Source: an uncultured Alphaproteobacteria bacterium
GTDB taxonomy: Bacteria; Pseudomonadota; Alphaproteobacteria; Caulobacterales; Hyphomonadaceae
Assembly: GCA_903831255.1 (NCBI GenBank)
Contig: CAIKWZ010000058.1
Location: 1 to 48,638, forward strand
Direction of reading: 5' to 3'
Length of the DNA: 48,638 nucleotides
Each line of letters begins with the position of its first letter. Positions within the stretch are counted from its first letter, which is position 1. The position numbers and the translations under genes were made by a program. Below are positions 1-48,638 of this stretch, one piece after another. The notes under the pieces are model-generated. The model saw only the letters and a program-made list of their open reading frames with translations, did not search any database and was not told where the DNA came from.

Positions 1-1
1 A

Positions 2-85
2 CGGGCGGGTGACTATGTGGTTGGCGACACCATCGCCGTGGACGGGGGCATCGCCTACGCCAACCTTCCGGACCGGGACGCCTGA
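2..85 (+). CDS. C-terminal fragment of a short-chain dehydrogenase/reductase (SDR)
   Basis: Only the last 27 codons are inside the window; the gene starts upstream. The visible tail reads GDYVVGDTIAVDGG followed by a short extension and a TGA. A 'G..I.VDGG' end is the usual C-terminus of classical FabG-like SDRs, where this stretch lies at the tetramer interface. It is therefore probably an NAD(P)-dependent oxidoreductase; the substrate cannot be told from this fragment. It is on the plus strand and converges on the leftward sulfatase at 363-1802. Confidence 0.7.
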   Translation, partial: RAGDYVVGDTIAVDGGIAYANLPDRDA

Positions 86-182
86 AAAGGGGGACTGGAC
101 GGAGACATGGCGACCCGCGACCCATCGCCCTGGCGCCGTGTTGCGGGACGCAGCCTTTATCCGGTAAACTACGCCTCCTCGC

Positions 183-356
183 CGATCTCCCCCCCTTCGT
201 CGTCTTCTCCCGTCTCCGGAGAGGCTCATCCGCTTGTCCAACGCGCCGGGGAGCGGCCGTATCCCGGAGATCGGTTGCGGCCCGGGATACTTCCCACCCG
301 CCGCTTCGCGACCATTGACAGAGCAGGTGCCGGATCTGTCGAAGTCCCTCAGATGA
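183..356 (+). pseudogene. Decayed remnant of a SAM-dependent methyltransferase
   Basis: One frame reads LRRLLPSPERLIRL, then EIGCGPGYF, and stops at a TGA at 354-356. 'P.RRLL.SPERL' followed by 'EIGCGPGYF' is the typical lead-in and SAM-binding motif I of class I methyltransferases. There is no start codon in a sensible place, the frame to the left is open only in another register, and nothing of the rest of the ~180-residue fold follows. I therefore read it as a truncated, frameshifted remnant. The alternative is chance similarity in a 277-bp spacer. No intact gene lies between the SDR stop and the sulfatase stop. Confidence 0.45.
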
Positions 357-362
357 GACACC

Positions 363-1802
363 CTATTCGGGTCCACCCCCATAGAGGATCGGACGCGGAT
401 CGACAGGCTTGCCGGCGACATAATCCCGGATCAGCTGAGGAATGCCGGCTTCACGGGAAAGACCGTCGTCCAGAGGTCTGAGATCCCACTCCCAGCGGGC
501 CGGGCTCATGGACGATGACCACGCCTGATAGTCAGCCTTAAGACCGGCGAGCCGTTCAGGTTCCGACAAGGCGAGATTGCGTCGTTCGCCGGGATCGGCG
601 GCAAGATCGAACAGCAGCCACTCCTCTCCCGCAAGGATCGCCTTCCAGTCGCCCTTACGGACAGCGGCCTGCGTCCCGTTCCGCCAGAACAGGGCCCGGT
701 CCGCGACCGACCCCTGATCGCCCACCAGGAGCGGAAGAAGATTGCGGCCGTCCAGATCGGAAACTGTCTCAATGCCCGCTGCGGCAAGGGCGGTGGCAGT
801 AATGTCCATGCCGATGCCGGGCTGTGAGAGAACCCGCCCCGAAGGGATTCGGCCGGTCCAGCGAAACAAGGTCGGGACCCGAATTCCGCCCTCGAGAACC
901 AGCCCCTTGACCCCGTTCAGGGGTAGATTGGAGGACGTCGTCTGCCAGGTCGGCGCGCCATTGTCCGACGTGAAGACGATCAGGGTTCTCTCGGACAGCC
1001 CGCTGCCCTCTACCTCCTGAACGATGCGTCCCACTGCATCATCGAGGGCCGCCATCATGGCGAGATAGGCCCGTCGCCTCGGATCAGCCTCCGACTTGAA
1101 TTTTTCCAGATAGGCCGCCGTCGACTGCATCGGCGCATGGGGCGCATTGAACGCCACATGAAGAAAGAACGGCTGATCTCGATGCGACCGGATGAACCCG
1201 ACAGCTTCCTCAGCGAAGGCCTCGGTTGTGTGCGCGGCCATCGGCGCAGGCTGGGTTCCTCTCAGGAGCGCTTTCAATCCATTTGGCGCATCGGCCGTAT
1301 AGGCCATCGCGCCATCCAGGAACCCGTAGAACTCATCGAAGCCCTTGCCCGTAGGAACCATGTCTCCCTGATAGCCGATATGCCACTTGCCTATGGCGCC
1401 GGTGGCGTAACCAGCCGCTCGGAGGCGTTCGGAAATCATGGGCGTAGAGGCGGGAACGCCGAAGGACGGATCAGCCTTCTGAACAGGACCGGGATTGTTC
1501 TCAAATCCGATGCGATGCTGATAGCGTCCGGTCAACAATCCCACCCGGCTGGGGGCGCAGGAGGAATGAGCCGAGTAAAAGTCCGTCATCCGTGCGCCGC
1601 TGCGCGCCAGACGGTCGATATTCGGCGTCGGGGCCTCCCGCCACCCCTGGACCCCGAGGTCCCCATAGCCCAGGTCATCGGCGAGAATAAAAATGATGTT
1701 CGGCCGCTTGTCCGGACCGGTCGGCGTCGGCTCCGATGCCTGGCACGCCCCCATCAACCCAAGGACAGCGAGCGCCTGAAGCGTCTTCAACCATTGAGCC
1801 AT
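363..1802 (-). CDS. Sulfatase (formylglycine-dependent), predicted lipoprotein
   Basis: A 479-residue arylsulfatase-type enzyme hydrolysing a sulfate ester; the substrate is not predictable. The start at 1802 is preferred over an in-frame ATG at 1850, because GGGAGG lies just upstream and the protein then begins with a clean lipoprotein signal (LGLMGAC, Cys20). Residues ~34-44 carry the metal-binding start NIIFILADDLG. Cys82 sits in CAPSR followed by LLTGRYQHR, the C-x-P-x-R sulfatase signature whose cysteine is converted to formylglycine. A second metal region, TSDNGAP, follows, and the C-terminal subdomain contains WKAI and LFDLAADPGER, both usual in the family. It is divergent from the sulfatase at 1962. 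An FGE maturation enzyme would have to be encoded elsewhere. Confidence 0.93.
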   Translation of the reverse strand: MAQWLKTLQALAVLGLMGACQASEPTPTGPDKRPNIIFILADDLGYGDLGVQGWREAPTPNIDRLARSGARMTDFYSAHSSCAPSRVGLLTGRYQHRIGFENNPGPVQKADPSFGVPASTPMISERLRAAGYATGAIGKWHIGYQGDMVPTGKGFDEFYGFLDGAMAYTADAPNGLKALLRGTQPAPMAAHTTEAFAEEAVGFIRSHRDQPFFLHVAFNAPHAPMQSTAAYLEKFKSEADPRRRAYLAMMAALDDAVGRIVQEVEGSGLSERTLIVFTSDNGAPTWQTTSSNLPLNGVKGLVLEGGIRVPTLFRWTGRIPSGRVLSQPGIGMDITATALAAAGIETVSDLDGRNLLPLLVGDQGSVADRALFWRNGTQAAVRKGDWKAILAGEEWLLFDLAADPGERRNLALSEPERLAGLKADYQAWSSSMSPARWEWDLRPLDDGLSREAGIPQLIRDYVAGKPVDPRPILYGGGPE

Positions 1803-1961
1803 CTTCGCCTCCCTCCCTGAGCCGTCCGATCTCCCGGCATCGTCGTTCACGATGTCATCACTTGTTGCTGCACGGTAACATCTCTAGGCTTTCATGAGAA
1901 ACCGGAAACGACGATCGGCCTCGGGCCCGTTCACAGGATCAATGCGCAAGAGGGATCAGAC

Positions 1962-3413
1962 ATGCCCATGAAAAGATCTGGCCTGATCTCCATTCTTTTC
2001 CTGCCGGCTCTCGCCTCATGCGTGATGAGCGGCTCACGCCCTGAAACGACAGAATACGCGGTCGCGGACAGACCCAATGTGGTGATCATTCTTGCCGATG
2101 ATCTGGGATCAGCCGACCTCTCCATCTACGGGTCGAGCTTCAGGACCCCCGAAATCGACGCTCTCGCGCGGGAGGGAGCGGTGCTGACTTCAGCCTACGC
2201 AACGGCAGCCGTCTGCAGCCCCTCACGCGCGGCTCTCATGACCGGCCGCTATCAGCAGCGCTTTGGGTTCGAGTATCAGCTTGAAGGCGAGACCCAGAAG
2301 CGTTTCGGCATAGACACCTCCCAAAGAACCCTGGCGCAGGACCTCAGCGACGTCGGGTATCGTACAGCTCTCATAGGGAAGTGGCATCTGGGTCTTGCTC
2401 CCGAGCGCCACCCCAACAGGCTCGGCTTTGACGAGTTCTACGGCTTTCGCGGAGGCCAGGCTCTATTCGCCTCAACTGATGATCCGGACATTGTCTCATG
2501 GCCCACGCCGGGCGAGAACAGCCAGTACTGGAAGACCTACGCCGCCTCTGACGCGACAGTCTTTCTCGAACAGGACCAGGTTCGACCTACGCCTCGTCAC
2601 GCCACGGACGAGTTCACAGATCGCGCAGTGAACTTTATCCGTTCTGCAAAGAATGATCCCTTCCTTCTGGTCGTCACCTACAGCACCCCTCACGTGCCCC
2701 TGCAGGCGACAAGAGACCATCTTGCCCGCGTGTCCGATATTCAGGATCCGAACCAGCGCATCTACCGGGCCATGGTCAATGAACTCGATCGGGGCGTCGG
2801 CGCGATCAGACAGGCCCTGAACGAAGCGGGCGTGACGAAAAACACGCTAGTGATCTTCAGTTCGGACAATGGCTGCCCGGACTATATCGACGGCGCATGC
2901 TCCAACCGTCCGCTCTCAGGCTGGAAGCGTCACCTTCTCGAGGGCGGGGTACGCGTTCCGTTCATCGTAAGCTGGCCAGAACGAATTCCTGCCGGTCAGG
3001 TTCGGGACGGTCTTGTCAGTCTGCTGGATGTCTCCGCCACGGCGCGCGCTGCCGCGGGTGTAACCTACACCGATAGCGACGGCAGGGATCTTGCGCGAGG
3101 CCTTGAAGGATCTGGCCCCGTGCAGATCCATGATCGCCTGTACTGGAAGTCCTGGCCCTCCTACGCCATCCGAGACGAGAGATGGAAACTGATGGGCAAC
3201 GCCAATGCCGAGGGCGGCATCGTTCGGATGCTTTTTGATCTGCGGAACGACCCCGGGGAGAAGCATGATCTTCTTGCAGTCCATCCCAAAGAAGCGGCGC
3301 GACTCCAGTCTGAGTGGGATGAATGGAACCGGTCGCTGGTTCCGGGCCTCTGGCCCACAACCAAAATCTTCGACGTGAACATCAACGGACAAGCCCTCAA
3401 GGCGGTCAACTGA
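1962..3413 (+). CDS. Sulfatase (formylglycine-dependent), predicted lipoprotein
   Basis: A second, diverged sulfatase of 483 residues. The N-terminus has a lipoprotein signal (FLPALASC, Cys20), so it is probably anchored on the periplasmic or outer face. NVVIILADDLG gives the metal Asp pair at 46-47, and CSPSR at 85-89 is the formylglycine motif, followed by LMTGRYQQRFG. FSSDNG is the later metal site, and WKLMGN with LFDLRNDPGE marks the C-terminal subdomain. It shares layout and motifs with the divergent gene at 363-1802, so the pair may be an old duplication acting on related sulfate esters. It ends 49 bp from the convergent asparaginase gene. I saw no good copy of the regional 21-bp operator in the 159-bp gap between the two sulfatases. 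Confidence 0.93.
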   Translation: MPMKRSGLISILFLPALASCVMSGSRPETTEYAVADRPNVVIILADDLGSADLSIYGSSFRTPEIDALAREGAVLTSAYATAAVCSPSRAALMTGRYQQRFGFEYQLEGETQKRFGIDTSQRTLAQDLSDVGYRTALIGKWHLGLAPERHPNRLGFDEFYGFRGGQALFASTDDPDIVSWPTPGENSQYWKTYAASDATVFLEQDQVRPTPRHATDEFTDRAVNFIRSAKNDPFLLVVTYSTPHVPLQATRDHLARVSDIQDPNQRIYRAMVNELDRGVGAIRQALNEAGVTKNTLVIFSSDNGCPDYIDGACSNRPLSGWKRHLLEGGVRVPFIVSWPERIPAGQVRDGLVSLLDVSATARAAAGVTYTDSDGRDLARGLEGSGPVQIHDRLYWKSWPSYAIRDERWKLMGNANAEGGIVRMLFDLRNDPGEKHDLLAVHPKEAARLQSEWDEWNRSLVPGLWPTTKIFDVNINGQALKAVN

Positions 3414-3462
3414 GGTACGGTCGCCATCCGGACCGCACAAGGGACAGACGACGACCGGACTA

Positions 3463-4437
3463 TCAGATCAGCGAAGCGATACGTTCGAAGAGATCCCGCC
3501 GCCCTGAACGAAGACACACGGTGAGAAGAACGCGCGCCTTCAGCCCCGACAGCGCCCCGGCGCTGATCAGACCTCTGCCGAGAAGATCCGTTTCCGAACC
3601 AGGATAGTCATAGGTCCGCTCACAGATACGCCCGGCGCCCACCCTGGATGCGAGGACGACCGGCATACGCAGGCACAGATCTCCCAGAGCCGGGACAAGC
3701 CGGGCGGGAACATGGCCAGCCCCCATCGCCTCGATCACGCATCCTTCATACCCGCCCGCGGCGACATGGCGGATCAACCCGTCATCGTCATCCATCGCCA
3801 TGCGCAGAAGAGCGACCCGCGGCCAGGGCCCCTTCCCGCCCCGCCCGAGAGGACCAAACGAAGGAAGCGTGTCAACGCTCAGGCGCAGCCTGCCCTCATG
3901 AACCCGGCCCAGCAACCCACTGTCATGAGAGCTGAATGCATCCGTCGCAGTCGTATGCGTCTTGGCGACATAGCGAGCCGCGTGAACAGCGTCATTGATG
4001 ACCACACAGACCCCGGCTGAGGGAGGCAGCGACGCGGCAGTCCGGATCGCTGCCGTCAGATTGGCGGGACCGTCAGCGCCTGGCGCACTCGCGCCGCGCA
4101 TTGCGCCCGTGAGACAGACACAGTGACGACCCTCAAGCATGAGCTCCAGCGCGAAGGCCGTCTCTTCAAGCGTGTCAGTTCCCTGGACAATCACAACACC
4201 CCGAGCTCCTTGTCGGGTTTCCTGCTCCACGAGATCCGCAAGACGCTCCACATGATCGAAACCGAGATTGGCGCTCGGCGTCGCCATCGCGTCCTGAAAG
4301 GTCACCGAGATATCATTGAGCGCGTCCCCCAGGCCCGCCACGAGATCGCCGGCAGTCTGTGACGGGCGCAGTCCGGAGGGACCGGATGTCATAGCGACAG
4401 TCCCTCCGGTGGCGATGACGGTGATCTGCGTAACCAT
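3463..4437 (-). CDS. L-asparaginase family amidohydrolase
   Basis: A 324-residue asparaginase/glutaminase-type enzyme that hydrolyses a side-chain or isopeptide-like amide of aspartate. The first catalytic threonine is in TVIATGGTVA (residues 6-15), and the second with its Asp is in VIVQGTDTLEETA. TGAMR and YVAKTHTTATDAF follow, the latter giving the catalytic lysine region. No signal peptide is visible, so it is cytoplasmic (type I-like). It is the last gene of the leftward operon that begins with the M1 peptidase, 8 bp after the epimerase-like gene. In this setting it may process Asp- or isoAsp-containing fragments rather than free asparagine; that is inference. Confidence 0.9.
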   Translation of the reverse strand: MVTQITVIATGGTVAMTSGPSGLRPSQTAGDLVAGLGDALNDISVTFQDAMATPSANLGFDHVERLADLVEQETRQGARGVVIVQGTDTLEETAFALELMLEGRHCVCLTGAMRGASAPGADGPANLTAAIRTAASLPPSAGVCVVINDAVHAARYVAKTHTTATDAFSSHDSGLLGRVHEGRLRLSVDTLPSFGPLGRGGKGPWPRVALLRMAMDDDDGLIRHVAAGGYEGCVIEAMGAGHVPARLVPALGDLCLRMPVVLASRVGAGRICERTYDYPGSETDLLGRGLISAGALSGLKARVLLTVCLRSGRRDLFERIASLI

Positions 4438-4445
4438 CTCGAGAT

Positions 4446-5435
4446 CTACCCGCCCCAGAGATCGGAACCGAAACAGAAAAGTCGTCCGCCAGCATAACGC
4501 ATCGCCCCGGCGCGATCATCGATCATCAGCGCCGGCCCGTCGAGGTCGACAAAATCCGCCATGGTGGCGATGACATAGGCGGGCGCCACACCCAGAGACG
4601 TCGGCCCGCTGCATCCGATCATCAGACCCATACCGCGCGCCTTAGCAGCGCGGGCCAGCTCGAGACCTGGAGTGAGGCCCCCGGCCTTGTCGAGCTTGAT
4701 GTTGATGGCCTGATAGCGTTCCGCCAGTGTATCGAGGTCTGCTATCCCGCGACAGCTTTCATCGGCGCACACCGGGATGGGTCCGCGATAATCCGCCAGA
4801 GCCTCGTCCCTCTGATGGTGAAGCGGCTGCTCGATCAGCACCACCCCGAGCGAATGAAGAGCATCTGCGGATCTTTCCAGAGAGTTGAGGTCCCATGCCT
4901 CATTGGCATCCACGACAAACTTCGCCCCAGGGACCGCCGCGGCGATCGCGCTCACTCGTTCGACAACCTGATCCTTATCCGCCTTGAGCTTGAGAATACG
5001 ATAACCGAGCTCCGCCGCCTGACGGGCGTCCGCGCACATCTTAGGGATCGGATTGACGCTGATGGTGAGATCAACCTCAATCGACTCCTGCCGCGCAATA
5101 CCCGAGCGGTCCCAGACAGATTGACCCGACCTGCGACACTCAAGGTCCCACATCGCGCAATCGATCGCATTGCGAACGGAGGAATTGGGAATGAGTTTTG
5201 CGATCTCCTGCCGGGACGGATTGTCGGAGAGAACATCCCGCGCCGCCTCGAGACCCGCAAGCACATCCTCTCGGGTATGACCGTATTGCTCAAGATAGCT
5301 GCACTCGCCTCGACCGATAAAATCTCCATCGCGAACAATCGCCAGGAAAAGCGACGAGTTGGCGCGCGAACTCCGTGAGATCCGGAAAGTCTCCCGATAG
5401 GGCCATTCCTGGTACGCGTAGAGCAGCTCCATCAT
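4446..5435 (-). CDS. Enolase-superfamily dipeptide epimerase-like enzyme
   Basis: A 329-residue protein of the muconate lactonising enzyme subgroup. KLKAD (Lys149, Lys151) is the K-x-K acid/base motif. Metal ligands appear as DANEAW (Asp176), IEQPL (Glu202) and ADES (Asp225). The opposing lysine lies in NIKLDKAGGLT. GCSGPTSL and DLDGP near the end are typical of L-Ala-D/L-Glu-type dipeptide epimerases, which interconvert D and L residues in short peptides; the exact dipeptide is unknown. The start codon overlaps the MaoC stop as ATGA, so translation is probably coupled. Its place beside peptidases suggests it turns D-residue dipeptides into L-forms for hydrolysis. An o-succinylbenzoate synthase or other MLE-type role is possible but fits the motifs less well. 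Confidence 0.85.
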   Translation of the reverse strand: MMELLYAYQEWPYRETFRISRSSRANSSLFLAIVRDGDFIGRGECSYLEQYGHTREDVLAGLEAARDVLSDNPSRQEIAKLIPNSSVRNAIDCAMWDLECRRSGQSVWDRSGIARQESIEVDLTISVNPIPKMCADARQAAELGYRILKLKADKDQVVERVSAIAAAVPGAKFVVDANEAWDLNSLERSADALHSLGVVLIEQPLHHQRDEALADYRGPIPVCADESCRGIADLDTLAERYQAINIKLDKAGGLTPGLELARAAKARGMGLMIGCSGPTSLGVAPAYVIATMADFVDLDGPALMIDDRAGAMRYAGGRLFCFGSDLWGG

Positions 5436-6277
5436 CCGTCCTCTTGTTCAAAGCTTGCAAGACCCGCGCTGACCGCGCGCTCGCCCGCAGCGTTCAGGAG
5501 CTCGAAAGCGATCCCTTCCGGCTGCTCATCCCAATGCCGGAGACGCACGCTGTGTCCGGGGATAGCCATTGCGGAAAATCGCCCGGCAAGTCGGGTCAGC
5601 CGGGAATGGGGGCGGTCAAGGCAGATGAAAGCGAACGCCCAGAGCGCCGTACCATGGACGATGATATCGGGAAGCCCGGCAGCAAGAGCGGCCTGCCGCT
5701 CAGTGTGAATCGGATTCCAGATCGATGCGCACTCCGTATAAACGTGCGGGAAGCCCCTCGAAACAGGCAGGTCCCTCTCCCGCGCTTCTCCCTGACGTTG
5801 AAAGACAGGATCCCCGGGAGGCGCCGGCGGCGCATCCGTCTCGACGCCCCGAAAGATGGTGTCGACGCGGCTCTCGGTCACGACCTCCCCCGAGGCCCGC
5901 TCGGAAATTCTGATGATGCTGGTCAGACGAGCCCCCGCTCGGATGGAGTTCATCGCAACAACCTCCCCCGACACGATGAGAGGAACCCCGAGCGGCAGAG
6001 GACGGAGGAAACGGGTATCCTGTCCCGCATGAACGGCCCGCGCGCGCTCATCATCTGTCAGTCCGAGGCCTGAGCGATTATCCCGATCTCCTGAAATCAT
6101 CCACTCGAGCGAGACGCAAAGAGTTGGCGCGACAACCAGACCCCCGGCTCGGGCGTCATCGAGATATCGCTCGTCATGAAGCCCCATGCCGGCAGCGTAA
6201 GCGAGCGCCATGCGTGGAGTGATCACGGTTTCCCGCGGAGCATAGGTCGTTCCAAGAGCCGAGTAACGCGCCGGCAT
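5432..6277 (-). CDS. MaoC-like double-hotdog protein
   Basis: About 281 residues. The N-terminal half resembles the FAS1-like dehydratase hotdog, and the C-terminal half is MaoC-like with WNPIHTE and LPDIIVHGTA. The classical R-hydratase motif is SGDxNPxH; here the position of the catalytic Asp is Ile (ASIWNPIH), although the His is kept. The ATG at 6277 is preferred to a TTG at 6280 because GGAGGGG lies four bases upstream. The gene starts 15 bp after the aminotransferase stop and overlaps the epimerase start. The family normally hydrates or dehydrates acyl-CoA or related thioesters. Whether this one still does so is unclear. Confidence 0.78.
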   Translation of the reverse strand: MPARYSALGTTYAPRETVITPRMALAYAAGMGLHDERYLDDARAGGLVVAPTLCVSLEWMISGDRDNRSGLGLTDDERARAVHAGQDTRFLRPLPLGVPLIVSGEVVAMNSIRAGARLTSIIRISERASGEVVTESRVDTIFRGVETDAPPAPPGDPVFQRQGEARERDLPVSRGFPHVYTECASIWNPIHTERQAALAAGLPDIIVHGTALWAFAFICLDRPHSRLTRLAGRFSAMAIPGHSVRLRHWDEQPEGIAFELLNAAGERAVSAGLASFEQEDG

Positions 6278-6292
6278 CAAACCCCTCCGACT

Positions 6293-7633
6293 TCAGGCGG
6301 CAGCGAGGTCGCGCAAAGCCTGTCGGGCCTTGGCGAGGAACTCATCGATATGCGCATCGGTCATCGCCGTGGAGAGAATGTACAGACTGGGCGCCGCGAA
6401 GATTACACCCATGTTGATCATGCGACGACCGAAGTCCTGAGCAAGCGCCAGCGGCGTCCGTCCGTCGGCGCGAGGGGTGGAGAGTGCGAAGGCGATATCG
6501 CGAATGTTGGAGACCTTGGTTTCCGAGCCGATGATCATGCTGAACAGGGACCCCACGCCGTTCACGACCCCTGGAAGACCTGCATCGGATAATGCCGCCC
6601 GAAGGCCGTTTCGGGTACGTTCGCCCAGGGCGTCGAGATGAGCAAAGGACTGAGGGGTCAGCATGGAGAGAGCCGCCGATCCCGCCGCCATGGACAGGGG
6701 ATGCGCGTTAAATGTTCCGGCGTGACCCGCCTTAGCGCCACCGCGGGGATCAAAGCAGGCCAGAACGTCGGCCCGACCCGCCGTGGCGCCGATAGGAAGA
6801 CCTCCGCCGATGAGCTTACCCATGGCTGTCAGATCGGCGTCGACCCCTCTGCGGCCCTGCGCGCCATGATAGCTCTGGCGGAAGGCGAACACCTCATCAA
6901 AAATCAGGAGAATGCCGTGCCTGGTGGCTGTCTCCCGAAGCATATGGAGAAAATCGTCGGTCGCCTCCATGAACCCCATACGTGGGGGGGCAGGATCGAC
7001 CAGAATACAGGCGAGCCGAGAGGCGTTCTCCTCAATCAGAGCCCGCGCCGCATCGACACGGTTGAAGGGAAGAACGAGCGTGTCCTCCAGAGCCCTGGCT
7101 GGTATCCCGAGCCCCTCTCCGACCGAGGCCGGCGCATCGTCCGGCCCCCAGACCGCCGGCTTCGGAAAGACGCTGATCTCAACCGAGTCGAGATTGCCGT
7201 GATAGCATCCTTCCACCTTCGCGATCCCGTCGCGACCGGTGAAGGCCCGGGCGGCGCGAATGGCGAAGAGAACCGCCTCGGATCCGGAATTGCAGAAGCT
7301 GACCCGCTCAATGCTGCGCACGCGACGGCAGAGCTCCTCGGCGAGGTCGATCTCGAGCTCGGTAGGAGCGCAGACAGAGGTCAGCTTCTCGACCTGTGAC
7401 TTCACCGCCTCAACGATACGCGGATGAGAATGACCGTGCACAAGCGAGGACTGATTGTTGATCATGTCGAACAGACGATTGCCGTCCGCATCCCAGTAAT
7501 ACGCACCGTCCCCCCGCACGGCGTAAATCGGATAGGGGTCCTTGAAGGCCGCTGTCCGGCTGTTGCCCCCCGGCAATACCTCGAGGGCGCGCCGGTACAG
7601 AGCAGCCGATTTTGAGTTCTGATCAGGATACAT
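6293..7633 (-). CDS. Class III aminotransferase, GSA-aminomutase-like; candidate beta-amino acid aminotransferase
   Basis: A 446-residue PLP enzyme of fold type I. The start at 7633 has an AAGGAGA ribosome site five bases upstream. NSGSEA (115-120) and YHGN (144-147) are cofactor and substrate-loop signatures. FDEV gives Asp246, which pairs with the PLP pyridine nitrogen, and MGKLIGGG gives Lys273 for the Schiff base. The N-terminal PGGNSR (21-26) replaces the PGGVNSPVRAF of true glutamate-1-semialdehyde aminomutases. As I recall, a PGGN-[ST]-R motif with its arginine as carboxylate binder marks the beta-phenylalanine aminotransferase group. It is therefore probably a catabolic aminotransferase and not hemL. 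It is the second gene of the operon and follows the M1 peptidase by 54 bp. Confidence 0.85.
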   Translation of the reverse strand: MYPDQNSKSAALYRRALEVLPGGNSRTAAFKDPYPIYAVRGDGAYYWDADGNRLFDMINNQSSLVHGHSHPRIVEAVKSQVEKLTSVCAPTELEIDLAEELCRRVRSIERVSFCNSGSEAVLFAIRAARAFTGRDGIAKVEGCYHGNLDSVEISVFPKPAVWGPDDAPASVGEGLGIPARALEDTLVLPFNRVDAARALIEENASRLACILVDPAPPRMGFMEATDDFLHMLRETATRHGILLIFDEVFAFRQSYHGAQGRRGVDADLTAMGKLIGGGLPIGATAGRADVLACFDPRGGAKAGHAGTFNAHPLSMAAGSAALSMLTPQSFAHLDALGERTRNGLRAALSDAGLPGVVNGVGSLFSMIIGSETKVSNIRDIAFALSTPRADGRTPLALAQDFGRRMINMGVIFAAPSLYILSTAMTDAHIDEFLAKARQALRDLAAA

Positions 7634-7687
7634 GGGCGTCTCCTTCGAAGGCGATCCGCGCGGGAAAGAACAAACAAACAAATGGGC

Positions 7688-10309
7688 TCATGTCGACGCC
7701 CCCGGGGCGAGTGCGCGGCTGACGACATCTCGGAGCGCCGGAGACAGGTCGGGAACAAGAGCCATGATCTCAAGCTCCGCCGTCATCAGCGTCCGTCTCC
7801 CCGCATCAAAGCGCCGCCAGTTCATGATCTGAGGCATGAGCCACCTGACGCCCTGAGGGCGCACGCGATCCAGAGCCAGAACGGTCTCGCGCAACAATCT
7901 GTACCCCGACCCGTCCGCCTCATGAAAGCCGATGCGATTTTGACGGAAAAACCCTCCGAACAGAGCCATCGCGAGAGGCGCATTGGCCATGCTGAAGTCG
8001 TCAGTGGCTGCAAGTCTCGCAACACGACCCGCCGCACCCGGCTGCCGCGAGAGCGCCTGAGCGCGAAACCAGATCCGCATCACACTGTCGACACCCTTCC
8101 ATCGGGCCTTAAAACCCTCCAGCGCCTCATCGCATTCAGGAGAGGTGGTGTTGCAGAGAGAATAGAGGGCGGCGCTTCGGGCGGTCATTCCCGGAGCATG
8201 AAGCGCCTCCTGGCAGGCGATACGTCGGAGCGGGGCCTCATCCAGCTCCAGAAGGTAGTCGAGACAGGTCGCGCGCAGACGCCGCGCTCCCCTGGCATCA
8301 GGGGTCATGTCCACACGACCCGCAGGATCGCAGTCATGAAAGACCGAAAGGAGATCGTCACGGTATCGGGCCGCGAACGCCCGACGCAGCGCCTCCGATC
8401 CGACAGCAAGACCGTCGATATCGATTTCCGGACAGGGATCTCCAATCAGACCGACATGCGGAAAGCCCAGAAGCTCCGCGCGAAGAGATCGGTCCGTACG
8501 GGTATCCGTCAGAACACGCCCCATCGCCGATATAAGGTTCTCAAACCCGGGAGAGGCGTTTGCCTCACGCCGGGCAGCGGCGAATTTGCGAACCGCCTCC
8601 CCCATAAGTTCCTGCCCGGCGTCCCACCGTGAGAACCCGTCTGGATCATGAGCGAAGAGCAGAAGCAGGTCCGCTTCACTCCGGTCGACATCAACACCGA
8701 CCGGCGCTGAAAATCCTCGATTGCAGGAAAGCACAGGTCGCTCATCGACCCCTTCGAACTCGAAGGTTTCTTCAAAATTTCGCAGCTCAAGGAGCCCCTC
8801 ACGCGCCTGTCCCCTCGCGCGCGCCCGGACTTCCGTTCCATCCAGCCTAAGAAGGCCGACGCGAAGGGGAATATGAAGAGGCTGTTCGTCCGATCCCTCC
8901 TGGCGGACGGACACACGAAAGACGCGTGTCCTGGGATCATGCGCCGTCCTGACCCGAAGGCGCGGCTGCCCAGGGCGTTCATACCAGCGCAGAAACTGAC
9001 TGAGATCGACCCCCGACGCGACGCTCAGGGCGGAAAGGAGATCGCCGATCGTCACCGCCTGTCCGTCGTGCCGATCAAAGTAGAGATCCATACCCCGCCG
9101 GAACGCCTCGCCTCCAAGCAGCGCATGCAGCATGCGCACCAGTTCAGCGCCCTTGTCGTAGACAGTGGCCGTGTAGAGATTGGATACGGAGTTATAGGCC
9201 CGGGGCTGCACGGGGTGAGCGGCCGGCCCCGAATCCTCCGGAAACTGATTGGTGCGCAGATTGCGGACCGTTGTGATCCTTTTGACGTCCGGCGCCGACA
9301 TGGCGGCGGAAAACTGCTGATCCCGAAACCGGGTCAGCCCCTCCTTGAGACTGAGCTGGAACCAGTCACGCACCGTGACCCGGTTTCCTGTCCAGTTATG
9401 GAAATACTCGTGACCTGCGATACGTTCGACCAGATCAAAATCTTCGTCGGTCGAGGTCTCCGCGTCGGCAAACGCATAGGTGGCCTCGAGATACATGAGT
9501 CCCTTGTTTTCCTGCGCAATGGCATGACGTTCCGGCACAACGACGTTGAAAACCGGGGTGTCGCAAACCCGGCCGTAGACGTCCTCGTCCCAGGCCATCG
9601 CACGAGAGAGCGCACCCAGCAGGAACTCACAGCGGCCGATATTGGCTCGTCCCGCATAGACGACGATATCGGTGGCGTATCCTGAGGAAAAAACATGTCG
9701 GGCGCTGGTCGACGCCCAATCCCCGGCCGCGATCGCAAATATGTAGCAGGGCTTCGGCGTTTCATCACGCCACAGGGCGTAGTGCCGGTCAGCCCCGACA
9801 TCACCCGTCTCGACGCAGATTCCATTCGAGAGAAGAACCGGGAACTGCGAGCGTGCCCCCTCAAGGCGCACACTGTAGCAAGCCAGAACATCCGGACGAT
9901 CCTGAAAGAAAGTGAGACGCCTCATCCCATCGGCTTCCATGTGGGATAAAATGGCCTCTCCCTCCATGAACAGGCCAATAGACGCAGTATTTTTCCGGGG
10001 AGAGACGAGGCTCACCACCTCCAGGTCGACAACATCGGACACGGGATAAAGCCGGATGCCCGCTTCCGTCCGCTCGACTGCGGAAGGAGCGACCTCTTCC
10101 CCATCAAGCCGGATCGAGACGACTTCGAAGTCCCGGCCATCGAGGTCAAGAACACAACCCTTGCGGACGCCAGGACGCCGGCGAAAGCGCTGCCGGCACG
10201 TGATGCGGGTTCGCGACGCGTCAAGGTCAAACAGGAACGAGACCTCCTCCGTCAGAAAATCTGGAGGACGATAATCGCTCAATCGCACCCGGCCTGACCC
10301 GTCGGCCAT
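7688..10309 (-). CDS. M1-family zinc aminopeptidase (PepN-like) with altered GAMEN motif
   Basis: An 873-residue relative of aminopeptidase N. The start at 10309 fits the PepN N-terminus (YRPPDF, FLFDLDA); an upstream ATG at 10378 would place the operator inside the leader. HEYFH (300-304) plus Glu323 in LKEGLT form the HExxH-18-E zinc site, and PDVLACYSV and the NWTGNR region match PepN. The substrate-recognition motif GAMEN is changed to IAQEN (264-268), preceded by Ala where E. coli PepN has Met260. The glutamate that holds the free amino group is retained. There is no signal peptide, so it is cytoplasmic. It heads the five-gene leftward operon and has a regional operator copy 78 bp upstream. 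Its role is inferred to be N-terminal trimming of unusual peptides. Confidence 0.92.
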   Translation of the reverse strand: MADGSGRVRLSDYRPPDFLTEEVSFLFDLDASRTRITCRQRFRRRPGVRKGCVLDLDGRDFEVVSIRLDGEEVAPSAVERTEAGIRLYPVSDVVDLEVVSLVSPRKNTASIGLFMEGEAILSHMEADGMRRLTFFQDRPDVLACYSVRLEGARSQFPVLLSNGICVETGDVGADRHYALWRDETPKPCYIFAIAAGDWASTSARHVFSSGYATDIVVYAGRANIGRCEFLLGALSRAMAWDEDVYGRVCDTPVFNVVVPERHAIAQENKGLMYLEATYAFADAETSTDEDFDLVERIAGHEYFHNWTGNRVTVRDWFQLSLKEGLTRFRDQQFSAAMSAPDVKRITTVRNLRTNQFPEDSGPAAHPVQPRAYNSVSNLYTATVYDKGAELVRMLHALLGGEAFRRGMDLYFDRHDGQAVTIGDLLSALSVASGVDLSQFLRWYERPGQPRLRVRTAHDPRTRVFRVSVRQEGSDEQPLHIPLRVGLLRLDGTEVRARARGQAREGLLELRNFEETFEFEGVDERPVLSCNRGFSAPVGVDVDRSEADLLLLFAHDPDGFSRWDAGQELMGEAVRKFAAARREANASPGFENLISAMGRVLTDTRTDRSLRAELLGFPHVGLIGDPCPEIDIDGLAVGSEALRRAFAARYRDDLLSVFHDCDPAGRVDMTPDARGARRLRATCLDYLLELDEAPLRRIACQEALHAPGMTARSAALYSLCNTTSPECDEALEGFKARWKGVDSVMRIWFRAQALSRQPGAAGRVARLAATDDFSMANAPLAMALFGGFFRQNRIGFHEADGSGYRLLRETVLALDRVRPQGVRWLMPQIMNWRRFDAGRRTLMTAELEIMALVPDLSPALRDVVSRALAPGAST

Positions 10310-10387
10310 CAATTCCGCTCCCGATACGGCTCCTGTTCGGGACCGCCCGGGCGCAGCACGGCCGAGCAGATCTCGCATTCCGGAACA

Positions 10388-10408
10388 GATATGATCACTG
10401 CATATATT
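10388..10408 (-). promoter_or_regulatory. 21-bp operator-like site, M1 peptidase operon
   Basis: Contains ATATG-n7-CATAT on the plus strand and, on the minus strand, the conserved core TGATCATAT shared with the other regional sites. It lies 78 bp upstream of the M1 peptidase start, a suitable place for a repressor site. It is one of eight aligned copies, probably bound by the TetR protein encoded at 20570-21244 (inference). Confidence 0.6.
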
Positions 10409-10591
10409 CTCGCGTCGGCGTCAAGCCGCATGCTTAGTCTCCGCTGTCGACCACAGACTAAAGTGTCCGCCACGGGTGGGAAATCTCCTGAACGGAGTGA
10501 AGACAAGGATTGACCCATGATCTTGAGGGACTGAAAGGAAGGGACGCTCCTGCCCCCCAGGGCGCAGGATTGACGCCCCGGAGCCGACCAA

Positions 10592-10612
10592 AATATAAAC
10601 ACTGATCACATT
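10592..10612 (+). promoter_or_regulatory. 21-bp operator-like site, P1 peptidase gene
   Basis: The plus strand reads AATATAAAC, two bases, then TGATCACATT. It matches the near-perfect palindrome at 19421-19441 at 16 of 21 positions. It lies 45 bp upstream of the P1 peptidase ATG. The 200 bp between this site and the one at 10388-10408 contain no gene. Confidence 0.62.
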
Positions 10613-10656
10613 TAAAGGGCTGGCGATCCGTCGGCCTCAGGCAAGACAGGTCAGAC

Positions 10657-11814
10657 ATGAACCCTCACCACCGGCACACGCCTTCGGGAAAGCTGCGGGC
10701 CCGCGGCGCGGGGGTTCCCCTGACCGGGACGCCGGGACAATGGAACGCCATCACGGATGTGCCGGGCGTGGAGGTCGGCTACACAACCCTGATCAAAGGC
10801 GAAGGGCCTCTGGTGATCGGCGAGGGTCCGGTTCGAACCGGCGTGACGGCGATCCTTCCTCGGGGGCTGGCGGGAGCGACGGACGGAGTGTTTTCCGGGG
10901 CCTTTTCACTCAACGGAAATGGAGAAGCCACCGGCCTTCACTGGATCGAGGAGACAGGACGTCTCGACGGGCCGATCACCATCAGCAACACCCATGCGGT
11001 AGGAACGCTTCATTCAGCGGTCATCAAATGGCTGAACGGGCGCAAAGACAGCGAGAAGCTCGACGGCAACACGTTCTGGATGCCGGTCGCTGCAGAGACC
11101 TGCGACAACTGGCTCAACGATATGAACGGGTTTCACGTGCGCGAAGAGCATGTGCACGAGGCGATCGACAGCGCACGATCCGGGCCGGTCGAAGAAGGAA
11201 GCTGCGGCGGAGGGACGGGTATGTCCTGTTACCAGTTCAAAGGGGGATCGGGGACAGCTTCCCGCAAGGTACGGGTAGCCGGTCGAACTTACACAGTCGG
11301 CGCGTTTGTTCAGACCAATTTCGGCGTCCGCAAGCTCTGCACAATCGGCGGGGTCCCGATAGGCCGCTACATTCCCTACAGCGGGGGCCAGATCCATCGC
11401 TATCTCATGGATCATCCGACCGATCAGGGATCCATCATCATCGTCGTGGCGACAGATGCGCCCCTGTCTCCGCTCCAGCTGAAGCGTCTGGCCCGACGCG
11501 CGGGCATCGGCATGGCGAGGTCAGGGGGCATCGCCTCAAATGAATCGGGTGACATCTTCATCGCCTTCTCGACCGCCAACCTCGACGCCTATCGCCGGGT
11601 TTATGAGGTGGGACCAATGGAGAGCTATGGCGAGTTCATGATGACCCCGATGATGGAGGCCACCGTGGAATCCGTCGACGAAGCCATTCTGAACGCACTG
11701 TTCACCGGAGGGGACATGACCGGCCGGGATGGGAATGTCCGGGACGGCCTGCCGGTGGACAAAGTGATTGGCTACCTCAAGCATCACAACATGTGGGTCG
11801 ACCCCGAGGCCTGA
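10657..11814 (+). CDS. P1-family (DmpA/BapA-like) aminopeptidase, self-cleaving Ntn-type hydrolase
   Basis: A 385-residue member of peptidase family P1. Characterised relatives are the D-/L-aminopeptidase DmpA and the beta-peptidyl aminopeptidases (BapA type). ITDVPGVEVGYTT (31-43) is the usual N-terminal signature, and VQTNFG (218-223) carries the Asn of the oxyanion hole. DQGSIIIVVATDAPL (256-270) contains the expected autoproteolysis site Gly258-Ser259, whose serine becomes the N-terminal nucleophile of the small subunit. SGDIFIAFSTAN follows. There is no signal peptide. These enzymes release N-terminal D- or beta-residues that ordinary aminopeptidases cannot. The specificity of this one cannot be read from sequence alone. 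A regional operator copy precedes it. Confidence 0.92.
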   Translation: MNPHHRHTPSGKLRARGAGVPLTGTPGQWNAITDVPGVEVGYTTLIKGEGPLVIGEGPVRTGVTAILPRGLAGATDGVFSGAFSLNGNGEATGLHWIEETGRLDGPITISNTHAVGTLHSAVIKWLNGRKDSEKLDGNTFWMPVAAETCDNWLNDMNGFHVREEHVHEAIDSARSGPVEEGSCGGGTGMSCYQFKGGSGTASRKVRVAGRTYTVGAFVQTNFGVRKLCTIGGVPIGRYIPYSGGQIHRYLMDHPTDQGSIIIVVATDAPLSPLQLKRLARRAGIGMARSGGIASNESGDIFIAFSTANLDAYRRVYEVGPMESYGEFMMTPMMEATVESVDEAILNALFTGGDMTGRDGNVRDGLPVDKVIGYLKHHNMWVDPEA

Positions 11815-11833
11815 GTCGACCTGAGCAGGCCAG

Positions 11834-11849
11834 GCATGATCGATCATGC
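11834..11849. other. 16-bp perfect palindrome at a convergent gene junction
   Basis: GCATGATCGATCATGC overlaps the stop of the EthD-like gene and sits 20 bp past the P1 peptidase stop. It could form a short hairpin in either transcript, but no U-tract follows on either strand, so it is at best a weak terminator. It might also be a protein site. Confidence 0.35.
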
Positions 11850-12161
11850 GGGCTCAGGCGTCACCTCATGCTCGGTCACGAACAGCCGGTCCCGGCGGCT
11901 GACCATGGACAGACTGTCAGCCGCGACAGCCTGCCCATGGGGCTCGGCGTAGGCTGCGAGAAAATCCGCCTCGGTATCGAACCAGAGCTCGGACGCGCCG
12001 TCATAAGGCGCGTTCTCGTCTGATGCGATATTGATGGTCATTCGCCTGAGGCCCTTCAGACGGCGAGCAAGAGGCCGGTGCGTCTCGAGCCACCAGTGAG
12101 TGAAGTCCGCCTTTGACAGCCCTTCGCGCCGCTTCAGAAGAATGATCGCCTTGAACGCCAT
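11844..12161 (-). CDS. EthD domain protein
   Basis: A 105-residue protein of the EthD (dimeric alpha/beta barrel) family. AIILLKRREGLSKADFTHWWLETHRPLA is the family signature, with F.xWW.xxHxP, and ELWFDTEADFLAAY follows. GGAGGG lies just upstream of the ATG at 12161. It is divergent from the aminotransferase at 12285, with one operator copy between them. Relatives include small ring-modifying and dehydratase-like enzymes and proteins of unknown role beside oxidative catabolic genes. The function here is unknown, but it is probably co-regulated with the peptide catabolic genes. Confidence 0.82.
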   Translation of the reverse strand: MAFKAIILLKRREGLSKADFTHWWLETHRPLARRLKGLRRMTINIASDENAPYDGASELWFDTEADFLAAYAEPHGQAVAADSLSMVSRRDRLFVTEHEVTPEPA

Positions 12162-12210
12162 ATCGTCCCTCCGGAATGACCTGCGGACAACGGACGCCGC
12201 AGGGACCTAT

Positions 12211-12231
12211 TATGTGATCATCCGTCATATT
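12211..12231 (-). promoter_or_regulatory. 21-bp operator-like site, divergent EthD / aminotransferase promoter
   Basis: TATGTGA-n7-TCATATT. It lies almost midway between the two divergent starts (50 bp to 12161 and 53 bp to 12285), so one bound repressor could control both. It matches the site at 19421 at 16 of 21 positions and the site at 16094 at 18 of 21. Confidence 0.65.
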
Positions 12232-12284
12232 GACGAGCCCGGCGCAACACCATCTTGTGGATCCATCAGCTTCGGAGCCGACAC

Positions 12285-13595
12285 GTGAGAAACGATCTCG
12301 ACGCCTATTGGATGCCCTTCACGCCCAACAAGGCCTTCAAGAGCGCCCCGCGCATGGTCGCAGCCTCGGAGGGGCAATTCTACATCATGTCTGACGGCCG
12401 TCGCATTCGCGACGGCTTCTGCGGCATGTGGTGCTCCCTCCTGGGACACAACCACCCGAAGGTGACGGAGGCGATCGTCGACCAGGCGCGACGTCTCGAC
12501 TACTCCCCGGCCTTCAATTTCGGACACGAAGGCGCGTTCCGGCTGGCGGACACGATTTCGAAGCTCTGGCCCGGAGAACTGGATCACGTGTTCTTCACCA
12601 ACTCCGGGTCCGAAGCGGTGGATACGGCCCTCAAGATGGCTCTCGCCTACCATCGGCTTCGGGGCGAAGGCTCACGCACCAGACTGATCGGACGCGTCCT
12701 CGGCTATCACGGAGTAGGATTTGGGGGCATCTCCGTAGGCGGGATGGTCAACAATCGGAAGATGTTCGGCGGCCTTCTGGGCGGCGTCGACCACATGCCC
12801 CTCCCCTACAATCCGGCCGCAGACGCCTTCACCCGAGGCCAGGCGAAAACGGACCCGATGCTCTATCTCAAAGAGCTCGAACAGATCATCGCCCTTCATG
12901 ATCCCTCGACCATCGCCGCAGTGATCGTCGAGGGTTTTTCCGGATCCTCCGGTGTGTTTATCCCGCCGCAGGGTTATCTCCAGAAACTAAGGGAGATCAC
13001 AAAGCGAAACGGCATCCTGCTTATCCTTGACGAGGTCATCACCGGCTTCGGGCGTCTCGGCGCTCCCAATGCGGCCACCTTCTTCGGCGTCGAGCCGGAC
13101 CTGTGCACGATCGCCAAGGGCATGAACAATGCAGCCGTTCCGATGGGAGGGGTCGTTGTCTCCCGCACCATTTATGACACCTTCATGCAGGGCGTACCCG
13201 CGGGCGTCGAGTTCTTTCACGGCTACACTTATTCCGCTCATCCCCTGGCGGTCGCTGCGGGCAATGCGGCTCAGGACGTGTTTCGGGAAGAGGGCGTCTT
13301 TGACAATGTCGCGAGCCTGACAGCGGGCTTCGAGGACGCCCTGCACGACCTCAAGGGTCTTCCCTACGTGACGGACATCCGAAACATCGGCCTCGCTGGC
13401 GGGATTACGCTCGAAACACGGCCAGGAGCGCCAGGAGCGCGCGGTTACGAGCTGTTCCTGCGCGCGTTCGAAGAAGGGGTCGCCATCCGGAACAACGGAG
13501 ACACAATCGCCATTGCGCCTATTCTCACCAGCAGACCGGAAGACATCGAGGCGATCTTTGCTGGCGTGAAAAAGGCCTTCGCAAAGCTGACCTGA
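12285..13595 (+). CDS. Omega-amino acid:pyruvate aminotransferase (beta-alanine:pyruvate type)
   Basis: A 436-residue class III aminotransferase. WMPFTPNKAFKSAPRM near the N-terminus, GMWCSLLGHNHPKV and NSGSEAVDTALKMA are typical of omega-APT enzymes, which move the amino group of beta-alanine or other omega-amino compounds to pyruvate. Asp249 (LDEV) holds the PLP ring and Lys278 (IAKGMNNAAVPMGG) forms the Schiff base. The GTG start at 12285 has CGGAGCC upstream; a TTG further left is less likely. A second aminotransferase of a different subgroup lies at 6293-7633, so the region has two enzymes suited to non-alpha-amino groups. A regional operator copy is 53 bp upstream. It ends 206 bp before the convergent TonB receptor stop. 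Confidence 0.92.
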   Translation: MRNDLDAYWMPFTPNKAFKSAPRMVAASEGQFYIMSDGRRIRDGFCGMWCSLLGHNHPKVTEAIVDQARRLDYSPAFNFGHEGAFRLADTISKLWPGELDHVFFTNSGSEAVDTALKMALAYHRLRGEGSRTRLIGRVLGYHGVGFGGISVGGMVNNRKMFGGLLGGVDHMPLPYNPAADAFTRGQAKTDPMLYLKELEQIIALHDPSTIAAVIVEGFSGSSGVFIPPQGYLQKLREITKRNGILLILDEVITGFGRLGAPNAATFFGVEPDLCTIAKGMNNAAVPMGGVVVSRTIYDTFMQGVPAGVEFFHGYTYSAHPLAVAAGNAAQDVFREEGVFDNVASLTAGFEDALHDLKGLPYVTDIRNIGLAGGITLETRPGAPGARGYELFLRAFEEGVAIRNNGDTIAIAPILTSRPEDIEAIFAGVKKAFAKLT

Positions 13596-13701
13596 CCAAA
13601 TCCGTCCCCGAGACCTGCCGTCCGCTTCCCAACCTACGGCTCACGACTTGCGGGCCGGCATAACATCTGTGCGTCCTGTGACGCCGTCTCATCAAAAACA
13701 A

Positions 13702-13727
13702 GGAGGCGCGTCCGATAACGCGCCTCC
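13702..13727 (-). terminator. Rho-independent terminator
   Basis: A 10-bp perfect stem (GGAGGCGCGT / ACGCGCCTCC) with a 6-base loop. On the minus strand it is followed by TTGTTTTT, so it terminates the TonB receptor transcript 75 bp after its stop. It may also slow the convergent aminotransferase transcript. Confidence 0.85.
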
Positions 13728-13801
13728 TCATATTCACCGTGGATCGCAGGAAGGCCCGCGTCGCTCCCGGATGGCAGCGACGCGAACAGACCTCGTCCTG
13801 A

Positions 13802-16045
13802 TCAGAAGCGCTGAGTGATGTCGACGCCCCAGGTCTGCCCCTCGGAGGTGTTGGTTCCGCGGTTATAGAACCAGAACTGCGAGATGTGTTCATCCAGCAG
13901 ATTACGAACATAGGCGGTGATCCGCGTCCCACCGTTCGTCTCCACACCCGCTCGCAGGTCGATCTTGGTCATCGTATCGTAAGGGTCGACCACGTAATAA
14001 TCGCCAAGGATGCCGCCGCTTTCATACCGGATGGATGCCCCTCCCACGAAGGTGAGGGCGTCGTTGATCGGCGCGTCAACATCGAACTGAGCGTTCGCCG
14101 TCCATTCGCGCGTATAAGGGATCAGCTTGCCGCTCAGAACCTGTTCGGACGGCTTGCCCCGATTGGCGACAGCGTCGTCAAACTTCGGATCAAGCCAGCC
14201 GACGCTGACCGCACCGGTCAGCCAGCTGGTCGGGCGGAAGAAGGTCTCGATCTCGATGCCCGACGTGTTCGCAGTTCCGACATTGTCGAGATAGGTGCGA
14301 TCAACGCCCCCGAGGGACGTCTGCATCGCAAGGAGCAGATCCTCCTGCCGCATCATGAACGCAGCGATGTTGGCGTCGAGACGACCATCAAAGAAGCTAC
14401 CCTTGAGACCCACTTCGTAGTTGGTCGCCGTCTCCTGACCGTAAGGAATGGTCTGAACGGTTGTCGGAGAAAGGTTGAAGGCCCCGGGACGGAAGCCCGT
14501 ACCATAGGAGGCGTAGGCATTCACGCTGTCCGAGAGACGGAAGCGCGCCGTGAGACTGGGCGACCAGTTGTCGAACTCGCTCTCAGACGCGAACACATAG
14601 GTCGGATAGGGTCCCGCAAGCAGGGTCGCAAAAAAGGAATCCAGCGCCGTGTTTCCCGTGCCCGTCGGAAGAACGCCCTGGGAGTAATCGAGAGACTTTG
14701 TGTCCTGCGAGTAACGCAGGCTGGCGCTGAGGCTTAATGCGTCAGACACATCGTAGTTGGCGGTCGCGAAGGCCGAAAGCGTCTCGGTCTCTACGGTTGT
14801 TCCAGCTTTTGGAAAACCGATGAGCGCCGTCTGGATGCCGTATGAAGGCGTATTGCGACGCGACTTGATCGTGCGTGCGAAATTGAACTCCTCGTTGAAG
14901 TAAGAGACGCCAAGCAACCATGTCAGAGGCTTGTCATCAGCGGAAGCGTAGAGCGCCTCGAGGAAGTAGTCCTTGGTGCCCTCATCCCGGACGATGTCTG
15001 TCTGCCTGGCGACGGACGAAGACTGCGGCCCGATAGAGGTCTGGTCGGAGTCCTGAATGGAATTGAAACCATAGTCCTTGTAGCTCGCATTGAATGTCAG
15101 TTCGCCGCTATCCAGCTTGTAGTTGATGACCTGCGAGGCATAGAGCTCCGTGATATCGGCATCAGACCGGGTGTCGCGGCGGATCCGGTCCACAGTTTCA
15201 GGCGTGGACATGGCGCCGAAATTTGAAATGCCCAGAGGCGCATAGGTACGCATGGACGGGCCTTCCCACTCGCGGCTTTCAAGCGTCCAGAGCACGCTCA
15301 GACGATCGGAGAGGTCGACCTTGTAGCCCGCCCGAACACCGCGGTCTGAAAACTGACCGACAAACTCATTGAGCGTCTCGTTGAAAAGCTCGCTCTCAGT
15401 CTGATTGAAAGACCAGCCGGTAAGCCTCAGCGCGCCGGTATCCCCGACTGCAAGATTGACAGCGCCCTGCACTTCCGTCCTCTTATAGGAACCATAAGAG
15501 GCCTTGGCGTATCCGCCACCGTCACGCGAAGGCGTCGCATAGATGATATCGACGGTCCCGCCGACCGAACTGCGCCCGTAAAGACCGCCCTGCGGACCAC
15601 GCAGCACCTCTATGCGCTCAACGTCCACCTGAGAGCCGAGATTAGCTCTGTGCCCACCCATGTAGAGACCGTTCCGGTAGAGGCCGACATTGGGCTCCGC
15701 CTGGACATCGACGATTCTCATGCCACGAATGTTGACGAAGGTGTTGAAGCTCTCCGGATTGTCCTGAATAACCGCGTTGGGAATGAGGGCTACAACATCC
15801 TGAAGGTCGCTCACGCCATTGGCGAGAAGATCATCGCCCGAGATCGCAGTGACTGTTACCGGAACGTCCTGCAGATCAGCAGAACGCCGGGTCGCCGTAA
15901 CGACAACCGTCTCACGCTCCGATCCAGCAGCGGGCGCGGCGGTGGCGCCGGCCTGCTGGGCAACGGCTTGCCCGGCTGGCAGCATGACGGCAATCGCCGT
16001 TGCGGACATCAGCATCCGCGAAAGAACGCCTGAATTCCTCGTCAT
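13802..16045 (-). CDS. TonB-dependent outer-membrane receptor
   Basis: 747 residues. The start at 16045 (MTRNSGV) follows GGAGAGGAAG and begins a signal peptide ending AVAQQ; an ORF start at 16111 would overlap an operator copy. VVVTATRR is the TonB-box-proximal start of the plug. DVPVTVTAISGDDL, NIRGMR and VEVLRGPQGGLYGRSSVGGTVDI are plug signatures. A long beta-barrel follows and ends on the terminal aromatic residue of outer-membrane proteins (DITQRF). It is the likely outer-membrane entry for the substrate of this region; that substrate is not identifiable. Two tandem operator copies lie upstream and a strong terminator downstream. Confidence 0.95.
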   Translation of the reverse strand: MTRNSGVLSRMLMSATAIAVMLPAGQAVAQQAGATAAPAAGSERETVVVTATRRSADLQDVPVTVTAISGDDLLANGVSDLQDVVALIPNAVIQDNPESFNTFVNIRGMRIVDVQAEPNVGLYRNGLYMGGHRANLGSQVDVERIEVLRGPQGGLYGRSSVGGTVDIIYATPSRDGGGYAKASYGSYKRTEVQGAVNLAVGDTGALRLTGWSFNQTESELFNETLNEFVGQFSDRGVRAGYKVDLSDRLSVLWTLESREWEGPSMRTYAPLGISNFGAMSTPETVDRIRRDTRSDADITELYASQVINYKLDSGELTFNASYKDYGFNSIQDSDQTSIGPQSSSVARQTDIVRDEGTKDYFLEALYASADDKPLTWLLGVSYFNEEFNFARTIKSRRNTPSYGIQTALIGFPKAGTTVETETLSAFATANYDVSDALSLSASLRYSQDTKSLDYSQGVLPTGTGNTALDSFFATLLAGPYPTYVFASESEFDNWSPSLTARFRLSDSVNAYASYGTGFRPGAFNLSPTTVQTIPYGQETATNYEVGLKGSFFDGRLDANIAAFMMRQEDLLLAMQTSLGGVDRTYLDNVGTANTSGIEIETFFRPTSWLTGAVSVGWLDPKFDDAVANRGKPSEQVLSGKLIPYTREWTANAQFDVDAPINDALTFVGGASIRYESGGILGDYYVVDPYDTMTKIDLRAGVETNGGTRITAYVRNLLDEHISQFWFYNRGTNTSEGQTWGVDITQRF

Positions 16046-16093
16046 TGACTTCCTCTCCCCTGAACGATGCATCGGAGCGGCTGTCCCAGAAAA

Positions 16094-16114
16094 AATATGA
16101 CCGATGCTCACATC
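16094..16114 (+). promoter_or_regulatory. 21-bp operator-like site, TonB receptor, proximal copy
   Basis: AATATGA-n7-TCACATC, 48 bp upstream of the TonB receptor start. It is 18 of 21 identical to the reverse strand of the site at 12211-12231. Its centre is 25 bp from that of the next copy. Confidence 0.55.
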
Positions 16115-16118
16115 AGAC

Positions 16119-16139
16119 GTTATGAGCAGTGTTCACATT
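16119..16139 (-). promoter_or_regulatory. 21-bp operator-like site, TonB receptor, distal copy
   Basis: GTTATGA-n7-TCACATT, 15 of 21 matching the site at 19421. With the copy at 16094 it makes the only tandem pair in the window, which suggests tighter or cooperative control of the receptor gene. Confidence 0.58.
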
Positions 16140-16324
16140 GTCAACAGTGTCAACATTCATTTGACGAGGGGCGTGTCAAAGACGCATCAGCTGGCGCAGA
16201 TCGCTGCGTCGGCGCCCGGATCCGCGCAGATTGTCGATCGCCCCGGCCCCAAAGAGGATCAGGAGATCGGAACGCCAATGCAGGAGGCCGTCAATCGCCC
16301 CATTAGCTCGGCCGGGCTTGCCGA

Positions 16325-16345
16325 CATATATGCATTGCTTATATT
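16325..16345 (+). promoter_or_regulatory. 21-bp operator-like site, amidase gene
   Basis: CATATATGC, a four-base spacer, then CTTATATT; 16 of 21 identical to the site at 10388. It lies 111 bp upstream of the amidase start, a rather long distance, and is the weaker of the half-sites. The rest of 16140-16456 holds no gene I can support. Confidence 0.5.
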
Positions 16346-16456
16346 GACCGGACCGAACGATCGCGCCGTTGCATCGCGACGGAAAGTCGTCATCCTCCAG
16401 TCGGCCAGAGGTTTTTCTTGCCGCACCGAACGGGGCCTGGGACAGGGAGCCAATCC

Positions 16457-17875
16457 GTGAAGCTGACCGCTACCGCCATCGCCGACGCCGTACGCGCCTC
16501 CCGGATGTCTGCGAAAGAGGCCCTCGATCAGGCGTTTCAAAGGCTCGATGCGCTTAATGGTCCGATCAACGCATTTGTCCGAACGGACAGAGAGCAGGCT
16601 GAGACTGCGGCCTCCGAGATCGACGCGCGCATCGCGCGGGGAGAGGATCCGGGAATACTCGCCGGCGTGCCGATCGGAGTGAAGGATCTCGAAGCCTGCA
16701 GGGGCTTCCCCCTGACCCAGGGCAGCGTGTTCCTGAAGGATGCTTTGCCTGAGACATCAGACAGCCGACATGTCGCGCGTCTTCGCTCAGCCGGAGCGGT
16801 CATAATCGGGATCACGGCATCCGCCGAGTTCGGCATGGATTCGGCCACCAATACACTGCTTTACGGCGTCACCCGAAATCCATGGGACCCAGCGACAACG
16901 CCAGGGGGATCAAGCGGTGGATCATCAGCCGCGGTCGCAGCAGGCATCGTGCCGCTGGCGACAGGAACGGATGCCGGAGGATCCATCCGGGCGCCGGCGG
17001 CGTTCACCGGCATCGTCGGCCACAAGCCCAGCCATGGCCGGATTCCAAAGATGAACGGCTTTTCGAACTGGGGGGTGCACGGGGCCCTTGCCGCAAATGT
17101 CGCCGACGCAGCTCGTCATCTGGATGCCGTATCCGGACCCGACGACGGCGATCGACAGTCACTTCCGGACCCGGGTTACCGATACGAAGATGTCATCGAA
17201 ACGCTCGATGTCTCGGGACTGAAGGCAGTCTGGTCTCCCGATTATGGATATGCAGCAGTCGAACACGAGGTCGTCGAGATCGCCTACGCGGCGGCGCGGC
17301 GATTAATGGAGGCCGCGAAGCTGATAAGGTGTGAGGCGGACTTCCATCCGGTCAACATCTACCCGCACTGGGGCGCGATCTTCGGATCAACGCTCGAGGA
17401 GGACTTCACAAAAGCCGGTTACCTGCCCGACGGCTATGACAAGCTCTCCAAATCCGTCCGTCGGGTTATCGACCGCGTCCGGGCGCGACGCGCTCAGGGA
17501 GCGATCGACGTCCAGGCGTCCTGGGCACAGGTTCACCGCCTGGAGCAGCAGGTAGCCGACTTCTTCAGAAGCTATGATCTGGTCATGTCGCCGGCCGTTT
17601 CGTGCCGGGCATACGGCGCGGAAGACAGCCCACCGTCAGTGATCGAAGGCAAGGACGCCTCGATGGGAGGAGCTGAGCCCTTCGGCATGCTCGCCAACGC
17701 GTGCTGGAATCCTTCGATCTCAATTCCGGCAGGCTTCACATCAGACGGCCTTCCGGTTGGTCTCCAGATCGTTGCGAAGCGTCACCGCGACGACATTTGT
17801 CTGAGACTGGCGCGCATCATGGAACGGACCCACCCATGGCCCTACCTACCCGACGTCCGGGGCCTGGGACTCTGA
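16457..17875 (+). CDS. Amidase-signature family amidase
   Basis: A 472-residue amidase of the Ser-cisSer-Lys class, cleaving a carboxamide or amide bond. The GTG start at 16457 has GGGAGC six bases upstream. Lys76 lies in GVPIGVKDLEAC, the serine pair at 152-153 in TPGGSSGGSSAAVA, and the nucleophile Ser176 in TDAGGSIRAPAAF. The last part, NPSISIPAGFTSDGLPVGLQI, is also diagnostic. It is not GatA, as there is no gatC/gatB neighbour. There is no export signal. In this setting it is probably a hydrolase for an amide group of the imported compound (inference). Confidence 0.92.
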   Translation: MKLTATAIADAVRASRMSAKEALDQAFQRLDALNGPINAFVRTDREQAETAASEIDARIARGEDPGILAGVPIGVKDLEACRGFPLTQGSVFLKDALPETSDSRHVARLRSAGAVIIGITASAEFGMDSATNTLLYGVTRNPWDPATTPGGSSGGSSAAVAAGIVPLATGTDAGGSIRAPAAFTGIVGHKPSHGRIPKMNGFSNWGVHGALAANVADAARHLDAVSGPDDGDRQSLPDPGYRYEDVIETLDVSGLKAVWSPDYGYAAVEHEVVEIAYAAARRLMEAAKLIRCEADFHPVNIYPHWGAIFGSTLEEDFTKAGYLPDGYDKLSKSVRRVIDRVRARRAQGAIDVQASWAQVHRLEQQVADFFRSYDLVMSPAVSCRAYGAEDSPPSVIEGKDASMGGAEPFGMLANACWNPSISIPAGFTSDGLPVGLQIVAKRHRDDICLRLARIMERTHPWPYLPDVRGLGL

Positions 17876-17885
17876 CCGGGAAAAT

Positions 17886-17904
17886 CGCCTGGAGAACCCA
17901 GGCG
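17886..17904 (-). terminator. Possible terminator between amidase and serine hydrolase
   Basis: A 7-bp stem (CGCCTGG / CCAGGCG) with a 5-base loop. On the minus strand ATTTTCC follows, which suits the end of the leftward serine hydrolase transcript. The U-tract is short, so efficiency is uncertain. Confidence 0.5.
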
Positions 17905-17969
17905 CCGTCCCCCGTCCCGGAGCGTAGGCTGCGGGATTGACGCGGCGCCTGACGAAGCCTGCATCTCCC

Positions 17970-19388
17970 TCAGGATGACGTTTCGCGGATCGCGCGCAGA
18001 ATTTCGACCCCGCCCTCGGCCCACGCCGTGAGCTCGACGGCCTGACCGGACGCGTCATACGTCACCGCAGACTCGCTTGCGGTCTGTTGCGTGAAAAAGC
18101 GACCATTCTGACCCATGTAAATAGGTCGGGGGGGAAGGATCAGCCCCTCAATAAACGAATGCAGCTGGCCGTCCTCGCTCCAGATATCGATATGCGGGGC
18201 GCTTATGCCCGATACGATTCGATAACGCCCCACATACCGATGATGCTCCTCGGGGGGTACGATCTGAATGATCTTCGGGTCCTTGAAGAAAGACGACCAC
18301 TGATAGGCCCTGGCGACCCCGTTGATGATCTCCGAATACAGAATGATGCCCATCAATGAATTGGTGAGAACGACAGCGCCCTTGCCCTGCTCGAGCAGGC
18401 AGGTCGTGTTGCACTGAAAGCCCTCATTGGACCCGCCATGACCGAAGCGGGCGCCTGGCCCCTCCCCGAACAGCTCCCAGCCAAGCGCAAACTGCCCGGG
18501 GTCCTGACGTGTGAGCATGGTTCGGGCCGCAGCCTGGCTCATAAGGGCGTTAGGCTTCCCCAGCCAGGCATTGCGCATTTCCACCATGAAGCGGGCGTAA
18601 TCAGGCGCTGTTGTATAGACGCCGCCTGCGGCCTGCTGTGGCGTGTGGGTGAAGCGGGTCTTGATCAGGCCCCCGCTCTTGTCGTGACCGGATGCCGTGT
18701 GGCCATGGAACGCCTCAGGGAGGGGCTGACGAAAAGTGGACCTCGTCATCCCGAGGGGGCTGAAAATTCTCTGTTCGGCTAGGTCGGCGAACTCAAGGCC
18801 GGTCTGTTCCTCGAGAAGCAGCTGAACAATCTGCGTGCCTCCGCCGGAATAGCGCACCGATCCCCCAGGAACCTTATCGACAACCACGGCAGGCGTCAGG
18901 GATGGCGGACGTCCGAGCAGCGTATCCATATTGCTCGGCGGCGTCTGCCCGGCGGGAAACGCCCCGAAACCGTGCACCGTCGTCCCCCCCTTGTGACAAA
19001 GAAGGTGACGAAGCGTGACCGGGACCTCTTTCGTGAAGGCGTTGTCGGGCAGCTTCCAGGACGTCAGATAGTCGTTCACAGGCTGATCCAGGCCGATACG
19101 CCCCTGGTCGACCAGCTGCATGGCGAGAACAGCGGCCAGAGGCTTGCTGATCGACGCGCCCGCGAACATCGTGTCGGCCGCCACAGCCTCGCCGCGACCA
19201 GCGTCCTTCAGTCCGAAACCGCCAGCGTCCGCAACTTCGCCTCCGTCGATGACGGCGATCGCAACACCCGGACAGTTATACTCCCTCAGGCGATCAGCGA
19301 TCGGCCAGCTGACCTCCTGGCCTGCGACCGGATTGACCGGGAGGACATGCGCGACAGCCTCCTCCAGACGACTGACAACTCGGACCAT
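17970..19388 (-). CDS. S12 beta-lactamase-fold serine hydrolase
   Basis: 472 residues. The S-x-x-K nucleophile motif is SISK (Ser79-Lys82). The Tyr motif is YSG (Tyr180), where most family members have Y-x-N, and HGGSNEGF is the third active-site element. The C-terminal ~130 residues form a small beta domain (RYVGRYRI) as in other S12 esterases and peptidases. The start has CAGGGAGC upstream. No signal peptide is visible, so it is not a normal exported penicillin-binding protein or lactamase. S12 members include D-aminopeptidases, D-esterases and MlrB-type linear peptide hydrolases. It is divergent from a second S12 gene, with a shared operator between them. Confidence 0.87.
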   Translation of the reverse strand: MVRVVSRLEEAVAHVLPVNPVAGQEVSWPIADRLREYNCPGVAIAVIDGGEVADAGGFGLKDAGRGEAVAADTMFAGASISKPLAAVLAMQLVDQGRIGLDQPVNDYLTSWKLPDNAFTKEVPVTLRHLLCHKGGTTVHGFGAFPAGQTPPSNMDTLLGRPPSLTPAVVVDKVPGGSVRYSGGGTQIVQLLLEEQTGLEFADLAEQRIFSPLGMTRSTFRQPLPEAFHGHTASGHDKSGGLIKTRFTHTPQQAAGGVYTTAPDYARFMVEMRNAWLGKPNALMSQAAARTMLTRQDPGQFALGWELFGEGPGARFGHGGSNEGFQCNTTCLLEQGKGAVVLTNSLMGIILYSEIINGVARAYQWSSFFKDPKIIQIVPPEEHHRYVGRYRIVSGISAPHIDIWSEDGQLHSFIEGLILPPRPIYMGQNGRFFTQQTASESAVTYDASGQAVELTAWAEGGVEILRAIRETSS

Positions 19389-19420
19389 GATCGCTCCCTG
19401 AGGCTTGTTGGGAGCGAGAT

Positions 19421-19441
19421 TATATGATCAGCGTTCATATA
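19421..19441. promoter_or_regulatory. Near-perfect 21-bp operator between two S12 genes
   Basis: TATATGA-n7-TCATATA, a perfect inverted repeat with 7-bp arms. It is 32 bp from the leftward start and 34 bp from the rightward start, so it can block both promoters. It is the best palindrome among the eight copies and serves as the reference sequence. Confidence 0.72.
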
Positions 19442-19475
19442 CAAGAGAGCGGGCGATCTGAAGACCCGAGGCAGA

Positions 19476-20573
19476 ATGATCATGGGCGAAGAGTTTCAGC
19501 GCACACTGGACGACGTCATGGAGCGCGGCCTCAGGGAGCACTCGGTTCCTGGTGCGGCCATCGCCCTGATCGAAGGCGGCCGCCCGGTCTTCACAGGGTG
19601 CTGGGGAGACCGGGACCGCGAGCGCTCCGCACCGGTGGGACCCGATACGCTCTTTGCGCTTCAGTCGATCTCGAAATCCTTCACCGCCATCGCCGTCATG
19701 ATGCTGGTGGAGGACGGACATCTTGATCTTGACGATCCGGTGGAGCGCCATCTCCGGCGCTGGCGACTTCCGCCGTCGGACTACCCGCATGCCGAAGTGA
19801 CCGTGCGACGCCTCCTCGGCCATCATGCAGGCGCATCCTCAGCCGGTTTTCCGGGGATTGCAGAAGGATACGAGACCATCAGTCTGATCGACGGCCTCAA
19901 CGGGATCATCAGTCCGTTCACTGAAGAGCAGGAGACCTACTGGAGCGAGTGGAGCCTGGACCGGGACTGGCCAGTCCGCATCACATCCAGCCCCGGCGAA
20001 GGCTGGCGATACTCAAACGGCGGCTTCGGAATACTTCAGATCATGATCGAGGACCTGTCAGGCCAGACCTTCGAATCCTTCGTTGGAAAAAGGATTTTTG
20101 AACCTCTCGGCATGACCAGATCGACCTTCTTTCCCTTCGAAGACACGGATCTGGCGGAGCCCTACGGGCCTGAGGGAAAGCGCCGACGGCGATATCGAAC
20201 GCTCTGCGCCGCAGCGGGGGGAGTTTACGCCGGCATCAAGGACCTTGCGGCCTTCGCCTGCGCCGAAATCAATCTTCCGACGGGACATGGCCTCCTGTCA
20301 GCACCAGCCGCAGCCGAACTGTGGCGGCCCATCGGTCTGGCCGATCAAAGCGGAGACATTCAGTTCGAGGCCGCCCTCGGACACCTGAGCTACCGGAAGG
20401 CAGGGCGGCTCAATATTCATCATTCCGGCGGAACGATAGGCTGGCGAAGCATCTACTCGGTATTTCCGGAAACCGGGGACGGGTTCTGCATGGTCATGAA
20501 CTCCGACCAGGCCAATCCATTCTGGATTCCGCTCATTCGACGCTGGCGCGAACAGGTGTTCGCCGAAGGCTAG
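19476..20573 (+). CDS. S12 beta-lactamase-fold serine hydrolase
   Basis: 365 residues with SISK (Ser64-Lys67), YSNGGFG for the Tyr-x-Asn motif and HHSGGTIGW for the third element. All three canonical S12 elements are present, unlike in its divergent neighbour. It has no signal peptide and no C-terminal extension. It starts at 19476 or at the second Met, 6 bp later. The stop codon overlaps that of the convergent TetR gene on the palindrome CTAG. The likely activity is hydrolysis of a D-peptide, amide or ester bond in the cytoplasm; the exact substrate is unknown. Confidence 0.87.
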   Translation: MIMGEEFQRTLDDVMERGLREHSVPGAAIALIEGGRPVFTGCWGDRDRERSAPVGPDTLFALQSISKSFTAIAVMMLVEDGHLDLDDPVERHLRRWRLPPSDYPHAEVTVRRLLGHHAGASSAGFPGIAEGYETISLIDGLNGIISPFTEEQETYWSEWSLDRDWPVRITSSPGEGWRYSNGGFGILQIMIEDLSGQTFESFVGKRIFEPLGMTRSTFFPFEDTDLAEPYGPEGKRRRRYRTLCAAAGGVYAGIKDLAAFACAEINLPTGHGLLSAPAAAELWRPIGLADQSGDIQFEAALGHLSYRKAGRLNIHHSGGTIGWRSIYSVFPETGDGFCMVMNSDQANPFWIPLIRRWREQVFAEG

Positions 20574-21244
20574 CCGCCGATCCCCCTGATGACCTGACGT
20601 GTCAGGTCTTCAACGAAACGCCGCCTCTCCGCACGGGTTCCTGAAGCATTGGCGATCAGACCCTGAGCATAGCCGCGCGCGAGACCGTAGATGAAGGAAA
20701 AGAACGCATAGGCCGCCTTACAGGCTTCATGAGAGTGCTCAAGATCATCGGGACGGTAAAGATCCTCACCGTGAACAATCTGAACGAGAACCCTGAAGCT
20801 GTCGTCCGCCTGAGAGACGTAATGCGGATGGGACGACACATCCCCAAGCTGCCCGAACATCAGACGAAACAGTTCCGGTTCCGAGCAAGCAAACTCAACG
20901 AGATTCTGCGCCAGCTGGACCAGCATATCTTCACGAGCGCCGCCCCTCTTCAGAAGTCGGCGATTCTCCGCAGCCCTGGAGGCGAAACCTTCTGCCGCCA
21001 CATCGAGAAACAGTTGCTCCAGACTATCGAAATGATTGTAGAAATTAGCCGACGAAACGCCGACTTCCCGACACAGACGACGGGCGGTGATCGCCTCAAC
21101 CGTCTCCGTCTCAAGGAGACGGCGGGCTGCAGCCACAAGGCTCGCCTTGACATTACCCTTGTGATACGGCCCCTCCCCCGCACGATCGCGCAGGCGTCGC
21201 CCGGGGGCGATCTCTATCACCTTGCCTGACGCGGAACTCGTCAT
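20570..21244 (-). CDS. TetR-family transcriptional regulator
   Basis: 224 residues. The N-terminal helix-turn-helix is ARRLLETETVEAITARRLCREVG (about 40-62), continuing as VSSANFYNHFDSLEQLF, the standard TetR recognition-helix region. The C-terminal ~150 residues form a variable helical ligand and dimer domain. It is the only regulator gene in the accessory region and sits among the transcription units that carry the 21-bp palindrome. It is the natural candidate for the protein that binds them and is released by a pathway metabolite. One operator copy lies 186 bp upstream, in the gap shared with the MFS gene. It converges on the S12 gene with a 4-bp stop overlap. Confidence 0.93.
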   Translation of the reverse strand: MTSSASGKVIEIAPGRRLRDRAGEGPYHKGNVKASLVAAARRLLETETVEAITARRLCREVGVSSANFYNHFDSLEQLFLDVAAEGFASRAAENRRLLKRGGAREDMLVQLAQNLVEFACSEPELFRLMFGQLGDVSSHPHYVSQADDSFRVLVQIVHGEDLYRPDDLEHSHEACKAAYAFFSFIYGLARGYAQGLIANASGTRAERRRFVEDLTRQVIRGIGG

Positions 21245-21430
21245 AGGTCCGTCTCCGTTGGGCGCCCGCCAGCAATCCCTCGTGGGATCGTCCGGCCTTC
21301 CCCATCCATCGCCATAACAGGTGGATAGAGTGTTTCGCTTAGCGCGAAAATGGGATGGCGCAAGGTCGCCCCCCCATTTTCCCCGCCAGACGCCGGCGCT
21401 CAGCCTGCGGTCTTGCCATCCGACCGGATG

Positions 21431-21451
21431 AATGTGATCAATGATAACCTC
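21431..21451 (-). promoter_or_regulatory. 21-bp operator-like site, TetR / MFS gap
   Basis: One half, AATGTGATCA, is strong and the other is degenerate; the best alignment with the site at 10592 is 15 of 21. It lies 52 bp before the MFS start. It may give weaker control of the transporter, or also serve the regulator's own promoter. Confidence 0.48.
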
Positions 21452-21503
21452 AGGTCAGGATCGGCTTCAGATCGACCGACCCGGGATTTCGGGAGACCGC
21501 ACC

Positions 21504-22919
21504 ATGACCGAACCGGCCGGCGCCGCACGGGCGCAAGACAATCAACCGCGCGCTCTCAGCACAGCGCAAAGGTTTGCATTCGGCTTTCCCAGCCTTCCTC
21601 ACGCTCTGGTCGCCTATCCGGTCTACTCCCTCCTTCCGGCTTTCTACGCGGCGAACACCAGCGTGACCCTTGCCCAGATCGGGGCCATCGCCGCCGCGAG
21701 CCGCATCTTCGACGCCGTAAACGATCCGATCATCGGATACCTCTCCGATCGCACCAGGACACGCTGGGGGAGCCGGAAACCGTGGTTCATCATCGCCATT
21801 CTGTTTCTGGCAGGAGGAATCATCCCTCTTTTCAACCCGCCCCCTGAAGCGACCATCGTCTACTTCGCCATCTGGTCGACCGTCCTCTACACCGGCTTCA
21901 CCATGTTTGAAGTGCCCCGAAGCGCGTGGATGACCGAGACCACTCGCGACTACATGGAGCGATCGCGCATCGGCACCATGGTAGGCTGGTTCAATATCTG
22001 CGGAAGCCTTGTCGTTTACCTGCTGCCGATCGGAATGTCCTTCTTCACGGGATCCTCGGCGATCGGACCCGACACAATGAAGGGCATCGTCTTTCTTTAT
22101 CTGATCATCATGCCCATCGGCATGATCACTGCCGTAACAGTCGTCCCGAAAGGAGTTGTGGTCGCCCGCCAGAAAGTCGACATCAGAGGCATCTGGAAGA
22201 CCATCACCTCCTGTAAGCCTCTGATGCGGTTTTATCTCATCACGATCCTCTGGGGCCTGGGCCAGGGATCCTTCATCGGGACCTCCTTTATCTTTCAGAC
22301 CGAATACATGGGATTTAAGGAACAGATCCCGTATATCATGATCACCTTCTTTGCTTCGGGTGTGATGTTCATGCCCGTCTGGTCGAAGATCCTCATCACC
22401 GCAGACAGACATCGTGTCTGGGGATCCTTCGTCCTTCTCTCGACTGCGATGGGATTCATCACTCTGCTGCTTCCCAGGGGACCAGAGGCATTCATTCCCG
22501 TTGTTCTCCTCGCAGTCGTCCGCGGGTTCTTCGGAACGCCTCAGAACTTCCTGCCCGGGGCGGTCCTCTCGGATGTCATCGACTACGACACCATGAAATC
22601 CGGATCGAGCAAGGCAGGCAATCTGTTCGCCGTCCAGATGCTTCTGATCAAGATAACGATGGCGATCAGCGGAGCGCTCGCCTTTTTCATCCTCGATGTA
22701 TCAGGGTTCAGGATGGGACAGCCCGCCACCCCGATGGGCGATCTGGGTCTGATTACAGCCTATCTCGGCTTCCCCTTCCTGATGCATCTGGCGATGGCCG
22801 CGCTGTGCTGGAATTTTCCGATCAATCGGGAGCGGCACAGGATCATCCAGAAGCGCCTTGAACGTAGGGCGTTGCGAGCCAAGCGAGACGAACTGGCGGC
22901 CGCCGCTGTCCCAGGATAG
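21504..22919 (+). CDS. MFS transporter of the glycoside-pentoside-hexuronide (GPH/MelB-like) group
   Basis: 471 residues with about twelve hydrophobic segments. The start at 21504 (MTEPAG) follows CGGGAGA; an ATG at 21441 overlaps the operator. DAVNDPIIGYLSDRTRTRWGSRKPW after the second membrane segment is the GPH signature, and WMTETTRDYMERSRI is also typical. Members are cation symporters for sugars and other small solutes. It is the probable inner-membrane step after the TonB receptor. The cupin and lipoprotein genes follow on the same strand at 122 and 105 bp and may be co-transcribed. Confidence 0.92.
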   Translation: MTEPAGAARAQDNQPRALSTAQRFAFGFPSLPHALVAYPVYSLLPAFYAANTSVTLAQIGAIAAASRIFDAVNDPIIGYLSDRTRTRWGSRKPWFIIAILFLAGGIIPLFNPPPEATIVYFAIWSTVLYTGFTMFEVPRSAWMTETTRDYMERSRIGTMVGWFNICGSLVVYLLPIGMSFFTGSSAIGPDTMKGIVFLYLIIMPIGMITAVTVVPKGVVVARQKVDIRGIWKTITSCKPLMRFYLITILWGLGQGSFIGTSFIFQTEYMGFKEQIPYIMITFFASGVMFMPVWSKILITADRHRVWGSFVLLSTAMGFITLLLPRGPEAFIPVVLLAVVRGFFGTPQNFLPGAVLSDVIDYDTMKSGSSKAGNLFAVQMLLIKITMAISGALAFFILDVSGFRMGQPATPMGDLGLITAYLGFPFLMHLAMAALCWNFPINRERHRIIQKRLERRALRAKRDELAAAAVPG

Positions 22920-23041
22920 TGCTCCTTCCCGCACCATGATCCCTGAAGGGTTCTCCGGCCTGAAGCTGGACATGACAGACGAGGGAACGGCTCTCGGGAC
23001 ATGGCTCAGGCATCCGGATCCGGTTGGAAGAGGCGGATAAA

Positions 23042-23479
23042 ATGACTCAGTCGCTGACGGCAAACGACGTGATCTCGCGTCTTCGTCTCGAGCCCCACCC
23101 GGAAGGGGGATGGTACCGGGAGATCTGGCGCGGTCCCGACGTTGCAGGACGCGCATGCGGAACATCGATTTACTTCCTGCTCTCCGCCAATTCACCGACC
23201 CGTTGGCATAAGGTCGACGCGACGGAGATCTTTCACTTTCATGCCGGGGCGCCGGTGCGTCTCAGTCTCGCCAGCAGTCTCGATGGGCCTCGACAAGACT
23301 ATCGCCTTGGGATGGACATCGCTGCAGGAGATGAACCCCAGTGCGTAGTTCCCAAGGGAACGTGGCAATCCGCAGAAGCGCTGGGGAATTGGTCGCTCCT
23401 TGGGTGCGCAGTCACGCCGGGGTTCATGTTTGAGGGCTTTGAGCTTGCCCCGACGAACTGGCGGATCGAGGGCGCCTGA
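23042..23479 (+). CDS. Cupin-fold protein, DUF985 family
   Basis: 145 residues. RLEPHPEGGWYREIW, TSIYFLL, WHKVDATEIFHFHAG and VPKGTWQSAE are the sequential motifs of the DUF985 cupins, with WHKVDA.E.FHFHAG giving the putative metal-binding histidines. AGAGGCGG lies before the ATG at 23042; an upstream ATG at 23024 lacks one. No reaction is established for the family, though it is often suggested to act on sugar- or acyl-like metabolites. It follows the MFS gene on the same strand. Confidence 0.85.
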   Translation: MTQSLTANDVISRLRLEPHPEGGWYREIWRGPDVAGRACGTSIYFLLSANSPTRWHKVDATEIFHFHAGAPVRLSLASSLDGPRQDYRLGMDIAAGDEPQCVVPKGTWQSAEALGNWSLLGCAVTPGFMFEGFELAPTNWRIEGA

Positions 23480-23584
23480 GGCTGGAGGGGCCCGGGCGCG
23501 CGCCAGTCACCGACGCGTTGATTGGCCGACATTGTTCGGCATGCTACAATCCGTCTCAGGCATTTTCATTCAACGGAGATGACG

Positions 23585-24658
23585 ATGGTCCGTGCCCGCT
23601 CTGCGCTGGTGCTTTCGATCCTGGTGCTCGCCGCATGTGCTCCGGCGTCGGCTGAGGAAATTCCTCGCACCTCATGGGGGAAACCGGATTTCACGGGCTA
23701 CTGGACCAACCGCTCCACGACACAGCTGGAGCGACCGCCTCAGTTCAGGAGCCTCGTCGTCTCAGCCGACGAGGCCGCACGCATCGCCGAGGCGGCCAGG
23801 ACCGCGGCGGCCGCAGCGAACGCTCCGTCGGATCTCAGCGAAGGTGAGTTCGACGATGGAAACACTGAAGCGGGTTATAACTCATTCTGGGTCGACCCCG
23901 GAGACAAGCTGGCCATAGTCCGCGGCGAAGCGCGCTCCTCACTGATCGTGTCTCCGGCGAATGGTCGCATTCCCTACCGGAACGCTGCAGAAAGCCTCAG
24001 GTTGGTCAGGGCGGAAGGAGCTGAGTATCGCTCCGGCGGGGGCGACTATCTTGGCCCCGAAGACGTTCCACTCCGCGAGCGATGCCTGATCGGCTTCGGC
24101 AATGTGGGAGGGCCCGTGATGCTCAGCGCGCTCTACAACAACACCTATCAGTTCGTCCTGACACCCGATCATCTGATGGTCCTGACCGAGATGGTTCATG
24201 ACGCGCGGACGATACCGATTTTCAAGTCAAAGGACGACGCACGACATCGACCGCCGGAGATGGCTCCCTGGCTGGGCGATACGGTCGCCTGGTGGGAGGG
24301 CGACACTCTGGTGACACGGATCCGCAATCTCAAGCCGGAGCAGTCTGCGACCACGCGAATTCCACTCTCTCCCGAAGGGCAGGTGACTGAGCGCTTCACA
24401 CAAGTCGGACAGGACGAGATTCTCTATCAATTCGAGGTCGCGGATCCGGTTCACTACAGCGAAACCTGGCGCGGGGAGACGACGTTCTACCGACCCGAAG
24501 GGCGACTCTATGAGTATGCATGTCATGAGGGCAATTATGCGATGAGCGGCATTCTCGCAGGAGCGCGCCGCATGGAGCGCCTGGCTGCTGAAGCCAGGGC
24601 GTCCGACAGCAAGGTTCAATCCGGGAAGCCGATGTCCGGACGCTCGACGGGACGCTGA
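23585..24658 (+). CDS. Conserved lipoprotein of unknown function
   Basis: 357 residues. The ATG at 23585, with GGAG seven bases upstream, gives a lipoprotein signal (MVRARSALVLSILVLAAC, Cys18); ATGs at 23522 and 23579 fit less well. The mature protein has PDFTGYWTNRST, then RPPQF, and a large soluble domain rich in Trp and charged residues (WWEGDTLVTRIRN, ETTFYRPEGRLYEYACHEGNYAM). Proteins with this 'W..PD..G.W...' start and 'Y.CHEGN' end are common in TonB-receptor-rich bacteria, but I know no function. It is probably periplasmic, facing the catabolic system. Confidence 0.75.
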   Translation: MVRARSALVLSILVLAACAPASAEEIPRTSWGKPDFTGYWTNRSTTQLERPPQFRSLVVSADEAARIAEAARTAAAAANAPSDLSEGEFDDGNTEAGYNSFWVDPGDKLAIVRGEARSSLIVSPANGRIPYRNAAESLRLVRAEGAEYRSGGGDYLGPEDVPLRERCLIGFGNVGGPVMLSALYNNTYQFVLTPDHLMVLTEMVHDARTIPIFKSKDDARHRPPEMAPWLGDTVAWWEGDTLVTRIRNLKPEQSATTRIPLSPEGQVTERFTQVGQDEILYQFEVADPVHYSETWRGETTFYRPEGRLYEYACHEGNYAMSGILAGARRMERLAAEARASDSKVQSGKPMSGRSTGR

Positions 24659-24679
24659 TCCCCCGAAGCAGTGCGGCGG

Positions 24680-25762
24680 CTAGTCGACCCTTGCGATGAC
24701 GCCGACATCAGGCATCGTCTCATTGGCGACCAGCGCGGAGAACGCCCTGGCGGCCTCATGAGCTCCGAGCTCGCGACGCACATTGAGATACGGACGAAGA
24801 TCAAGGGCCATACGCGCCGCCTCAGCTGTAGCGCGTCTCATAACTTCGCCAGGCCCCCAGTCCTGCTCCCGCTTCAGAAATTGTCCGGGGGCGAAGAAGA
24901 ACGTGTGAGGCACGCCCCCCTCGGCTGGCCGGAAGCGAGGCGCCTCCCAGTGGGTGGCTCCAACAGCGCAGCTGAGCTTGAGGCCGTCTCTGTATCGGCT
25001 GTGAACAGCCGCGACCACATCCCCATTCCCGGCCATGTCGACAAAGGCCGTTGCGACAGTCGGATCCCGGGCGTCAATCTCATCGTACCCGCAGATCTCG
25101 TCGCAGACGCCGAGCGTTCGAACGAAATCCTGATTGCGCGGGGATGTGAGCCCCACCACACGGGGACGCGCCCCCTGATGACGAAAAAGCAGGCTGCAGA
25201 GACCATAACCTGTTTTGGAAGAAGCGCTGCCGACCAGCACCTGTTCGGCGCCGAAAAAGGCGTTGTCGACGAGATAGTCATAAAGAACATACGACGTCGA
25301 AAAGAGGGGGAAGAGGAGGCATCGCTCCACCTCCAGATCCTTCATCTGAGGGGGATCGCCGGACGTTCGCTGATAGGAATTATAGATCGGCGGCAGCGGC
25401 TGACGATGAGCGACGACATCGACAAACGATCGGGCCGTGATCCGACCGGGGGTCATCACCACGTGCGAGGACATAGGCATAAAACCCCAGATCCGCTCCC
25501 CGACGGCGATATCCGGATGCCGGGACTGAATGACGTCGGCGAACCCCCACACGGGAACCACACCCCATGGCTCTGCCGCAGGATAGAATTTCCAGTATCC
25601 AATGCCCTCCCCGGAGAGCGCGTAGGACACGTTGTTCGCGGTCAGTGCGAACATATCGACGCGAGCGAGAATATCCCCATCCGCAAGGTCGCCGACCGGG
25701 CGGGAAACGATGCGTGTCTCGGCAAACGCCTTTCGCTTTACCTGAATGTCCGTGATCTCCAT
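24680..25762 (-). CDS. DUF2855 family protein
   Basis: 360 residues. The start at 25762 (MEITDIQVKRKAF) follows CGGAGCG; longer ORF starts lack a site and overlap the preceding gene. ALTANNVSYALSG, WGVVPVWGFADV, GERIWGFMP and SASSKTGYGL place it in DUF2855, distantly like quinone-oxidoreductase (MDR) folds but without a clear nucleotide-binding GxGxxG. The function is unknown. It is the last gene of a leftward group with a dehalogenase-like hydrolase. Confidence 0.82.
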   Translation of the reverse strand: MEITDIQVKRKAFAETRIVSRPVGDLADGDILARVDMFALTANNVSYALSGEGIGYWKFYPAAEPWGVVPVWGFADVIQSRHPDIAVGERIWGFMPMSSHVVMTPGRITARSFVDVVAHRQPLPPIYNSYQRTSGDPPQMKDLEVERCLLFPLFSTSYVLYDYLVDNAFFGAEQVLVGSASSKTGYGLCSLLFRHQGARPRVVGLTSPRNQDFVRTLGVCDEICGYDEIDARDPTVATAFVDMAGNGDVVAAVHSRYRDGLKLSCAVGATHWEAPRFRPAEGGVPHTFFFAPGQFLKREQDWGPGEVMRRATAEAARMALDLRPYLNVRRELGAHEAARAFSALVANETMPDVGVIARVD

Positions 25763-25823
25763 GGCGTCGCTCCGAGGGGTCTGAAACTGTAGCCGACGGC
25801 GACCGGCCGTCTGCAGGAAGATG

Positions 25824-26261
25824 TCAGCGCTGCGCAGGCCTGCCCAGAGACAATGCGAGAAAAATCGCCGCCACGACGACTGCAATCGGGCTGGCGTAAT
25901 GCTCGGGCGGATGATGACCGCTTTGAGACGCCTTTCCGAGCCATCCGTCATAGGCCATGAGACCGCGGGCGAGAATGATCCATAGAAGACCCAGCGGAAC
26001 AAGCGTGCGGTATCGAAGTGCGATGAGGATAATCAGGAGCGCGGAGGGAATTTGTATCGCGCCAAACCAGGCGAACAGCGCGACGATCAGATCCCCGCGC
26101 TCAGAGAGGTCGATCCCGGCGATGACCCCGGCCCCCCCGTCAGGCAGGAAGAAATGAATCAAACCGGGCATGAGCTCAGCCAGACCCGCGATGAACAGAA
26201 ACCACGCGGCGACACGGGATCCCTGATAGTCCGCATTGGTGCTGGGAGGAAACAAAGCCAT
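25824..26261 (-). CDS. Small four-helix membrane protein
   Basis: 145 residues with hydrophobic segments near 18-38, 55-75, 78-105 and 125-142. I do not recognise the family. It begins 9 bp after the stop of the alpha/beta hydrolase and is 61 bp before the DUF2855 gene, so it is probably co-transcribed with both. No catalytic motif is visible. Confidence 0.7.
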   Translation of the reverse strand: MALFPPSTNADYQGSRVAAWFLFIAGLAELMPGLIHFFLPDGGAGVIAGIDLSERGDLIVALFAWFGAIQIPSALLIILIALRYRTLVPLGLLWIILARGLMAYDGWLGKASQSGHHPPEHYASPIAVVVAAIFLALSLGRPAQR

Positions 26262-26270
26262 GACGGCCCC

Positions 26271-27170
26271 CTAGTTGACGTTCAGAAAGCGGATGATGTG
26301 TTCCACGAGCTCATTGGGAGCGTCCTCCTGAATAAAGTGACGGGCTCCGGGAAGAATCTGATGGGCCTGCCCCCTGGCCCCGGGGATCCAGGACTGAGCG
26401 CGCGCATCCCAGCCGCGTGCAACCGGATCCAGCTCGCCGAACAGGGTCAGAAAGGGCTTATCGAAACGGGCGAGCCGCTCCCAGGCCTCGCGGTTGAGCG
26501 GCGCGCCAGGATTATCCGGCTGAACCGCGATCAGCACAGGAAACTGCACGATCCCGGCCTCATACTCCGGCCCCGGGAAAGGCGCCCGGTAGGCCGCCAG
26601 CTCCGCCTCTGTCAGCTGAGCGGTCATACCCTGAGTGAGCATGGGCCAGGGGAACTCGACCGCCTGACGCATCATTCCCACCCACATCTTCATGAAGTCG
26701 CTCTCACCCTCTCCCAGAGGCAGACCGGTGTTTGAAGCGATCGCACGGTCGAAGCGCTCGGGAAAACGTGAAAGCAGATAAAGTCCGATGGTTCCGCCCC
26801 AGTCCTGACAGAAGAGCGTGATGTTTCGCAGGTCCATGGATTGAAGCCACTGGCTCATCCAGTCGTAATGCCGCTCCAGAGTATAGTCAGACTTCAAAGC
26901 CGGCTTGTCCGAACGCCCGCAGCCCACCAGGTCGACCGCGACAACCCTCTGACCCGTCGCGAGGAGCCTCGGGATCATTTTCCGATAAAGGAAAGACCAC
27001 GTGGGATTGCCGTGCATCAGGAGAATGACAGGCGCCTCCCTCGGTCCCTCATCCACACAATGAAGTCGGACCTCGGCGCCATCCCTGTCGCGCACGGTGA
27101 GAAAGTTCGGCGTGAATGGAAAATCCGGCAGAGCGTCGAAACGATCGTCGGGTGTGCGCAGGATCTTCAT
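26271..27170 (-). CDS. Haloalkane dehalogenase-like alpha/beta hydrolase
   Basis: 299 residues. LMHGNPTWSFLYRKMIP (51-67) carries the HGNPTW oxyanion element of haloalkane dehalogenases. The nucleophile is Asp123 in FCQDWGG, with Trp124 next to it as the first halide-binding residue. A later Asp in LFGELDPVA and His in ARHFIQEDAP complete the triad. Length and layout match HLD subfamily I (DhlA/DmbA-like). These enzymes replace a halogen with hydroxyl. Fluoroacetate dehalogenase or epoxide hydrolase activity is the main alternative. It is in the leftward operon with two membrane proteins and DUF2855. Confidence 0.85.
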   Translation of the reverse strand: MKILRTPDDRFDALPDFPFTPNFLTVRDRDGAEVRLHCVDEGPREAPVILLMHGNPTWSFLYRKMIPRLLATGQRVVAVDLVGCGRSDKPALKSDYTLERHYDWMSQWLQSMDLRNITLFCQDWGGTIGLYLLSRFPERFDRAIASNTGLPLGEGESDFMKMWVGMMRQAVEFPWPMLTQGMTAQLTEAELAAYRAPFPGPEYEAGIVQFPVLIAVQPDNPGAPLNREAWERLARFDKPFLTLFGELDPVARGWDARAQSWIPGARGQAHQILPGARHFIQEDAPNELVEHIIRFLNVN

Positions 27171-27207
27171 GAGACGCCTCTGGAAGAAAAAACGCCCGGA
27201 CGATCCG

Positions 27208-27843
27208 TCAGCCGGCCATCATGAGCCACGCGCACTGCGCCGACAGGGCCAGCAAGGCGAGGCACAGCGCCACGACGACCGAGGGTCCGGCAAGCATCAT
27301 AATCTGAGGCCTGGTCGGGAAGGAAAAGGTCTGAGGCATCGCCGCAAACTTGTAATCGTGAGCGCCGCCGAAACGCGGATCCATCACCAGCCACGCCAGA
27401 TCCCGTCGGCTGCGATACCGCATATATCCGATGAGCGACCAGCCGGGATCGGGAGGCACGCCCCACGCGTCAAAATACGGACCGATCTTTCTGGCCGCCA
27501 GCGCAGGATGACCGCCCCGGGCGAAAAGCGCAGGAAGAAAATGTCGGGTATAACCCTCCAGCACCTCGCGGGCCGGGCGCACCTTTCCATCGGGCCCCTG
27601 AACCTCGCCAGGAGCCACACGCACAAGATTGAGCATGAAGAATTCCCGCCCGTCATCCGCCTCAAGAAACTGGCGAAACGCGTTGAGGTCGTTACGGCCG
27701 TCCTTAGAAGACGCTCCCGCTTCGATCCGGGCCATCAGAGATGCGACCTCCGAAGGTCTCAATGGCCCCCGCCAGTTGACATACCAGGCGAGAAAGGCGC
27801 CGTAGGCGATGACAGCCGGAATCCAAACCACGAAACTGGTCAT
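27208..27843 (-). CDS. Membrane-anchored DUF1330-like protein
   Basis: 211 residues from the ATG at 27843, which has GGGGCGG upstream; an ATG at 27894 is less likely. A hydrophobic helix near 4-22 and another at 182-208 flank a soluble domain. That domain has FFMLNLVRV, LEGYTRHFLP and an arrangement like DUF1330 (ferredoxin-like) proteins. The function is unknown. It is 37 bp upstream of the dehalogenase-like gene and probably starts that operon. Confidence 0.62.
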   Translation of the reverse strand: MTSFVVWIPAVIAYGAFLAWYVNWRGPLRPSEVASLMARIEAGASSKDGRNDLNAFRQFLEADDGREFFMLNLVRVAPGEVQGPDGKVRPAREVLEGYTRHFLPALFARGGHPALAARKIGPYFDAWGVPPDPGWSLIGYMRYRSRRDLAWLVMDPRFGGAHDYKFAAMPQTFSFPTRPQIMMLAGPSVVVALCLALLALSAQCAWLMMAG

Positions 27844-28043
27844 GTCTCTGCCGCCCCGAGAAAAAACAGGCCTCTGTTCACCAGAGAACCGCATGCGCCG
27901 ACACTATTGTCACAACGGTTGCCGTTATTTTCTGGTCAGGTCAAGGCGCAGAGAATGAGATCGCTCGAGGCTCAGGACTTCTGACATAACGGAAAATCGG
28001 ATACCTTGTCGCGATTCAAAACCGAAAAAACAGGTAGTCGCTG

Positions 28044-28577
28044 TCAGTAAATGCGGGTCAGAAGATCAATCACCCGCATGCTCTCACGGCCAATCAAAGC
28101 CTCCCTCGGAGGATTGGTCACATTGGCGATCCGAACCGCGTGTTCTTCAAAGAAATAGCTGCGGTCGCTTCCCGCAGCGGAGGCAAAGAAGCGGGCGTTC
28201 CAGAGGATCAGCAACTTCTGCCCGTCTCTCAGGCGCGCCACCGGACCGGACGGGGGGCCCTTCCAGAGCGTTCGACGAAGGGACGGCCAGGGCTCGGTCA
28301 GCGTAATCTCGACATCTTCAGGACCCTCCTTCCAGGAGAGGTTGGCGGCATGCTGGGGGTCGCCATGACGCCAGGTCTCTGGCGTGAGAGGCCCGAAAGA
28401 CTCGGCCAGCCTGAATTCCTCCGCCTCCAGGAGACGAAGGCTATGAAGCATGGGGGCGGGGCCCGAAAGCCCTGACGGCAGGAGAGCCCCTTCGGGCAGC
28501 CGCGGGCGAGGCCTCGGCGCATTCGCCCCCCTGCTCTGCTTTGTCCATCGGGACCAGATGTGCTGCAGAATAAGCAT
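28044..28577 (-). CDS. Hypothetical protein
   Basis: 177 residues if begun at MLILQHIW (28577); longer upstream extensions look non-coding. It has WRHGDPQHAANLSWKEGPEDVEITLTEPW, a short basic Pro-rich N-terminal tail and no signal or membrane segment. I do not recognise it. It lies downstream of the DUF418 gene on the same strand with a 167-bp gap. Confidence 0.5.
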   Translation of the reverse strand: MLILQHIWSRWTKQSRGANAPRPRPRLPEGALLPSGLSGPAPMLHSLRLLEAEEFRLAESFGPLTPETWRHGDPQHAANLSWKEGPEDVEITLTEPWPSLRRTLWKGPPSGPVARLRDGQKLLILWNARFFASAAGSDRSYFFEEHAVRIANVTNPPREALIGRESMRVIDLLTRIY

Positions 28578-28744
28578 GAGGACGCCTCGTCTGGTTACCC
28601 CCGGAAGGAAAACGACAGATTGCGGCCGTAAACCGCCCCAGCGGGATATGTCCAGAACAAAGGACGCAAAGCCAGGCCACACCTCCGAAATCGGGCAATG
28701 CCGGACAGGCCCGACGCAGTCGTCCGGTGTTTTTCGACAGCGGG

Positions 28745-29935
28745 TCAGCGACGAAGGGGCGGCGTCTCCGCAAGCGTCAGAGCCCGCAAGGCCCACTCCG
28801 CAGGTCCGATACGAAAGTAGGACAGCCACAGAAGATGAAGGATCGCGAGGCAGGTCATGATGAGGGGAACCAGAGCCCACAGCTGAAGCCACCCAAACCG
28901 GTTCCAGAGACCAAACCCGAACCCGGAAAACAGAAGCGCCGCGACGACGCTCTGAAGGAGGTAGCCCGTCAACGCCATACGGCCGAGAACCTCGAGAGGT
29001 TTAGCCGCAAGGAGCGGCAGAAATCGCCACGCCAACAGAAATCCGCCGATCCACCCCAGGGACATGGCAAGCCGGCCTGCCTGAAAGAAAGCCTCGACAA
29101 GCGCCGGCGTATCGCCGGCGGAACTGAAGGTGAGGGCCGCGCCAGCGGCGCGCAATGGAATGCCCGCGCCAAAGCCAACCACGACCATCAGCCAGTGTCC
29201 GACCGCCGGGGCTGAAGGAAAGAAAGCTCCTGCCCGGTAGAGGAACATCCCGACGAGCATGAACCCCGCCGCATCAAGGACCCACCAGAGAAGCCCCGGG
29301 GCGAACGTCCATCGGATCGCCGTATCCCACATGAAAGCGAGATTAGCCCCATAGCCTCCCAGCCGGGCGGCCTGCTCCGCCGCCAGATCCGGTCTATCGG
29401 AGGAGACGCTGACCTCAAGCCCGGTGGCGCGCAGGTAGGACCACACTGAAAGCCCGATCAGAATGACAGCCGCCCCGACGGCGAGACGAAGCACAGAGGC
29501 CCGCAGGAACAGCAGAATGACCGGAGAGGCGAGCGCGTAAACCAGCAGAATGTCGCCAGGCCAGAGAAGCAGAGTGGAATTGACGATCCCAAAAACCAGC
29601 AGCCAGAAGCAACGACGGACGAAGGTGAGGGGTCCGTGTCGCGGCGAACTCAGAAACAGGAGAGCGGAAGCCCCGAACAAAATCGAGAAGATGCCCCGCA
29701 TTGCTCCCGTGATGAATACCTCTCCGAACGCCCAGGCTGCCCATTCCGGGTTTTCGAGGGTCGGCGCTCCGTCGGGATGAAGGCGATCGATCGGCCCGCC
29801 CATAGCGATGATGTTCACGAAGAAAATGCCGACAAGCGCAAGACCGCGAAGGCCGTCCATCGCATCGATGCGCGATGTCGGGGCCTGAGCGCCCCGGGGA
29901 GCGGAGCGGCTCTCAGCTGGCATATCTGAAACCAT
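28745..29935 (-). CDS. DUF418 family membrane protein
   Basis: 396 residues from the ATG at 29935, which has AGAGGGC upstream; 29923 is also possible. RIDAMDGLRGLALVGIFFVNI is the usual N-terminal signature (acyltransferase-3-like). About ten hydrophobic segments follow, and the end LSYFRIGPAEWALRALT corresponds to the DUF418 C-terminal 'F..GPLEWLWR'. It is an integral inner-membrane protein; the activity is unknown, possibly transfer or transport of a small group. No operator copy was seen upstream. Confidence 0.85.
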   Translation of the reverse strand: MVSDMPAESRSAPRGAQAPTSRIDAMDGLRGLALVGIFFVNIIAMGGPIDRLHPDGAPTLENPEWAAWAFGEVFITGAMRGIFSILFGASALLFLSSPRHGPLTFVRRCFWLLVFGIVNSTLLLWPGDILLVYALASPVILLFLRASVLRLAVGAAVILIGLSVWSYLRATGLEVSVSSDRPDLAAEQAARLGGYGANLAFMWDTAIRWTFAPGLLWWVLDAAGFMLVGMFLYRAGAFFPSAPAVGHWLMVVVGFGAGIPLRAAGAALTFSSAGDTPALVEAFFQAGRLAMSLGWIGGFLLAWRFLPLLAAKPLEVLGRMALTGYLLQSVVAALLFSGFGFGLWNRFGWLQLWALVPLIMTCLAILHLLWLSYFRIGPAEWALRALTLAETPPLRR

Positions 29936-30444
29936 ATCGAGCGCCCTCTGACGTCCCCAAGCCATCGATTCGACCCGTAAGGGCCCGGTCATAAGCCTAC
30001 CGTCGAGATCCCTCTCAGATCCATGGGTGAGCTGGTGTCGCCTCGTCGCCGGCTATCTCACGATTGCGGAGCCTCCCCCCGGTTACAATTGAAGCCAGCA
30101 GTGACGCCTGATGCGAAGCCCTGCGGTGCACGAGGGCGAGGAGGTCACGCGCATTTTGCGGTCTCGGGACGCATTCGACACTTCAGTCTCTGTGCACGCT
30201 CATAACCTGACAGGATCAGGATCGACCCGCCCGGCCTCCAGAGGCGGGCGATTCCTCTCGCAGAGCAGTCGAACCCCTTAGCCGCTTCAGGGCGCAACAG
30301 GTCGAGCGCCGCCGGGCGTTGCGTCTCAATCGCTTTGACACTCGCGAAGAAGGCGCGTTAGCCTCGGGCAAAACAAGTCATGACCAGTCATAAAGGTCAG
30401 ACGAAAGCGCGTCGTCTCCGGCGACCGATAGGGGGAGAAAAGCG
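29936..30444. other. 509-bp gap without a recognisable gene
   Basis: Lies between the divergent DUF418 and quinoprotein genes. Short ORFs here show no family features. CCCGCC / GGCGGG near 30227-30249 could form a small hairpin without a U-tract. It probably holds the two promoters. Confidence 0.6.
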
Positions 30445-32151
30445 ATGAAGGCCTTAAGGTCAGCGCTCCTGTGCGCGCTCTGCGTTGAGCTGGTCAGCCT
30501 GACCCCCGCGATGGCCCAGTCACCCGGCGACTGGCTTCAGTGGGGCCGGACCTATGACGGCGCCAATCACAGTCCCCTGACCTCCATCGATGCCGGAACC
30601 GTCACTGATCTGGCGCCGGCCTGGCGCATTCCGCTTGACCCGGGCCTGAGCATGCCGACGCCCGTTGTTCGAGACGGGGTAATGTACCTCCACACCATCC
30701 CGGACACCCTCCTCGCCCTCGACGCATCCACGGGCGTCGAGCTCTGGCGTCATGTTCACAAGCCGAACGGTGCGGCCTCCACAATGAAGATGGGTGTCGG
30801 CCTCGCCAGAGACAGGGTGTTTGTTCCCACATCAGACGTGCACGTTCTGGCGCTCGACACAAAGACAGGCGCGAAGGTCTGGGATCACGCAATCGAGATA
30901 CGTCCGCCGGCCGAACCCGGTCCGACCCTCGGCTTAAGAAGCGCGCCGCTCATCGTGGGCGACAAGGTCATTCAGGGAGTGACGACGAGCTTTGTCGCTG
31001 GCGGCGGCTTCATAGTCGCCCTGGACATTGCAAGCGGCAGGGAGCTCTGGCGGTTCAACACCATCGCACGTCCGGGTGAGACCGGAGGGGAGACCTGGAA
31101 CGGCCTGCCCCTGGAAAAGCGCAGCGGCGGGTCCGTCTGGCATCAGGGAACCTATGATCCGGAACTCAATCTCATCTATTACGGCGTGGCGCCCACCTAC
31201 GACACAGGCCCGCTTCTTCATCCTTCAGACCAGCCGGGCGTGACCCGGGACGCTCTCTACACGAACAGCACTATCGCGCTGAACCCGGACACGGGGAAAC
31301 TGGTCTGGAGCTATCAGCACATGGCCAATGACCAGTGGGACCTGGACTGGGTGTTCGAGCGTCAGCTCGCATCGCTTCGCATTAATGGCGAGAACAGACG
31401 CGTAGTGATGACGGTCGGCAAGATGGCGATCCTGGATGTGCTGGATGCACGGTCAGGAGAGTATCTGTTTTCCATCGACAGCGGGACCCAGAACATCATC
31501 ACCGACATAAATCCGAAAACGGGCGCGAAGACCATCAATCTCGAAAAGCTGCCCGATCCGAACAGGCCGTCGGTTTACTGCCCATCTCCGTCCGGAGCGC
31601 GGTCCTGGCCGGCCACATCCGTGAGCGGGAAAACCGGGCTGATCTATGTCCCCATCACCGAATGGTGCATGCGCTTTGGACCCGACGGATACCGCCTTTT
31701 GTCGTCCGGAGCAGGACTGACGCCCGCGGATCATCCGGATGCCCTGAAGGACAGAATGATGGGACGCCTGCAGAGCCTCGACCTGTCAGGGCGGTCTCGG
31801 GGGTGGAGCGTGGATCTGGCCTCGCCAATCTCAAGCTCAACATTGAGCACCGCAGGAGGTCTCGTCTTCGCCGGCGACTTAGCGCCTTCGCTTAAAGCCT
31901 TCGACGACGCGACTGGTCGCACAATCTGGTCGGCTCCGCTCGGAGACTATCCAAGCTCAAGCGTGATCTCCTACGCTATCAACGGACAACAGTTCGTGGC
32001 GGTTGTCGTCGGAATGAAGAACAATCACATCAACGACATGTCACGTCGCTACGCAGAGTTCATGAAACGCCAGGGCGCCCCTGTGATCGCTCCGACCGGC
32101 GGCCCCGCCATCGAAGTGTTCGCCCTGCAGACAAAAGAGCAAACGCCGTAA
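30445..32151 (+). CDS. PQQ-dependent (quinoprotein) dehydrogenase, periplasmic
   Basis: 568 residues with a signal peptide ending AMAQS (about 26) and GGGGGAGA before the ATG. Repeated W-docking motifs mark the beta-propeller: ALDASTGVELWR, ALDTKTGAKVWD, ALDIASGRELWR, ALNPDTGKLVWS and FDDATGRTIWSA. YTNSTIALNPDTGK and MANDQWDLD match the region around the catalytic Asp in quinoprotein alcohol dehydrogenases. Substrates are normally alcohols or polyols, with electrons passed to a cytochrome. No cytochrome c domain is fused. No adjacent Cys-Cys pair is present, so the ring disulfide of classical methanol and ethanol dehydrogenases is missing. The substrate is unknown. Confidence 0.87.
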   Translation: MKALRSALLCALCVELVSLTPAMAQSPGDWLQWGRTYDGANHSPLTSIDAGTVTDLAPAWRIPLDPGLSMPTPVVRDGVMYLHTIPDTLLALDASTGVELWRHVHKPNGAASTMKMGVGLARDRVFVPTSDVHVLALDTKTGAKVWDHAIEIRPPAEPGPTLGLRSAPLIVGDKVIQGVTTSFVAGGGFIVALDIASGRELWRFNTIARPGETGGETWNGLPLEKRSGGSVWHQGTYDPELNLIYYGVAPTYDTGPLLHPSDQPGVTRDALYTNSTIALNPDTGKLVWSYQHMANDQWDLDWVFERQLASLRINGENRRVVMTVGKMAILDVLDARSGEYLFSIDSGTQNIITDINPKTGAKTINLEKLPDPNRPSVYCPSPSGARSWPATSVSGKTGLIYVPITEWCMRFGPDGYRLLSSGAGLTPADHPDALKDRMMGRLQSLDLSGRSRGWSVDLASPISSSTLSTAGGLVFAGDLAPSLKAFDDATGRTIWSAPLGDYPSSSVISYAINGQQFVAVVVGMKNNHINDMSRRYAEFMKRQGAPVIAPTGGPAIEVFALQTKEQTP

Positions 32152-32231
32152 CGCCTGGGACCACAGATTGCTGGTCCGGAGACGGATACTGAACGGACGG
32201 TGCGATCCGATAGAGCCGGCGCGACACGAGC

Positions 32232-32735
32232 CTATCCTTCTGCCCCGGAGGACAAGTCCTTGAAGTAACGGGCGACAGGCCATCTCTCAAAACCGAACGC
32301 CTCATAGACCGCCCTTGAGGGAGCGTGTCCCGGATCGCCGCCTGTCTCGACCATAACGATATCCGCCCCTTCGGCCTTGAGGCGCCTGCAGGCCTCCGTC
32401 ATCAGAGCCGTCGCGATCCCTCCTCGCTGAAAATCAGGATCGACCGCCAGGATGTGGATTTCTCCCATCCGGTCTTCCGGGTGAAACTTCAGACCGACGA
32501 AACCGACAAGACATCCATCCTCCAGCGCCGAGAGGACACGGACCTCTCCTCCCTGTATCAGGCGCCTCACATCCTGCGACTGCCGTCGCGCCCATCCGTC
32601 AGGATAAAAGGCGCGGAAAACATAAGAGGGAACCGCAGGCTCCATCTCTGAGAAGACCGGCGCCCAGGCCTTCAGCGACAGAGCGATAAGATCGTCCTCC
32701 ATTCGCGCATCGAATTCCTCTATCGCCAAAGCCAC
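32232..32735 (-). CDS. GNAT-family N-acetyltransferase
   Basis: 167 residues with a GTG start at 32735 preceded by GAGGGAG. EIHILAVDPDFQRGGIATALMTEACR is GNAT motif A, with the acetyl-CoA pyrophosphate loop QRGGIA. VYEAFGFERWPVARYFK is the usual motif B end. The substrate (small molecule or protein amine) is not predictable. It converges on the quinoprotein gene and lies 120 bp from the ArsC-like gene on the same strand. Confidence 0.85.
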   Translation of the reverse strand: MALAIEEFDARMEDDLIALSLKAWAPVFSEMEPAVPSYVFRAFYPDGWARRQSQDVRRLIQGGEVRVLSALEDGCLVGFVGLKFHPEDRMGEIHILAVDPDFQRGGIATALMTEACRRLKAEGADIVMVETGGDPGHAPSRAVYEAFGFERWPVARYFKDLSSGAEG

Positions 32736-32855
32736 CGTATCTCTCCCTCGGACACAAACGCGCCTCGCGACATGTTCGTCATCGCAGGCCGATTGCCAAT
32801 AGACGCGCGGAGCCTCAAACCTTCCCAGGTCAATTCCCGAACAGATCAGAATGGA

Positions 32856-33344
32856 TCAGACCAGACGATCGTGAAGCGACTGAACGCTTTGCGCAAAGAC
32901 CTCGGGACCCATCCTGTCCGGATGAAGGTCAAGCAGGGCGGCAATGCGATCCTGAAGCTGGCGGTAGGTCTCTGAAAACGCCTCATCCTGCAGATCCTGG
33001 TCGGCCGCAGCCGGATCCGGCATCCCCCAGTGCGCGCAGACCGGACGACCCGGCCATACAGGGCAGATTTCCTCAGCGGCAGAATCACAGACCGTGACGA
33101 CCAGATCGATCGGGGGCGCGTTGAGAGCTGCGAACTCATCCCACCCCTTCGACCGGAAACCCTCCAATGGATATTCAAGAGCCGACAGCAGTCTCAATGC
33201 CGTGGGATGAACCACGCCCCTCGGATGAGATCCGGCAGAGTAGCCGATCACCCGGCCGTCGCTGACTCGATTGATGATCGCCTCGGCAAGAATGGAGCGG
33301 GCGGAATTGGCCGTACAGAGGAAAAGAACAGACCAGACCCTCAT
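32856..33344 (-). CDS. ArsC-type low-molecular-weight phosphatase / arsenate reductase
   Basis: 162 residues. FLCTANSARS gives the C-x5-R phosphate loop (Cys10-Arg16). VVTVCDSAAEEICPVWPG and AHWGMPDPAA are the second and third signatures of thioredoxin-type arsenate reductases, with extra cysteines for electron transfer (CDSAAEEIC). GGGGGG precedes the ATG. No arsR or arsB gene is adjacent, so it is a lone copy, and a general phosphatase role cannot be excluded. It is divergent from the pantothenate kinase gene. Confidence 0.82.
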   Translation of the reverse strand: MRVWSVLFLCTANSARSILAEAIINRVSDGRVIGYSAGSHPRGVVHPTALRLLSALEYPLEGFRSKGWDEFAALNAPPIDLVVTVCDSAAEEICPVWPGRPVCAHWGMPDPAAADQDLQDEAFSETYRQLQDRIAALLDLHPDRMGPEVFAQSVQSLHDRLV

Positions 33345-33523
33345 AAGGATGCCCCCCTGTGGACCACCAGCGCCTCATGCCATCACCAGGTGACGCCACG
33401 ATGACAGGACGCGGACCCGGGCCCAGACACCCTGAGCGGAACGCCGCCGTTCTGGACGATCCCGGCGGAGGGCCTAGAATGCTGCTCGATGCGCCCGCCC
33501 CAGGGCGCGAACGAGGCCCAGCG

Positions 33524-34270
33524 ATGCCCCATTCTGATGCTTCCGTCGTCGACGCATCCGAAAACGACAAGGGCGCTCAGGCGCTTCTGGAGGCGCTTCT
33601 CGAAAAGCGACGCCCGGGCAGGACCTGGATCGCCGGACTGACCGGATCGGTCGCCGCGGGAAAATCCACCCTGTGCGCGACCTTATGTGATTTGCTGCGG
33701 CCGTCCTTAAGCGTCGAAACCGCCTCGACGGACGGATTTCTCTTTCCCAATGACCATCTCGCGCCTCGGGGCCTGCTGATGCGCAAGGGATATCCTGAAA
33801 CCTACGATCAGGCGTCCTTTCAAAGTGCGCTGCGCCAGGCGCGAAGCGGCCCGGTCCGGCTGCCGGCATACTCCCATTTGACCTACGACATCGCCCCAGA
33901 CCAGACCACGCTGATCGACCAGCCGGACATCCTTATCCTCGAAGGTCTCGGACTGAACCTCGTGCTGTCGACAGAGCGCTCTGAAGAGACCCTCGATACC
34001 CTTATCTATCTCGATGCTTCGGAAGAGGATCTTGAGACCTGGTATGTCGAACGGTTTCTGCGACTCTGGAACGAGGCTCGGTCCGACCCCGCCTCATTCT
34101 ACGTCCGCTTTCTTCATATGACGCCGGAGGAGGTCGATCAGTTCGCGCGCCAGGTCTGGCGGGGCGTCAATCTGCCTAATCTCAGGGAGAACATCCTCCC
34201 ATTGCGCGATGAGGCAGACATTGTCATCCGCAAGGACGGGGCGCACCGGCTGACCCTGGTTCGAGCCTGA
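33524..34270 (+). CDS. coaA: Type I pantothenate kinase (CoaA-like), short form
   Basis: 248 residues from the ATG at 33524, which has GAGG seven bases upstream; earlier ATGs at 33359 and 33479 are weaker. TGSVAAGKST (40-49) is the Walker A. TASTDGFLFPNDHL, RKGYPETYD, LPAYSHLTYDI and DILILEGLGLNL match E. coli CoaA in order, and WYVERFLRLW and NLRENILP end the match. It would phosphorylate pantothenate in the first step of CoA synthesis. The ~60 N-terminal residues of the E. coli enzyme are absent, so it is shorter than the family norm (about 310). Confidence 0.82.
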   Translation: MPHSDASVVDASENDKGAQALLEALLEKRRPGRTWIAGLTGSVAAGKSTLCATLCDLLRPSLSVETASTDGFLFPNDHLAPRGLLMRKGYPETYDQASFQSALRQARSGPVRLPAYSHLTYDIAPDQTTLIDQPDILILEGLGLNLVLSTERSEETLDTLIYLDASEEDLETWYVERFLRLWNEARSDPASFYVRFLHMTPEEVDQFARQVWRGVNLPNLRENILPLRDEADIVIRKDGAHRLTLVRA

Positions 34271-34324
34271 AGGCGCCGTCAGATGATAGCGACGGGTCGG
34301 GCCGCCTTACTGCCCCGACAATAA

Positions 34325-34400
34325 TGGTGGGCCCGGAGGGACTCGAACCCCCAACCAGACCGTTATGAGCGGCCGGCTCTAACCATTGAGCTACAGGCCC
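34325..34400 (-). tRNA. tRNA with CAU anticodon, probably tRNA-Ile(CAU)
   Basis: A full cloverleaf on the minus strand: acceptor GGGCCTG / CGGGCCC, D arm GCTC..GAGC, anticodon stem GGCCG / CGGTC with loop CTCATAA, and T loop TTCGAGT, followed by A and encoded CCA. The anticodon is CAT. The loop CTCATAA and acceptor resemble the minor tRNA-Ile modified by TilS more than elongator Met (usually ATCATAA); the initiator is a different gene at 47182. It lies between the coaA and epoxide hydrolase genes. Confidence 0.85.
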
Positions 34401-34623
34401 GCGCCGCAATCAGAGACTGGCGAGCGGGCTGGCACCATAAGCGTTTTTCCGCCAACGGGAACACCCGCGGCGGTCCGAAGCATGCCTTAAGGTCGAAAAA
34501 ATCGATCAGCGGCCCCGGTCCGCCGCAATGTCCGGGTCGTGCAGGGCTGTATCGGGGAAGATGTCCGCCTATGCTGAGGCCTGACGGAAGGCCGGACGGC
34601 GGCGCGACCTGGGGAAAGACGTC

Positions 34624-35589
34624 ATGACGCGACACTTTGAGAAGATACGATCTGGCGACATTGAGATCCGGGTCGCGGTCGAGGGAGAGGGACCGCTGGT
34701 CCTCATGGTCCATGGATGGCCTGAAAGCTGGTATTCCTGGCGCCACCAGATGACACCCATCGCGAGAGCCGGCTTCAGGGCCGCCGCAATGGACGTTCGC
34801 GGCTATGGCGGGTCGGATCGCCCCTGGCCGATCGAAGCCTACGACATGAAGTCGGTGGTTTCAGATGTGCAGGCCGTCGCCGATGCTCTGGGAGGAGGAC
34901 GCGCCATCCTGATCGGGCATGACTGGGGTGCTCCGATTGTCTGGAACTCCGCCCTCGTCGACCCCGGCCGTTTCTCAGCGGTCGCCGGCCTCGCCATTCC
35001 CTATCTCGGACGGGGCAAGGCGCCGTTCATTGATAACGCCCGGGAAATATTCACCAAAAAGGGCCATTTCTTCTACCAGATCTACATTCAGGACGAAGGC
35101 GTCGCCGAGGCGGAGCTGGAAGCCGACGTCCGGACAGGCCTGCGGAAGATCTACTATGCTCTCTCCGGAAACATTCCGCCCGGAACCTGGCCAGCTGACA
35201 AGAAACACGGCGACAGCCTGCTTCACCGCCTGGTGGACCCGGACGTCTTTCCCGCCTGGATGAGCGCGGAGGATATGGACTATTTTGTGAGGGAGTTCGA
35301 GCAGTCGGGCTTCCGCGGAGCGTTCAACCGGTACAGAAACTTCCACCGGGATTTCGAGTGGCTCGGCGCCTGGGCGGAAACGCCGATATCCCAACCCTCG
35401 CTATTCATAACCGGCGAAGACGATTCCGCGATCAAGATGTTTGGTCGCGACGTCGAACCTCGAATGCGGGAATGGGTCACAGATCTCAGGGGATTTCATG
35501 TCCTGCCGGGGTGCGGTCACTGGACGCAGCAGGAGAAACCGGCCGAAGTGAACGCGCTCCTTCTCGATTGGCTCAGAGAGATTTCGTAA
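34624..35589 (+). CDS. Soluble epoxide hydrolase-like alpha/beta hydrolase
   Basis: 321 residues. MVHGWPESWYSWRHQ (28-42) holds the HGxP oxyanion motif, and the nucleophile is Asp100 in IGHDWGA. Tyrosines in FYQIYIQ and FNRYRNF match the ring-opening Tyr pair of epoxide hydrolases. Asp in ITGEDDSAIK and His in GCGHWTQQEKP complete the triad. GGGGAAAG precedes the ATG. It is expected to hydrolyse an epoxide to a diol in the cytoplasm. Dehalogenase activity is less likely, given the Tyr pair. Confidence 0.87.
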   Translation: MTRHFEKIRSGDIEIRVAVEGEGPLVLMVHGWPESWYSWRHQMTPIARAGFRAAAMDVRGYGGSDRPWPIEAYDMKSVVSDVQAVADALGGGRAILIGHDWGAPIVWNSALVDPGRFSAVAGLAIPYLGRGKAPFIDNAREIFTKKGHFFYQIYIQDEGVAEAELEADVRTGLRKIYYALSGNIPPGTWPADKKHGDSLLHRLVDPDVFPAWMSAEDMDYFVREFEQSGFRGAFNRYRNFHRDFEWLGAWAETPISQPSLFITGEDDSAIKMFGRDVEPRMREWVTDLRGFHVLPGCGHWTQQEKPAEVNALLLDWLREIS

Positions 35590-35684
35590 ACAGGGCATTG
35601 ACGGCGCCCCGGCCCTGCCCGCAGATGCGCGGTAACGGACGTAGCCGACGAGAGTCGCCTGGGTCCGGCCAATCGAACGACCCC

Positions 35685-35915
35685 CGCAGGAGAGAGCGAG
35701 GGATCGGCTCCAGTCTTAAGGGACCGGGCCGCCCCTCGCCGCCGAAGGCGCAACCGCCCCGGAAACGCTCAGGCAGAAGGACCGCGGGGTGACGTAAACG
35801 CTGGAAAGCGCGAAACGGGCCATGCCCTGATCGCCGCCGACGGAGTAAGCGATCGCTTCTGGATCCTCCGGATCCGGGACGGCGTGAATCTCTCAGGCTC
35901 ATCCGACAGCGGGGC
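35685..35915 (+). ncRNA. Tandem glycine riboswitch
   Basis: The first aptamer runs from GGAGAG (35689) through CGCCGAAGGCGCAACC to GGAAACGCTCAGGCAGAAGGACCG. The second runs from CGCTGGAAAGCG through GCCGACGGAGTAAGC to GAATCTCTCAGGC. These are the conserved GCCGAAGG-GCAA and CTCAGGC cores of glycine aptamers, in tandem, joined by a short linker. It lies just before gcvT, as in other bacteria, where glycine binding turns the cleavage operon on. A small hairpin (ATCGC-GAAA-GCGAT, 35919-35932) follows and may be part of the expression platform. Confidence 0.88.
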
Positions 35916-35959
35916 GGTATCGCGAAAGCGATCTGCGAAGCTGTCGGAGCCTGATCACT

Positions 35960-37129
35960 GTGGATGACACTCACCCTCCCCTGAAGCGGACCCCGCTCTT
36001 CGCGCTCCATGAGGCGTCCGGCGCGCGTTTCGCCCCGTTCGCAGGCTATGACATGCCGATCCAGTATCGCGACGGCATCATGGCCGAGCATCTCTGGACA
36101 AGGAGCCACGCGGGACTCTTCGACGTATCCCACATGGGGCCCTGCCGTCTCGTTCTGAACGCCCCACTTGAGGGGGATGCCGCACACCGGGCGGTATCAG
36201 CCCTGCTTGAACAGATCGTCTGCGCCGATGTCGCGGGTCTCGCCCGTGGGGAACAGAAACTCACCCTGATGCTGGCGGCGGACGGGGGCATACTCGACGA
36301 TCTGATGGTGGCTCGACCGTTCGAAGACGCCTCGCAGGGGGAGCTCTACATCGTCGTCAACGCAGGTGTGAAAGAAGCCGACTTCGCGCGCATCGCTACA
36401 GCTGCTGGCGATAAAGCCAGGCTCATCCGGGAGGATCATCAGGCCCTGCTCGCTCTTCAGGGGCCTGAGGCGGGCGACTGTCTCGCGACGATCGCGCCGG
36501 ACACCGCAGGCATGAGCTTCCTCGAAGCCCGACGGGTGTCGATCAACGGACATTCCTGCATGGTCTCCCGCTCAGGCTATACAGGCGAGGACGGCTTCGA
36601 GATCCTCTATCCTGCCGCGCAAGCAGGCGCTTTCGCCGAACAGCTACTGAGCGATACGCGCATCCGGCTGATCGGCCTGGGAGCGCGCGACAGCCTCAGG
36701 CTGGAAGCTGGCATGTGCCTGTACGGCCACGACATCGATCCATCGACATCGCCGGTGGAGGCAAGCCTCTCATGGACGATCTCCAGAGCCCGGCGCGAAC
36801 GCGGTGATTTCCCGGGGGCGGAGCGGATCCTCAGAGAGCTGGCGTCCTCACCCTCCCGCAAACGTGTGGGAATTCGTCCCCTCGGCCGCGCTCCGGCGCG
36901 CGAAGGCGCCGAGATCCAGACGCCCGACGGCGAGATCATAGGCGTTGTGACCTCCGGCGGCTTCGGGCCGTCCGTGGGAGGACCTGTTGCAATGGGTTAT
37001 GTCGCAGCATCACACGCGCGATCGGGAACGCCGGTTCATCTCATCGTCCGCGGCAAGGCACTCGAGGCCGAAGTCGCAAGCCTGCCCTTCACACCGCACA
37101 GATACAAACGTCAGGGGAAACCGTCATGA
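35960..37129 (+). CDS. gcvT: Glycine cleavage system T protein (aminomethyltransferase)
   Basis: 389 residues with a GTG start at 35960; the nearby ATG at 35964 is out of frame. [39 protein letters not shown] and [13 protein letters not shown] are GcvT signatures; [21 protein letters not shown] holds the Asp that binds folate. It moves the methylene group from the lipoyl arm of H protein to tetrahydrofolate, releasing ammonia. It overlaps the gcvH start by four bases. Confidence 0.97.
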
Positions 37130-37497
37130 CCGTCTACTACACGAAGGAACACGAATGGATCCGCGTTGAGGGGGCCTCCGGGGTCGTCGGCATCACCGCG
37201 TTCGCTGCAGAAAAGCTTGGAGATGTGGTCTTCGTCGACCTGCCCGAAGCGGGTCGCAAGGTAAAAAAGGACGGCGAGATGGCGGTCGTCGAAAGCGTCA
37301 AGGCGGCCTCGGATGTCTATGCGCCGGTGAGCGGTGTGATCCTCGAATCAAACGGCGCGCTCCAGGACGCTCCGGAAACCGTCAATGCCGATCCGGAAGG
37401 CGCAGGCTGGTTCTGCCGCATCGAGCTGTCAGACGCATCGGAGACTTCGGCCCTGATGGACGCCGCAGCCTATGCAGAGTTCTGCAAAGGCCTCTGA
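37126..37497 (+). CDS. gcvH: Glycine cleavage system H protein
   Basis: 123 residues, the lipoyl carrier of the complex. The lipoylated lysine is Lys59 in [33 protein letters not shown] is the other family motif. The ATG overlaps the gcvT stop (ATGA), indicating coupled translation. gcvPA follows after 47 bp. Confidence 0.97.
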
Positions 37498-37544
37498 CAC
37501 CCCACACCTCGCCCCGCCATCGTCAAGGAGGCCTCGGCCGCACC

Positions 37545-38891
37545 ATGAGATACCTGCCCCTCACCCCGTCTGACCGGGACGCGATGCTCCGTCAGATCGG
37601 CGCACGGTCGATCGATGATTTCTACGCGGATGTGCCGGCCTCGGCGCGCCTGAAAAAGCCGGTCGACGGCCTCCCGGGATTTCAGGGCGAGCTTCAGGTG
37701 GAGCGTCACCTGACACGCCTCTCACGGCGAAATACGACGGCCTCGGACGGGCCCTTCTTTGTCGGGTGCGGAGCCTACAAGCATCATATTCCGGCGAGCG
37801 TCGATCACATCATCCAGCGATCCGAGTTCCTGACCACCTATACGCCCTACCAGCCGGAAATCGCGCAGGGAACGCTCCAGACTCTCTTCGAATTCCAGAC
37901 CCAGGTCGCTGCGCTCACGGCGATGGATGTGGCGAACGCCTCAATGTACGATGGATCGACAGCCTGTGCGGAAGCTGCGGTCATGGCGTGTCGCGTGACC
38001 CGACGCAATCGTGTCCTCCTCTCGGGCGGGCTCCATCCCCACTACGCAGAGACGACACGAACCGTTTGCGAAGCCGCCGGCATCGAAGTCGTGGTCCTCC
38101 CGCCGGCGATTGATGGCGAGCTCAAGCTCGTTGAGGCGCTGGGGGATACGGATGCATGCGTCATCGCTCAGTCGCCCAATGTGTTTGGAACCATCACGGA
38201 TCTGAACCCTCTGGCGGACGCGGCCCACGCGCGCGGCGCACTCCTGGTGAGCGTGTTCACCGAGGCGGTCTCTCTTGGTCTGGTCACGCCGCCCGGCGAA
38301 ATGGGAGCGGACATCGCGGTGGGCGAAGGCCAGTCGATCGGCGTTCCGCTCGGGTTCGGCGGTCCCTATGTGGGTCTCTTCGCATGCCGGTCAAAGTTCA
38401 TGCGCCAGATGCCGGGACGCCTGGCCGGTGAAACGCTGGACGCCGACGGACGCCGCGGATTTGTGCTCACCCTGTCGACGCGCGAGCAGCACATACGGCG
38501 GGACAAGGCGACATCCAACATCTGCACAAACTCAGGCCTTTGTGCGCTCGCATTCACAGCGCACATGACCCTGCTGGGTGAAGCTGGCCTCACGCGTCTC
38601 GCCCGGCTTAATCACGAGACCGCCTGCGATCTCGCAGACGCTCTTGGAAAGGTGAAGGGCGTAAAGATCCTCACCCCGCGATACTTCAACGAATTCGCCT
38701 TCCGCACCCCGAAGCCCGCCGAACAGGTGATCGCCGGTCTTGAGGCGGAGGGCGTCCTTGGCGGCGTGCGGGCCTCGCGCCTGTTCCCGAAAGGCAAGTT
38801 TGACGACGTCATCATCGCCGCCGCCACCGAATGCGTGACCCACGCGGATATCGAAGCCTACTCCGCCGCCCTTTGGGAGGTCCTGAAATGA
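37545..38891 (+). CDS. gcvPA: Glycine dehydrogenase (decarboxylating) subunit 1
   Basis: 448 residues, the N-terminal half of the split P protein found in many alphaproteobacteria. [47 protein letters not shown] and [15 protein letters not shown] are typical. It forms a heterodimer with GcvPB, which carries PLP, to decarboxylate glycine and load H protein. Its stop overlaps the gcvPB start by four bases. Confidence 0.97.
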
Positions 38892-40465
38892 CCATGAACT
38901 CGACCGGACGCCCCACCGCCCCCGCCTCGGGCGACCTGGACAGGTCTCTGACAGACACCGTTTCGGGATCGCGCGGGCTCCTGCAGGCGGAAGGCCTGCT
39001 CTTCGAGATCGGCTCGATCGACAAGTCAGGGGTCGACCTGCCAGAACCCAGAAACCGCCCCGATCGTCTGGGCGGGGTGCGTCGCGCTTCGGCGCTGGGT
39101 CTCCCCGGCCTCTCCGAGCCGGAAATGATGCGCCACTATGTGCGCCTTTCCCAACGGAACTACGCCATCGACCTCGGTCTCTTTCCGCTTGGGTCATGCA
39201 CGATGAAGCATAACCCGCGCCTCAATGAACGAATGGCGCGCCTTCCCGGCTTCGCCGATATTCACCCGCTTCAGCCGCAATCCACCGTTCAGGGCGCCCT
39301 CGAGCTGATGTCGGAACTTGCCGACTGGCTGATGAAGCTCACAAACATGCCGGCTGTCGCCATGTCGCCAAAGGCAGGCGCGCATGGCGAACTGTGCGGC
39401 ATGCTCGCGATCCGCGCAGCTCTCCTGGCTCGCGGAGAACCTCAGCGTCGTCGTGTTCTGGTGCCGGCGTCCGCGCACGGCACCAATCCGGCGACCGCCG
39501 TCCAGTGCGGGTTCATCGTTGACGAGATCCAGGCCGCGCCTGACGGCCGGGTCGATTTGGCCGACCTCGCCGCCAAACTCGTCGAAAGCTCCGACGTCGC
39601 CGGCATCATGCTGACCAACCCCAACACCTGTGGTCTGTTCGAGCGTGACATCGTGCGTATCGCCGAGATGATCCATGCGGCCGGCGGCTACTTTTATTGT
39701 GACGGGGCAAACTTCAACGCCATCGTCGGACGCGTGCGCCCCGGCGATCTGGGCGTCGACGCCATGCACATCAATCTCCACAAGACATTCTCGACCCCCC
39801 ATGGCGGTGGAGGTCCGGGGTCCGGTCCGACTGTCCTCTCGGCCGCTCTCGCGCCCTTCGCGCCGGTTCCCTTTCTTGTGCGCACCGAAGACGGCCTGCG
39901 CCTTGTTGAACACGAAGGCGAAGGAGAGGCCGCAGAAAGCTTTGGACGCATGTGCGCATTCCACGGTCAGATGGGCATGTTCACGAGGGCCCTCTCCTAC
40001 ATCCTCAGTCACGGCGCAGACGGTCTTCGCCAGGTGGCGGAAGATGCGGTTCTCAACGCCAATTACATTCAGGCCAGCCTGCGTGGGGTGATGTCGCCCG
40101 CGTTCGAAGGGTACTGCATGCATGAAGCGCTGTTCTCTGACGCGTTCCTGAAGGAGACCGGCGTTGAAACCATCGATATCGCCAAGGGTCTGATCGATGA
40201 GGGGTATCACCCCATGACCACGTACTTCCCTCTGGTCGTTCATGGCGCGATGCTGGTGGAGCCCACCGAGACAGAATCGAAAGCCGAGCTCGACCGCTTC
40301 ATTTCCGCTCTGGCGTCGGTCGCCCGGCGAGCCCTTCAGAAGGATCCGAGCCTCAAGTCGGCTCCCCATATGGCCCCGGTTCGTCGTCTGGATGAAACCC
40401 GTGCCGCGCGTTCGCCTCGCCTCAAGTGGACGCCAGAGGCGTCCGCATTGAAAGCTGCGGAATAA
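38888..40465 (+). CDS. gcvPB: Glycine dehydrogenase (decarboxylating) subunit 2
   Basis: 525 residues. The ATG at 38888 overlaps the gcvPA stop as ATGA; an upstream in-frame start at 38831 would run inside gcv[18 protein letters not shown] and [13 protein letters not shown] are conserved, and the PLP lysine is Lys299 in [19 protein letters not shown]. It is the catalytic half of the P protein. The operon ends in the hairpin at 40476. Confidence 0.97.
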
Positions 40466-40475
40466 GGCCCTGCAA

Positions 40476-40506
40476 AGAGGCCGGGGGACAGCGTCCCCCG
40501 GCCTCT
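40476..40506. terminator. Strong hairpin between gcvPB and feoB
   Basis: A 14-bp perfect stem (AGAGGCCGGGGGAC / GTCCCCCGGCCTCT) with a 3-base loop, 11 bp after the gcvPB stop. Its right edge overlaps the feoB stop codon (40505-40507). It probably ends both convergent transcripts, although neither side has a clear U-tract. Confidence 0.75.
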
Positions 40507-42340
40507 AGAGGCCGAAAGACACAGCGGTCCAGTAGGTGATAAGAGACGCCAGATAGGCGAGCGCGACCAGGTACGCGAACATGAAACCTGTCCAGCCCCA
40601 GGAGTTGGTTTCGCGGCGGACAGTGGCGAGCGTTGCGAAGCACTGCGGCGCGTAGACGTACCAGGCGATGAACGAGAGCGCCATCGGCAGCGTCCAGGCG
40701 CCGACCAGGGCGGTTTGAAGCGCCTGAGAAGTCTCATCGACCGGACCGAGAGCGTAGATCACCCCAAGCGAGGAAACGGCGGCCTCACGAGCCGCCATTC
40801 CTGGAATCAGCGCAACAACCATTTCAAGATTGAACCCGATCGGGGCGAAAACGGGCTGGATCGCCCGGCCGATGAAGCCCGCATAGCTTCCCTCAAGGCC
40901 GGCCCCGCCATTCGGGAAATAGGCCAGCACCCAGAGAGCGATGGTGCTTGCGAATATGATCGTCCCCGCCCGATAGAGGAACGCTCCCGCCTTCTGAATC
41001 AGACCGAGGACAAAATCCCTCAGGACCGGCAGCTTGTAGGTCGGAAGCTCCATGATCAGGGCCTGCGGGGCGCCGCGTGTCGCCGTTCGCTTGAGAACGA
41101 AAGCGACAGCGACCGCGCTGAACACGCCGACTGCGTAGAGACCCGCCAGCACAAGCCCCTGAAGGTTGAAAGGTCCCACCGCCTGCCGGGGGATAAAAAC
41201 GCCGATGAGCAGGGTGTAGACCGGAAGGCGGGCTGAACAGGTCATAAGCGGCGCCACCATGATCGTCGTCAGACGATCACGCTCGTTCTCGATCGTTCGT
41301 GCGGCCATAATCCCGGGGATGGCGCAGGCGAAGGACGAGAGGAGCGGGATGAATGCGCGGCCGTTGAGACCGACCCGGAGCATGAGCTCATCCATCAGGA
41401 ACGCCGCACGCGCCATGTAACCCGAGGCCTCAAGGGCCAGAATGAACGCAAACAGGATCAGGATCTGAGGAAGGAAGACCACGACTGATCCGACCCCGTT
41501 GATAACCCCATCGATGATAAAACTGCGCGCCATACCGTTCGAGATCATCGGCTCGACGAGACCCTGGAGAGACGCAAACGCCGCTTCGATCCCGTCCATC
41601 AGAGGCGCGGACCAGGCGAAGACAGACTGAAAGACGAGAAACAGGACGCCGGCGAGTACAATGGGACCGGACACAGGATGAAGAAGAATCGCATCCGCCT
41701 GACGCGTGACCGCGTTCATCGGCGGCTCGGTCACGGTTTCAGCCGCGATCTTTCGCGCCTCGCGCTGAAGCGCCTTGAGGTCGGTTTCGGGCGGATCAAG
41801 GCGAGGCGCCGGATCGCTCAGCCCGCCGACAAGGTCGTCGAGGGCCTGCAGAAGAGCCTCCCGACCCGCCTTGCGTGTGGCGCGGGTTGGAATGACCGGA
41901 ACGCCCAGCGCTCGCGAGAGCGCCTCCGCATCAATCCTGACGCCGTCTCGTTCCGCCAGATCGATCATGTTGAGCGCAACAATCACCGGACGGCCGAGCG
42001 CCTTCATCTGCAGCAGGGTGTGCAGGTGAGTGCGCAGGCTCGCTGCATCCGCAACGACAATAAGAGCGTCCGGGGCCGCCTGCCCCTCGAGACGTCCGAG
42101 GATGGCGTCGCAGGCGATGCGCTCGTCCGTTGATCGCGCCTCAAGGCCGTAAATTCCCGGCAGGTCAACGAGATCGACCAGCACGCCTCCGGGCGTCTCA
42201 AGACGACCCATCCGGGTCTCGACGGTCACCCCGGCGTAATTCGCGGTCTTGGCGAGGCCTCCCGTGAGACCGTTAAAAAGCGTCGTCTTTCCACTGTTGG
42301 GAGCGCCGACGAGCGCAAGACGCACGACCCGGGACGTCAC
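40505..42340 (-). CDS. feoB: Ferrous iron transporter B
   Basis: 611 residues. The cytoplasmic G domain has GAPNSGKTTLFN (G1, residues 13-24), DLPGIYGL (G3) and NMIDLAERDG (G4). About eight membrane segments follow with paired gate motifs (FACAIPGIMAARTI, SARLPVYTLL, GMAAREAAVSSL). The length is below E. coli FeoB (773) and the Cys-rich C-terminal tail is absent, as in many alphaproteobacteria. The GTG start overlaps the feoA stop (GTGA). It imports Fe(II) across the inner membrane and is presumably induced by low iron through the upstream Fur-like box. Confidence 0.96.
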   Translation of the reverse strand: MTSRVVRLALVGAPNSGKTTLFNGLTGGLAKTANYAGVTVETRMGRLETPGGVLVDLVDLPGIYGLEARSTDERIACDAILGRLEGQAAPDALIVVADAASLRTHLHTLLQMKALGRPVIVALNMIDLAERDGVRIDAEALSRALGVPVIPTRATRKAGREALLQALDDLVGGLSDPAPRLDPPETDLKALQREARKIAAETVTEPPMNAVTRQADAILLHPVSGPIVLAGVLFLVFQSVFAWSAPLMDGIEAAFASLQGLVEPMISNGMARSFIIDGVINGVGSVVVFLPQILILFAFILALEASGYMARAAFLMDELMLRVGLNGRAFIPLLSSFACAIPGIMAARTIENERDRLTTIMVAPLMTCSARLPVYTLLIGVFIPRQAVGPFNLQGLVLAGLYAVGVFSAVAVAFVLKRTATRGAPQALIMELPTYKLPVLRDFVLGLIQKAGAFLYRAGTIIFASTIALWVLAYFPNGGAGLEGSYAGFIGRAIQPVFAPIGFNLEMVVALIPGMAAREAAVSSLGVIYALGPVDETSQALQTALVGAWTLPMALSFIAWYVYAPQCFATLATVRRETNSWGWTGFMFAYLVALAYLASLITYWTAVSFGL

Positions 42341-42585
42341 GCCTCGACGACCTTCACCAGGCCAGCCTCGGCCTTGCGAAGAGCGATCACAGTTCGATTG
42401 AGTCTGACCGACAGCGGAGCGCCTCCAAGCCAGCCGCGAGCCAGAAGCTCAACTTCGTCGCCTTCAGCGAAGCCGATTTCGCGAAGCTTGGCGACGAGAT
42501 CCGGAGACCAGTCCTCGAAACCGACGACCCGTCCGATGCGGCCCCGATCGAGGGTGTCGAGATGAAGGGCTGAGAAACTGCTCAT
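42337..42585 (-). CDS. feoA: Ferrous iron transport protein A
   Basis: 82 residues from the ATG at 42585; a TTG at 42594 would abut the operator palindrome. The SH3-like fold is suggested by LREIGFAEGDEVELLARGWLGGAPLSVRLN and TVIALRKAEAGLVKV. A small cytoplasmic partner of FeoB. No clear Shine-Dalgarno sequence is present, so the leader is very short. Confidence 0.93.
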   Translation of the reverse strand: MSSFSALHLDTLDRGRIGRVVGFEDWSPDLVAKLREIGFAEGDEVELLARGWLGGAPLSVRLNRTVIALRKAEAGLVKVVEA

Positions 42586-42595
42586 ACCCAACAAT

Positions 42596-42614
42596 AATGA
42601 GAGGCATTCTCATT
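42596..42614. promoter_or_regulatory. Fur-like iron box before feoA
   Basis: A perfect 7-bp inverted repeat, AATGAGA-n5-TCTCATT, eleven bases before the feoA ATG and extended by TTGCAA on the far side. Layout and content match Fur-family boxes. It is best explained as repression of feoAB by an iron-bound Fur-type protein. Confidence 0.75.
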
Positions 42615-42672
42615 TGCAACCGGATCGTGGAGTCTCAGACGCCTCTGGAGGGCCGCGAACGAACGGCTCCGA

Positions 42673-43638
42673 TCAGGCGGTCGGTTTCTTGAGAAACTTG
42701 ACGAACACCCTCTGCCCGACCAGCACCGGCGCGCTTTCTGCGTCGACGACAACCTCAACCACGCGCTCGTCCGTACGCTCGCTCGGATCGTCCGAACGAA
42801 GCTTTCGGGATCCCATGACCTCAGCCATCCTCACCACGACGCCCGGAAAGGAGGCATCCTGATCGGATTCAGGCACGATCTCGACAGCCTGGCCGGCGAA
42901 CACTTCAGCGAGAGAGCGCTCCTCGACCTCCGCCCGAACGATTCGCTGAGTATCGGGCTGCAGCTGAAAAAGAGGCGTAACCTGAAGAGTGGAGGCTCCG
43001 GATCCGGGATTGGCGTAGCGTCGGACAATGCGTCCGTCGGCGGGCGCCCGGACCACATGCAGTTCGACCTGATAATCCGCCTCGGCCAGCTGAGCCTGGA
43101 CAAGAGAAACCGCGGCGCGCTGAGCCTCGAGCTGCGCACTCGCCTGACGCTGCGCATCCAGCGCCTGATCCACAGCCTGACTTGAAACGGCGTTCTGAGC
43201 CAGAAGGCGCGACAGACGCGCCGCCTCACGGCTCGCCGCCTCGACCTGGATCTCGAGAATCGCGATCTGAGCTCTCGCCTGACGCAGCTGAGCAGCAACG
43301 CGATCGCGACCAAGGCGGGCGTCCTCATCGTCCTGTCTGGCGAGGATCTGATCCTGCTTCACCCGATCGCCTTCCTGCACCAGAACCTCATGAATGATCC
43401 CCGGAGCACGTGCGGCTACATCCACCAGTCCGCCCTCAATATCCACCTTCCCCGCTGCAATCGCGGCATAAGGCGTCTCGACCTCCTGAGCCGCTGCCGC
43501 ATCGCTCTCAGCAGGCTTCCCGCCAGGCAGTTGCATCGAGCACGCGCTCGCACCGAGCAAGGCCGCGAGGCCTGCGCAAGACAGCGAGAGACGCCGAAGG
43601 GAGTGCGACATTGCAAAGATCCGTTGCGGTCTGGTCAT
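42673..43638 (-). CDS. HlyD-family periplasmic adaptor of an ABC exporter, lipoprotein
   Basis: 321 residues (312 if begun at the ATG at 43611). A lipoprotein signal (LLGASAC) is followed by a lipoyl half-motif (VDVAARAPGIIHEVLVQEGDRV), a long alpha-hairpin (residues ~95-175, rich in Ala, Gln and Arg) and the second half-motif with RAPADGRIVRRYANPG. This is the DevB/MacA-type adaptor joining an inner-membrane ABC transporter to an outer-membrane channel. It begins 8 bp after the ATPase stop. No TolC gene is in the window. Confidence 0.87.
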   Translation of the reverse strand: MTRPQRIFAMSHSLRRLSLSCAGLAALLGASACSMQLPGGKPAESDAAAAQEVETPYAAIAAGKVDIEGGLVDVAARAPGIIHEVLVQEGDRVKQDQILARQDDEDARLGRDRVAAQLRQARAQIAILEIQVEAASREAARLSRLLAQNAVSSQAVDQALDAQRQASAQLEAQRAAVSLVQAQLAEADYQVELHVVRAPADGRIVRRYANPGSGASTLQVTPLFQLQPDTQRIVRAEVEERSLAEVFAGQAVEIVPESDQDASFPGVVVRMAEVMGSRKLRSDDPSERTDERVVEVVVDAESAPVLVGQRVFVKFLKKPTA

Positions 43639-43646
43639 AGGACAAC

Positions 43647-44426
43647 TCAGTGATGAAACAACGAAGGATCGGCGTTGGTCGAAGTGATGCGTCCGTCCTC
43701 GATCGTGATGATCCGGTCAGCGTACTGCGCGAGGCGCAGATCGTGAGTCACGCACACGACGGTGGCCCCCTGCTCCCGCGCACAGGACCTCAGAAGCTCC
43801 ATGACGATCTGCCCGTTCTCGCCATCGAGAGCCGACGTCGGCTCATCCGCGAAGATGAGCTTAGGCTTTTTGGCGAGAGCGCGCGCGATCGCGACCCTCT
43901 GCTTTTCTCCGCCGGAGAGCTTGTCAGGACGATTGTTGAGCCGGTGGCCCAGCCCGACCGAGATAAGGGCGTCGCGAGCCGCCGCCTGTCGCTCTTTCGG
44001 GGAGAGTCCGCAATAGCGGAGAACGGCCTCGATCTGCTGCATGGCTGTCAGCGCAGCAAACAGATTGAAACCCTGGAAGATGAACCCGCAATAGCGCAGA
44101 CGAAAGCGATCGATCCGGCTCCGGGTCAGCGACCAGAGATCTTCTCCAAGGACGCACACGCGGCCTTCGTCGGGACGGGTGAGGCCCGAGACGGCGGCCA
44201 GCAAGGTCGACTTGCCCGAACCGGACGGCCCCATCACCAGCACGATTTCACCTTGCCGGACCTGAAGGTCGACGCCCTTGAGGACCTGGGTGCGCATCAC
44301 CCCCTTGCCGAAGGAACGGGTCAGGCCGCGAGCGTCGATGGCGAGAGCGCCCGGGCTGTGCGCATCGACGCCGGGTCCAGCCTGCAGCGCTGGAGCAACT
44401 GAAAGAAGAGACAATCCGTCGCTCAT
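43647..44426 (-). CDS. ABC transporter ATPase, DevA/MacB-like
   Basis: 259 residues. Walker A is GPSGSGKST, the signature motif is LSGGEKQRVAIARAL, Walker B is KLIFADEPTSALD, and the H-loop is VTHD. GFIFQGFNLFAALTA marks the LolD/MacB/DevA group. It overlaps the permease stop by four bases and is in one operon with permease and adaptor. The substrate is unknown; DevABC relatives export glycolipids and MacAB relatives export macrolides or lipoproteins. Confidence 0.92.
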   Translation of the reverse strand: MSDGLSLLSVAPALQAGPGVDAHSPGALAIDARGLTRSFGKGVMRTQVLKGVDLQVRQGEIVLVMGPSGSGKSTLLAAVSGLTRPDEGRVCVLGEDLWSLTRSRIDRFRLRYCGFIFQGFNLFAALTAMQQIEAVLRYCGLSPKERQAAARDALISVGLGHRLNNRPDKLSGGEKQRVAIARALAKKPKLIFADEPTSALDGENGQIVMELLRSCAREQGATVVCVTHDLRLAQYADRIITIEDGRITSTNADPSLFHH

Positions 44427-45547
44427 CGCAGGAGATCCGCAGGCTCGCCCTTGTTGAGGGCGCCGAGGGTCAGAGCGCCTGACCCGACGGCGATCAGAAG
44501 CAGAAGAATTCCGGTCTGAATAAGCGATGGAAGCTGATAGGCCATTGGAACGCCGTTCGCCCCGGCGACGAACGTCAGAGCCGCCATCATCACGCCCGAG
44601 AGCGCAACCCCGGCCACGCCGACCCAGAAGGAAAGTTCGATCACCACCCAGCGCAGATCGCCCATCGAGACGCCGAGAGCTCTCAGGCTGGCGAACTCCT
44701 TGATGTTGGCGAGGATCGCCCCGCGAAGCGTCTGCCAGGTAATGGCGACCCCGATGATGAACCCGAGCGAGCTTGCAAAGCCGAGCATCGTCGCAATCAG
44801 GCCTTCCTGCATGACAGCTCTCAGCGTCTCTCGCGACAACTCAGTTTTGGTCCAGGCCCGGTACTGTCCGTCAGCCATCGTGTTGAGCTCATCGCGCACC
44901 CGCTCAGCCTCTGCAGGGTTGCGGACCCTTACCATCAGCTGACCGATCTGACTGTCATTGACCGCAGCCATAAGCCGGTGGGTCTGGCGCGACATCACGA
45001 TGTTGGGCGCCTGCATGTTCGGATAATTTGTGAGAAGGGCCGCAACACGGACCGTCCGACCGTTGAGAGAGGCCTCGTCTCCGACCTCGACCCCAAGCTG
45101 ACGCAGCGCGGATGTATCCACCGCGATGTTGAAAGGCACGCTCAATGAGGTCCGCAGAGATTCCGAGAAGTCGATCGGAAGGGTCACCGAATCGGGAGCG
45201 GTATCCACGATCATGATGTTGACCATCTTGGGTTCGGTCTCTCCGGGTCCAAGAAAGCGTCCGAAATCACCTGGCAGATCACGCACCTCGACCACGTCCG
45301 GGTGTCGATAGATCAGCGGAAGAACCCGAGCCGGCAGTCCCGATGACGGTCCCGCCATGGACGTCGCATCAGCCATCATGATGATGAGCTGGCCCCGCGA
45401 TCGATCGATGACGGCGGTAAAGGAGGACAGCAGGCCCACGAACAGGCCCGACAAGGCCAGCATGAGCACGCCGGCGAGCGCGAGCGCCATGACGGCGGCC
45501 AGATACCGACGCCACTCATAGATCAGCGTGGACAGGGCGAGACTCAT
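44423..45547 (-). CDS. ABC transporter permease, DevC/FtsX-like
   Basis: 374 residues from the ATG at 45547; no good Shine-Dalgarno is present at this or the longer starts. An N-terminal membrane helix is followed by a large periplasmic domain (about 50-240) and three C-terminal helices, the FtsX/MacB plan. IKEFASLRALGVSMGDLRWVVIE is the coupling-helix motif of these permeases. It is the first gene of the three-gene exporter operon. The AT-rich stretch at 45705-45755 upstream probably holds the promoter. Confidence 0.88.
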   Translation of the reverse strand: MSLALSTLIYEWRRYLAAVMALALAGVLMLALSGLFVGLLSSFTAVIDRSRGQLIIMMADATSMAGPSSGLPARVLPLIYRHPDVVEVRDLPGDFGRFLGPGETEPKMVNIMIVDTAPDSVTLPIDFSESLRTSLSVPFNIAVDTSALRQLGVEVGDEASLNGRTVRVAALLTNYPNMQAPNIVMSRQTHRLMAAVNDSQIGQLMVRVRNPAEAERVRDELNTMADGQYRAWTKTELSRETLRAVMQEGLIATMLGFASSLGFIIGVAITWQTLRGAILANIKEFASLRALGVSMGDLRWVVIELSFWVGVAGVALSGVMMAALTFVAGANGVPMAYQLPSLIQTGILLLLIAVGSGALTLGALNKGEPADLLR

Positions 45548-45860
45548 ATTGGGAGGCCATTCCAAAAAACTGCGATCGCCCTCAGCGTCGGTCCGACCCA
45601 TCGGGCAGATGGGGGGGCGGGCTGACCGGCGCAAGGTCCGGCGAAACCATAACCGCCCAAAGAGCGCTGCAGGGTGTCGCCGGACCAGTCCGGGGAGGAG
45701 ATGGTGATTTAGTATACCAACACACCATAACGGTCAATCCGCAATCAGCATCATTTTTGCGATCGCCAATCCCGAAGCGACTGACGAAACTCGGAGCCTT
45801 GCCGGATCACCCGCCCTGCGAAAGGATCATGAGACTTATTCGAGTTGAGGAGGCGAACGG

Positions 45861-46706
45861 ATGATAAGGATCAGACCGAGCGGTCAGTCCTGCGGCGCCG
45901 AGGTCACAGGTATCGACCTGTCGGGCCGACTTTCGCCGGACCTGATCCGCGATCTTCGCGACGCATGGCTTGAACATCACGTCCTCGTTTTTCCCGACCA
46001 GAAGCTCTCGGACGACGATCTGGAGGCCGTAACCTCCGCCTTCGGAGGCTTCGGGGAAGACCCCTTCATCGCGCCGATACCGGGTCGGCGTCATATCCTC
46101 GCCGTCAAAAGAGAAGCGGACGAAACCGCTCCGATTTTTGCGGAGGCCTTTCACAGCGACTGGAGTTTTCAGGAACGACCGCCAGCGGGCACATGCCTCT
46201 ATTCCCTGGTCATTCCACCGACCGGGGGCGACACCCTGTTCGCCAATCAGCATCTCGCCCTGGACCGCATGCCGGACGCGCTGCGTCAGCGCATCGAAGG
46301 CCTGACAGCCATTCACTCCGCGCGCAGGGGCTACGCTCCGACGGGCCTTTACGGCGCTCAGGACGACCCTTCCAGATCCATGAGCATTCGTCCCTCCGAC
46401 CAGGCGCTCGCCGTGCAGCGCCATCCCCTGATCTGCGTTCACCCCGAAACAAGCCGACAGGGACTATACGGATGTTTCGGCTACATCATCGGCCTCGAGG
46501 GCATGACGGATGAGGAGGCCTACCCCCTGCTCCTCGAACTCTATCGCTGGCAGACGCAGGAAGAGTTTCTCTATCGGCATCGCTGGTCAGTCGGGACGCT
46601 GGTGATGTGGGACAATCGATCGCTTCTTCATGCGGCCACAGGCGGATATCAGGGATATGCGCGCCTCCTGCACAGGACAACGATCGCTGCATGGTCCGCG
46701 CCCTGA
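45861..46706 (+). CDS. TauD/TfdA-family Fe(II)/2-oxoglutarate dioxygenase
   Basis: 281 residues with GAGGAGG before the ATG. CGAEVTGIDLSG starts the family fold, and FHSDWSF (His98, Asp100) is the first part of the iron triad. TGGDTLFANQH, MWDNRSLLHAATGG (distal His) and YARLLHRTTI (Arg that binds 2-oxoglutarate) complete it. Members oxidise taurine, alkyl sulfates, 2,4-D and other compounds; the substrate is not predictable here. It is divergent from the exporter operon, with a 313-bp gap. Confidence 0.9.
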   Translation: MIRIRPSGQSCGAEVTGIDLSGRLSPDLIRDLRDAWLEHHVLVFPDQKLSDDDLEAVTSAFGGFGEDPFIAPIPGRRHILAVKREADETAPIFAEAFHSDWSFQERPPAGTCLYSLVIPPTGGDTLFANQHLALDRMPDALRQRIEGLTAIHSARRGYAPTGLYGAQDDPSRSMSIRPSDQALAVQRHPLICVHPETSRQGLYGCFGYIIGLEGMTDEEAYPLLLELYRWQTQEEFLYRHRWSVGTLVMWDNRSLLHAATGGYQGYARLLHRTTIAAWSAP

Positions 46707-47146
46707 AGGCGAACGCGACAGCCTCTCGCTTTTCGGTCAGGCTATCCTCTTGAACAGCGCAAGGTATGCCTGGACAGGGACAAGCGGTTGCAGCGCCGGC
46801 CTGTTTTTACAACCCGCACGCTGTCGGCGACGAGATCATTGAGGAGAGCAGATACCATGTTGGGCATGCGCTCAATCAGCTTCGCGACATGGCTGACATA
46901 GACCGTCGGGCGCGCTCAGAACTGGCGCACGAGCTCGTGACCGTTCTACCAACGCCGCGCTCTGAAGCGAATCGGCCCGTCACGTTTGATCAGCTCCTTA
47001 AGGGCAATGATGGTGCGGAACACTCGGCAGCGGAACGGGAAAAATCCTGCACATAAAACTGCGCCGGGCTCATCACACCCTTCGAAAACCTGTCCGCCAA
47101 ACCTTGCGCGGGAGATTTCCGACACTCGTCTCCGGAAAAAGAAAAA
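46707..47146. other. 440-bp stretch with no confident gene
   Basis: A 96-codon plus-strand ORF at 46766-47056 has no recognisable features. The minus strand shows short gene-like runs such as FRTIIALKELIKRDGP and VSHVAKLIERMP, interrupted by stops, which could be the trace of a decayed gene. Confidence 0.45.
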
Positions 47147-47174
47147 CCCCCGAATTCCTTTCGGAATTCAGGGG
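47147..47174 (-). terminator. Terminator after tRNA-fMet
   Basis: CCCC and GAATTCC pair with GGAATTC and GGGG around a TTTC loop, with one mismatch. On the minus strand TTTTTCTTTTT follows the stem, so it ends the initiator tRNA transcript. The plus strand also has TTCTTTTT, making it bidirectional. Confidence 0.9.
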
Positions 47175-47181
47175 TTCTTTT

Positions 47182-47258
<77 letters not shown>

Positions 47259-47612
47259 GCACCGAGAAGCGCGCTTGTATGCGCCGCTGTTCGCAAACGC
47301 AACCCTTTTTGCAATAGATTGATGTCATTCGGGATTCTTGCCTGTCGGCGGGCGCGATAGGAATGCGAACCGTAGCGGCTCCAGGCTTGAGCAATCGGAG
47401 CAGAACGCGCATTCGGCTGCGCAACACGACATGATCAGCCATTCAAAAACGGGAAGGCGACGGACGCAGAGGAGACACGAAATCGATGCACCGGGCGGGA
47501 GACTTCCGTCGGCGGCAGCGGATTTCAAACCGCGATCAGGGAGTAGCTGGTGCTGCGCCCGCCGCCAGCGTCCTTCGCGAGAACGTCGCGTAGCACGGAA
47601 AGGATAAAAAGC
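47259..47612. other. 354-bp stretch with no recognisable gene
   Basis: Short ORFs on both strands here lack start signals and family features. It lies between the initiator tRNA and the integrase remnant and may be debris of the same inserted element. Confidence 0.5.
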
Positions 47613-47852
47613 ATGAAGGCGCATCGCACCGAACGCAGCGTGAAAGGGCTTCTGCCGAATTAAAAGAACATCATCGTCTAAGACGACGAGGTTGTCGGCT
47701 TCGGCGTCCGGATCACGAGCGGTGGCTCACGCGCATTCGTCCTGACCTATCGGATCGAGGCGCGGGAACGCCGCCTCACCATAGGCGCGTGGCCAGATTG
47801 GTCGGTCACCACCGCCCGGCAAGAGGCCAAGCGCATCAAGGCGTGCTCTTAG
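47613..47852 (+). pseudogene. Remnant of a phage-type tyrosine integrase (N-terminal arm-binding domain)
   Basis: One frame reads MKAHRTERSVKGLLPN-stop-KNIIV-stop-DDEVVGFGVRITSGGSRAF, continuing FVLTYRIEARERRLTIGAWPDWSVTTARQEAKRIKA and ending in a stop at 47850. This is the DUF4102-type arm DNA-binding domain of prophage and genomic-island integrases (D.EV.GFGVR....G..F...YR..GR.RR.T.G..P..S...AR..AK). Two in-frame TAA stops, and the absence of the core and catalytic domains, show it is dead. It lies 222 bp from 5S rRNA, on the opposite strand. Confidence 0.8.
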
Positions 47853-48074
47853 GGACACTCCTAAGCGCACAGCATCCTGTTCAGATCACCATCGCACAAG
47901 GCGGCCGCCACCGGAGCGATACGGAAAACGCCGCAGACGCCCGACTAGCGCACCATCGCGGCAAAAATGACAACGCCGCCCCGCGGGATGAACCAAGCGA
48001 CGCGGCGACACGCTCCCGAAGGAACGAAATGAAGGAGGCCTCCCCGGAGGGACAAAAACGATCGACTTCGCAGA

Positions 48075-48188
48075 CCTGGCAGCGACCTACTCTCCCATGT
48101 CTTAAGACATAGTACCATTGGCGCTGGGGGACTTAACGGCCGAGTTCGGAATGGGATCGGGTGGGGAACCCCCGCGACAACCACCAGG
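48075..48188 (-). rRNA. rrf: 5S ribosomal RNA
   Basis: A 114-nt sequence on the minus strand beginning CCTGGTGG and ending CTGCCAGG, which pair as helix I. Internal CCCATTCCGAACTCGG and GGGAGAGTAGGTC are universal 5S segments. It follows 23S by about 120 bp. The 222 bp between it and the integrase remnant hold no gene I can support. Confidence 0.95.
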
Positions 48189-48307
48189 TCAGCGAAATCG
48201 ATCGAAACAACAACTAAACCGCCGAAATTGCTAGCGGTAGAACTCTTGCGACATAGAGCCTGCAAGAGAATTGGCGGGCGACATGCTCGTCGCCACGCAT
48301 GGGTTTG

Positions 48308-48638
<331 letters not shown>

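Follow-up and report, generated by a model that had tools for sequence, protein, structure and literature searches.

A TetR-family regulator and a recurrent 21-bp palindrome: a proposed dispersed regulon for peptide and amide breakdown in an alphaproteobacterium

In the 48,638-nucleotide stretch of alphaproteobacterial DNA analyzed here (the window), one 21-bp palindrome recurs in front of genes for hydrolases, aminotransferases, and transporters. This raises the question of whether a single regulator, the TetR-family protein encoded at 20570..21244 (-), controls these genes together and, if so, what the set is for. Our reading is that this protein probably represses a dispersed catabolic regulon for peptides or amides containing β-, D-, or isopeptide-linked residues; we infer binding, repression, and an inducer from the sequence-level observations set out below, and the substrate from protein families alone. 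The regulator carries both domains of its family, the helix-turn-helix domain PF00440 (35.2 bits, cut-off 24) and the C-terminal ligand domain PF13305 (33.1 bits, cut-off 26.8). Among 35 distinct window proteins scanned with Pfam, it alone has a transcription-factor domain, in line with its earlier description as the only regulator nearby.

Eight 21-mers, starting at 10388, 10592, 12211, 16094, 16119, 16325, 19421, and 21431, are present and align without gaps, as a sequence-only reading of this DNA had reported, and the perfect TATATGA-N7-TCATATA is indeed located at 19421. Some of its column counts were too high: TG at columns 12–13, T15, and A19, all given as invariant, occur in six, seven, and seven of the eight sites, respectively, whereas A17 is invariant as claimed. 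T3, T5, C9, and T20 are also found in all eight. The half-sites are spaced by N7, and the C9/G13 centre is kept in 35 of 36 half-sites. CRP half-sites are spaced by N6 (TGTGA-N6-TCACA), a spacing not found here, so a CRP/FNR-type site was rejected; the N7 spacing and the conserved centre make CRP-like binding unlikely. All eight sites are wholly noncoding, in a region (10310–21503) where noncoding DNA, with start codons as chosen, makes up 1556 of 11,194 bases (14%). The gaps had been described as AT-rich, but overall they are not, with a GC content of 59.6% against 61.5% for the whole window. The distance from site end to target start is ∼32–111 bp, with 186 bp to tetR.

A matrix built from the eight sites scores them at 22.4–28.8, or 18.7–27.1 when each is left out in turn, and the next-best match within the window reaches 13.9. 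In 32 Mb of first-order Markov sequence, 13 places scored at least 18 and none at least 20. A sequence-only model (E up to 10; 150 of 384 candidates scored) recovered five window sites plus one on another contig, C61, with E-values of 0.1–6; the other three of the window, at 12211, 16325, and 21431, and those on contigs C34 and C43 were absent among the matches listed. Several sites were thus missed, and site calls rest on the matrix in preference to this model.

Putative operator 1 (10388..10408; matrix score 26.2, leave-one-out 24.4, with scores given in this order hereafter) precedes the pepN operon on the minus strand. pepN encodes an M1 aminopeptidase (7688..10309; TIGR02414, 830.6 bits, cut-off 718.2), with the start taken downstream of the longest-ORF start at 10378. 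Also on this strand lie genes for a class III aminotransferase resembling GSAM and β-aminotransferases (6293..7681; PF00202; best PDB match 6k8h, also GSAM and 4ao9), a MaoC-like hydratase (5432..6280; PF01575, 31.8 bits, cut-off 27), a protein similar to DgcA/L-Ala-D/L-Glu epimerase (4446..5435; NF042940, 351.9 bits, below the cut-off of 400), and an asparaginase-family protein (3463..4437; PF00710, 171.2 bits). Operator 2 (10592..10612; 28.8, 27.1) stands before a plus-strand gene for an S58 peptidase of the DmpA/BapA type (10657..11814; PF03576, 356.3 bits). Operator 3 (12211..12231; 22.4, 19.8) lies between the gene for an EthD-family protein (11844..12161, -; PF07110) and that for an AptA-type ω-aminotransferase (12285..13595, +; NF052567, 624.9 bits, cut-off 500; PDB 4uhm, 4b98).

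Operators 4 (16094..16114; 24.2, 22.4) and 5 (16119..16139; 24.0, 21.8) are arranged in tandem before a TonB-dependent receptor gene (13802..16045, -; PF00593, PF07715), where a possible weak third site (16137..16157) scores 13.9, and 14.2 in the sister genome G014. Operator 6 (16325..16345; 24.0, 19.9) precedes an amidase gene (16457..17875, +; PF01425, 296.8 bits), and operator 7 (19421..19441; 25.9, 22.6) separates two divergent genes for S12 hydrolases of the β-lactamase fold, a (17970..19388, -) and b (19476..20573, +), both PF00144, which reach 66.7 and 76.5 bits, respectively, in a class C model whose cut-off is 415. Operator 8 (21431..21451; 22.5, 18.7) lies between tetR and the gene for an MFS permease (21504..22919, +; PF13347, 223.8 bits), nearer the latter and 186 bp from the tetR start. 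Operators 1–5, 7, and 8 are kept in G014, where operator 6 scores 19.2.

What these genes serve is a separate matter from what binds in front of them. The nylA–E set combines amidase, S12, S58, ω-aminotransferase, and aldehyde dehydrogenase families, and the same families occur together here; NylA structures (3a2p, 3a2q) are among the amidase matches. The TetR might therefore bind the sites in the service of nylon-type (6-aminohexanoate) oligomers and not of peptides with β- or D-residues, but we consider this unlikely. The S58 protein has five PDB matches at E up to 1e-5 (1b65, 2drh, 3n2w, 3n5i, and 5tzb), which are DmpA, BapA, and D-aminopeptidase, none being named NylC; the amidase is nearer to other amidases than to NylA; and no NylB-named match is found among the best 60 of 137 and 60 of 93 for the two S12 proteins. 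The PepN, DgcA-like, and asparaginase proteins also point to peptides. Thus, the family set fits nylon oligomers, but the nearest relatives do not, and the reading was set aside in favor of β-, D-, or isopeptide-linked substrates.

Outside the window, three further noncoding sites were found on other contigs. One (C61, score 25.1) precedes the alanine dehydrogenase gene ald, another (C34, 21.7) a run of FAH-family, aldehyde dehydrogenase, and aminotransferase genes, and the third (C43, 19.9) an SDR gene. The C61 and C43 sites are kept in G014; the C34 site has no counterpart there for comparison, as the G014 contig starts inside that gene. This search returned 10 places outside the window, the other seven scoring 4.5–13.4. 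With up to three mismatches allowed, the palindrome has 18 more matches in addition to those of the window and C61; the 14 of them that were retrieved score 12.5–18.7, and all are overlapped by stop-to-stop frames of at least 90 amino acids, a weak sign of coding in GC-rich DNA. Such places speak for repeats arising by chance or from composition, but that origin can be given almost no credence when leave-one-out scores are set against the random DNA above, and the sites are conserved in the sister genome and recur in another family. The same search gave 27+27 palindrome matches against 2+2 for the reversed pattern, a soft control because the pattern's composition differs. The operator would in this way assign remote genes to the regulon, namely those for alanine dehydrogenase, the SDR protein, and the FAH-family/aldehyde dehydrogenase/aminotransferase run.

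The proposed mechanism is as follows. One or two dimers of the TetR would bind the palindrome AATRTRANCRNYGNTYAYATT at promoters and cause repression from at least 11 sites. These belong to ten promoter regions, of which the window contains seven and other contigs three (alanine dehydrogenase, the FAH-family/aldehyde dehydrogenase/aminotransferase run, and the SDR gene). A product of peptide breakdown would release the TetR, switching on the outer-membrane receptor, the permease, the amide hydrolases (S58, two S12, amidase, PepN, and asparaginase), the epimerase, and the aminotransferases. The enzymes would take apart peptides or amides whose residues are β-, D-, or isopeptide-linked. Pyruvate would receive amino groups through the AptA-type enzyme, and the alanine would be recycled by alanine dehydrogenase, which is under the same control. 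On this account, generic hydrolase annotations become a single pathway that can be tested and has a defined switch, and the TetR is a candidate sensor for finding the substrate.

PsrA, FadP, LiuQ, and RutR are TetR-family regulators of catabolic regulons in Proteobacteria and share with the proposed regulon a single TetR, sites before several operons of one pathway, and a gene content that varies between lineages (PMC5343134). They serve fatty acids, branched-chain amino acids, or pyrimidines (PMC5343134), whereas the genes here are for peptide/amide hydrolysis and transamination. BetI, BetI1, and BetI2 of Alphaproteobacteria are likewise TetR repressors with palindromes at divergent and remote catabolic promoters and two boxes in one gap, but the BetI1 box, ATTGACG*CGTCAAT, differs in sequence and centre, and the pathway is that of choline (PMC12442346). 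The β-peptidyl aminopeptidases DmpA and BapA (1b65, 3n2w) belong to family S58, as does the protein behind operator 2; they are described as acting on carnosine and in β-peptide chemistry (PMC9235088). In the literature searched, most of it as titles, no TetR regulon around them was found, nor any regulon with the gene content proposed here; one paper that came up concerned Streptomyces regulators.

Within the genus, the sites follow the regulator. Between the window's genome, G000, and its sister G014, site positions are identical at 155 of 168 bases, compared with 773 of 1060 for other noncoding DNA. Among 15 genus genomes, the TetR is present only in these two, and sites are numerous in these two only, with 12 strand-matches in each; four of the 13 lacking it have one or two matches and nine have none. 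Twelve regions upstream of ald in TetR-less genus genomes contain no match above 10.2. The closest other relative of the TetR, at locus L029 (44–46% identity), has different neighbors and no site above 8.4 in 18 kb and is uninformative as a guide to substrate.

A genome of another family, G652, contains a rearranged locus with a TetR that is 55% identical and has a nearly identical helix-turn-helix, although it scores 21.7 for PF00440, below the cut-off of 24, and is not matched by PF13305. The locus encodes 14 of 19 proposed regulon proteins, among them relatives of two genes that in G000 lie away from the window, and has six sites scoring at least 18, against a mean of 0.032 and a maximum of 3 for 1000 permuted matrices. 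It was the only one of 28 S58 homologue loci besides those of G000 and G014 to have a site above 13.6. Ald, FAH, ALDH, MaoC, and EthD were not found within 40 kb in G652; outside the locus, six places had best scores of 7.7–19.1, and there may be further sites elsewhere in that genome. A class-wide search found such a TetR in at least one of 385 genomes, with at most seven candidates scored per genome and absences accordingly soft. One type of site thus stands before several units of one proposed pathway and is conserved across genomes. The earlier suggestion of one TetR acting at seven promoter regions is favored by this comparative evidence, with binding and repression as its putative mechanism, but its extent was underestimated, as three further units lie on other contigs. 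The G652 locus also encodes a CoA ligase, a hydratase, and a thiolase. We tentatively entertain, at somewhat short of even confidence, a previously undescribed regulon that occurs in two or more families of the order and is dedicated to one class of β-/D-amino-acid peptides or lipopeptides, with its own TonB receptor, S58, S12, amidase, and PepN hydrolases, aminotransferases plus the CoA ligase, hydratase, and thiolase, and a TetR sensing a breakdown product.

The operator has a relative in the genus. All five of its YHHG-type PF13305 TetRs have the same skeleton at their starts, and together these proteins (L106, L107, L118, L119, and L122, with L035 in G010) have a common 21-bp element with C9/G13 and T5/A17, before or over their own start; the five are not independent cases because they are apparently orthologous. 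Loci of 23 TetRs without YHxG[ND] contain no site above 11.7. This suggests that YHxG-type TetRs share a recognizable operator skeleton, which would help operator assignment for others of the class. Since one class can share a skeleton, cross-binding is conceivable, and G000 has another PF13305 TetR at C41:62193; some other protein, whether another TetR or a regulator of global reach, might then bind the sites, the adjacent TetR being a bystander. We judge this improbable. The clusters follow the window's TetR in G000, G014, and G652 and are absent from the 13 TetR-less genus genomes, although the majority of these encode other PF13305 TetRs. The C41 protein is without YHxG[ND], and the best site score at its locus (L098) does not exceed 6.4.

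If the window's TetR is the binder, its action could still differ from simple repression. The TetR family includes some activators, and some sites lie away from recognizable promoter hexamers, by promoter matching that had no control; an activating or dual role at some sites nevertheless has only a slim chance. By the same uncontrolled matching, a site covers the -10 hexamer at the S58 gene (operator 2, over TTGACG-N18-TATAAA) and at the amidase gene, and operator 5 lies between the hexamers of the receptor promoter. In the five same-class TetRs, the site overlaps what is likely their own start codon, which suits repression. These YHHG-type proteins, 22–34% identical to the window's TetR in local alignments, are represented here by their own promoters only, and their half-sites are mostly TGTTWAC, as against TATGATC in the window.

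The operator set between 10388 and 21451 is real. All eight 21-mers lie where the sequence-only reading had placed them, and they form a gapless alignment that is palindromic about one central base. Its description of the columns was partly off, because three features claimed for all eight are less uniform (TG at 12–13 in six, T15 and A19 in seven each), and the gaps it called AT-rich are 59.6% GC as a whole. Symmetrized column counts were made from 18 sites in two genomes: the eight in the window, three elsewhere in its own genome, and seven in G652, a genome of another family. Among the 36 half-sites, T5/A17 occurs in all 36, C9/G13 in 35, A2/T20 in 34, and T3/A19 in 33. A symmetrized matrix built from the eight window sites, proposed earlier as a check, separated them from random sequence: they score 22.4–28.8 (18.7–27.1 leave-one-out), whereas 32 Mb generated by a first-order Markov model of the window's dinucleotides contained 13 places at 18 or above and none at 20 or above. 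The best remaining score across the whole window was 13.9. None of the eight sites overlaps coding sequence, although with our choice of start codons only 14% of the interval is noncoding.

A search of the window's genome for WRTRTRANCANNGNTYAYAT, two mismatches allowed, gave 13 forward and 14 reverse matches, compared with one of each for the reversed pattern. The eight sites account for 15 of these 27 match rows, and the other 12 represent 10 places, seven of which score 4.5–13.4. The remaining three score 19.9–25.1: C61:15945, with an alanine dehydrogenase gene 57 bp downstream; C34:43140, 33 bp upstream of an FAH-family gene, the first of a run that continues with aldehyde dehydrogenase and class I/II aminotransferase genes; and C43:221022, with an SDR gene 71 bp downstream. 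With a sequence-only covariance-type model (E ≤ 10; 150 of 384 candidates scored), five of the window's eight sites were retrieved, as was C61, whereas 12211, 16325, 21431, C34, and C43 were missed.

Control of the dispersed sites by one TetR (20570–21244, minus strand), as originally proposed, is well supported by sequence footprinting in three genomes, with binding predicted. The sister genome G014 (its contig C18 and L028, JAGWYJ010000027.1 of MAG REEB488, being treated as one record) keeps all eight sites, with scores of 19.2–26.7, and also the alanine dehydrogenase and SDR sites; the G014 contig that would carry the counterpart of the C34 site begins within the FAH-family gene. The expected conservation in relatives was borne out, with 155 of 168 site positions identical versus 773 of 1060 other noncoding positions in the same five gaps (Fisher p = 3.7e-9). 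The TetR was found in two of 101 relatives, own genome counted, and in one of 385 genomes of the class sample (the own genome; up to seven candidates scored per genome). At no more than one mismatch, 12 strand-matches were counted in the window's genome and 12 in G014. Among the 13 genus genomes that lack the TetR, four have one or two and nine have none; a control pattern gave two across all 15. No score above 10.2 was seen at alanine dehydrogenase loci of TetR-less genus genomes (n = 12, 57–58% identity).

A search for the S58 protein gave matches in 27 of 398 genomes of the order, and the closest homologue, in G652, has a site scoring 26.2 nearby. The 40-kb stretch around it contains relatives of 14 of the 19 proposed regulon proteins: PepN, the GSAM-like aminotransferase, DgcA, asparaginase, S58, AptA (70%), the receptor, amidase, both S12 proteins, TetR (55%, its helix-turn-helix nearly unchanged), and MFS permease, together with two that are remote in the window's genome, the SDR (55% identity) and the class I/II aminotransferase (63%). 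Relatives of MaoC, EthD, Ald, FAH, and ALDH, and of two window neighbors outside the proposed regulon, were not found in this stretch. Gene order and orientation are unlike those of the window. Seven sites (22.3, 20.3, 16.4, 26.2, 24.5, 25.1, and 20.8) fall in the receptor/amidase, MFS/aminotransferase, S12a/AMP-binding ligase, and class I/II aminotransferase/enoyl-CoA hydratase gaps. Six matches reach 18, against a mean of 0.032 and a maximum of three for 1000 symmetric column-permuted matrices. The locus also holds AMP-binding ligase, enoyl-CoA hydratase, and thiolase genes (L153/L154, C1:514433–519739), hinting at a fatty-acyl or β-amino-acyl part of the substrate.

Promoter-like hexamers at three units are positioned as would suit repression, and are weak at the others. 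The S58 (TTGACG-N18-TATAAA) and amidase (TTGCCG-N16-TATATT) sites contain the putative −10 element; at the receptor (TTGACA-N16-TAACGT), where two, perhaps three, sites stand in tandem, operator 5 lies between the hexamers.

The window TetR carries the motif YHKGN. In G010, another genome of the genus, the match is a tandem pair of 21-bp sites (L035, G010 C136, 1501–1563; 19.1 and 19.3) ahead of another TetR gene, whose product has PYHHGN as its N-terminal motif; this suggests an operator class common to YHxG TetRs. A PF13305 survey of the genus gave 35 matches, with 30 loci examined. Besides the window's genome and G014, YHHGD occurs at five loci (L106, L107, L118, L119, and L122), each with a pair of same-skeleton sites, the better (14.6–17.9) overlapping the likely start codon and the second just downstream; these TetRs look orthologous and so are not five independent cases. 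The 23 loci lacking YHxG[ND] score 11.7 at most.

The S58 protein matches DmpA (PDB 1b65) and BapA (3n2w), whose substrates include β-alanyl peptides such as carnosine (PMC9235088). The AptA-type protein exceeds its NCBIfam cut-off and is nearest to ω-amino acid and β-alanine:pyruvate transaminases; the pepN-run aminotransferase best matches 6k8h, then ForI, GSAMs, and β-phenylalanine aminotransferase 4ao9. The DgcA-like epimerase scores 351.9, below the cut-off of 400. Both S12 proteins fall far below the class C β-lactamase cut-off, so a resistance-gene reading is unwarranted. Together with an alanine dehydrogenase in the proposed regulon, these activities would suit a substrate of peptides or amides with β-, D-, or iso-linked residues, with pyruvate as amino acceptor. 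TetR catabolic regulons are already a known kind of system (PMC5343134); one with such a TetR and gene content was not found in the literature searched.

Elsewhere in the window, there is a divergent pair of sulfatase-family genes (363–1850 and 1962–3413), both members of which score below the arylsulfatase and choline-sulfatase cut-offs of NCBIfam. Two ORFs at 23522–25792 (+), of 378 and 373 amino acids, gave no Pfam or NCBIfam match, and the second overlaps an opposite-strand DUF2855 gene. At 35677–35911 (+), two glycine riboswitch aptamers in tandem (RF00504, 55.3 and 38.5 bits) precede gcvT at 35960. The contig ends in 5S and partial 23S rRNA (48074–48638, minus strand), which is probably why it stops there.
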